NCBI GenBank assembly: GCA_037893245.1
Contig: JBAIAA010001545.1
Span: forward strand, 42,575 to 106,574
DNA from: Crossaster papposus
Lineage: Eukaryota > Echinodermata > Asteroidea > Velatida > Solasteridae
Reading direction: 5' to 3'
DNA: 64,000 nt
Shown here: positions 1 to 64,000 of the stretch, piece by piece
How the letters are laid out: every line of letters begins with the position of its first letter
Position numbering within the stretch: position 1 is the first letter of the stretch
Translations under genes and position numbers: made by a program
The notes under the pieces: generated by a model
What the model saw: the letters and a program-made list of their open reading frames with translations, nothing else
Told to the model about the DNA's origin: nothing
Databases searched by the model: none

Positions 1-310
1 GCACACTTCTTTCCCTTTACATATTTCTTATGCACACTTCTTTCCCTTTACATATTTCTTATGCACACTTCTTTCCCTTTACATATTTCTTATGCACACT
101 TCTTTCCCTTTACATATTTCTTATGCACACTTCTTTCCCTTTACATATTTCTTATGCACACTTCTTTCCCTTTACATATTTCTTATGCACACTTCTTTCC
201 CTTTACATATTTCTTATGCACACTTCTTTCCCTTTACATATTTCTTATGCACACTTCTTTCCCTTTACATATTTCTTATGCACACTTCTTTCCCTTTACA
301 TATTTCTTAT

Positions 311-314
311 GTAT
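311..314 (+). repeat. 4-bp insertion (GTAT) between two monomers
   Basis: After a unit ending CTTAT at 310, the bases GTAT precede the next GCACAC. It may be a small slippage product, since TAT-G-TAT repeats the unit end. It is the first break in the otherwise exact left subarray and shifts the unit register by 4 bp. Confidence 0.9.
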
Positions 315-2820
315 GCACACTTCTTTCCCTTTACATATTTCTTATGCACACTTCTTTCCCTTTACATATTTCTTATGCACACTTCTTTCCCTTTACATAT
401 TTCTTATGCACACTTCTTTCCCTTTACATATTTCTTATGCACACTTCTTTCCCTTTACATATTTCTTATGCACACTTCTTTCCCTTTACATATTTCTTAT
501 GCACACTTCTTTCCCTTTACATATTTCTTATGCACACTTCTTTCCCTTTACATATTTCTTATGCACACTTCTTTCCCTTTACATATTTCTTATGCACACT
601 TCTTTCCCTTTACATATTTCTTATGCACACTTCTTTCCCTTTACATATTTCTTATGCACACTTCTTTCCCTTTACATATTTCTTATGCACACTTCTTTCC
701 CTTTACATATTTCTTATGCACACTTCTTTCCCTTTACATATTTCTTATGCACACTTCTTTCCCTTTACATATTTCTTATGCACACTTCTTTCCCTTTACA
801 TATTTCTTATGCACACTTCTTTCCCTTTACATATTTCTTATGCACACTTCTTTCCCTTTACATATTTCTTATGCACACTTCTTTCCCTTTACATATTTCT
901 TATGCACACTTCTTTCCCTTTACATATTTCTTATGCACACTTCTTTCCCTTTACATATTTCTTATGCACACTTCTTTCCCTTTACATATTTCTTATGCAC
1001 ACTTCTTTCCCTTTACATATTTCTTATGCACACTTCTTTCCCTTTACATATTTCTTATGCACACTTCTTTCCCTTTACATATTTCTTATGCACACTTCTT
1101 TCCCTTTACATATTTCTTATGCACACTTCTTTCCCTTTACATATTTCTTATGCACACTTCTTTCCCTTTACATATTTCTTATGCACACTTCTTTCCCTTT
1201 ACATATTTCTTATGCACACTTCTTTCCCTTTACATATTTCTTATGCACACTTCTTTCCCTTTACATATTTCTTATGCACACTTCTTTCCCTTTACATATT
1301 TCTTATGCACACTTCTTTCCCTTTACATATTTCTTATGCACACTTCTTTCCCTTTACATATTTCTTATGCACACTTCTTTCCCTTTACATATTTCTTATG
1401 CACACTTCTTTCCCTTTACATATTTCTTATGCACACTTCTTTCCCTTTACATATTTCTTATGCACACTTCTTTCCCTTTACATATTTCTTATGCACACTT
1501 CTTTCCCTTTACATATTTCTTATGCACACTTCTTTCCCTTTACATATTTCTTATGCACACTTCTTTCCCTTTACATATTTCTTATGCACACTTCTTTCCC
1601 TTTACATATTTCTTATGCACACTTCTTTCCCTTTACATATTTCTTATGCACACTTCTTTCCCTTTACATATTTCTTATGCACACTTCTTTCCCTTTACAT
1701 ATTTCTTATGCACACTTCTTTCCCTTTACATATTTCTTATGCACACTTCTTTCCCTTTACATATTTCTTATGCACACTTCTTTCCCTTTACATATTTCTT
1801 ATGCACACTTCTTTCCCTTTACATATTTCTTATGCACACTTCTTTCCCTTTACATATTTCTTATGCACACTTCTTTCCCTTTACATATTTCTTATGCACA
1901 CTTCTTTCCCTTTACATATTTCTTATGCACACTTCTTTCCCTTTACATATTTCTTATGCACACTTCTTTCCCTTTACATATTTCTTATGCACACTTCTTT
2001 CCCTTTACATATTTCTTATGCACACTTCTTTCCCTTTACATATTTCTTATGCACACTTCTTTCCCTTTACATATTTCTTATGCACACTTCTTTCCCTTTA
2101 CATATTTCTTATGCACACTTCTTTCCCTTTACATATTTCTTATGCACACTTCTTTCCCTTTACATATTTCTTATGCACACTTCTTTCCCTTTACATATTT
2201 CTTATGCACACTTCTTTCCCTTTACATATTTCTTATGCACACTTCTTTCCCTTTACATATTTCTTATGCACACTTCTTTCCCTTTACATATTTCTTATGC
2301 ACACTTCTTTCCCTTTACATATTTCTTATGCACACTTCTTTCCCTTTACATATTTCTTATGCACACTTCTTTCCCTTTACATATTTCTTATGCACACTTC
2401 TTTCCCTTTACATATTTCTTATGCACACTTCTTTCCCTTTACATATTTCTTATGCACACTTCTTTCCCTTTACATATTTCTTATGCACACTTCTTTCCCT
2501 TTACATATTTCTTATGCACACTTCTTTCCCTTTACATATTTCTTATGCACACTTCTTTCCCTTTACATATTTCTTATGCACACTTCTTTCCCTTTACATA
2601 TTTCTTATGCACACTTCTTTCCCTTTACATATTTCTTATGCACACTTCTTTCCCTTTACATATTTCTTATGCACACTTCTTTCCCTTTACATATTTCTTA
2701 TGCACACTTCTTTCCCTTTACATATTTCTTATGCACACTTCTTTCCCTTTACATATTTCTTATGCACACTTCTTTCCCTTTACATATTTCTTATGCACAC
2801 TTCTTTCCCTTTACATATTT

Positions 2821-2854
2821 ACTCGAGGCTTGTTCCCACATCATGTCTTTATTT
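2821..2854 (+). repeat. Insert, allele A-like, 34-bp private variant
   Basis: It lies between CATATTT and CTTAT, the same unit position as all other inserts. It keeps CTCGAG (2822-2827) and TTGTTCCCACATCATG. It is 34 bp, not 36: it lacks one of the two leading A residues and one G after CTCGAG. It also reads GTCTTT where the others read GTGTTT. It is one of only two inserts in the homogeneous half. Confidence 0.93.
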
Positions 2855-5800
2855 CTTATGCACACTTCTTTCCCTTTACATATTTCTTATGCACACTTCT
2901 TTCCCTTTACATATTTCTTATGCACACTTCTTTCCCTTTACATATTTCTTATGCACACTTCTTTCCCTTTACATATTTCTTATGCACACTTCTTTCCCTT
3001 TACATATTTCTTATGCACACTTCTTTCCCTTTACATATTTCTTATGCACACTTCTTTCCCTTTACATATTTCTTATGCACACTTCTTTCCCTTTACATAT
3101 TTCTTATGCACACTTCTTTCCCTTTACATATTTCTTATGCACACTTCTTTCCCTTTACATATTTCTTATGCACACTTCTTTCCCTTTACATATTTCTTAT
3201 GCACACTTCTTTCCCTTTACATATTTCTTATGCACACTTCTTTCCCTTTACATATTTCTTATGCACACTTCTTTCCCTTTACATATTTCTTATGCACACT
3301 TCTTTCCCTTTACATATTTCTTATGCACACTTCTTTCCCTTTACATATTTCTTATGCACACTTCTTTCCCTTTACATATTTCTTATGCACACTTCTTTCC
3401 CTTTACATATTTCTTATGCACACTTCTTTCCCTTTACATATTTCTTATGCACACTTCTTTCCCTTTACATATTTCTTATGCACACTTCTTTCCCTTTACA
3501 TATTTCTTATGCACACTTCTTTCCCTTTACATATTTCTTATGCACACTTCTTTCCCTTTACATATTTCTTATGCACACTTCTTTCCCTTTACATATTTCT
3601 TATGCACACTTCTTTCCCTTTACATATTTCTTATGCACACTTCTTTCCCTTTACATATTTCTTATGCACACTTCTTTCCCTTTACATATTTCTTATGCAC
3701 ACTTCTTTCCCTTTACATATTTCTTATGCACACTTCTTTCCCTTTACATATTTCTTATGCACACTTCTTTCCCTTTACATATTTCTTATGCACACTTCTT
3801 TCCCTTTACATATTTCTTATGCACACTTCTTTCCCTTTACATATTTCTTATGCACACTTCTTTCCCTTTACATATTTCTTATGCACACTTCTTTCCCTTT
3901 ACATATTTCTTATGCACACTTCTTTCCCTTTACATATTTCTTATGCACACTTCTTTCCCTTTACATATTTCTTATGCACACTTCTTTCCCTTTACATATT
4001 TCTTATGCACACTTCTTTCCCTTTACATATTTCTTATGCACACTTCTTTCCCTTTACATATTTCTTATGCACACTTCTTTCCCTTTACATATTTCTTATG
4101 CACACTTCTTTCCCTTTACATATTTCTTATGCACACTTCTTTCCCTTTACATATTTCTTATGCACACTTCTTTCCCTTTACATATTTCTTATGCACACTT
4201 CTTTCCCTTTACATATTTCTTATGCACACTTCTTTCCCTTTACATATTTCTTATGCACACTTCTTTCCCTTTACATATTTCTTATGCACACTTCTTTCCC
4301 TTTACATATTTCTTATGCACACTTCTTTCCCTTTACATATTTCTTATGCACACTTCTTTCCCTTTACATATTTCTTATGCACACTTCTTTCCCTTTACAT
4401 ATTTCTTATGCACACTTCTTTCCCTTTACATATTTCTTATGCACACTTCTTTCCCTTTACATATTTCTTATGCACACTTCTTTCCCTTTACATATTTCTT
4501 ATGCACACTTCTTTCCCTTTACATATTTCTTATGCACACTTCTTTCCCTTTACATATTTCTTATGCACACTTCTTTCCCTTTACATATTTCTTATGCACA
4601 CTTCTTTCCCTTTACATATTTCTTATGCACACTTCTTTCCCTTTACATATTTCTTATGCACACTTCTTTCCCTTTACATATTTCTTATGCACACTTCTTT
4701 CCCTTTACATATTTCTTATGCACACTTCTTTCCCTTTACATATTTCTTATGCACACTTCTTTCCCTTTACATATTTCTTATGCACACTTCTTTCCCTTTA
4801 CATATTTCTTATGCACACTTCTTTCCCTTTACATATTTCTTATGCACACTTCTTTCCCTTTACATATTTCTTATGCACACTTCTTTCCCTTTACATATTT
4901 CTTATGCACACTTCTTTCCCTTTACATATTTCTTATGCACACTTCTTTCCCTTTACATATTTCTTATGCACACTTCTTTCCCTTTACATATTTCTTATGC
5001 ACACTTCTTTCCCTTTACATATTTCTTATGCACACTTCTTTCCCTTTACATATTTCTTATGCACACTTCTTTCCCTTTACATATTTCTTATGCACACTTC
5101 TTTCCCTTTACATATTTCTTATGCACACTTCTTTCCCTTTACATATTTCTTATGCACACTTCTTTCCCTTTACATATTTCTTATGCACACTTCTTTCCCT
5201 TTACATATTTCTTATGCACACTTCTTTCCCTTTACATATTTCTTATGCACACTTCTTTCCCTTTACATATTTCTTATGCACACTTCTTTCCCTTTACATA
5301 TTTCTTATGCACACTTCTTTCCCTTTACATATTTCTTATGCACACTTCTTTCCCTTTACATATTTCTTATGCACACTTCTTTCCCTTTACATATTTCTTA
5401 TGCACACTTCTTTCCCTTTACATATTTCTTATGCACACTTCTTTCCCTTTACATATTTCTTATGCACACTTCTTTCCCTTTACATATTTCTTATGCACAC
5501 TTCTTTCCCTTTACATATTTCTTATGCACACTTCTTTCCCTTTACATATTTCTTATGCACACTTCTTTCCCTTTACATATTTCTTATGCACACTTCTTTC
5601 CCTTTACATATTTCTTATGCACACTTCTTTCCCTTTACATATTTCTTATGCACACTTCTTTCCCTTTACATATTTCTTATGCACACTTCTTTCCCTTTAC
5701 ATATTTCTTATGCACACTTCTTTCCCTTTACATATTTCTTATGCACACTTCTTTCCCTTTACATATTTCTTATGCACACTTCTTTCCCTTTACATATTTC

Positions 5801-8434
5801 TTATGCACACTTCTTTCCCTTTACATATTTCTTATGCACACTTCTTTCCCTTTACATATTTCTTATGCACACTTCTTTCCCTTTACATATTTCTTATGCA
5901 CACTTCTTTCCCTTTACATATTTCTTATGCACACTTCTTTCCCTTTACATATTTCTTATGCACACTTCTTTCCCTTTACATATTTCTTATGCACACTTCT
6001 TTCCCTTTACATATTTCTTATGCACACTTCTTTCCCTTTACATATTTCTTATGCACACTTCTTTCCCTTTACATATTTCTTATGCACACTTCTTTCCCTT
6101 TACATATTTCTTATGCACACTTCTTTCCCTTTACATATTTCTTATGCACACTTCTTTCCCTTTACATATTTCTTATGCACACTTCTTTCCCTTTACATAT
6201 TTCTTATGCACACTTCTTTCCCTTTACATATTTCTTATGCACACTTCTTTCCCTTTACATATTTCTTATGCACACTTCTTTCCCTTTACATATTTCTTAT
6301 GCACACTTCTTTCCCTTTACATATTTCTTATGCACACTTCTTTCCCTTTACATATTTCTTATGCACACTTCTTTCCCTTTACATATTTCTTATGCACACT
6401 TCTTTCCCTTTACATATTTCTTATGCACACTTCTTTCCCTTTACATATTTCTTATGCACACTTCTTTCCCTTTACATATTTCTTATGCACACTTCTTTCC
6501 CTTTACATATTTCTTATGCACACTTCTTTCCCTTTACATATTTCTTATGCACACTTCTTTCCCTTTACATATTTCTTATGCACACTTCTTTCCCTTTACA
6601 TATTTCTTATGCACACTTCTTTCCCTTTACATATTTCTTATGCACACTTCTTTCCCTTTACATATTTCTTATGCACACTTCTTTCCCTTTACATATTTCT
6701 TATGCACACTTCTTTCCCTTTACATATTTCTTATGCACACTTCTTTCCCTTTACATATTTCTTATGCACACTTCTTTCCCTTTACATATTTCTTATGCAC
6801 ACTTCTTTCCCTTTACATATTTCTTATGCACACTTCTTTCCCTTTACATATTTCTTATGCACACTTCTTTCCCTTTACATATTTCTTATGCACACTTCTT
6901 TCCCTTTACATATTTCTTATGCACACTTCTTTCCCTTTACATATTTCTTATGCACACTTCTTTCCCTTTACATATTTCTTATGCACACTTCTTTCCCTTT
7001 ACATATTTCTTATGCACACTTCTTTCCCTTTACATATTTCTTATGCACACTTCTTTCCCTTTACATATTTCTTATGCACACTTCTTTCCCTTTACATATT
7101 TCTTATGCACACTTCTTTCCCTTTACATATTTCTTATGCACACTTCTTTCCCTTTACATATTTCTTATGCACACTTCTTTCCCTTTACATATTTCTTATG
7201 CACACTTCTTTCCCTTTACATATTTCTTATGCACACTTCTTTCCCTTTACATATTTCTTATGCACACTTCTTTCCCTTTACATATTTCTTATGCACACTT
7301 CTTTCCCTTTACATATTTCTTATGCACACTTCTTTCCCTTTACATATTTCTTATGCACACTTCTTTCCCTTTACATATTTCTTATGCACACTTCTTTCCC
7401 TTTACATATTTCTTATGCACACTTCTTTCCCTTTACATATTTCTTATGCACACTTCTTTCCCTTTACATATTTCTTATGCACACTTCTTTCCCTTTACAT
7501 ATTTCTTATGCACACTTCTTTCCCTTTACATATTTCTTATGCACACTTCTTTCCCTTTACATATTTCTTATGCACACTTCTTTCCCTTTACATATTTCTT
7601 ATGCACACTTCTTTCCCTTTACATATTTCTTATGCACACTTCTTTCCCTTTACATATTTCTTATGCACACTTCTTTCCCTTTACATATTTCTTATGCACA
7701 CTTCTTTCCCTTTACATATTTCTTATGCACACTTCTTTCCCTTTACATATTTCTTATGCACACTTCTTTCCCTTTACATATTTCTTATGCACACTTCTTT
7801 CCCTTTACATATTTCTTATGCACACTTCTTTCCCTTTACATATTTCTTATGCACACTTCTTTCCCTTTACATATTTCTTATGCACACTTCTTTCCCTTTA
7901 CATATTTCTTATGCACACTTCTTTCCCTTTACATATTTCTTATGCACACTTCTTTCCCTTTACATATTTCTTATGCACACTTCTTTCCCTTTACATATTT
8001 CTTATGCACACTTCTTTCCCTTTACATATTTCTTATGCACACTTCTTTCCCTTTACATATTTCTTATGCACACTTCTTTCCCTTTACATATTTCTTATGC
8101 ACACTTCTTTCCCTTTACATATTTCTTATGCACACTTCTTTCCCTTTACATATTTCTTATGCACACTTCTTTCCCTTTACATATTTCTTATGCACACTTC
8201 TTTCCCTTTACATATTTCTTATGCACACTTCTTTCCCTTTACATATTTCTTATGCACACTTCTTTCCCTTTACATATTTCTTATGCACACTTCTTTCCCT
8301 TTACATATTTCTTATGCACACTTCTTTCCCTTTACATATTTCTTATGCACACTTCTTTCCCTTTACATATTTCTTATGCACACTTCTTTCCCTTTACATA
8401 TTTCTTATGCACACTTCTTTCCCTTTACATATTT

Positions 8435-8470
8435 AACTCGAGAGCTTGTTCCCACATCATGCGTTTATTT
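8435..8470 (+). repeat. Insert, allele A-like, 36-bp private variant
   Basis: Full length and in the standard unit position. It has CTCGAG at 8437-8442 followed by AGC (other copies GGC), the allele A core TTCCCACATCATG, and GCGTTT where other copies have GTGTTT. These private changes show it was not copied recently from the right-hand inserts. Confidence 0.93.
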
Positions 8471-11400
8471 CTTATGCACACTTCTTTCCCTTTACATATT
8501 TCTTATGCACACTTCTTTCCCTTTACATATTTCTTATGCACACTTCTTTCCCTTTACATATTTCTTATGCACACTTCTTTCCCTTTACATATTTCTTATG
8601 CACACTTCTTTCCCTTTACATATTTCTTATGCACACTTCTTTCCCTTTACATATTTCTTATGCACACTTCTTTCCCTTTACATATTTCTTATGCACACTT
8701 CTTTCCCTTTACATATTTCTTATGCACACTTCTTTCCCTTTACATATTTCTTATGCACACTTCTTTCCCTTTACATATTTCTTATGCACACTTCTTTCCC
8801 TTTACATATTTCTTATGCACACTTCTTTCCCTTTACATATTTCTTATGCACACTTCTTTCCCTTTACATATTTCTTATGCACACTTCTTTCCCTTTACAT
8901 ATTTCTTATGCACACTTCTTTCCCTTTACATATTTCTTATGCACACTTCTTTCCCTTTACATATTTCTTATGCACACTTCTTTCCCTTTACATATTTCTT
9001 ATGCACACTTCTTTCCCTTTACATATTTCTTATGCACACTTCTTTCCCTTTACATATTTCTTATGCACACTTCTTTCCCTTTACATATTTCTTATGCACA
9101 CTTCTTTCCCTTTACATATTTCTTATGCACACTTCTTTCCCTTTACATATTTCTTATGCACACTTCTTTCCCTTTACATATTTCTTATGCACACTTCTTT
9201 CCCTTTACATATTTCTTATGCACACTTCTTTCCCTTTACATATTTCTTATGCACACTTCTTTCCCTTTACATATTTCTTATGCACACTTCTTTCCCTTTA
9301 CATATTTCTTATGCACACTTCTTTCCCTTTACATATTTCTTATGCACACTTCTTTCCCTTTACATATTTCTTATGCACACTTCTTTCCCTTTACATATTT
9401 CTTATGCACACTTCTTTCCCTTTACATATTTCTTATGCACACTTCTTTCCCTTTACATATTTCTTATGCACACTTCTTTCCCTTTACATATTTCTTATGC
9501 ACACTTCTTTCCCTTTACATATTTCTTATGCACACTTCTTTCCCTTTACATATTTCTTATGCACACTTCTTTCCCTTTACATATTTCTTATGCACACTTC
9601 TTTCCCTTTACATATTTCTTATGCACACTTCTTTCCCTTTACATATTTCTTATGCACACTTCTTTCCCTTTACATATTTCTTATGCACACTTCTTTCCCT
9701 TTACATATTTCTTATGCACACTTCTTTCCCTTTACATATTTCTTATGCACACTTCTTTCCCTTTACATATTTCTTATGCACACTTCTTTCCCTTTACATA
9801 TTTCTTATGCACACTTCTTTCCCTTTACATATTTCTTATGCACACTTCTTTCCCTTTACATATTTCTTATGCACACTTCTTTCCCTTTACATATTTCTTA
9901 TGCACACTTCTTTCCCTTTACATATTTCTTATGCACACTTCTTTCCCTTTACATATTTCTTATGCACACTTCTTTCCCTTTACATATTTCTTATGCACAC
10001 TTCTTTCCCTTTACATATTTCTTATGCACACTTCTTTCCCTTTACATATTTCTTATGCACACTTCTTTCCCTTTACATATTTCTTATGCACACTTCTTTC
10101 CCTTTACATATTTCTTATGCACACTTCTTTCCCTTTACATATTTCTTATGCACACTTCTTTCCCTTTACATATTTCTTATGCACACTTCTTTCCCTTTAC
10201 ATATTTCTTATGCACACTTCTTTCCCTTTACATATTTCTTATGCACACTTCTTTCCCTTTACATATTTCTTATGCACACTTCTTTCCCTTTACATATTTC
10301 TTATGCACACTTCTTTCCCTTTACATATTTCTTATGCACACTTCTTTCCCTTTACATATTTCTTATGCACACTTCTTTCCCTTTACATATTTCTTATGCA
10401 CACTTCTTTCCCTTTACATATTTCTTATGCACACTTCTTTCCCTTTACATATTTCTTATGCACACTTCTTTCCCTTTACATATTTCTTATGCACACTTCT
10501 TTCCCTTTACATATTTCTTATGCACACTTCTTTCCCTTTACATATTTCTTATGCACACTTCTTTCCCTTTACATATTTCTTATGCACACTTCTTTCCCTT
10601 TACATATTTCTTATGCACACTTCTTTCCCTTTACATATTTCTTATGCACACTTCTTTCCCTTTACATATTTCTTATGCACACTTCTTTCCCTTTACATAT
10701 TTCTTATGCACACTTCTTTCCCTTTACATATTTCTTATGCACACTTCTTTCCCTTTACATATTTCTTATGCACACTTCTTTCCCTTTACATATTTCTTAT
10801 GCACACTTCTTTCCCTTTACATATTTCTTATGCACACTTCTTTCCCTTTACATATTTCTTATGCACACTTCTTTCCCTTTACATATTTCTTATGCACACT
10901 TCTTTCCCTTTACATATTTCTTATGCACACTTCTTTCCCTTTACATATTTCTTATGCACACTTCTTTCCCTTTACATATTTCTTATGCACACTTCTTTCC
11001 CTTTACATATTTCTTATGCACACTTCTTTCCCTTTACATATTTCTTATGCACACTTCTTTCCCTTTACATATTTCTTATGCACACTTCTTTCCCTTTACA
11101 TATTTCTTATGCACACTTCTTTCCCTTTACATATTTCTTATGCACACTTCTTTCCCTTTACATATTTCTTATGCACACTTCTTTCCCTTTACATATTTCT
11201 TATGCACACTTCTTTCCCTTTACATATTTCTTATGCACACTTCTTTCCCTTTACATATTTCTTATGCACACTTCTTTCCCTTTACATATTTCTTATGCAC
11301 ACTTCTTTCCCTTTACATATTTCTTATGCACACTTCTTTCCCTTTACATATTTCTTATGCACACTTCTTTCCCTTTACATATTTCTTATGCACACTTCTT

Positions 11401-12164
11401 TCCCTTTACATATTTCTTATGCACACTTCTTTCCCTTTACATATTTCTTATGCACACTTCTTTCCCTTTACATATTTCTTATGCACACTTCTTTCCCTTT
11501 ACATATTTCTTATGCACACTTCTTTCCCTTTACATATTTCTTATGCACACTTCTTTCCCTTTACATATTTCTTATGCACACTTCTTTCCCTTTACATATT
11601 TCTTATGCACACTTCTTTCCCTTTACATATTTCTTATGCACACTTCTTTCCCTTTACATATTTCTTATGCACACTTCTTTCCCTTTACATATTTCTTATG
11701 CACACTTCTTTCCCTTTACATATTTCTTATGCACACTTCTTTCCCTTTACATATTTCTTATGCACACTTCTTTCCCTTTACATATTTCTTATGCACACTT
11801 CTTTCCCTTTACATATTTCTTATGCACACTTCTTTCCCTTTACATATTTCTTATGCACACTTCTTTCCCTTTACATATTTCTTATGCACACTTCTTTCCC
11901 TTTACATATTTCTTATGCACACTTCTTTCCCTTTACATATTTCTTATGCACACTTCTTTCCCTTTACATATTTCTTATGCACACTTCTTTCCCTTTACAT
12001 ATTTCTTATGCACACTTCTTTCCCTTTACATATTTCTTATGCACACTTCTTTCCCTTTACATATTTCTTATGCACACTTCTTTCCCTTTACATATTTCTT
12101 ATGCACACTTCTTTCCCTTTACATATTTCTTATGCACACTTCTTTCCCTTTACATATTTCTTAT

Positions 12165-12189
12165 GCTCACTTCTTTCTTTATTTCTTAT
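12165..12189 (+). repeat. Shortened 25-bp monomer
   Basis: The unit begins GCTCAC (A to T at the third base) and runs TTCTTTCTTTATTTCTTAT. The CCC and the ACATA part of the consensus are missing, a net loss of 6 bp. Flanking units are exact consensus. Confidence 0.92.
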
Positions 12190-15100
12190 GCACACTTCTT
12201 TCCCTTTACATATTTCTTATGCACACTTCTTTCCCTTTACATATTTCTTATGCACACTTCTTTCCCTTTACATATTTCTTATGCACACTTCTTTCCCTTT
12301 ACATATTTCTTATGCACACTTCTTTCCCTTTACATATTTCTTATGCACACTTCTTTCCCTTTACATATTTCTTATGCACACTTCTTTCCCTTTACATATT
12401 TCTTATGCACACTTCTTTCCCTTTACATATTTCTTATGCACACTTCTTTCCCTTTACATATTTCTTATGCACACTTCTTTCCCTTTACATATTTCTTATG
12501 CACACTTCTTTCCCTTTACATATTTCTTATGCACACTTCTTTCCCTTTACATATTTCTTATGCACACTTCTTTCCCTTTACATATTTCTTATGCACACTT
12601 CTTTCCCTTTACATATTTCTTATGCACACTTCTTTCCCTTTACATATTTCTTATGCACACTTCTTTCCCTTTACATATTTCTTATGCACACTTCTTTCCC
12701 TTTACATATTTCTTATGCACACTTCTTTCCCTTTACATATTTCTTATGCACACTTCTTTCCCTTTACATATTTCTTATGCACACTTCTTTCCCTTTACAT
12801 ATTTCTTATGCACACTTCTTTCCCTTTACATATTTCTTATGCACACTTCTTTCCCTTTACATATTTCTTATGCACACTTCTTTCCCTTTACATATTTCTT
12901 ATGCACACTTCTTTCCCTTTACATATTTCTTATGCACACTTCTTTCCCTTTACATATTTCTTATGCACACTTCTTTCCCTTTACATATTTCTTATGCACA
13001 CTTCTTTCCCTTTACATATTTCTTATGCACACTTCTTTCCCTTTACATATTTCTTATGCACACTTCTTTCCCTTTACATATTTCTTATGCACACTTCTTT
13101 CCCTTTACATATTTCTTATGCACACTTCTTTCCCTTTACATATTTCTTATGCACACTTCTTTCCCTTTACATATTTCTTATGCACACTTCTTTCCCTTTA
13201 CATATTTCTTATGCACACTTCTTTCCCTTTACATATTTCTTATGCACACTTCTTTCCCTTTACATATTTCTTATGCACACTTCTTTCCCTTTACATATTT
13301 CTTATGCACACTTCTTTCCCTTTACATATTTCTTATGCACACTTCTTTCCCTTTACATATTTCTTATGCACACTTCTTTCCCTTTACATATTTCTTATGC
13401 ACACTTCTTTCCCTTTACATATTTCTTATGCACACTTCTTTCCCTTTACATATTTCTTATGCACACTTCTTTCCCTTTACATATTTCTTATGCACACTTC
13501 TTTCCCTTTACATATTTCTTATGCACACTTCTTTCCCTTTACATATTTCTTATGCACACTTCTTTCCCTTTACATATTTCTTATGCACACTTCTTTCCCT
13601 TTACATATTTCTTATGCACACTTCTTTCCCTTTACATATTTCTTATGCACACTTCTTTCCCTTTACATATTTCTTATGCACACTTCTTTCCCTTTACATA
13701 TTTCTTATGCACACTTCTTTCCCTTTACATATTTCTTATGCACACTTCTTTCCCTTTACATATTTCTTATGCACACTTCTTTCCCTTTACATATTTCTTA
13801 TGCACACTTCTTTCCCTTTACATATTTCTTATGCACACTTCTTTCCCTTTACATATTTCTTATGCACACTTCTTTCCCTTTACATATTTCTTATGCACAC
13901 TTCTTTCCCTTTACATATTTCTTATGCACACTTCTTTCCCTTTACATATTTCTTATGCACACTTCTTTCCCTTTACATATTTCTTATGCACACTTCTTTC
14001 CCTTTACATATTTCTTATGCACACTTCTTTCCCTTTACATATTTCTTATGCACACTTCTTTCCCTTTACATATTTCTTATGCACACTTCTTTCCCTTTAC
14101 ATATTTCTTATGCACACTTCTTTCCCTTTACATATTTCTTATGCACACTTCTTTCCCTTTACATATTTCTTATGCACACTTCTTTCCCTTTACATATTTC
14201 TTATGCACACTTCTTTCCCTTTACATATTTCTTATGCACACTTCTTTCCCTTTACATATTTCTTATGCACACTTCTTTCCCTTTACATATTTCTTATGCA
14301 CACTTCTTTCCCTTTACATATTTCTTATGCACACTTCTTTCCCTTTACATATTTCTTATGCACACTTCTTTCCCTTTACATATTTCTTATGCACACTTCT
14401 TTCCCTTTACATATTTCTTATGCACACTTCTTTCCCTTTACATATTTCTTATGCACACTTCTTTCCCTTTACATATTTCTTATGCACACTTCTTTCCCTT
14501 TACATATTTCTTATGCACACTTCTTTCCCTTTACATATTTCTTATGCACACTTCTTTCCCTTTACATATTTCTTATGCACACTTCTTTCCCTTTACATAT
14601 TTCTTATGCACACTTCTTTCCCTTTACATATTTCTTATGCACACTTCTTTCCCTTTACATATTTCTTATGCACACTTCTTTCCCTTTACATATTTCTTAT
14701 GCACACTTCTTTCCCTTTACATATTTCTTATGCACACTTCTTTCCCTTTACATATTTCTTATGCACACTTCTTTCCCTTTACATATTTCTTATGCACACT
14801 TCTTTCCCTTTACATATTTCTTATGCACACTTCTTTCCCTTTACATATTTCTTATGCACACTTCTTTCCCTTTACATATTTCTTATGCACACTTCTTTCC
14901 CTTTACATATTTCTTATGCACACTTCTTTCCCTTTACATATTTCTTATGCACACTTCTTTCCCTTTACATATTTCTTATGCACACTTCTTTCCCTTTACA
15001 TATTTCTTATGCACACTTCTTTCCCTTTACATATTTCTTATGCACACTTCTTTCCCTTTACATATTTCTTATGCACACTTCTTTCCCTTTACATATTTCT

Positions 15101-15470
15101 TATGCACACTTCTTTCCCTTTACATATTTCTTATGCACACTTCTTTCCCTTTACATATTTCTTATGCACACTTCTTTCCCTTTACATATTTCTTATGCAC
15201 ACTTCTTTCCCTTTACATATTTCTTATGCACACTTCTTTCCCTTTACATATTTCTTATGCACACTTCTTTCCCTTTACATATTTCTTATGCACACTTCTT
15301 TCCCTTTACATATTTCTTATGCACACTTCTTTCCCTTTACATATTTCTTATGCACACTTCTTTCCCTTTACATATTTCTTATGCACACTTCTTTCCCTTT
15401 ACATATTTCTTATGCACACTTCTTTCCCTTTACATATTTCTTATGCACACTTCTTTCCCTTTACATATTT

Positions 15471-15480
15471 CTTACTTCTT
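15471..15480 (+). repeat. 6-bp deletion junction in a monomer
   Basis: ATTTCTTA is joined directly to CTTCTTTCCC. Six bases (TGCACA or an equivalent register) are missing at 15474/15475. Flanking units are exact. Confidence 0.92.
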
Positions 15481-18400
15481 TCCCTTTACATATTTCTTAT
15501 GCACACTTCTTTCCCTTTACATATTTCTTATGCACACTTCTTTCCCTTTACATATTTCTTATGCACACTTCTTTCCCTTTACATATTTCTTATGCACACT
15601 TCTTTCCCTTTACATATTTCTTATGCACACTTCTTTCCCTTTACATATTTCTTATGCACACTTCTTTCCCTTTACATATTTCTTATGCACACTTCTTTCC
15701 CTTTACATATTTCTTATGCACACTTCTTTCCCTTTACATATTTCTTATGCACACTTCTTTCCCTTTACATATTTCTTATGCACACTTCTTTCCCTTTACA
15801 TATTTCTTATGCACACTTCTTTCCCTTTACATATTTCTTATGCACACTTCTTTCCCTTTACATATTTCTTATGCACACTTCTTTCCCTTTACATATTTCT
15901 TATGCACACTTCTTTCCCTTTACATATTTCTTATGCACACTTCTTTCCCTTTACATATTTCTTATGCACACTTCTTTCCCTTTACATATTTCTTATGCAC
16001 ACTTCTTTCCCTTTACATATTTCTTATGCACACTTCTTTCCCTTTACATATTTCTTATGCACACTTCTTTCCCTTTACATATTTCTTATGCACACTTCTT
16101 TCCCTTTACATATTTCTTATGCACACTTCTTTCCCTTTACATATTTCTTATGCACACTTCTTTCCCTTTACATATTTCTTATGCACACTTCTTTCCCTTT
16201 ACATATTTCTTATGCACACTTCTTTCCCTTTACATATTTCTTATGCACACTTCTTTCCCTTTACATATTTCTTATGCACACTTCTTTCCCTTTACATATT
16301 TCTTATGCACACTTCTTTCCCTTTACATATTTCTTATGCACACTTCTTTCCCTTTACATATTTCTTATGCACACTTCTTTCCCTTTACATATTTCTTATG
16401 CACACTTCTTTCCCTTTACATATTTCTTATGCACACTTCTTTCCCTTTACATATTTCTTATGCACACTTCTTTCCCTTTACATATTTCTTATGCACACTT
16501 CTTTCCCTTTACATATTTCTTATGCACACTTCTTTCCCTTTACATATTTCTTATGCACACTTCTTTCCCTTTACATATTTCTTATGCACACTTCTTTCCC
16601 TTTACATATTTCTTATGCACACTTCTTTCCCTTTACATATTTCTTATGCACACTTCTTTCCCTTTACATATTTCTTATGCACACTTCTTTCCCTTTACAT
16701 ATTTCTTATGCACACTTCTTTCCCTTTACATATTTCTTATGCACACTTCTTTCCCTTTACATATTTCTTATGCACACTTCTTTCCCTTTACATATTTCTT
16801 ATGCACACTTCTTTCCCTTTACATATTTCTTATGCACACTTCTTTCCCTTTACATATTTCTTATGCACACTTCTTTCCCTTTACATATTTCTTATGCACA
16901 CTTCTTTCCCTTTACATATTTCTTATGCACACTTCTTTCCCTTTACATATTTCTTATGCACACTTCTTTCCCTTTACATATTTCTTATGCACACTTCTTT
17001 CCCTTTACATATTTCTTATGCACACTTCTTTCCCTTTACATATTTCTTATGCACACTTCTTTCCCTTTACATATTTCTTATGCACACTTCTTTCCCTTTA
17101 CATATTTCTTATGCACACTTCTTTCCCTTTACATATTTCTTATGCACACTTCTTTCCCTTTACATATTTCTTATGCACACTTCTTTCCCTTTACATATTT
17201 CTTATGCACACTTCTTTCCCTTTACATATTTCTTATGCACACTTCTTTCCCTTTACATATTTCTTATGCACACTTCTTTCCCTTTACATATTTCTTATGC
17301 ACACTTCTTTCCCTTTACATATTTCTTATGCACACTTCTTTCCCTTTACATATTTCTTATGCACACTTCTTTCCCTTTACATATTTCTTATGCACACTTC
17401 TTTCCCTTTACATATTTCTTATGCACACTTCTTTCCCTTTACATATTTCTTATGCACACTTCTTTCCCTTTACATATTTCTTATGCACACTTCTTTCCCT
17501 TTACATATTTCTTATGCACACTTCTTTCCCTTTACATATTTCTTATGCACACTTCTTTCCCTTTACATATTTCTTATGCACACTTCTTTCCCTTTACATA
17601 TTTCTTATGCACACTTCTTTCCCTTTACATATTTCTTATGCACACTTCTTTCCCTTTACATATTTCTTATGCACACTTCTTTCCCTTTACATATTTCTTA
17701 TGCACACTTCTTTCCCTTTACATATTTCTTATGCACACTTCTTTCCCTTTACATATTTCTTATGCACACTTCTTTCCCTTTACATATTTCTTATGCACAC
17801 TTCTTTCCCTTTACATATTTCTTATGCACACTTCTTTCCCTTTACATATTTCTTATGCACACTTCTTTCCCTTTACATATTTCTTATGCACACTTCTTTC
17901 CCTTTACATATTTCTTATGCACACTTCTTTCCCTTTACATATTTCTTATGCACACTTCTTTCCCTTTACATATTTCTTATGCACACTTCTTTCCCTTTAC
18001 ATATTTCTTATGCACACTTCTTTCCCTTTACATATTTCTTATGCACACTTCTTTCCCTTTACATATTTCTTATGCACACTTCTTTCCCTTTACATATTTC
18101 TTATGCACACTTCTTTCCCTTTACATATTTCTTATGCACACTTCTTTCCCTTTACATATTTCTTATGCACACTTCTTTCCCTTTACATATTTCTTATGCA
18201 CACTTCTTTCCCTTTACATATTTCTTATGCACACTTCTTTCCCTTTACATATTTCTTATGCACACTTCTTTCCCTTTACATATTTCTTATGCACACTTCT
18301 TTCCCTTTACATATTTCTTATGCACACTTCTTTCCCTTTACATATTTCTTATGCACACTTCTTTCCCTTTACATATTTCTTATGCACACTTCTTTCCCTT

Positions 18401-21400
18401 TACATATTTCTTATGCACACTTCTTTCCCTTTACATATTTCTTATGCACACTTCTTTCCCTTTACATATTTCTTATGCACACTTCTTTCCCTTTACATAT
18501 TTCTTATGCACACTTCTTTCCCTTTACATATTTCTTATGCACACTTCTTTCCCTTTACATATTTCTTATGCACACTTCTTTCCCTTTACATATTTCTTAT
18601 GCACACTTCTTTCCCTTTACATATTTCTTATGCACACTTCTTTCCCTTTACATATTTCTTATGCACACTTCTTTCCCTTTACATATTTCTTATGCACACT
18701 TCTTTCCCTTTACATATTTCTTATGCACACTTCTTTCCCTTTACATATTTCTTATGCACACTTCTTTCCCTTTACATATTTCTTATGCACACTTCTTTCC
18801 CTTTACATATTTCTTATGCACACTTCTTTCCCTTTACATATTTCTTATGCACACTTCTTTCCCTTTACATATTTCTTATGCACACTTCTTTCCCTTTACA
18901 TATTTCTTATGCACACTTCTTTCCCTTTACATATTTCTTATGCACACTTCTTTCCCTTTACATATTTCTTATGCACACTTCTTTCCCTTTACATATTTCT
19001 TATGCACACTTCTTTCCCTTTACATATTTCTTATGCACACTTCTTTCCCTTTACATATTTCTTATGCACACTTCTTTCCCTTTACATATTTCTTATGCAC
19101 ACTTCTTTCCCTTTACATATTTCTTATGCACACTTCTTTCCCTTTACATATTTCTTATGCACACTTCTTTCCCTTTACATATTTCTTATGCACACTTCTT
19201 TCCCTTTACATATTTCTTATGCACACTTCTTTCCCTTTACATATTTCTTATGCACACTTCTTTCCCTTTACATATTTCTTATGCACACTTCTTTCCCTTT
19301 ACATATTTCTTATGCACACTTCTTTCCCTTTACATATTTCTTATGCACACTTCTTTCCCTTTACATATTTCTTATGCACACTTCTTTCCCTTTACATATT
19401 TCTTATGCACACTTCTTTCCCTTTACATATTTCTTATGCACACTTCTTTCCCTTTACATATTTCTTATGCACACTTCTTTCCCTTTACATATTTCTTATG
19501 CACACTTCTTTCCCTTTACATATTTCTTATGCACACTTCTTTCCCTTTACATATTTCTTATGCACACTTCTTTCCCTTTACATATTTCTTATGCACACTT
19601 CTTTCCCTTTACATATTTCTTATGCACACTTCTTTCCCTTTACATATTTCTTATGCACACTTCTTTCCCTTTACATATTTCTTATGCACACTTCTTTCCC
19701 TTTACATATTTCTTATGCACACTTCTTTCCCTTTACATATTTCTTATGCACACTTCTTTCCCTTTACATATTTCTTATGCACACTTCTTTCCCTTTACAT
19801 ATTTCTTATGCACACTTCTTTCCCTTTACATATTTCTTATGCACACTTCTTTCCCTTTACATATTTCTTATGCACACTTCTTTCCCTTTACATATTTCTT
19901 ATGCACACTTCTTTCCCTTTACATATTTCTTATGCACACTTCTTTCCCTTTACATATTTCTTATGCACACTTCTTTCCCTTTACATATTTCTTATGCACA
20001 CTTCTTTCCCTTTACATATTTCTTATGCACACTTCTTTCCCTTTACATATTTCTTATGCACACTTCTTTCCCTTTACATATTTCTTATGCACACTTCTTT
20101 CCCTTTACATATTTCTTATGCACACTTCTTTCCCTTTACATATTTCTTATGCACACTTCTTTCCCTTTACATATTTCTTATGCACACTTCTTTCCCTTTA
20201 CATATTTCTTATGCACACTTCTTTCCCTTTACATATTTCTTATGCACACTTCTTTCCCTTTACATATTTCTTATGCACACTTCTTTCCCTTTACATATTT
20301 CTTATGCACACTTCTTTCCCTTTACATATTTCTTATGCACACTTCTTTCCCTTTACATATTTCTTATGCACACTTCTTTCCCTTTACATATTTCTTATGC
20401 ACACTTCTTTCCCTTTACATATTTCTTATGCACACTTCTTTCCCTTTACATATTTCTTATGCACACTTCTTTCCCTTTACATATTTCTTATGCACACTTC
20501 TTTCCCTTTACATATTTCTTATGCACACTTCTTTCCCTTTACATATTTCTTATGCACACTTCTTTCCCTTTACATATTTCTTATGCACACTTCTTTCCCT
20601 TTACATATTTCTTATGCACACTTCTTTCCCTTTACATATTTCTTATGCACACTTCTTTCCCTTTACATATTTCTTATGCACACTTCTTTCCCTTTACATA
20701 TTTCTTATGCACACTTCTTTCCCTTTACATATTTCTTATGCACACTTCTTTCCCTTTACATATTTCTTATGCACACTTCTTTCCCTTTACATATTTCTTA
20801 TGCACACTTCTTTCCCTTTACATATTTCTTATGCACACTTCTTTCCCTTTACATATTTCTTATGCACACTTCTTTCCCTTTACATATTTCTTATGCACAC
20901 TTCTTTCCCTTTACATATTTCTTATGCACACTTCTTTCCCTTTACATATTTCTTATGCACACTTCTTTCCCTTTACATATTTCTTATGCACACTTCTTTC
21001 CCTTTACATATTTCTTATGCACACTTCTTTCCCTTTACATATTTCTTATGCACACTTCTTTCCCTTTACATATTTCTTATGCACACTTCTTTCCCTTTAC
21101 ATATTTCTTATGCACACTTCTTTCCCTTTACATATTTCTTATGCACACTTCTTTCCCTTTACATATTTCTTATGCACACTTCTTTCCCTTTACATATTTC
21201 TTATGCACACTTCTTTCCCTTTACATATTTCTTATGCACACTTCTTTCCCTTTACATATTTCTTATGCACACTTCTTTCCCTTTACATATTTCTTATGCA
21301 CACTTCTTTCCCTTTACATATTTCTTATGCACACTTCTTTCCCTTTACATATTTCTTATGCACACTTCTTTCCCTTTACATATTTCTTATGCACACTTCT

Positions 21401-22995
21401 TTCCCTTTACATATTTCTTATGCACACTTCTTTCCCTTTACATATTTCTTATGCACACTTCTTTCCCTTTACATATTTCTTATGCACACTTCTTTCCCTT
21501 TACATATTTCTTATGCACACTTCTTTCCCTTTACATATTTCTTATGCACACTTCTTTCCCTTTACATATTTCTTATGCACACTTCTTTCCCTTTACATAT
21601 TTCTTATGCACACTTCTTTCCCTTTACATATTTCTTATGCACACTTCTTTCCCTTTACATATTTCTTATGCACACTTCTTTCCCTTTACATATTTCTTAT
21701 GCACACTTCTTTCCCTTTACATATTTCTTATGCACACTTCTTTCCCTTTACATATTTCTTATGCACACTTCTTTCCCTTTACATATTTCTTATGCACACT
21801 TCTTTCCCTTTACATATTTCTTATGCACACTTCTTTCCCTTTACATATTTCTTATGCACACTTCTTTCCCTTTACATATTTCTTATGCACACTTCTTTCC
21901 CTTTACATATTTCTTATGCACACTTCTTTCCCTTTACATATTTCTTATGCACACTTCTTTCCCTTTACATATTTCTTATGCACACTTCTTTCCCTTTACA
22001 TATTTCTTATGCACACTTCTTTCCCTTTACATATTTCTTATGCACACTTCTTTCCCTTTACATATTTCTTATGCACACTTCTTTCCCTTTACATATTTCT
22101 TATGCACACTTCTTTCCCTTTACATATTTCTTATGCACACTTCTTTCCCTTTACATATTTCTTATGCACACTTCTTTCCCTTTACATATTTCTTATGCAC
22201 ACTTCTTTCCCTTTACATATTTCTTATGCACACTTCTTTCCCTTTACATATTTCTTATGCACACTTCTTTCCCTTTACATATTTCTTATGCACACTTCTT
22301 TCCCTTTACATATTTCTTATGCACACTTCTTTCCCTTTACATATTTCTTATGCACACTTCTTTCCCTTTACATATTTCTTATGCACACTTCTTTCCCTTT
22401 ACATATTTCTTATGCACACTTCTTTCCCTTTACATATTTCTTATGCACACTTCTTTCCCTTTACATATTTCTTATGCACACTTCTTTCCCTTTACATATT
22501 TCTTATGCACACTTCTTTCCCTTTACATATTTCTTATGCACACTTCTTTCCCTTTACATATTTCTTATGCACACTTCTTTCCCTTTACATATTTCTTATG
22601 CACACTTCTTTCCCTTTACATATTTCTTATGCACACTTCTTTCCCTTTACATATTTCTTATGCACACTTCTTTCCCTTTACATATTTCTTATGCACACTT
22701 CTTTCCCTTTACATATTTCTTATGCACACTTCTTTCCCTTTACATATTTCTTATGCACACTTCTTTCCCTTTACATATTTCTTATGCACACTTCTTTCCC
22801 TTTACATATTTCTTATGCACACTTCTTTCCCTTTACATATTTCTTATGCACACTTCTTTCCCTTTACATATTTCTTATGCACACTTCTTTCCCTTTACAT
22901 ATTTCTTATGCACACTTCTTTCCCTTTACATATTTCTTATGCACACTTCTTTCCCTTTACATATTTCTTATGCACACTTCTTTCCCTTTACATAT

Positions 22996-23005
22996 TTCTT
23001 TCTTT
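22996..23005 (+). repeat. 9-bp deletion junction in a monomer
   Basis: CATATTTCTT is joined to TCTTTCCC at 23000/23001, losing the nine bases ATGCACACT. Flanking units are exact. Confidence 0.92.
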
Positions 23006-26000
23006 CCCTTTACATATTTCTTATGCACACTTCTTTCCCTTTACATATTTCTTATGCACACTTCTTTCCCTTTACATATTTCTTATGCACACTTCTTTCC
23101 CTTTACATATTTCTTATGCACACTTCTTTCCCTTTACATATTTCTTATGCACACTTCTTTCCCTTTACATATTTCTTATGCACACTTCTTTCCCTTTACA
23201 TATTTCTTATGCACACTTCTTTCCCTTTACATATTTCTTATGCACACTTCTTTCCCTTTACATATTTCTTATGCACACTTCTTTCCCTTTACATATTTCT
23301 TATGCACACTTCTTTCCCTTTACATATTTCTTATGCACACTTCTTTCCCTTTACATATTTCTTATGCACACTTCTTTCCCTTTACATATTTCTTATGCAC
23401 ACTTCTTTCCCTTTACATATTTCTTATGCACACTTCTTTCCCTTTACATATTTCTTATGCACACTTCTTTCCCTTTACATATTTCTTATGCACACTTCTT
23501 TCCCTTTACATATTTCTTATGCACACTTCTTTCCCTTTACATATTTCTTATGCACACTTCTTTCCCTTTACATATTTCTTATGCACACTTCTTTCCCTTT
23601 ACATATTTCTTATGCACACTTCTTTCCCTTTACATATTTCTTATGCACACTTCTTTCCCTTTACATATTTCTTATGCACACTTCTTTCCCTTTACATATT
23701 TCTTATGCACACTTCTTTCCCTTTACATATTTCTTATGCACACTTCTTTCCCTTTACATATTTCTTATGCACACTTCTTTCCCTTTACATATTTCTTATG
23801 CACACTTCTTTCCCTTTACATATTTCTTATGCACACTTCTTTCCCTTTACATATTTCTTATGCACACTTCTTTCCCTTTACATATTTCTTATGCACACTT
23901 CTTTCCCTTTACATATTTCTTATGCACACTTCTTTCCCTTTACATATTTCTTATGCACACTTCTTTCCCTTTACATATTTCTTATGCACACTTCTTTCCC
24001 TTTACATATTTCTTATGCACACTTCTTTCCCTTTACATATTTCTTATGCACACTTCTTTCCCTTTACATATTTCTTATGCACACTTCTTTCCCTTTACAT
24101 ATTTCTTATGCACACTTCTTTCCCTTTACATATTTCTTATGCACACTTCTTTCCCTTTACATATTTCTTATGCACACTTCTTTCCCTTTACATATTTCTT
24201 ATGCACACTTCTTTCCCTTTACATATTTCTTATGCACACTTCTTTCCCTTTACATATTTCTTATGCACACTTCTTTCCCTTTACATATTTCTTATGCACA
24301 CTTCTTTCCCTTTACATATTTCTTATGCACACTTCTTTCCCTTTACATATTTCTTATGCACACTTCTTTCCCTTTACATATTTCTTATGCACACTTCTTT
24401 CCCTTTACATATTTCTTATGCACACTTCTTTCCCTTTACATATTTCTTATGCACACTTCTTTCCCTTTACATATTTCTTATGCACACTTCTTTCCCTTTA
24501 CATATTTCTTATGCACACTTCTTTCCCTTTACATATTTCTTATGCACACTTCTTTCCCTTTACATATTTCTTATGCACACTTCTTTCCCTTTACATATTT
24601 CTTATGCACACTTCTTTCCCTTTACATATTTCTTATGCACACTTCTTTCCCTTTACATATTTCTTATGCACACTTCTTTCCCTTTACATATTTCTTATGC
24701 ACACTTCTTTCCCTTTACATATTTCTTATGCACACTTCTTTCCCTTTACATATTTCTTATGCACACTTCTTTCCCTTTACATATTTCTTATGCACACTTC
24801 TTTCCCTTTACATATTTCTTATGCACACTTCTTTCCCTTTACATATTTCTTATGCACACTTCTTTCCCTTTACATATTTCTTATGCACACTTCTTTCCCT
24901 TTACATATTTCTTATGCACACTTCTTTCCCTTTACATATTTCTTATGCACACTTCTTTCCCTTTACATATTTCTTATGCACACTTCTTTCCCTTTACATA
25001 TTTCTTATGCACACTTCTTTCCCTTTACATATTTCTTATGCACACTTCTTTCCCTTTACATATTTCTTATGCACACTTCTTTCCCTTTACATATTTCTTA
25101 TGCACACTTCTTTCCCTTTACATATTTCTTATGCACACTTCTTTCCCTTTACATATTTCTTATGCACACTTCTTTCCCTTTACATATTTCTTATGCACAC
25201 TTCTTTCCCTTTACATATTTCTTATGCACACTTCTTTCCCTTTACATATTTCTTATGCACACTTCTTTCCCTTTACATATTTCTTATGCACACTTCTTTC
25301 CCTTTACATATTTCTTATGCACACTTCTTTCCCTTTACATATTTCTTATGCACACTTCTTTCCCTTTACATATTTCTTATGCACACTTCTTTCCCTTTAC
25401 ATATTTCTTATGCACACTTCTTTCCCTTTACATATTTCTTATGCACACTTCTTTCCCTTTACATATTTCTTATGCACACTTCTTTCCCTTTACATATTTC
25501 TTATGCACACTTCTTTCCCTTTACATATTTCTTATGCACACTTCTTTCCCTTTACATATTTCTTATGCACACTTCTTTCCCTTTACATATTTCTTATGCA
25601 CACTTCTTTCCCTTTACATATTTCTTATGCACACTTCTTTCCCTTTACATATTTCTTATGCACACTTCTTTCCCTTTACATATTTCTTATGCACACTTCT
25701 TTCCCTTTACATATTTCTTATGCACACTTCTTTCCCTTTACATATTTCTTATGCACACTTCTTTCCCTTTACATATTTCTTATGCACACTTCTTTCCCTT
25801 TACATATTTCTTATGCACACTTCTTTCCCTTTACATATTTCTTATGCACACTTCTTTCCCTTTACATATTTCTTATGCACACTTCTTTCCCTTTACATAT
25901 TTCTTATGCACACTTCTTTCCCTTTACATATTTCTTATGCACACTTCTTTCCCTTTACATATTTCTTATGCACACTTCTTTCCCTTTACATATTTCTTAT

Positions 26001-29000
26001 GCACACTTCTTTCCCTTTACATATTTCTTATGCACACTTCTTTCCCTTTACATATTTCTTATGCACACTTCTTTCCCTTTACATATTTCTTATGCACACT
26101 TCTTTCCCTTTACATATTTCTTATGCACACTTCTTTCCCTTTACATATTTCTTATGCACACTTCTTTCCCTTTACATATTTCTTATGCACACTTCTTTCC
26201 CTTTACATATTTCTTATGCACACTTCTTTCCCTTTACATATTTCTTATGCACACTTCTTTCCCTTTACATATTTCTTATGCACACTTCTTTCCCTTTACA
26301 TATTTCTTATGCACACTTCTTTCCCTTTACATATTTCTTATGCACACTTCTTTCCCTTTACATATTTCTTATGCACACTTCTTTCCCTTTACATATTTCT
26401 TATGCACACTTCTTTCCCTTTACATATTTCTTATGCACACTTCTTTCCCTTTACATATTTCTTATGCACACTTCTTTCCCTTTACATATTTCTTATGCAC
26501 ACTTCTTTCCCTTTACATATTTCTTATGCACACTTCTTTCCCTTTACATATTTCTTATGCACACTTCTTTCCCTTTACATATTTCTTATGCACACTTCTT
26601 TCCCTTTACATATTTCTTATGCACACTTCTTTCCCTTTACATATTTCTTATGCACACTTCTTTCCCTTTACATATTTCTTATGCACACTTCTTTCCCTTT
26701 ACATATTTCTTATGCACACTTCTTTCCCTTTACATATTTCTTATGCACACTTCTTTCCCTTTACATATTTCTTATGCACACTTCTTTCCCTTTACATATT
26801 TCTTATGCACACTTCTTTCCCTTTACATATTTCTTATGCACACTTCTTTCCCTTTACATATTTCTTATGCACACTTCTTTCCCTTTACATATTTCTTATG
26901 CACACTTCTTTCCCTTTACATATTTCTTATGCACACTTCTTTCCCTTTACATATTTCTTATGCACACTTCTTTCCCTTTACATATTTCTTATGCACACTT
27001 CTTTCCCTTTACATATTTCTTATGCACACTTCTTTCCCTTTACATATTTCTTATGCACACTTCTTTCCCTTTACATATTTCTTATGCACACTTCTTTCCC
27101 TTTACATATTTCTTATGCACACTTCTTTCCCTTTACATATTTCTTATGCACACTTCTTTCCCTTTACATATTTCTTATGCACACTTCTTTCCCTTTACAT
27201 ATTTCTTATGCACACTTCTTTCCCTTTACATATTTCTTATGCACACTTCTTTCCCTTTACATATTTCTTATGCACACTTCTTTCCCTTTACATATTTCTT
27301 ATGCACACTTCTTTCCCTTTACATATTTCTTATGCACACTTCTTTCCCTTTACATATTTCTTATGCACACTTCTTTCCCTTTACATATTTCTTATGCACA
27401 CTTCTTTCCCTTTACATATTTCTTATGCACACTTCTTTCCCTTTACATATTTCTTATGCACACTTCTTTCCCTTTACATATTTCTTATGCACACTTCTTT
27501 CCCTTTACATATTTCTTATGCACACTTCTTTCCCTTTACATATTTCTTATGCACACTTCTTTCCCTTTACATATTTCTTATGCACACTTCTTTCCCTTTA
27601 CATATTTCTTATGCACACTTCTTTCCCTTTACATATTTCTTATGCACACTTCTTTCCCTTTACATATTTCTTATGCACACTTCTTTCCCTTTACATATTT
27701 CTTATGCACACTTCTTTCCCTTTACATATTTCTTATGCACACTTCTTTCCCTTTACATATTTCTTATGCACACTTCTTTCCCTTTACATATTTCTTATGC
27801 ACACTTCTTTCCCTTTACATATTTCTTATGCACACTTCTTTCCCTTTACATATTTCTTATGCACACTTCTTTCCCTTTACATATTTCTTATGCACACTTC
27901 TTTCCCTTTACATATTTCTTATGCACACTTCTTTCCCTTTACATATTTCTTATGCACACTTCTTTCCCTTTACATATTTCTTATGCACACTTCTTTCCCT
28001 TTACATATTTCTTATGCACACTTCTTTCCCTTTACATATTTCTTATGCACACTTCTTTCCCTTTACATATTTCTTATGCACACTTCTTTCCCTTTACATA
28101 TTTCTTATGCACACTTCTTTCCCTTTACATATTTCTTATGCACACTTCTTTCCCTTTACATATTTCTTATGCACACTTCTTTCCCTTTACATATTTCTTA
28201 TGCACACTTCTTTCCCTTTACATATTTCTTATGCACACTTCTTTCCCTTTACATATTTCTTATGCACACTTCTTTCCCTTTACATATTTCTTATGCACAC
28301 TTCTTTCCCTTTACATATTTCTTATGCACACTTCTTTCCCTTTACATATTTCTTATGCACACTTCTTTCCCTTTACATATTTCTTATGCACACTTCTTTC
28401 CCTTTACATATTTCTTATGCACACTTCTTTCCCTTTACATATTTCTTATGCACACTTCTTTCCCTTTACATATTTCTTATGCACACTTCTTTCCCTTTAC
28501 ATATTTCTTATGCACACTTCTTTCCCTTTACATATTTCTTATGCACACTTCTTTCCCTTTACATATTTCTTATGCACACTTCTTTCCCTTTACATATTTC
28601 TTATGCACACTTCTTTCCCTTTACATATTTCTTATGCACACTTCTTTCCCTTTACATATTTCTTATGCACACTTCTTTCCCTTTACATATTTCTTATGCA
28701 CACTTCTTTCCCTTTACATATTTCTTATGCACACTTCTTTCCCTTTACATATTTCTTATGCACACTTCTTTCCCTTTACATATTTCTTATGCACACTTCT
28801 TTCCCTTTACATATTTCTTATGCACACTTCTTTCCCTTTACATATTTCTTATGCACACTTCTTTCCCTTTACATATTTCTTATGCACACTTCTTTCCCTT
28901 TACATATTTCTTATGCACACTTCTTTCCCTTTACATATTTCTTATGCACACTTCTTTCCCTTTACATATTTCTTATGCACACTTCTTTCCCTTTACATAT

Positions 29001-32000
29001 TTCTTATGCACACTTCTTTCCCTTTACATATTTCTTATGCACACTTCTTTCCCTTTACATATTTCTTATGCACACTTCTTTCCCTTTACATATTTCTTAT
29101 GCACACTTCTTTCCCTTTACATATTTCTTATGCACACTTCTTTCCCTTTACATATTTCTTATGCACACTTCTTTCCCTTTACATATTTCTTATGCACACT
29201 TCTTTCCCTTTACATATTTCTTATGCACACTTCTTTCCCTTTACATATTTCTTATGCACACTTCTTTCCCTTTACATATTTCTTATGCACACTTCTTTCC
29301 CTTTACATATTTCTTATGCACACTTCTTTCCCTTTACATATTTCTTATGCACACTTCTTTCCCTTTACATATTTCTTATGCACACTTCTTTCCCTTTACA
29401 TATTTCTTATGCACACTTCTTTCCCTTTACATATTTCTTATGCACACTTCTTTCCCTTTACATATTTCTTATGCACACTTCTTTCCCTTTACATATTTCT
29501 TATGCACACTTCTTTCCCTTTACATATTTCTTATGCACACTTCTTTCCCTTTACATATTTCTTATGCACACTTCTTTCCCTTTACATATTTCTTATGCAC
29601 ACTTCTTTCCCTTTACATATTTCTTATGCACACTTCTTTCCCTTTACATATTTCTTATGCACACTTCTTTCCCTTTACATATTTCTTATGCACACTTCTT
29701 TCCCTTTACATATTTCTTATGCACACTTCTTTCCCTTTACATATTTCTTATGCACACTTCTTTCCCTTTACATATTTCTTATGCACACTTCTTTCCCTTT
29801 ACATATTTCTTATGCACACTTCTTTCCCTTTACATATTTCTTATGCACACTTCTTTCCCTTTACATATTTCTTATGCACACTTCTTTCCCTTTACATATT
29901 TCTTATGCACACTTCTTTCCCTTTACATATTTCTTATGCACACTTCTTTCCCTTTACATATTTCTTATGCACACTTCTTTCCCTTTACATATTTCTTATG
30001 CACACTTCTTTCCCTTTACATATTTCTTATGCACACTTCTTTCCCTTTACATATTTCTTATGCACACTTCTTTCCCTTTACATATTTCTTATGCACACTT
30101 CTTTCCCTTTACATATTTCTTATGCACACTTCTTTCCCTTTACATATTTCTTATGCACACTTCTTTCCCTTTACATATTTCTTATGCACACTTCTTTCCC
30201 TTTACATATTTCTTATGCACACTTCTTTCCCTTTACATATTTCTTATGCACACTTCTTTCCCTTTACATATTTCTTATGCACACTTCTTTCCCTTTACAT
30301 ATTTCTTATGCACACTTCTTTCCCTTTACATATTTCTTATGCACACTTCTTTCCCTTTACATATTTCTTATGCACACTTCTTTCCCTTTACATATTTCTT
30401 ATGCACACTTCTTTCCCTTTACATATTTCTTATGCACACTTCTTTCCCTTTACATATTTCTTATGCACACTTCTTTCCCTTTACATATTTCTTATGCACA
30501 CTTCTTTCCCTTTACATATTTCTTATGCACACTTCTTTCCCTTTACATATTTCTTATGCACACTTCTTTCCCTTTACATATTTCTTATGCACACTTCTTT
30601 CCCTTTACATATTTCTTATGCACACTTCTTTCCCTTTACATATTTCTTATGCACACTTCTTTCCCTTTACATATTTCTTATGCACACTTCTTTCCCTTTA
30701 CATATTTCTTATGCACACTTCTTTCCCTTTACATATTTCTTATGCACACTTCTTTCCCTTTACATATTTCTTATGCACACTTCTTTCCCTTTACATATTT
30801 CTTATGCACACTTCTTTCCCTTTACATATTTCTTATGCACACTTCTTTCCCTTTACATATTTCTTATGCACACTTCTTTCCCTTTACATATTTCTTATGC
30901 ACACTTCTTTCCCTTTACATATTTCTTATGCACACTTCTTTCCCTTTACATATTTCTTATGCACACTTCTTTCCCTTTACATATTTCTTATGCACACTTC
31001 TTTCCCTTTACATATTTCTTATGCACACTTCTTTCCCTTTACATATTTCTTATGCACACTTCTTTCCCTTTACATATTTCTTATGCACACTTCTTTCCCT
31101 TTACATATTTCTTATGCACACTTCTTTCCCTTTACATATTTCTTATGCACACTTCTTTCCCTTTACATATTTCTTATGCACACTTCTTTCCCTTTACATA
31201 TTTCTTATGCACACTTCTTTCCCTTTACATATTTCTTATGCACACTTCTTTCCCTTTACATATTTCTTATGCACACTTCTTTCCCTTTACATATTTCTTA
31301 TGCACACTTCTTTCCCTTTACATATTTCTTATGCACACTTCTTTCCCTTTACATATTTCTTATGCACACTTCTTTCCCTTTACATATTTCTTATGCACAC
31401 TTCTTTCCCTTTACATATTTCTTATGCACACTTCTTTCCCTTTACATATTTCTTATGCACACTTCTTTCCCTTTACATATTTCTTATGCACACTTCTTTC
31501 CCTTTACATATTTCTTATGCACACTTCTTTCCCTTTACATATTTCTTATGCACACTTCTTTCCCTTTACATATTTCTTATGCACACTTCTTTCCCTTTAC
31601 ATATTTCTTATGCACACTTCTTTCCCTTTACATATTTCTTATGCACACTTCTTTCCCTTTACATATTTCTTATGCACACTTCTTTCCCTTTACATATTTC
31701 TTATGCACACTTCTTTCCCTTTACATATTTCTTATGCACACTTCTTTCCCTTTACATATTTCTTATGCACACTTCTTTCCCTTTACATATTTCTTATGCA
31801 CACTTCTTTCCCTTTACATATTTCTTATGCACACTTCTTTCCCTTTACATATTTCTTATGCACACTTCTTTCCCTTTACATATTTCTTATGCACACTTCT
31901 TTCCCTTTACATATTTCTTATGCACACTTCTTTCCCTTTACATATTTCTTATGCACACTTCTTTCCCTTTACATATTTCTTATGCACACTTCTTTCCCTT

Positions 32001-33905
32001 TACATATTTCTTATGCACACTTCTTTCCCTTTACATATTTCTTATGCACACTTCTTTCCCTTTACATATTTCTTATGCACACTTCTTTCCCTTTACATAT
32101 TTCTTATGCACACTTCTTTCCCTTTACATATTTCTTATGCACACTTCTTTCCCTTTACATATTTCTTATGCACACTTCTTTCCCTTTACATATTTCTTAT
32201 GCACACTTCTTTCCCTTTACATATTTCTTATGCACACTTCTTTCCCTTTACATATTTCTTATGCACACTTCTTTCCCTTTACATATTTCTTATGCACACT
32301 TCTTTCCCTTTACATATTTCTTATGCACACTTCTTTCCCTTTACATATTTCTTATGCACACTTCTTTCCCTTTACATATTTCTTATGCACACTTCTTTCC
32401 CTTTACATATTTCTTATGCACACTTCTTTCCCTTTACATATTTCTTATGCACACTTCTTTCCCTTTACATATTTCTTATGCACACTTCTTTCCCTTTACA
32501 TATTTCTTATGCACACTTCTTTCCCTTTACATATTTCTTATGCACACTTCTTTCCCTTTACATATTTCTTATGCACACTTCTTTCCCTTTACATATTTCT
32601 TATGCACACTTCTTTCCCTTTACATATTTCTTATGCACACTTCTTTCCCTTTACATATTTCTTATGCACACTTCTTTCCCTTTACATATTTCTTATGCAC
32701 ACTTCTTTCCCTTTACATATTTCTTATGCACACTTCTTTCCCTTTACATATTTCTTATGCACACTTCTTTCCCTTTACATATTTCTTATGCACACTTCTT
32801 TCCCTTTACATATTTCTTATGCACACTTCTTTCCCTTTACATATTTCTTATGCACACTTCTTTCCCTTTACATATTTCTTATGCACACTTCTTTCCCTTT
32901 ACATATTTCTTATGCACACTTCTTTCCCTTTACATATTTCTTATGCACACTTCTTTCCCTTTACATATTTCTTATGCACACTTCTTTCCCTTTACATATT
33001 TCTTATGCACACTTCTTTCCCTTTACATATTTCTTATGCACACTTCTTTCCCTTTACATATTTCTTATGCACACTTCTTTCCCTTTACATATTTCTTATG
33101 CACACTTCTTTCCCTTTACATATTTCTTATGCACACTTCTTTCCCTTTACATATTTCTTATGCACACTTCTTTCCCTTTACATATTTCTTATGCACACTT
33201 CTTTCCCTTTACATATTTCTTATGCACACTTCTTTCCCTTTACATATTTCTTATGCACACTTCTTTCCCTTTACATATTTCTTATGCACACTTCTTTCCC
33301 TTTACATATTTCTTATGCACACTTCTTTCCCTTTACATATTTCTTATGCACACTTCTTTCCCTTTACATATTTCTTATGCACACTTCTTTCCCTTTACAT
33401 ATTTCTTATGCACACTTCTTTCCCTTTACATATTTCTTATGCACACTTCTTTCCCTTTACATATTTCTTATGCACACTTCTTTCCCTTTACATATTTCTT
33501 ATGCACACTTCTTTCCCTTTACATATTTCTTATGCACACTTCTTTCCCTTTACATATTTCTTATGCACACTTCTTTCCCTTTACATATTTCTTATGCACA
33601 CTTCTTTCCCTTTACATATTTCTTATGCACACTTCTTTCCCTTTACATATTTCTTATGCACACTTCTTTCCCTTTACATATTTCTTATGCACACTTCTTT
33701 CCCTTTACATATTTCTTATGCACACTTCTTTCCCTTTACATATTTCTTATGCACACTTCTTTCCCTTTACATATTTCTTATGCACACTTCTTTCCCTTTA
33801 CATATTTCTTATGCACACTTCTTTCCCTTTACATATTTCTTATGCACACTTCTTTCCCTTTACATATTTCTTATGCACACTTCTTTCCCTTTACATATTT
33901 CTTAT

Positions 33906-33935
33906 GCACTTCTTTCCATCTTGCATATTTCTTAT
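33906..33935 (+). repeat. Rearranged 30-bp monomer
   Basis: The unit reads GCACTTCTTTCC then ATCTTGCATATTTCTTAT. It has lost one AC pair near the start, and CTTTACAT is replaced by ATCTTGCAT. It is the last break in the homogeneous half, about 2 kb before the variant-rich half begins. Confidence 0.9.
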
Positions 33936-36900
33936 GCACACTTCTTTCCCTTTACATATTTCTTATGCACACTTCTTTCCCTTTACATATTTCTTATGCA
34001 CACTTCTTTCCCTTTACATATTTCTTATGCACACTTCTTTCCCTTTACATATTTCTTATGCACACTTCTTTCCCTTTACATATTTCTTATGCACACTTCT
34101 TTCCCTTTACATATTTCTTATGCACACTTCTTTCCCTTTACATATTTCTTATGCACACTTCTTTCCCTTTACATATTTCTTATGCACACTTCTTTCCCTT
34201 TACATATTTCTTATGCACACTTCTTTCCCTTTACATATTTCTTATGCACACTTCTTTCCCTTTACATATTTCTTATGCACACTTCTTTCCCTTTACATAT
34301 TTCTTATGCACACTTCTTTCCCTTTACATATTTCTTATGCACACTTCTTTCCCTTTACATATTTCTTATGCACACTTCTTTCCCTTTACATATTTCTTAT
34401 GCACACTTCTTTCCCTTTACATATTTCTTATGCACACTTCTTTCCCTTTACATATTTCTTATGCACACTTCTTTCCCTTTACATATTTCTTATGCACACT
34501 TCTTTCCCTTTACATATTTCTTATGCACACTTCTTTCCCTTTACATATTTCTTATGCACACTTCTTTCCCTTTACATATTTCTTATGCACACTTCTTTCC
34601 CTTTACATATTTCTTATGCACACTTCTTTCCCTTTACATATTTCTTATGCACACTTCTTTCCCTTTACATATTTCTTATGCACACTTCTTTCCCTTTACA
34701 TATTTCTTATGCACACTTCTTTCCCTTTACATATTTCTTATGCACACTTCTTTCCCTTTACATATTTCTTATGCACACTTCTTTCCCTTTACATATTTCT
34801 TATGCACACTTCTTTCCCTTTACATATTTCTTATGCACACTTCTTTCCCTTTACATATTTCTTATGCACACTTCTTTCCCTTTACATATTTCTTATGCAC
34901 ACTTCTTTCCCTTTACATATTTCTTATGCACACTTCTTTCCCTTTACATATTTCTTATGCACACTTCTTTCCCTTTACATATTTCTTATGCACACTTCTT
35001 TCCCTTTACATATTTCTTATGCACACTTCTTTCCCTTTACATATTTCTTATGCACACTTCTTTCCCTTTACATATTTCTTATGCACACTTCTTTCCCTTT
35101 ACATATTTCTTATGCACACTTCTTTCCCTTTACATATTTCTTATGCACACTTCTTTCCCTTTACATATTTCTTATGCACACTTCTTTCCCTTTACATATT
35201 TCTTATGCACACTTCTTTCCCTTTACATATTTCTTATGCACACTTCTTTCCCTTTACATATTTCTTATGCACACTTCTTTCCCTTTACATATTTCTTATG
35301 CACACTTCTTTCCCTTTACATATTTCTTATGCACACTTCTTTCCCTTTACATATTTCTTATGCACACTTCTTTCCCTTTACATATTTCTTATGCACACTT
35401 CTTTCCCTTTACATATTTCTTATGCACACTTCTTTCCCTTTACATATTTCTTATGCACACTTCTTTCCCTTTACATATTTCTTATGCACACTTCTTTCCC
35501 TTTACATATTTCTTATGCACACTTCTTTCCCTTTACATATTTCTTATGCACACTTCTTTCCCTTTACATATTTCTTATGCACACTTCTTTCCCTTTACAT
35601 ATTTCTTATGCACACTTCTTTCCCTTTACATATTTCTTATGCACACTTCTTTCCCTTTACATATTTCTTATGCACACTTCTTTCCCTTTACATATTTCTT
35701 ATGCACACTTCTTTCCCTTTACATATTTCTTATGCACACTTCTTTCCCTTTACATATTTCTTATGCACACTTCTTTCCCTTTACATATTTCTTATGCACA
35801 CTTCTTTCCCTTTACATATTTCTTATGCACACTTCTTTCCCTTTACATATTTCTTATGCACACTTCTTTCCCTTTACATATTTCTTATGCACACTTCTTT
35901 CCCTTTACATATTTCGTATGCACACTTCTTTCCCTTTACATATTTCGTATGCACACTTCTTTCCCTTTACATTTTTCTTATGCACACTTCTTTCCCTTTA
36001 CATATTTCTTATGCACACTTCTTTCCCTTTACATATTTCTTATGCACACTTCTTTCCCTTTACATATTTCTTATGCACACTTCTTTCCCTTTACATATTT
36101 CTTATGCACACTTCTTTCCCTTTACATATTTCTTATGCACACTTCTTTCCCTTTACATATTTCTTATGCACACTTCTTTCCCTTTACATATTTCTTATGC
36201 ACACTTCTTTCCCTTTACATATTTCTTATGCACACTTCTTTCCCTTTACATATTTCTTATGCACAATTCTTTCCCTTTACATATTTCTTATGCACACTTC
36301 TTTCCCTTTACATATTTCGTATGCACACTTCTTTCCCTTTACATATTTCTTATGCACACTTCTTTCCCTTTACATATTTCCTATGCACACTTCTTTCCCT
36401 TTACATATTTCTTATGCACACTTCTTTCCCTTTACATATTTCTTATGCACACTTCTTTCCCTTTACATATTTCTTATGCACACTTCTTTCCCTTTACATA
36501 TTTCTTATGCACACTTCTTTCCCTTTACATATTTCTTATGCACACTTCTTTCTCTTTACATATTTCTTATGCACACTTCTTTCCCTTTACATATTTCTTA
36601 TGCACACTTCTTTCCCTTTACATATTTCTTATGCACACTTCTTTCCCTTTACATATTTCTTATGTACACTTCTTTCCCTTTACATATTTCTTAAGCACAC
36701 TTCTTTCCCTTTACATATTTCTTATGCACACTTCTTTCCCTTTACATATTTCTTATGCACACTTCTTTCCCTTTACATATTTCTTATGCACACTTCTTTC
36801 CCTTTACATATTTCTTATGCACACTTCTTTCCCTTTACATATGTCTTATGCACACCTCTTTCCCTTTACATATTTCTTATGCACACCTCTTTCCCTTTAC

Positions 36901-37433
36901 ATATTTCTTATGCACACTTCTTTCCCTTTACATATTTCTTATGCACACTTCTTTCCCTTTACATATTTCTTATGCACACTTCTTTCCCTTTACATATTTC
37001 TTATGCACACTTCTTTCCCTTTACATATTTCTTATGCACACTTCTTTCCCTTTACATATTTCTTATGCACACTTCTTTCCCTTTACATATTTCTTATGTA
37101 CACTTCTTTCCCTTTACATATTTCTTATGCACACTTCTTTCCCTTTACATATTTCTTATGCACACTTCTTTCCCTTTACATATTTCCTATGCACACTTCT
37201 TTCCCTTTACATATTTCTTATGCACACTTATTTCCCTTTACATATTTCTTATGCACACTTATTTCCCTTTACATATTTCTTATGCACACTTCTTTCCCTT
37301 TACATATTTCTTATGCACACTTCTTTCCCTTTACATATTTCTTATGCACACTTCTTTCCCTTTACATATTTCTTATGCACACTTCTTTCCCTTTACATAT
37401 TTCTTATGCACACTTCTTTCCCTTTACATATTT

Positions 37434-37660
37434 AACTCGAGGGCTTGTCCCGACATCATGTGTTTATTTCTTATGCACACTTCTTTCCCTTTACATATTT
37501 CTTATGCACACTTCTTTCCCTTTACATATTTCTTATGCACACTTCTTTCCCTTTACATATTTCTTATGCACACTTCTTTCCCTTCACATATTTCTTATGC
37601 ACACTTCTTTCCCTTTACATATTTAACTCGAGGGCTTGTCCCGACATCATGTGTTTATTT
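37434..37660 (+). repeat. BB pair 1: two allele B inserts, 191 bp apart
   Basis: Inserts at 37434-37469 and 37625-37660 are both allele B (TTGTCCCGACATCATG, CTCGAG). Five units lie in each repeat period (36 + 5x31 = 191). The T-to-C marker giving CCCTTCACAT is at 37585, +151 from the first insert. After the second insert, TTATAC (G to A) is at 37728, +103. This is the first insert pair of the diverged half. Confidence 0.93.
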
Positions 37661-37929
37661 CTTATGCACACTTCTTTCCCTTTACATATTTCTTATGCAC
37701 ACTTCTTTCCCTTTACATATTTCTTATACACACTTCTTTCCCTTTACATATTTCTTATGCACACTTCTTTCCCTTTACATATTTATTATGCACACTTCTT
37801 TCCCTTTACATATTTCTTATGCACACTTCTTTCCCTTTACATATTTCTTATGCACACTTCTTTCCCTTTACATATTTCTTATGCACACTTCTTTCCTTTT
37901 ACATATTTCTTATGCACACTTCTTTCCCT

Positions 37930-39735
37930 TTACATATTTCTTATGCACACTTCTTTCCCTTTACATATTTCTTATGCACACTTCTTTCCCTTTACATATT
38001 TCTTATGCACACTTCTTTCCCTTTACATATTTCTTATGCACACTTCTTTCCCTTTACATATTTCTTATGCACACTTCTTTCCCTTTACATATTTCTTATG
38101 CACACTTCTTTCCCTTTACATATTTCTTATGCACACTTCTTTCCCTTTACATATTTCTTATGCACACTTCTTTCCCTTTACATATTTCTTATGCACACTT
38201 CTTTCCCTTTACATATTTCTTATGCACACTTCTTTCCCTTTACATATTTCTTATGCACACTTCTTTCCCTTTACATATTTCTTATGCACACTTCTTTCCC
38301 TTTACATATTTCTTATGCACACTTCTTTCCCTTTACATATTTCTTATGCACACTTCTTTCCCTTTACATATTTCTTATGCACACTTCTTTCCCTTTACAT
38401 ATTTCTTATGCACACTTCTTTCCCTTTACATATTTCTTATGCACACTTCTTTCCCTTTACATATTTCTTATGCACACTTCTTTCCCTTTACATATTTCTT
38501 ATGCACACTTCTTTCCCTTTACATATTTCTTATGCACACTTCTTTCCCTTTACATATTTCTTATGCACACTTCTTTCCCTTTACATATTTCTTATGCACA
38601 CTTCTTTCCCTTTACATATTTCTTATGCACACTTCTTTCCCTTTACATATTTCTTATGCACACTTCTTTCCCTTTACATATTTCTTATGCACACTTCTTT
38701 CCCTTTACATATTTCTTATGCACACTTCTTTCCCTTTACATATTTCTTATGCACACTTCTTTCCCTTTACATATTTCTTATGCACACTTCTTTCCCTTTA
38801 CATATTTCTTATGCACACTTCTTTCCCTTTACATATTTCTTATGCACACTTCTTTCCCTTTACATATTTCTTATGCACACTTCTTTCCCTTTACATATTT
38901 CTTATGCACACTTCTTTCCCTTTACATATTTCTTATGCACACTTCTTTCCCTTTACATATTTCTTATGCACACTTCTTTCCCTTTACATATTTCTTATGC
39001 ACACTTCTTTCCCTTTACATATTTCTTATGCACACTTCTTTCCCTTTACATATTTCTTATGCACACTTCTTTCCCTTTACATATTTCTTATGCACACTTC
39101 TTTCCCTTTACATATTTCTTATGCACACTTCTTTCCCTTTACATATTTCTTATGCACACTTCTTTCCCTTTACATATTTCTTATGCACACTTCTTTCCCT
39201 TTACATATTTCTTATGCACACTTCTTTCCCTTTACATATTTCTTATGCACACTTCTTTCCCTTTACATATTTCTTATGCACACTTCTTTCCCTTTACATA
39301 TTTCTTATGCACACTTCTTTCCCTTTACATATTTCTTATGCACACTTCTTTCCCTTTACATATTTCTTATGCACACTTCTTTCCCTTTACATATTTCTTA
39401 TGCACACTTCTTTCCCTTTACATATTTCTTATGCACACTTCTTTCCCTTTACATATTTCTTATGCACACTTCTTTCCCTTTACATATTTCTTATGCACAC
39501 TTCTTTCCCTTTACATATTTCTTATGCACACTTCTTTCCCTTTACATATTTCTTATGCACACTTCTTTCCCTTTACATATTTCTTATGCACACTTCTTTC
39601 CCTTTACATATTTCTTATGCACACTTCTTTCCCTTTACATATTTCTTATGCACACTTCTTTCCCTTTACATATTTCTTATGCACACTTCTTTCCCTTTAC
39701 ATATTTCTTATGCACACTTCTTTCCCTTTACATAT
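37930..39735 (+). repeat. Consensus-only tract inside the diverged half
   Basis: Nearly 60 units between the CCTTTTAC variant near 37896 and the ATTATG variant near 39737 read as exact consensus. In other copies of this block family (for example 46557, 48928, 61656) CCTTTTAC is followed one unit later by CTGTCCC. Here CTGTCCC is absent. A local expansion of clean units within an older block is the simplest reading. Confidence 0.8.
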
Positions 39736-40295
39736 TTATTATGCACACTTCTTTCCCTTTACATATTTATTATGCACACTTCTTTCCCTTTACATATTTC
39801 TTATGCACACTTCTTTCCCTTTACATATTTCTTATGCACACTTCTTTCCCTTTACATATTTCGTATGCACACTTCTTTCCCTTTACATATTTCTTATGCA
39901 CACTTCTTTCCCTTTACATATTTCTTATGCACACTTCTTTCCCTTTACATATTTCTTATGCACACTTCTTTCCCTTTACATATTTCTTATGCACACTTCT
40001 TTCCCTTTACATATTTCTTATGCACACTTCTTTCCCTTTACATATTTCTTATGCACACTTCTTTCCCTTTACATATTTCTTATGCACACTTATTTCCCTT
40101 TACATATTTCTTATGCACACTTATTTCCCTTTACATATTTCTTATGCACACTTCTTTCCCTTTACATATTTCTTATGCACACTTCTTTCCCTTTACATAT
40201 TTCTTATGCACACTTCTTTCCCTTTACATATTTCTTATGCACAATTCTTTCCCTTTACATATTTCTTATGCACACTTCTTTCCCTTTACATATTT

Positions 40296-40331
40296 AACTC
40301 GAGGGCTTGTCCCGACATCATGTGTTTATTT
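40296..40331 (+). repeat. Insert, allele B (starts a B2 block)
   Basis: 36 bp, CTCGAG and TTGTCCCGACATCATG, in the standard position. It is 2,671 bp (36 + 85x31) after the previous insert. It is followed at +75 by ATGCAAAC (C to A at 40371), the mark of the B2 block family. Confidence 0.94.
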
Positions 40332-42439
40332 CTTATGCACACTTCTTTCCCTTTACATATTTCTTATGCAAACTTCTTTCCCTTTACATATTTCTTATGC
40401 ACACTTCTTTCCCTTTACATATTTCTTATGCACACTTCTTTCCCTTTACATATTTCTTATGCACACTTCTTTCCCTTTACATATTTCTTATGCACACTTC
40501 TTTCCCTTTACATATTTCTTATGCACACTTCTTTCCCTTTACATATTTCTTATGCACACTTCTTTCCCTTTACATATTTCGTATGCACACTTCTTTCCCT
40601 TTACATATTTCGTATGCACACTTCTTTCCCTTTACATATTTCTTATGCACACTTCTTTCCCTTTACATATTTCGTATGCACACTTCTTTCCCTTTACATA
40701 TTTCTTATGCACACTTCTTTCCCTTTACATATTTCTTATGCACACTTCTTTCCCTTTACATATTTCTTATGCACACTTCTTTTCCTTTACATATTTCCTA
40801 TGCACACTTCTTTCCCTTTACATATTTCTTATGCACACTTCTGTCCCTTTACATATTTCTTATGCACACTTCTTTCCCTTTACATATTTCTTATGCACAC
40901 TTCTTTCCCTTTACATATTTTTTATGCACACTTCTTTCCCTTTACATATTTCTTATGCACACTTCTTTCCCTTTACATATTTCTTATGCACACTTCTTTC
41001 CCTTTACATATTTCTTATGCACACTTCTTTCCCTTTACATATTTCTTATGCACACTTCTTTCCCTTTACATATTTCTTATGCACACTTCTTTCTCTTTAC
41101 ATATTTCTTATGCACACTTCTTTCCCTTTACATATTTCTTATGCACACTTCTTTCCCTTTACATATTTCTTATGCACACTTATTTCCCTTTACATATTTC
41201 TTATGCACACTTCTTTCCCTTTACATATTTCTTATGCACACTTCTTTCCCTTTACATATTTCTTATGCACACTTCTTTCCCTTTACATATTTCTTATGCA
41301 CACTTCTTTCCCTTTACATATTTCTTATGCACACTTCTTTCCCTTTACATATTTCTTATGCACACTTCTTTCCCTTTACATATTTCTTATGCACACTTCT
41401 TTCCCTTTACATATTTCTTATGCACACTTCTTTCCCTTTACATATTTCTTATGCACACTTCTTTCCATTTACATATTTCTTATGCACACTTCTTTCCCTT
41501 TACATATTTCTTATGCACACTTCTTTCCCTTTACATATTTCTTATGCACACTTCTTTCCCTTTACATATTTCTTATGCACACTTCTTTCCCTTTACATAT
41601 TTCTTATGCACACTTCTTTCCCTTTACATATTTCTTATGCACACTTCTTTCCCTTTACATATTTCTTATGCACACTTCTTTCCCTTTACATATTTCCTAT
41701 GCACACTTCTTTCCCTTTACATATTTCTTATGCACACTTCTTTCCCTTTACATATTTCTTATGCACACTTCTTTCCCTTTACATATTTCTTATGCACACT
41801 TCTTTCCCTTTACATATTTCTTATGCACACTTCTTTCCCTTTACATATTTCTTATGCACACTTCTTTCCCTTTACATATTTCTTATGCACACTTCTTTCC
41901 CTTTACATATTTCTTATGCACACTTCTTTCCCTTTACATATTTCTTATGCACACTTCTTTCCCTTTACATATTTCTTATACACACTTCTTTCCCTTTACA
42001 TATTTCTTATGCACACTTCTTTCCCTTTACATATTTATTATGCACACTTCTTTCCCTTTACATATTTCTTATGCACACTTCTTTCCCTTTACATATTTCT
42101 TATGCACACTTCTTTCCTTTTACATATTTCTTATGCACACTTCTGTCCCTTTACATATTTCTTATGCACACTTCTTTCCCTTTACATATTTCTTATGCAC
42201 ACTTCTTTCCCTTTACATATTTCTTATGCACACTTCTTTCCCTTTACATATTTCTTATGCACACTTCTTTCCCTTTACATATTTCTTATGCACACTTCTT
42301 TCCCTTTACATATTTCTTATGCACACTTCTTTCCCTTTACATATTTCTTATGCACACTTCTTTCCCTTTACATATTTCTTATGCACACTTCTTTCCCTTT
42401 ACATATTTCTTATGCACACTTCTTTCCCTTTACATATTT
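40296..42439 (+). repeat. B2-family higher-order block, copy 1
   Basis: It begins with an allele B insert. Shared markers are ATGCAAAC at +75, TTTTCCTTTAC at +487, then CCTATG and CTGTCCC in the next units. The same markers at the same offsets follow the inserts at 53045 and 58229. Later in the block TTATACAC (near 41989), ATTATG and CTGTCCC recur, resembling the tail of the BB-linked block. The block ends at the allele A insert at 42440. Confidence 0.82.
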
Positions 42440-42475
42440 AACTCGAGGGCTTGTTCCCACATCATGTGTTTATTT
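42440..42475 (+). repeat. Insert, allele A (starts an A1 block)
   Basis: 36 bp, CTCGAG and TTGTTCCCACATCATG. Followed by CACACCTC (T to C at 42518, +78) and TATTCACAC (G to T at 42605, +165), the A1 marks. Confidence 0.94.
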
Positions 42476-43746
42476 CTTATGCACACTTCTTTCCCTTTAC
42501 ATATTTCTTATGCACACCTCTTTCCCTTTACATATTTCTTATGCACACTTCTTTCCCTTTACATATTTCTTATGCACACTTCTTTCCCTTTACATATTTC
42601 TTATTCACACTTCTTTCCCTTTACATATTTCTTATGCACACTTCTTTCCCTTTACATATTTCTTATGCACACTTCTTTCCCTTTACATATTTCTTATGCA
42701 CACTTCTTTCCCTTTACATATTTCTTATGCACACTTCTTTCCCTTTACATATTTCTTATGTACACTTCTTTCCCTTTACATATTTCTTATGCACACTTCT
42801 TTCCCTTTACATATTTCTTATGCACACTTCTTTCCCTTTACATATTTCTTATGCACACTTCTTTCCGTTTACATATTTCTTATGCACACTTCTTTCCCTT
42901 TACATATTTCTTATGCACACTTCTTTCCCTTTACATATTTCTTATGCACACTTCTTTCCCTTTACATATTTCTTATGCACACTTCTTTCCCTTTACATAT
43001 TTCTTATGCACACTTCTTTCCCTTTACATATTTCTTATGCACACTTCTTTCCCTTTACATATTTCTTATGCACACTTCTTTCCCTTTACATATTTCTTAT
43101 GCACACTTCTTTCCCTTTACATATTTCTTATGCACACTTCTTTCCCTTTACATATTTCTTATGCACACTTCTTTCCCTTTACATATTTCTTATGCACACT
43201 TCTTTCCCTTTACATATTTCTTATGCACACTTCTTTCCCTTTACATATTTCTTATGCACACTTCTTTCCCTTTACATATTTCTTATGCACACTTCTTTCC
43301 CTTTACATATTTCTTATGCACACTTCTTTCCCTTTACATATTTCTTATGCACACTTCTTTCCCTTTACATATTTCCTATGCACACTTCTTTCCCTTTACA
43401 TATTTCTTATGCACACTTCTTTCCCTTTACATATTTCTTATGCACACTTCTTTCCCTTTACATATTTCTTATGCACACTTCTTTCCGTTTATATATTTCT
43501 TATGCACATTTCTTTCCCTTTACATATTTCTTATGCACACTTCTTTCCCTTTACATATTTCTTATGCACACTTCTTTCCCTTTACATATTTCTTATGCAC
43601 ACTTCTTTCCCTTTACATATTTCCTATGCACACTTCTTTCCCTTTACATATTTCTTATGCACACTTCTTTCCCTTTACATATTTCTTATGCACACTTCTT
43701 TCCCTTTACATATTTCTTATGCACACTTCTTTCCCTTTACATATTT
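42440..43746 (+). repeat. A1-family higher-order block, copy 1 (1,307 bp)
   Basis: Length is 36 + 41x31. Ordered markers are CACACCTC, TATTCACAC, ATGTACAC (about 42769), CCGTTTAC, CCTATG, CCGTTTATAT with ATGCACATTTC, and CCTATG. The following block (43747-45115) shares the first three and the last four, so the two look like a tandem duplicate. Confidence 0.87.
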
Positions 43747-43782
43747 AACTCGAGGGCTTGTTCCCACATCATGTGTTTATTT
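43747..43782 (+). repeat. Insert, allele A (starts an A1 block)
   Basis: 36 bp, allele A core. CACACCTC at 43825 (+78) and TATTCACAC at 43912 (+165) are at exactly the offsets seen after 42440. Confidence 0.94.
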
Positions 43783-45115
43783 CTTATGCACACTTCTTTC
43801 CCTTTACATATTTCTTATGCACACCTCTTTCCCTTTACATATTTCTTATGCACACTTCTTTCCCTTTACATATTTCTTATGCACACTTCTTTCCCTTTAC
43901 ATATTTCTTATTCACACTTCTTTCCCTTTACATATTTCTTATGCACACTTCTTTCCCTTTACATATTTCTTATGCACACTTCTTTCCCTTTACATATTTC
44001 TTATGCACACTTCTTTCCCTTTACATATTTCTTATGCACACTTCTTTCCCTTTACATATTTCTTATGTACACTTCTTTCCCTTTACATATTTCTTATGCA
44101 CACTTCTTTCCCTTTACATATTTCTTATGCACACTTCTTTCCCTTTACATATTTCTTATGCACACTTCTTTCCCTTTACATATTTCTTATGCACACTTCT
44201 TTCCCTTTACATATTTCTTATGCACACTTCTTTCCCTTTACATATTTCTTATGCACACTTCTTTCCCTTTACATATTTCTTATGCACACTTCTTTCCCTT
44301 TACATATTTCTTATGCACACTTCTTTCCCTTTACATATTTCGTATGCACACTTCTTTCCCTTTACATATTTCTTATGCACACTTCTTTCCCTTTACATAT
44401 TTCTTATGCACACTTCTTTCCCTTTACATATTTCTTATGCACACTTCTTTCCCTTTACATATTTCTTATGCACACTTCTTTCCCTTTACATATTTCTTAT
44501 GCACACTTCTTTCCCTTTACATATTTCTTATGCACACTTCTTTCCCTTTACATATTTCTTATGCACACTTCTTTCCCTTTACATATTTCTTATGCACACT
44601 TCTTTCCCTTTACATATTTCTTATGCACACTTCTTTCCCTTTACATATTTCTTATGCACACTTCTTTCCCTTTACATATTTCCTATGCACACTTCTTTCC
44701 CTTTACATATTTCTTATGCACACTTCTTTCCCTTTACATATTTCTTATGCACACTTCTTTCCCTTTACATATTTCTTATGCACACTTCTTTCCGTTTATA
44801 TATTTCTTATGCACATTTCTTTCCCTTTACATATTTCTTATGCACACTTCTTTCCCTTTACATATTTCTTATGCACACTTCTTTCCCTTTACATATTTCT
44901 TATGCACACTTCTTTCCCTTTACATATTTCCTATGCACACTTCTTTCCCTTTACATATTTCTTATGCACACTTCTTTCCCTTTACATATTTCTTATGCAC
45001 ACTTCTTTCCCTTTACATATTTCTTATGCACACTTCTTTCCCTTTACATATTTCTTATGCACACTTCTTTCCCTTTACATATTTCTTATGCACACTTCTT
45101 TCCCTTTACATATTT
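43747..45115 (+). repeat. A1-family higher-order block, copy 2 (1,369 bp)
   Basis: It is two units (62 bp) longer than copy 1. It shares CACACCTC, TATTCACAC, ATGTACAC, CCTATG, CCGTTTATAT/ATGCACATTTC and a second CCTATG. It has a private CGTATG near 44341. It ends at a BB pair where copy 1 ends at an A insert. Confidence 0.86.
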
Positions 45116-45342
45116 AACTCGAGGGCTTGTCCCGACATCATGTGTTTATTTCTTATGCACACTTCTTTCCCTTTACATATTTCTTATGCACACTTCTTTC
45201 CCTTTACATATTTCTTATGCACACTTCTTTCCCTTTACATATTTCTTATGCACACTTCTTTCCCTTCACATATTTCTTATGCACACTTCTTTCCATTTAC
45301 ATATTTAACTCGAGGGCTTGTCCCGACATCATGTGTTTATTT
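45116..45342 (+). repeat. BB pair 2: allele B inserts at 45116 and 45307
   Basis: 191 bp apart. CCCTTCACAT marker at 45267 (+151). A private CCATTTAC lies in the unit just before the second insert. TTATAC after the second insert is at 45472 (+165), two units later than in the other pairs, so a two-unit expansion occurred there. Confidence 0.93.
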
Positions 45343-46365
45343 CTTATGCACACTTCTTTCCCTTTACATATTTCTTATGCACACTTCTTTCCCTTTACAT
45401 ATTTCTTATGCACACTTCTTTCCCTTTACATATTTCTTATGCACACTTCTTTCCCTTTACATATTTCTTATACACACTTCTTTCCCTTTACATATTTCTT
45501 ATGCACACTTCTTTCCCTTTACATATTTCTTATGCACACTTCTTTCCCTTTACATATTTCTTATGCACACTTCTTTCCCTTTACATATTTCTTATGCACA
45601 CTTCTTTCCCTTTACATATTTCTTATGCACACTTCTTTCCCTTTACATATTTCTTATGCACACTTCTTTCCCTTTACATATTTCTTATGCACACTTCTTT
45701 CCCTTTACATATTTCTTATGCACACTTCTTTCCCTTTACATATTTCTTATGCACACTTCTTTCCCTTTACATATTTCTTATGCACACTTCTTTCCCTTTA
45801 CATATTTCTTATGCACACTTCTTTCCCTTTACATATTTCTTATGCACAATTCTTTCCCTTTACATATTTCTTATGCACACTTCTTTCCCTTTACATATTT
45901 CTTATGCACACTTCTTTCCCTTTACATATTTCCTATGCACACTTCTTTCCCTTTACATATTTCTTATGCACACTTCTTTCCCTTTACATATTTCTTATGC
46001 ACACTTCTTTCCCTTTACATATTTCTTATGCACACTTCTTTCCCTTTATATATTTCTTATGCACACTTCTTTCCCTTTACATATTTCTTATGCACACTTC
46101 TTTCCCTTTACATATTTCTTATGCACACTTCTTTCCCTTTACATATTTCTTACGCACACTTCTTTCCCTTTACATATTTCCTATGCACACTTCTTTCCCT
46201 TTACATATTTCTTATGCACACTACTTTCCCTTTACATATTTCTTATGCACACTTCTTTCCCTTTACATATTTCTTATGCACACTTCTTTCCCTTTACATA
46301 TTTCTTATGCACACTTCTTTCCCTTTACATATTTCTTATGCACACTTCTTTCCCTTTACATATTT
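45307..46365 (+). repeat. C-family higher-order block, copy 1 (1,059 bp)
   Basis: Ordered markers are GCACAATTC (about 45848), CCTATG (about 45932), TTTATATATT (about 46048), TTACGCAC (about 46153), CCTATG (about 46182) and CACTACTTTCC (about 46223). The same series in the same order is in 47993-48927. The end is a BB pair. Confidence 0.84.
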
Positions 46366-46592
46366 AACTCGAGGGCTTGTCCCGACATCATGTGTTTATT
46401 TCTTATGCACACTTCTTTCCCTTTACATATTTCTTATGCACACTTCTTTCCCTTTACATATTTCTTATGAACACTTCTTTCCCTTTACATATTTCTTATG
46501 CACACTTCTTTCCCTTCACATATTTCTTATGCACACTTCTTTCCCTTTACATATTTAACTCGAGGGCTTGTCCCGACATCATGTGTTTATTT
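46366..46592 (+). repeat. BB pair 3: allele B inserts at 46366 and 46557
   Basis: 191 bp apart. CCCTTCACAT at 46517 (+151). TTATAC after the second insert at 46660 (+103), then CATGATTATTATG near 46711. A private ATGAACAC lies near 46470. Confidence 0.93.
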
Positions 46593-47992
46593 CTTATGCA
46601 CACTTCTTTCCCTTTACATATTTCTTATGCACACTTCTTTCCCTTTACATATTTCTTATACACACTTCTTTCCCTTTACATATTTCTTATGCACACTTCT
46701 TTCCCTTTACATGATTATTATGCACACTTCTTTCCCTTTACATATTTCTTATGCACACTTCTTTCCCTTTACATATTTCTTATGCACACTTCTTTCCCTT
46801 TACATATTTCTTATGCACACTTCTTTCCTTTTACATATTTCTTATGCACACTTCTGTCCCTTTACATATTTCTTATGCACACTTCTTTCCCTTTACATAT
46901 TTCTTATGCACACTTCTTTCCCTTTACATATTTCTTATGCACACTTCTTTCCCTTTACATATTTCTTATGCACACTTCTTTCCCTTTACATATTTCTTAT
47001 GCACACTTCTTTCCCTTTACATATTTCTTATGCACACTTCTTTCCCTTTACATATTTCTTATGCACACTTCTTTCCCTTTACATATTTCTGATGCACACT
47101 TCTTTCCCTTTACATATTTCTTATGCACACTTCTTTCCCTTTACATATTTAACTCGAGGGCTTGTTCCCACATCATGTGTTTATTTCTTATGCACACTTC
47201 TTTCCCTTTACATATTTCTTATGCACACTTCTTTCCCTTTACATATTTCTTATGCACACTTCTTTCCCTTTACATATTTCTTATGCACACTTCTTTCCCT
47301 TTACATATTTCTTATGCACACTTCTTTCCCTTTACATATTTCTTATGCACACTTCTTTCCCTTTACATATTTCTTATGCACACTTCTTTCCCTTTACATA
47401 TTTCTTATGCACACTTCTTTCCCTTTACATATTTCTTATGCACACTTCTTTCCCTTTACATATTTCTTATGCACACTTCTTTCCCTTTACATATTTATTA
47501 TGCACACTTCTTTCCCTTTACATATTTCCTATGCACACTTTTTTCCCTTTACATATTTCTTATGCACACTTCTTTCCCTTTATATATTTCTTATGCACAC
47601 TTCTTTCCCTTTACATATTTCGTATGCACACTTCTTTCCCTTTACATATTTCTTATGCACACTTCTTTCCCTTTACATATTTCTTATGCACACTTCTTTC
47701 CCTTTACATATTTCTTATGCACACTTCTTTCCCTTTACATATTTCTTATGCACACTTCTTTCCCTTTACATATTTCTTATGCACACTTCTTTCCCTTTAC
47801 ATATTTCTTATGCACACTTCTTTCCCTTTACATATTTCTTATGCACACTTATTTCCCTTTACATATTTCTTATGCACACTTCTTTCCCTTTACATATTTC
47901 TTATGCACACTTCTTTCCCTTTACATATTTCTGATGCACACTTCTTTCCCTTTACATATTTCTTATGCACACTTCTTTCCCTTTACATATTT
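46557..47992 (+). repeat. Composite higher-order unit: 594-bp plus 842-bp blocks
   Basis: B insert, 594 bp, A insert at 47151, 842 bp, A insert at 47993. The first part carries TTATAC (+103), CATGATTATTATG (+156), CCTTTTAC, CTGTCCC and CTGATG 60 bp before the A insert. The second (A2 family) carries ATTATG, CCTATG, ACTTTTTTCC, TTTATATATT, CGTATG, CTTATTTCC and again CTGATG 60 bp before the next A insert. The layout recurs at 48928-50456 with three extra units. Confidence 0.86.
47151..47186 (+). repeat. Insert, allele A (A2 type)
   Basis: 36 bp, TTGTTCCCACATCATG. A CTGATG variant (G at 47091) lies exactly 60 bp upstream. The CACACCTC mark of A1 inserts is absent and the first nine or so units downstream are consensus. 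Confidence 0.94.
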
Positions 47993-48028
47993 AACTCGAG
48001 GGCTTGTTCCCACATCATGTGTTTATTT
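47993..48028 (+). repeat. Insert, allele A (A2 upstream junction)
   Basis: 36 bp, allele A core. CTGATG has its G at 47933, again 60 bp upstream. Downstream runs into C-family markers. Confidence 0.94.
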
Positions 48029-48927
48029 CTTATGCACACTTCTTTCCCTTTACATATTTCTTATGCACACTTCTTTCCCTTTACATATTTCTTATGCACA
48101 CTTCTTTCCCTTTACATATTTCTTATGCACACTTCTTTCCCTTTACATATTTCTTATGCACACTTCTTTCCCTTTACATATTTCTTATGCACACTTCTTT
48201 CCCTTTACATATTTCTTATGCACACTTCTTTCCCTTTACATATTTCTTATGCACACTTCTTTCCCTTTACATATTTCTTATGCACACTTCTTTCCCTTTA
48301 CATATTTCTTATGCACACTTCTTTCCCTTTACATATTTCTTATGCACACTTCTTTCCCTTTACATATTTCTTATGCACAATTCTTTCCCTTTACATATTT
48401 CTTATGCACACTTCTTTCCCTTTACATATTTCTTATGCACACTTCTTTCCCTTTACATATTTCCTATGCACACTTCTTTCCCTTTACATATTTCTTATGC
48501 ACACTTCTTTCCCTTTACATATTTCTTATGCACACTTCTTTCCCTTTACATATTTCTTATGCACACTTCTTTCCCTTTATATATTTCTTATGCACACTTC
48601 TTTCCCTTTACATATTTCTTATGCACACTTCTTTCCCTTTACATATTTCTTATGCACACTTCTTTCCCTTTACATATTTCTTACGTACACTTCTTTCCCT
48701 TTACATATTTCCTATGCACACTTCTTTCCCTTTACATATTTCTTATGCACACTACTTTCCCTTTACATATTTCTTATGCACACTTCTTTCCCTTTACATA
48801 TTTCTTATGCACACTTCTTTCCCTTTACATATTTCTTATGCACACTTCTTTCCCTTTACATATTTCTTATGCACACTTCTTTCCCTTCACATATTTCTTA
48901 TGCACACTTCTTTCCCTTTACATATTT
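47993..48927 (+). repeat. C-family higher-order block, copy 2 (935 bp)
   Basis: It carries GCACAATTC (about 48379), CCTATG, TTTATATATT, TTACGTAC (copy 1: TTACGCAC), CCTATG and CACTACTTTCC in the order of 45307-46365. It starts at an A insert where copy 1 starts at a B insert, so the left parts differ by recombination. Near the end CCCTTCACAT sits at 48888, 40 bp before the B insert, exactly as inside BB pairs. Confidence 0.84.
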
Positions 48928-48963
48928 AACTCGAGGGCTTGTCCCGACATCATGTGTTTATTT
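48928..48963 (+). repeat. Insert, allele B (orphan second half of a BB pair)
   Basis: 36 bp, TTGTCCCGACATCATG. CCCTTCACAT lies 40 bp upstream (48888) and TTATAC 103 bp downstream (49031), the marks of the second insert of a BB pair. No B insert lies 191 bp upstream. The first insert was probably lost by unequal exchange. Confidence 0.92.
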
Positions 48964-49521
48964 CTTATGCACACTTCTTTCCCTTTACATATTTCTTATG
49001 CACACTTCTTTCCCTTTACATATTTCTTATACACACTTCTTTCCCTTTACATATTTCTTATGCACACTTCTTTCCCTTTACATGATTATTATGCACACTT
49101 CTTTCCCTTTACATATTTCTTATGCACACTTCTTTCCCTTTACATATTTCTTATGCACACTTCTTTCCCTTTACATATTTCTTATGCACACTTCTTTCCT
49201 TTTACATATTTCTTATGCACACTTCTGTCCCTTTACATATTTCTTATGCACACTTCTTTCCCTTTACATATTTCTTATGCACACTTCTTTCCCTTTACAT
49301 ATTTCTTATGCACACTTCTTTCCCTTTACATATTTCTTATGCACACTTCTTTCCCTTTACATATTTCTTATGCACACTTCTTTCCCTTTACATATTTCTT
49401 ATGCACACTTCTTTCCCTTTACATATTTCTTATGCACACTTCTTTCCCTTTACATATTTCTGATGCACACTTCTTTCCCTTTACATATTTCTTATGCACA
49501 CTTCTTTCCCTTTACATATTT

Positions 49522-49557
49522 AACTCGAGGGCTTGTTCCCACATCATGTGTTTATTT
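49522..49557 (+). repeat. Insert, allele A (A2 type)
   Basis: 36 bp, allele A core, with CTGATG (G at 49462) 60 bp upstream and consensus units downstream. Confidence 0.94.
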
Positions 49558-50456
49558 CTTATGCACACTTCTTTCCCTTTACATATTTCTTATGCACACT
49601 TCTTTCCCTTTACATATTTCTTATGCACACTTCTTTCCCTTTACATATTTCTTATGCACACTTCTTTCCCTTTACATATTTCTTATGCACACTTCTTTCC
49701 CTTTACATATTTCTTATGCACACTTCTTTCCCTTTACATATTTCTTATGCACACTTCTTTCCCTTTACATATTTCTTATGCACACTTCTTTCCCTTTACA
49801 TATTTCTTATGCACACTTCTTTCCCTTTACATATTTATTATGCACACTTCTTTCCCTTTACATATTTCCTATGCACACTTTTTTCCCTTTACATATTTCT
49901 TATGCACACTTTTTTCCCTTTACATATTTCTTATGCACACTTCTTTCCCTTTACATATTTCGTATGCACACTTCTTTCCCTTTACATATTTCTTATGCAC
50001 ACTTCTTTCCCTTTACATATTTCTTATGCACACTTCTTTCCCTTTACATATTTCTTATGCACACTTCTTTCCCTTTACATATTTCTTATGCACACTTCTT
50101 TCCCTTTACATATTTCTTATGCACACTTCTTTCCCTTTACATATTTCTTATGCACACTTCTTTCCCTTTACATATTTCTTATGCACACTTATTTCCCTTT
50201 ACATATTTCTTATGCACACTTATTTCCCTTTACATATTTCTTATGCACACTTCTTTCTCTTTACATATTTCTTATGCACACTTCTTTCCCTTTACATATT
50301 TCTTATGCACACTTCTTTCCCTTTACATATTTCTTATGCACACTTCTTTCCCTTTACATATTTCTTATGCACACTTCTTTCCCTTTACATATTTCTGATG
50401 CACACTTCTTTCCCTTTACATATTTCTTATGCACACTTCTTTCCCTTTACATATTT

Positions 50457-50492
50457 AACTCGAGGGCTTGTTCCCACATCATGTGTTTATTT
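50457..50492 (+). repeat. Insert, allele A (A2 upstream junction)
   Basis: 36 bp, allele A core, with CTGATG (G at 50397) 60 bp upstream. The next insert is 656 bp away (36 + 20x31). The interval holds CCTTTTAC, CTGTCCC and CTGATG, the right half of a 594-type block. Confidence 0.94.
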
Positions 50493-51112
50493 CTTATGCA
50501 CACTTCTTTCCCTTTACATATTTCTTATGCACACTTCTTTCCCTTTACATATTTCTTATGCACACTTCTTTCCCTTTACATATTTCTTATGCACACTTCT
50601 TTCCCTTTACATATTTCTTATGCACACTTCTTTCCCTTTACATATTTCTTATGCACACTTCTTTCCCTTTACATATTTCTTATGCACACTTCTTTCCCTT
50701 TACATATTTCTTATGCACACTTCTTTCCCTTTACATATTTCTTATGCACACTTCTTTCCCTTTACATATTTCTTATGCACACTTCTTTCCTTTTACATAT
50801 TTCTTATGCACACTTCTGTCCCTTTACATATTTCTTATGCACACTTCTTTCCCTTTACATATTTCTTATGCACACTTCTTTCCCTTTACATATTTCTTAT
50901 GCACACTTCTTTCCCTTTACATATTTCTTATGCACACTTCTTTCCCTTTACATATTTCTTATGCACACTTCTTTCCCTTTACATATTTCTTATGCACACT
51001 TCTTTCCCTTTACATATTTCTTATGCACACTTCTTTCCCTTTACATATTTCTGATGCACACTTCTTTCCCTTTACATATTTCTTATGCACACTTCTTTCC
51101 CTTTACATATTT

Positions 51113-51148
51113 AACTCGAGGGCTTGTTCCCACATCATGTGTTTATTT
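51113..51148 (+). repeat. Insert, allele A (A2 type)
   Basis: 36 bp, allele A core, with CTGATG (G at 51053) 60 bp upstream. Confidence 0.94.
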
Positions 51149-52109
51149 CTTATGCACACTTCTTTCCCTTTACATATTTCTTATGCACACTTCTTTCCCT
51201 TTACATATTTCTTATGCACACTTCTTTCCCTTTACATATTTCTTATGCACACTTCTTTCCCTTTACATATTTCTTATGCACACTTCTTTCCCTTTACATA
51301 TTTCTTATGCACACTTCTTTCCCTTTACATATTTCTTATGCACACTTCTTTCCCTTTACATATTTCTTATGCACACTTCTTTCCCTTTACATATTTCTTA
51401 TGCACACTTCTTTCCCTTTACATATTTCTTATGCACACTTCTTTCCCTTTACATATTTCTTATGCACACTTCTTTCCCTTTACATATTTATTATGCACAC
51501 TTCTTTCCCTTTACATATTTCCTATGCACACTTTTTTCCCTTTACATATTTCTTATGCACACTTCTTTCCCTTTATATATTTCTTATGCACACTTCTTTC
51601 CCTTTACATATTTCGTATGCACACTTCTTTCCCTTTACATATTTCTTATGCACACTTCTTTCCCTTTACATATTTCTTATGCACACTTCTTTCCCTTTAC
51701 ATATTTCTTATGCACACTTCTTTCCCTTTACATATTTCTTATGCACACTTCTTTCCCTTTACATATTTCTTATGCACACTTCTTTCCCTTTACATATTTC
51801 TTATGCACACTTCTTTCCCTTTACATATTTCTTATGCACACTTATTTCCCTTTACATATTTCTTATGCACACTTATTTCCCTTTACATATTTCTTATGCA
51901 CACTTCTTTCTCTTTACATATTTCTTATGCACACTTCTTTCCCTTTACATATTTCTTATGCACACTTCTTTCCCTTTACATATTTCTTATGCACACTTCT
52001 TTCCCTTTACATATTTCTTATGCACACTTCTTTCCCTTTACATATTTCTGATGCACACTTCTTTCCCTTTACATATTTCTTATGCACACTTCTTTCCCTT
52101 TACATATTT
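51113..52109 (+). repeat. A2-family higher-order block (997 bp)
   Basis: Length is 36 + 31x31. Ordered markers ATTATG, CCTATG, ACTTTTTTCC, TTTATATATT, CGTATG, two CTTATTTCC, TTCTCTTTAC and CTGATG match 49522-50456. It combines TTTATATATT (seen in 47151-47992) with TTCTCTTTAC (seen in 49522-50456), suggesting a mosaic. Confidence 0.85.
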
Positions 52110-52145
52110 AACTCGAGGGCTTGTTCCCACATCATGTGTTTATTT
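52110..52145 (+). repeat. Insert, allele A (A2 type)
   Basis: 36 bp, allele A core, with CTGATG (G at 52050) 60 bp upstream. It is the sixth insert with this exact linkage. Confidence 0.94.
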
Positions 52146-53044
52146 CTTATGCACACTTCTTTCCCTTTACATATTTCTTATGCACACTTCTTTCCCTTTA
52201 CATATTTCTTATGCACACTTCTTTCCCTTTACATATTTCTTATGCACACTTCTTTCCCTTTACATATTTCTTATGCACACTTCTTTCCCTTTACATATTT
52301 CTTATGCACACTTCTTTCCCTTTACATATTTCTTATGCACACTTCTTTCCCTTTACATATTTCTTATGCACACTTCTTTCCCTTTACATATTTCTTATGC
52401 ACACTTCTTTCCCTTTACATATTTCTTATGCACACTTCTTTCCCTTTACATATTTCTTATGCACACTTCTTTCCCTTTACATATTTATTATGCACACTTC
52501 TTTCCCTTTACATATTTCTTATGCACACTTTTTTCCCTTTACATATTTCTTATGCACACTTCTTTCCCTTTACATATTTCTTATGCACACTTCTTTCCCT
52601 TTACATATTTCGTATGCACACTTCTTTCCCTTTACATATTTCTTATGCATACTTCTTTCCCTTTACATATTTCTTATGCACACGTCTTTCCCTTTACATA
52701 TTTCTTATGCACACTTCTTTCCCTTTACATATTTCTTATGCACACTTCTTTCCCTTTACATATTTCTTATGCACACTTCTTTCCCTTTACATATTTCTTA
52801 TGCACACTTCTTTCCCTTTACATATTTCTTATGCACACTTATTTCCCTTTACATATTTCTTATGCACACTTATTTCCCTTTACATATTTCTTATGCACAC
52901 TTCTTTCCCTTTACATATTTCTTATGCACACTTCTTTCCCTTTACATATTTCTTATGCACACTTCTTTCCCTTTACATATTTCTTATGCACACTTCTTTC
53001 CCTTTACATATTTCTTATGCACACTTCTTTCCCTTTACATATTT
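52110..53044 (+). repeat. A2-family higher-order block ending at a B insert (935 bp)
   Basis: It starts like the other A2 blocks (ATTATG, ACTTTTTTCC, CGTATG, two CTTATTTCC) but has private changes (ATGCATAC near 52649, CACGTC near 52684). It ends at an allele B insert without CTGATG. Its right half resembles 39738-40295 (CGTATG, two CTTATTTCC, then a B insert), so a B2-type right flank seems joined to an A2 left flank. Confidence 0.8.
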
Positions 53045-53080
53045 AACTCGAGGGCTTGTCCCGACATCATGTGTTTATTT
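53045..53080 (+). repeat. Insert, allele B (starts a B2 block)
   Basis: 36 bp, TTGTCCCGACATCATG. ATGCAAAC follows at 53120 (+75). Confidence 0.94.
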
Positions 53081-54526
53081 CTTATGCACACTTCTTTCCC
53101 TTTACATATTTCTTATGCAAACTTCTTTCCCTTTACATATTTCGTATGCACACTTCTTTCCCTTTACATATTTCTTATGCACACTTCTTTCCCTTTACAT
53201 ATTTCTTATGCACACTTCTTTCCCTTTACATATTTCTTATGCACACTTCTTTCCCTTTACATATTTCTTATGCACACTTCTTTCCCTTTACATATTTCTT
53301 ATGCACACTTCTTTCCCTTTACATATTTCGTATGCACACTTCTTTCCCTTTACATATTTCTTATGCACACTTCTTTCCCTTTACATATTTCTTATGCACA
53401 CTTCTTTCCCTTTACATATTTCTTATGCACACTTCTTTCCCTTTACATATTTCTTATGCACACTTCTTTCCCTTTACATATTTCTTATGCACACTTCTTT
53501 CCCTTTACATATTTCTTATGCACACTTCTTTTCCTTTACATATTTCCTATGCACACTTCTTTCCCTTTACATATTTCTTATGCACACTTCTGTCCCTTTA
53601 CATATTTCTTATGCACACTTCTTTCCCTTTACATATTTCTTATGCACACTTCTTTCCCTTTACATATTTCTTATGCACACTTATTTCCCTTTACATATTT
53701 CTTATGCACACTTCTTTCCCTTTACATATTTCTTATGCACACTTCTTTCCCTTTACATATTTCTTATGCACACTTCTTTCCCTTTACATATTTCTTATGC
53801 ACACTTCTTTCCCTTTACATATTTCTTATGCACACTTCTTTCCCTTTACATATTTCTTATGCACACTTCTTTCCCTTTACATATTTCTTATGCACACTTC
53901 TTTCCCTTTACATATTTCTTATGCACACTTATTTCCCTTTACATATTTCTTATGCACACTTCTTTCCCTTTACATATTTCTTATGCACACTTCTTTCCCT
54001 TTACATATTTCTTATGCACACTTCTTTCCCTTTACATATTTCTTATGCACACTTCTTTCCCTTTACATATTTCTTATGCACACTTCTTTCCCTTTACATA
54101 TTTCTTATGCACACTTCTTTCCCTTTACATATTTATTATGCACACTTCTTTCCCTTTACATATTTCTTATGCACACTTCTTTCCCTTTACATATTTCTTA
54201 TGCACACTTCTTTCCATTTACATATTTCTTATGCACACTTCTTTCCCTTTACATATTTCTTATGCACACTTCTTTCCCTTTACATATTTCTTATGCACAC
54301 TTCTTTCCCTTTACATATTTCTTATGCACACTCCTTTCCCTTTACATATTTCTTATGCACACTTCTTTCCCTTTACATATTTCTTATGCACACTTCTTTC
54401 CCTTTACATATTTCTTATGCACACTTCTTTCCCTTTACATATTTCCTATGCACACTTCTTTCCCTTTACATATTTCTTATGCACACTTCTTTCCCTTTAC
54501 ATATTTCTTATGCACACTTCTTTCCC

Positions 54527-54540
54527 TTTACATTTTCCCT
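54527..54540 (+). repeat. 18-bp deletion junction in a monomer
   Basis: TTTACAT is joined directly to TTTCCC at about 54533/54534. The 18 bases normally between them are missing. This fully accounts for the off-grid 2,219-bp spacing between the inserts at 53045 and 55264 (36 + 71x31 - 18). Confidence 0.92.
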
Positions 54541-55263
54541 TTACATATTTCTTATGCACACTTCTTTCCCTTTACATATTTCTTATGCACACTTCTTTCC
54601 CTTTACATATTTCTTATGCACACTTCTTTCCCTTTACATATTTCTTATGCACACTTCTTTCCCTTTACATATTTCTTATGCACACTTCTTTCCCTTTACA
54701 TATTTCTTATACACACTTCTTTCCCTTTACATATTTCTTATGCACACTTCTTTCCCTTTACATATTTATTATGCACACTTCTTTCCCTTTACATATTTCT
54801 TATGCACACTTCTTTCCCTTTACATATTTCTTATGCACACTTCTTTCCCTTTACATATTTCTTATGCACACTTCTTTCCCTTTACATATTTCTTATGCAC
54901 ACTTCTTTCCCTTTACATATTTCTTATGCACACTTCTTTCCTTTTACATATTTCTTATGCACACTTCTGTCCCTTTACATATTTCTTATGCACACTTCTT
55001 TCCCTTTACATATTTCTTATGCACACTTCTTTCCCTTTACATATTTCTTATGCACACTTCTTTCCCTTTACATATTTCTTATGCACACTTCTTTCCCTTT
55101 ACATATTTCTTATGCACACTTCTTTCCCTTTACATATTTCTTATGCACACTTCTTTCCCTTTACATATTTCTTATGCACACTTCTTTCCCTTTACATATT
55201 TCTTATGCACACTTCTTTCCCTTTACATATTTCTTATGCACACTTCTTTCCCTTTACATATTT

Positions 55264-55299
55264 AACTCGAGGGCTTGTTCCCACATCATGTGTTTATTT
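55264..55299 (+). repeat. Insert, allele A (starts an A1 block)
   Basis: 36 bp, allele A core. CACACCTC at 55342 (+78) and TATTCACAC at +165. Confidence 0.94.
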
Positions 55300-56198
55300 C
55301 TTATGCACACTTCTTTCCCTTTACATATTTCTTATGCACACCTCTTTCCCTTTACATATTTCTTATGCACACTTCTTTCCCTTTACATATTTCTTATGCA
55401 CACTTCTTTCCCTTTACATATTTCTTATTCACACTTCTTTCCCTTTACATATTTCTTATGCACACTTCTTTCCCTTTACATATTTCTTATGCACACTTCT
55501 TTCCCTTTACATATTTCTTATGCACACTTCTTTCCCTTTACATATTTCTTATGCACACTTCTTTCCCTTTACATATTTCTTATGCACACTTCTTTCCGTT
55601 TACATATTTCTTATGCACACTTCTTTCCCTTTACATATTTCTTATGCACACTTCTTTCCCTTTACATATTTCTTATGCACACTTCTTTCCGTTTACATAT
55701 TTCTTATGCACACTTCTTTCCCTTTACATATTTCTTATGCACACTTCTTTCCCTTTACATATTTCTTATGCACACTTCTTTCCCTTTACATATTTCTTAT
55801 GCACACTTCTTTCCCTTTACATATTTCTTATGCACACTTCTTTCCCTTTACATATTTCTTATGCACACTTCTTTCCCTTTACATATTTCTTATGCACACT
55901 TCTTTCCCTTTACATATTTCTTATGCACACTTCTTTCCCTTTACATATTTCTTATGCACACTTCTTTCCCTTTACATATTTCTTATGCACACTTCTTTCC
56001 CTTTACATATTTCTTATGCACACTTCTTTCCCTTTACATATTTCTTATGCACACTTCTTTCCCTTTACATATTTCTTATGCACACTTCTTTCCCTTTACA
56101 TATTTCTTATGCACACTTCTTTCCCTTTACATATTTCTTATGCACACTTCTTTCCCTTTACATATTTCTTATGCACACTTCTTTCCCTTTACATATTT
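55264..56198 (+). repeat. A1-family higher-order block, copy 3 (935 bp, shortened right end)
   Basis: CACACCTC, TATTCACAC and two CCGTTTAC (near 55597 and 55690) match the blocks at 56199 and 60158. It then runs consensus to the next A insert and lacks the CCTATG/TTTATATATT/CCTATG tail of the longer copies. Confidence 0.84.
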
Positions 56199-56234
56199 AA
56201 CTCGAGGGCTTGTTCCCACATCATGTGTTTATTT
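56199..56234 (+). repeat. Insert, allele A (starts an A1 block)
   Basis: 36 bp, allele A core. CACACCTC at 56277 (+78). Confidence 0.94.
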
Positions 56235-57536
56235 CTTATGCACACTTCTTTCCCTTTACATATTTCTTATGCACACCTCTTTCCCTTTACATATTTCTTA
56301 TGCACACTTCTTTCCCTTTACATATTTCTTATGCACACTTCTTTCCCTTTACATATTTCTTATTCACACTTCTTTCCCTTTACATATTTCTTATGCACAC
56401 TTCTTTCCCTTTACATATTTCTTATGCACACTTCTTTCCCTTTACATATTTCTTATGCACACTTCTTTCCCTTTACATATTTCTTATGCACACTTCTTTC
56501 CCTTTACATATTTCTTATGCACACTTCTTTCCGTTTACATATTTCTTATGCACACTTCTTTCCCTTTACATATTTCTTATGCACACTTCTTTCCCTTTAC
56601 ATATTTCTTATGCACACTTCTTTCCGTTTACATATTTCTTATGCACACTTCTTTCCCTTTACATATTTCTTATGCACACTTCTTTCCCTTTACATATTTC
56701 TTATGCACACTTCTTTCCCTTTACATATTTCTTATGCACACTTCTTTCCCTTTACATATTTCTTATGCACACTTCTTTCCCTTTACATATTTCTTATGCA
56801 CACTTCTTTCCCTTTACATATTTCTTATGCACACTTCTTTCCCTTTACATATTTCTTATGCACACTTCTTTCCCTTTACATATTTCTTATGCACACTTCT
56901 TTCCCTTTACATATTTCTTATGCACACTTCTTTCCCTTTACATATTTCTTATGCACACTTCTTTCCCTTTACATATTTCTTATGCACACTTCTTTCCCTT
57001 TACATATTTCTTATGCACACTTCTTTCCCTTTACATATTTCTTATGCACACTTCTTTCCCTTTACATATTTCCTATGCACACTTCTTTCCCTTTACATAT
57101 TTCTTATGCACACTTCTTTCCCTTTACATATTTCTTATGCACACTTCTTTCCCTTTACATATTTCTTATGCACACTTCTTTCCCTTTATATATTTCTTAT
57201 GCACACTTCTTTCCCTTTAAATATTTCTTATGCACACTTCTTTCCCTTTACATATTTCTTATGCACACTTCTTTCCCTTTACATATTTCTTATGCACACT
57301 TCTTTCCCTTTACATATTTCCTATGCACACTTCTTTCCCTTTACATATTTCTTATGCACACTTCTTTCCCTTTACATATTTCTTATGCACACTTCTTTCC
57401 CTTTACATATTTCTTATGCACACTTCTTTCCCTTTACATATTTCTTATGCACACTTCTTTCCCTTTACATATTTCTTATGCACACTTCTTTCCCTTTACA
57501 TATTTCTTATGCACACTTCTTTCCCTTTACATATTT
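56199..57536 (+). repeat. A1-family higher-order block, copy 4 (1,338 bp)
   Basis: CACACCTC, TATTCACAC, two CCGTTTAC, CCTATG, TTTATATATT, private CTTTAAATATTTC (about 57215) and CCTATG, ending at a BB pair. It is one unit (31 bp) longer than the close copy at 60158-61464. Confidence 0.86.
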
Positions 57537-57763
57537 AACTCGAGGGCTTGTCCCGACATCATGTGTTTATTTCTTATGCACACTTCTTTCCCTTTACATA
57601 TTTCTTATGCACACTTCTTTCCCTTTACATATTTCTTATGCACACTTCTTTCCCTTTACATATTTCTTATGCACACTTCTTTCCCTTCACATATTTCGTA
57701 TGCACACTTCTTTCCCTTTACATATTTAACTCGAGGGCTTGTCCCGACATCATGTGTTTATTT
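57537..57763 (+). repeat. BB pair 4: allele B inserts at 57537 and 57728
   Basis: 191 bp apart. CCCTTCACAT at 57688 (+151), followed by a private CGTATG. TTATAC at 57831 (+103 from the second insert), then CATGATTATTATG. The interval to the next insert is 501 bp, three units shorter than the 594-bp equivalents, and it ends in a B and not an A insert. Confidence 0.93.
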
Positions 57764-58228
57764 CTTATGCACACTTCTTTCCCTTTACATATTTCTTATG
57801 CACACTTCTTTCCCTTTACATATTTCTTATACACACTTCTTTCCCTTTACATATTTCTTATGCACACTTCTTTCCCTTTACATGATTATTATGCACACTT
57901 CTTTCCCTTTACATATTTCTTATGCACACTTCTTTGCCTTTACATATTTCTTATGCACACTTCTTTCCCTTTACATATTTCTTATGCACACTTCTTTCCT
58001 TTTACATATTTCTTATGCACACTTCTGTCCCTTTACATATTTCTTATGCAAACTTCTTTCCCTTTACATATTTCTTATGCACACTTCTTTCCCTTTACAT
58101 ATTTCTTATGCACACTTCTTTCCCTTTACATATTTCTTATGCACACTTCTTTCCCTTTACATATTTCTTATGCACACTTCTTTCCCTTTACATATTTCTT
58201 ATGCACACTTCTTTCCCTTTACATATTT

Positions 58229-58265
58229 AACTCGAGGGCTTGTCCCGACATCATGTGTTTATTTT
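58229..58265 (+). repeat. Insert, allele B, with altered right edge
   Basis: Allele B core and CTCGAG are intact. The right edge reads ATTTTTTTAT where others have ATTTCTTAT, a C-to-T change plus one extra T. All downstream B2 markers are shifted by one base accordingly (ATGCAAAC at +76, TTTTCC at +488). Confidence 0.92.
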
Positions 58266-59497
58266 TTTATGCACACTTCTTTCCCTTTACATATTTCTTA
58301 TGCAAACTTCTTTCCCTTTACATATTTCTTATGCACACTTCTTTCCCTTTACATATTTCTTATGCACAATTCTTTCCCTTTACATATTTCTTATGCACAC
58401 TTCTTTCCCTTTACATATTTCTTATGCACACTTCTTTCCCTTTACATATTTCTTATGCACACTTCTTTCCCTTTACATATTTCTTATGCACACTTCTTTC
58501 CCTTTACATATTTCGTATGCACACTTCTTTCCCTTTACATATTTCTTATGCACACTTCTTTCCCTTTACATATTTCTTATGCACACTTCTTTCCCTTTAC
58601 ATATTTCTTATGCACACTTCTTTCCCTTTACATATTTCTTATGCACACTTCTTTCCCTTTACATATTTCTTATGCACACTTCTTTCCCTTTACATATTTA
58701 TTATGCACACTTCTTTTCCTTTACATATTTCCTATGCACACTTCTTTCCCTTTACATATTTCTTATGCACACTTCTGTCCCTTTACATATTTCTTATGCA
58801 CACTTCTTTCCCTTTACATATTTCTTATGCACACTTCTTTCCCTTTACATATTTCTTATGCACACTTCTTTCCCTTTACATATTTCTTATGCACACTTCT
58901 TTCCCTTTACATATTTCTTATGCACACTTCTTTCCCTTTACATATTTCTTATGCACACTTCTTTCCCTTTACATATTTCTTATGCACACTTCTTTCCCTT
59001 TACATATTTCTTATGCACACTTCTTTCCCTTTACATATTTCTTATGCACACTTCTTTCCCTTTACATATTTCTTATGCACACTTCTTTCCCTTTACATAT
59101 TTCTTATGCACACTTATTTCCCTTTACATATTTCTTATGCACACTTCTTTCCATTTACATATTTCTTATGCACACTTCTTTCCCTTTACATATTTCTTAT
59201 GCACACTTCTTTCCCTTTACATATTTCTTATGCACACTTCTTTCCCTTTACATATTTCTTATGCACACTCCTTTCCCTTTACATATTTCTTATGTACACT
59301 TCTTTCCCTTTACATATTTCTTATGCACACTTCTTTCCCTTTACATATTTCTTATGCACACTTCTTTCCCTTTACATATTTCCTATGCACACTTCTTTCC
59401 CTTTACATATTTCTTATGCACACTTCTTTCCCTTTACATATTTCTTATGCACACTTCTTTCCCTTTACATATTTCTTATGCACACTTCTTTCCCTTT

Positions 59498-59531
59498 GCA
59501 TATTTCTTATGCACACTTCTTTCCCCTCTAC
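59498..59531 (+). repeat. Altered monomer with 1-bp insertion
   Basis: CTTTGCATA (A to G near 59498) is followed in the next unit by TTCCCCTCTACAT, one base longer than consensus TTCCCTTTACAT. It lies at the place where 53045-55263 carries its 18-bp deletion, so this spot of the B2 family has rearranged in both copies. Confidence 0.88.
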
Positions 59532-60157
59532 ATATTTCTTATGCACACTTCTTTCCCTTTACATATTTCTTATGCACACTTCTTTCCCTTTACATATTTC
59601 TTATGCACACTTCTTTCCCTTTACATATTTCTTATGCACACTTCTTTCCCTTTACATATTTCTTATACACACTTCTTTCCCTTTACATATTTCTGATGCA
59701 CACTTCTTTCCCTTTACATATTTATTATGCACACTTCTTTCCCTTTACATATTTCTTATGCACACTTCTTTCCCTTTACATATTTCTTATGCACACTTCT
59801 TTCCCTTTACATATTTCTTATGCACACTTCTTTCCTTTTACATATTTCTTATGCACACTTCTTTCCCTTTACATATTTCTTATGCACACTTCTTTCCTTT
59901 TACATATTTCTTATGCACACTTCTGTCCCTTTACATATTTCTTATGCACACTTCTTTCCCTTTACATATTTCTTATGCACACTTCTTTCCCTTTACATAT
60001 TTCTTATGCACACTTCTTTCCCTTTACATATTTCTTATGCACACTTCTTTCCCTTTACATATTTCTTATGCACACTTCTTTCCCTTTACATATTTCTTAT
60101 GCACACTTCTTTCCCTTTACATATTTCTTATGCACACTTCTTTCCCTTTACATATTT

Positions 60158-60193
60158 AACTCGAGGGCTTGTTCCCACATCATGTGTTTATTT
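60158..60193 (+). repeat. Insert, allele A (starts an A1 block)
   Basis: 36 bp, allele A core. CACACCTC at 60236 (+78). Confidence 0.94.
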
Positions 60194-61464
60194 CTTATGC
60201 ACACTTCTTTCCCTTTACATATTTCTTATGCACACCTCTTTCCCTTTACATATTTCTTATGCACACTTCTTTCCCTTTACATATTTCTTATGCACACTTC
60301 TTTCCCTTTACATATTTCTTATTCACACTTCTTTCCCTTTACATATTTCTTATGCACACTTCTTTCCCTTTACATATTTCTTATGCACACTTCTTTCCCT
60401 TTACATATTTCTTATGCACACTTCTTTCCCTTTACATATTTCTTATGCACACTTCTTTACCTTTACATATTTCTTATGCACACTTCTTTCCCTTTACATA
60501 TTTCTTATGCACACTTCTTTCCGTTTACATATTTCTTATGCACACTTCTTTCCCTTTACATATTTCTTATGCACACTTCTTTCCGTTTACATATTTCTTA
60601 TGCACACTTCTTTCCCTTTACATATTTCTTATGCACACTTCTTTCCCTTTACATATTTCTTATGCACACTTCTTTCCCTTTACATATTTCTTATGCACAC
60701 TTCTTTCCCTTTACATATTTCTTATGCACACTTCTTTCCCTTTACATATTTCTTATGCACACTTCTTTCCCTTTACATATTTCTTATGCACACTTCTTTC
60801 CCTTTACATATTTCTTATGCACACTTCTTTCCCTTTACATATTTCTTATGCACACTTCTTTCCCTTTACATATTTCTTATGCACACTTCTTTCCCTTTAC
60901 ATATTTCTTATGCACACTTCTTTCCCTTTACATATTTCTTATGCACACTTCTTTCCCTTTACATATTTCTTATGCACACTTCTTTCCCTTTACATATTTC
61001 TTATGCACACTTCTTTCCCTTTACATATTTCCTATGCACACTTCTTTCCCTTTACATATTTCTTATGCACACTTCTTTCCCTTTACATATTTCTTATGCA
61101 CACTTCTTTCCCTTTACATATTTCTTATGCACACTTCTTTCCCTTTATATATTTCTTATGCACACTTCTTTCCCTTTACATATTTCTTATGCACACTTCT
61201 TTCCCTTTACATATTTCTTATGCACACTTCTTTCCCTTTACATATTTCTTATGCACACTTCTTTCCCTTTACATATTTCCTATGCACACTTCTTTCCCTT
61301 TACATATTTCTTATGCACACTTCTTTCCCTTTACATATTTCTTATGCACACTTCTTTCCCTTTACATATTTCTTATGCACACTTCTTTCCCTTTACATAT
61401 TTCTTATGCACACTTCTTTCCCTTTACATATTTCTTATGCACACTTCTTTCCCTTTACATATTT
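60158..61464 (+). repeat. A1-family higher-order block, copy 5 (1,307 bp)
   Basis: CACACCTC, TATTCACAC, private TTTACCTTTAC (about 60468), two CCGTTTAC, CCTATG, TTTATATATT and CCTATG, then a BB pair. Closest to 56199-57536. Confidence 0.87.
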
Positions 61465-61691
61465 AACTCGAGGGCTTGTCCCGACATCATGTGTTTATTT
61501 CTTATGCACACTTCTTTCCCTTTACATATTTCTTATGCACACTTCTTTCCCTTTACATATTTCTTATGCACACTTCTTTCCCTTTACATATTTCTTATGC
61601 ACACTTCTTTCCCTTCACATATTTCTTATGCACACTTCTTTCCCTTTACATATTTAACTCGAGGGCTTGTCCCGACATCATGTGTTTATTT
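61465..61691 (+). repeat. BB pair 5: allele B inserts at 61465 and 61656
   Basis: 191 bp apart. CCCTTCACAT at 61616 (+151). TTATAC at 61759 (+103), CATGATTATTATG near 61811, then TTTGCCTTTAC, CCTTTTAC, CTGTCCC and ATGCAAAC. TTTGCC and ATGCAAAC are shared only with pair 4 (57914-58050). Confidence 0.93.
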
Positions 61692-62249
61692 CTTATGCAC
61701 ACTTCTTTCCCTTTACATATTTCTTATGCACACTTCTTTCCCTTTACATATTTCTTATACACACTTCTTTCCCTTTACATATTTCTTATGCACACTTCTT
61801 TCCCTTTACATGATTATTATGCACACTTCTTTCCCTTTACATATTTCTTATGCACACTTCTTTGCCTTTACATATTTCTTATGCACACTTCTTTCCCTTT
61901 ACATATTTCTTATGCACACTTCTTTCCTTTTACATATTTCTTATGCACACTTCTGTCCCTTTACATATTTCTTATGCAAACTTCTTTCCCTTTACATATT
62001 TCTTATGCACACTTCTTTCCCTTTACATATTTCTTATGCACACTTCTTTCCCTTTACATATTTCTTATGCACACTTCTTTCCCTTTACATATTTCTTATG
62101 CACACTTCTTTCCCTTTACATATTTCTTATGCACACTTCTTTCCCTTTACATATTTCTTATGCACACTTCTTTCCCTTTACATATTTCTTATGCACACTT
62201 CTTTCCCTTTACATATTTCTTATGTACACTTCTTTCCCTTTACATATTT

Positions 62250-62285
62250 AACTCGAGGGCTTGTTCCCACATCATGTGTTTATTT
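62250..62285 (+). repeat. Insert, allele A
   Basis: 36 bp, allele A core. It has neither the CTGATG at -60 of A2 copies nor the CACACCTC at +78 of A1 copies. Immediately upstream is ATGTACAC (T at 62225). The first 15 or so units downstream are consensus, then CCTATG, TTTATATATT, CCTATG as in the A1 tail. Confidence 0.94.
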
Positions 62286-63184
62286 CTTATGCACACTTCT
62301 TTCCCTTTACATATTTCTTATGCACACTTCTTTCCCTTTACATATTTCTTATGCACACTTCTTTCCCTTTACATATTTCTTATGCACACTTCTTTCCCTT
62401 TACATATTTCTTATGCACACTTCTTTCCCTTTACATATTTCTTATGCACACTTCTTTCCCTTTACATATTTCTTATGCACACTTCTTTCCCTTTACATAT
62501 TTCTTATGCACACTTCTTTCCCTTTACATATTTCTTATGCACACTTCTTTCCCTTTACATATTTCTTATGCACACTTCTTTCCCTTTACATATTTCTTAT
62601 GCACACTTCTTTCCCTTTACATATTTCTTATGCACACTTCTTTCCCTTTACATATTTCTTATGCACACTTCTTTCCCTTTACATATTTCTTATGCACACT
62701 TCTTTCCCTTTACATATTTCTTATGCACACTTCTTTCCCTTTACATATTTCCTATGCACACTTCTTTCCCTTTACATATTTCTTATGCACACTTCTTTCC
62801 CTTTACATATTTCTTATGCACACTTCTTTCCCTTTACATATTTCTTATGCACACTTCTTTCCCTTTATATATTTCTTATGCACACTTCTTTCCCTTTACA
62901 TATTTCTTATGCACACTTCTTTCCCTTTACATATTTCTTATGCACACTTCTTTCCCTTTACATATTTCTTATGCACACTTCTTTCCCTTTACATATTTCC
63001 TATGCACACTTCTTTCCCTTTACATATTTCTTATGCACACTTCTTTCCCTTTACATATTTCTTATGCACACTTCTTTCCCTTTACATATTTCTTATGCAC
63101 ACTTCTTTCCCTTTACATATTTCTTATGCACACTTCTTTCCCTTTACATATTTCTTATGCACACTTCTTTCCCTTTACATATTT

Positions 63185-63411
63185 AACTCGAGGGCTTGTC
63201 CCGACATCATGTGTTTATTTCTTATGCACACTTCTTTCCCTTTACATATTTCTTATGCACACTTCTTTCCCTTTACATATTTCTTATGCACACTTCTTTC
63301 CCTTTACATATTTCTTATGCACACTTCTTTCCCTTCACATATTTCTTATGCACACTTCTTTCCCTTTACATATTTAACTCGAGGGCTTGTCCCGACATCA
63401 TGTGTTTATTT
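63185..63411 (+). repeat. BB pair 6: allele B inserts at 63185 and 63376
   Basis: 191 bp apart. CCCTTCACAT at 63336 (+151). TTATAC at 63479 (+103), then a private ACTTCGTTCCC and CATGATTATTATG near 63530. Last inserts of the window. Confidence 0.93.
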
Positions 63412-64000
63412 CTTATGCACACTTCTTTCCCTTTACATATTTCTTATGCACACTTCTTTCCCTTTACATATTTCTTATACACACTTCGTTCCCTTTACAT
63501 ATTTCTTATGCACACTTCTTTCCCTTTACATGATTATTATGCACACTTCTTTCCCTTTACATATTTCTTATGCACACTTCTTTCCCTTTACATATTTCTT
63601 ATGCACACTTCTTTCCCTTTACATATTTCTTATGCACACTTCTTTCCTTTTACATATTTCTTATGCACACTTCTGTCCCTTTACATATTTCTTATGCACA
63701 CTTCTTTCCCTTTACATATTTCTTATGCACACTTCTTTTCCTTTACATATTTCTTATGCACACTTCTTTCCCTTTACATATTTCTTATGCACACTTCTTT
63801 CCCTTTACATATTTCTTATGCACACTTCTTTCCCTTTACATATTTCTTATGCACACTTCTTTCCCTTTACATATTTCTTATGCACACTTCTTTCCCTTTA
63901 CATATTTCTTATGCACACTTCTTTCCCTTTACATATTTCTTATGCACACTTATTTCCCTTTACATATTTATTATGCACACTTCTTTCCCTTTACATATTT
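63412..64000 (+). repeat. Partial higher-order block running off the window end
   Basis: Continues the 594-type series (CCTTTTAC about 63646, CTGTCCC about 63672). Near the end it shows CTTATTTCC (about 63952) and ATTATG (about 63970), which other 594-type blocks lack there. The window ends at ACATATTT, so a following insert or unit cannot be seen. Confidence 0.85.

Follow-up and report, generated by a model that had tools for sequence, protein, structure and literature searches.

Organization of the array

The window, i.e. the whole stretch of 64,000 nucleotides that was analysed, consists of one 31-bp satellite throughout (1-64000; TRF: period 31, 2,060.8 copies, 97% matches). The TRF result describes copies of a single unit that follow each other head to tail over many kilobases, and the array is satellite DNA. 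Both ends of the window fall inside it. Our parse divided the 64,000 bases into 2,031 pieces: 1,797 canonical 31-mers, 197 other 31-mers and 37 pieces of other length. Every parsed unit lies on a single strand, and the reverse-strand unit is absent from the 64-kb window. The array comprises a near-monomorphic domain on the left and a variant-rich domain on the right, the latter composed of an edge zone and a mosaic:

1..35894, + strand: near-monomorphic 31-bp satellite domain, 1,157 pieces, 1,147 of them canonical
35895..35956, + strand: step, with the first two variant units (T22G twice, at bases 35,916 and 35,947)
35895..37289, + strand: variant-rich edge zone, 45 units with 16 variants, not matched elsewhere in the window by any duplicate that exceeds the shuffle threshold
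37290..63981, + strand: higher-order mosaic of 9- to 68-unit blocks at many lags with the same variant order (short uncovered stretches, 40 units in total)
37920..39717, + strand: 58-unit pure island within the mosaic

The array has a strong strand asymmetry (1-64000), with a pyrimidine-rich + strand and a GC skew of about -0.8 on the left and from -0.81 to -0.71 on the right. The unit carries a small dyad (CATA...TATG; 1-64000). Folding of two units as single-stranded DNA gave -1.8 and -2.6 kcal/mol on the two strands (z about -3.6); the hairpins are weak, yet they outdo most shuffles. The CENP-B box consensus had 0 matches on either strand of the whole window, which says little because many centromeric satellites lack this box.

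The exact 31-bp unit had 0 matches in viral_contigs and genome_contigs, collections of viruses, prokaryotes and plasmids in which a eukaryotic relative would not show. A blastn search of 37,200-37,800 against plasmids and phages returned no match. Sequence strings of the array were not found in the papers searched, nor was a paper matching phrases for a 31-bp satellite or repeat.

The step at 35.9 kb

Non-canonical pieces account for 10 of the 1,157 pieces (0.9%) left of 35,895 vs 224 of the 874 (25.6%) to the right, where 650 pieces are exactly canonical. In a two-rate model the log-likelihood rises most, by 170.7, when the change point is put at the unit that begins at 35,895; positions 35,709-35,895 lie within 2 log-likelihood units of the optimum and 35,368-35,926 within 5. 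The slope of variant density on the right side was +0.14 +/- 0.10 logit per 10 kb, or -0.02 +/- 0.10 logit per 10 kb if the pure island was left out, and neither estimate is clearly nonzero. The first-pass annotation had described an abrupt step rather than a gradient near 35.9 kb, with variants from base 35,916 on. This step is real, its first variant unit begins at 35,895, and the altered base is indeed 35,916. Since the units just before it, 63 in number and spanning 33,942-35,894, are all pure, the true location of the step could be anywhere in 33,942-35,895.

Duplication inflates the right-hand count, and therefore types and singletons were also counted once. Each of the 35 one-substitution types, counted once, occurs on the right (chance probability 1.5e-13). 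The single-copy one-substitution units, 14 in number, are likewise confined to the right (7.5e-6). Without the one such unit beside a length change, 13 remain, again all on the right (1.7e-5). These P values are descriptive, as the split point was taken from the same data and units were treated as independent. An origin of the contrast solely from duplication was rejected, because singletons and once-counted types still differ.

The near-monomorphic domain

The left domain consists of eight pure runs of 9, 80, 179, 118, 105, 242, 351 and 63 units, the longest of which corresponds to 10.9 kb; another one measures 7.5 kb. After neighbouring irregular pieces had been merged, the 10 non-canonical pieces grouped into seven loci:

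286..320, + strand: unique irregular unit with a 4-bp duplication (TATG)
2801..2865, + strand: unique 65-bp unit with a diverged insert, 3 edits from the right-hand form R2
8415..8481, + strand: unique 67-bp unit with a diverged insert, 2 edits from R2
12140..12195, + strand: unique complex change, a unit with one substitution and, after it, a 25-bp unit lacking 6 bp
15451..15475, + strand: unique 25-bp unit with a 6-bp deletion
22978..22999, + strand: unique 22-bp unit with a 9-bp deletion
33881..33941, + strand: unique complex change, the final marker ahead of the step

All of these are unique length or complex changes. Substituted 31-mers occur at three places (286, 12140 and 33881), each directly adjoining a length change, and the number of isolated substitutions is 0. 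The claim that no isolated substitution lies left of the step is thus borne out, although the seven irregular loci do exist there. None of the non-canonical piece types is common to the right, and 0 of 10 recur, so that recurring variant units, the mark of a higher-order repeat, were not found on the left.

The two domains also differ in the kind of change. Substitution-only changes make up 0 of 7 left loci vs 44 of 50 right types (P 6.5e-6). In this count two right-hand units beside a length change were at first included as substitution types; with these dropped, the comparison is 42 of 48 vs 0 of 7 (P 8.5e-6). Among right-hand singletons, 17 of 21 are substitution-only, compared with 0 of 7 left loci (P 0.0003). 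An earlier singleton test, restricted to one-substitution units, had given 14 of 23 (P 0.007).

The variant-rich domain

More than half of the variant types on the right (27 of 50) recur, many of them in order. As an example, G26A is followed by C21A (or A17G+T18A+C21A), C9T, T5G and then an insert unit. Sequencing noise was considered as a source of the right-hand variants and rejected, because the variants recur in order.

The best duplicate segment scored 45.1 vs a maximum of 14.2 in 30 shuffles. At a score of 14, 49 self-matching segments were listed, ten of which are the pure island shifted on itself by lags of 1 to 10 units. Duplicates include 789 of the 874 right-hand units; 60 of these belong to the pure island and the following C21A pair, where a mere shift produces the match, and without them coverage is 729 of 814. 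The right side therefore fits the definition of a higher-order repeat array, with several lags and no single regular period. Three duplicate pairs of 35, 29 and 22 units are free of mismatches, and some blocks are identical over ~1 kb. Copying on the right side is thus recent as well, and it proceeded in blocks of tens of units. Unlike the mosaic proper, the edge zone contains no units with duplicates above the shuffle threshold.

Pooled over 12 of the 14 best segment pairs, 22 of 423 units are mismatched, which predicts ~30 substitutions on the left if both sides were of equal age; this expectation is approximate, since the 12 pairs were hand-chosen from the 14 best of 49 segments and overlap one another. 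The two pairs left out at first have lags of 395 (11 of 68 mismatched) and 448 (1 of 15). With all 14 best pairs, 34 of 506 units are mismatched and ~39 left substitutions are predicted, where 0 isolated ones were observed.

The mosaic also contains some private changes: an insert unit with a substitution (45287-45353), a 13-bp piece followed by a changed unit (54518-54561), a 68-bp insert unit (58209-58276) and a 32-bp unit preceded by a changed unit (59486-59548). These rare changes are possibly young mutations.

The variants noted every few units from 35916 on are not uniformly distributed, as the 58 pure units of the island show. This island exceeds the longest pure run in 20,000 permutations (maximum 53 units). 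The unit immediately before it is C9T, a type that in 9 of its 10 other occurrences precedes T5G (or T5G+C29A). The island is a hint that patterned sequence can give way to runs of pure units. In appearance it is a miniature of the left domain within the right one.

The 36-bp insert

A 36-bp insert is found in 28 copies on the right and two on the left (2801 and 8415, see above). The right-hand insert units are 67 or 68 bp long and fall into 16 of R1 type and 12 of R2 type, the first and the last being:

37414..37480, + strand: first right-hand insert unit (R1)
63356..63422, + strand: last of the 28 right-hand insert units (R1)

When the insert and the 11 bases after it were compared, all 12 R2 copies were identical, as were 15 of the 16 R1-type copies, the odd one having 2 edits. 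The left inserts at 2801 and 8415 are 5 and 4 edits away from R1 and differ from each other by 4. As they are nearer to R2 (3 and 2 edits) than to R1, R2 is likely the older form, judging from these sequences. Their divergence from R2 also means that the left is not simply new.

The two markers therefore disagree. By the insert, of which the left has two copies, the left holds older material, and by the unit it looks younger. A plain layering of young against old does not yield this conflict. Local homogenisation by single units round surviving relics would yield it, and so would a consensus in which units were corrected and inserts were not.

The insert ends in ATTT and follows ATTT, which resembles a target-site duplication. 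CTCGAG is present in all 30 copies (37414-63422, 2801-2865, 8415-8481). Three local alignments gave no significant likeness of the insert to the unit, as a diverged copy would have (P 0.34 to 0.54), and 0 pairs of inverted repeats were found round the first two right-hand inserts (37,400-37,700). The insert could derive from an element inserted long ago or be a piece of a longer ancestral unit.

Proposed origin of the step

It is rather likely that the step separates two regions of a single satellite array, probably eukaryotic to judge from its type, each with its own mode of copying. We observe the step itself, a pure domain and a mosaic on its two sides, and unique markers of length type; how the copying proceeded, and in which order, is inferred from these. 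In the right domain, marker variants (the 27 recurring types) and the 36-bp insert would have been in place before the stretch that bore them was multiplied, tens of units at a time, by out-of-register repair or exchange (break-induced replication or unequal crossover); the higher-order mosaic would be the outcome. In the left domain, only the canonical unit would have been amplified or homogenised over at least 36 kb, a process that would erase point variants and leave a few length variants and insert relics between the pure runs. This would need copying or conversion of one or very few units at a time. The left homogenisation probably postdates the average right-hand duplication. Satellites are proposed to expand by unequal exchange, gene conversion, rolling circles or break-induced replication (reviewed in PMC12321929).

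Three observations speak against this proposal. The left marks are all of length type or complex, which a plain young array should not show, the inserts on the left have diverged further than those on the right, and the edge zone at 35,895-37,289 fits neither the pure domain nor the mosaic. The mechanism was also simulated in a toy model with two windows per simulated array. With block copying as the sole process, 2 of 360 windows reached a gain of at least 170; once single-unit bursts were added, 101 of 720 did. Under the full criteria (gain 170, one side <1%, the other >20%, a pure side of at least 500 units), 1 of 360 windows scored without bursts and 3 of 720 when they were included. An initial, smaller run, in which bursts had 1-3-unit templates and the shorter side had to hold at least 500 units, had given 0 of 108 and 1 of 108. 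We regard the model as a plausibility check only; it does not discriminate for the full pattern, and block copying alone could still produce it.

The length-type nature of the left marks could also reflect a repair process that keeps the left pure by erasing substitutions but not length differences, or a domain stitched together from pure blocks joined out of phase. The marks would then be end-joining scars and trapped insert relics, and the step would be the edge of the zone where the process acts rather than an age boundary. We consider this tentative and unlikely. A similarly low probability is assigned to the possibility that over-correction of the consensus made or greatly sharpened the step. 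According to it, true but sparse left substitutions were outvoted by reads from elsewhere in the array, and longer indels, inserts and substitutions next to indels survived. Those are the classes that a majority correction would be expected to spare, and the largest pure run (351 units, 10.9 kb) is within the usual length of long reads, as assembly would need; over-correction is moreover a stated risk in satellite arrays in parts of PMC12016036. However, reads with a variant density like that of the right (25% of units) should be easily distinguished, and the right side kept its 14 single-copy one-substitution units. We argue that over-correction should strip only variants that were already sparse and should not turn 25% into zero on one side while leaving it intact on the other. 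As correction should have removed only rare variants, the step itself should stand. Correction may thus have sharpened the step, and the last few sparse substitutions on the left may have been lost to it, but it should not have created the step.

The first-pass annotation had suggested that the step is a recent amplification front that meets an older layer, or else an assembly join or an over-polished consensus. The front is in keeping with amplification or homogenisation by single units on the left, but the older layer is not supported in this form. Its full form, a recently amplified left layer abutting an older, diverged right layer as in layered centromeres, would explain a step without a significant gradient and the 0 isolated left substitutions where ~30 to 39 would be expected at the average age of the right-hand duplications. 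We nevertheless find it quite improbable: the right-hand variants were mostly multiplied by block duplication within a higher-order mosaic whose 22-, 29- and 35-unit pairs are without mismatch, the inserts on the left are the more diverged copies (two copies only), the left irregularities are not substitutions, and the pure island sits within the supposedly older side. That two separate arrays were joined during assembly at 33.9-35.9 kb is highly improbable. The 63 pure units before the step hold nothing that ties both sides together, but the unique marker at 33,881-33,941 is just 1.95 kb away from the first variant unit. Ordinary long reads would be expected to span this gap, and a join within it would presumably need chimeric reads or a gross error. 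The insert family is present on both sides, and the 10.9-kb and 7.5-kb pure runs further left are the riskier places. Given the marker at this distance, a join exactly at the step appears less likely from the sequence; we are less sure of how long the extended pure runs really are.

The adjacent domains of this one satellite bear opposite signatures: one pure with length or complex marks, the other patterned with mostly substitutions. This contrast lets one ask which copying process acts where in an array. It also poses the question of how far biology and consensus correction each contribute to the purity of assembled satellites, and we see the locus as a case to test rather than as a result.

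Comparison with known satellite systems

The array resembles the layered human alpha-satellite, as described in parts of PMC12321929 and PMC11062924, in that homogeneous and more variant domains of one family are adjacent and in that higher-order repeats, and possibly layers, occur. The monomer is ~171 bp long there and 31 bp here. In human centromeres the youngest and most homogeneous part is the higher-order array, as stated in sections of PMC12321929; here, in contrast, the homogeneous part is without detectable higher-order structure and the variant part has it. Of the stepwise divergence from a young core that defines a layered centromeric array, one step is seen, and the insert divergence and the recent duplications on the right contradict a simple age order.

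The centromeric satellites Chio1 and Chio2 of Chionographis japonica (23 and 28 bp) are alike in forming long arrays of very short monomers with a higher-order cluster, following the portions of PMC10264360 that deal with them; this likeness is one of description. Forward and reverse arrays are mixed in that species (PMC10264360), unlike the single strand observed here.

The Arabidopsis CEN180 satellite shares with our array the block duplications of similar unit number and the local homogenisation. In the account given in parts of PMC12321929, CEN180 evolves by in-frame indels of 1-31 monomers and short gene conversion, which account for its megabase-scale higher-order structures. These indels are precise and in frame (PMC12321929), whereas the left-hand markers of the array described here include out-of-frame length changes.
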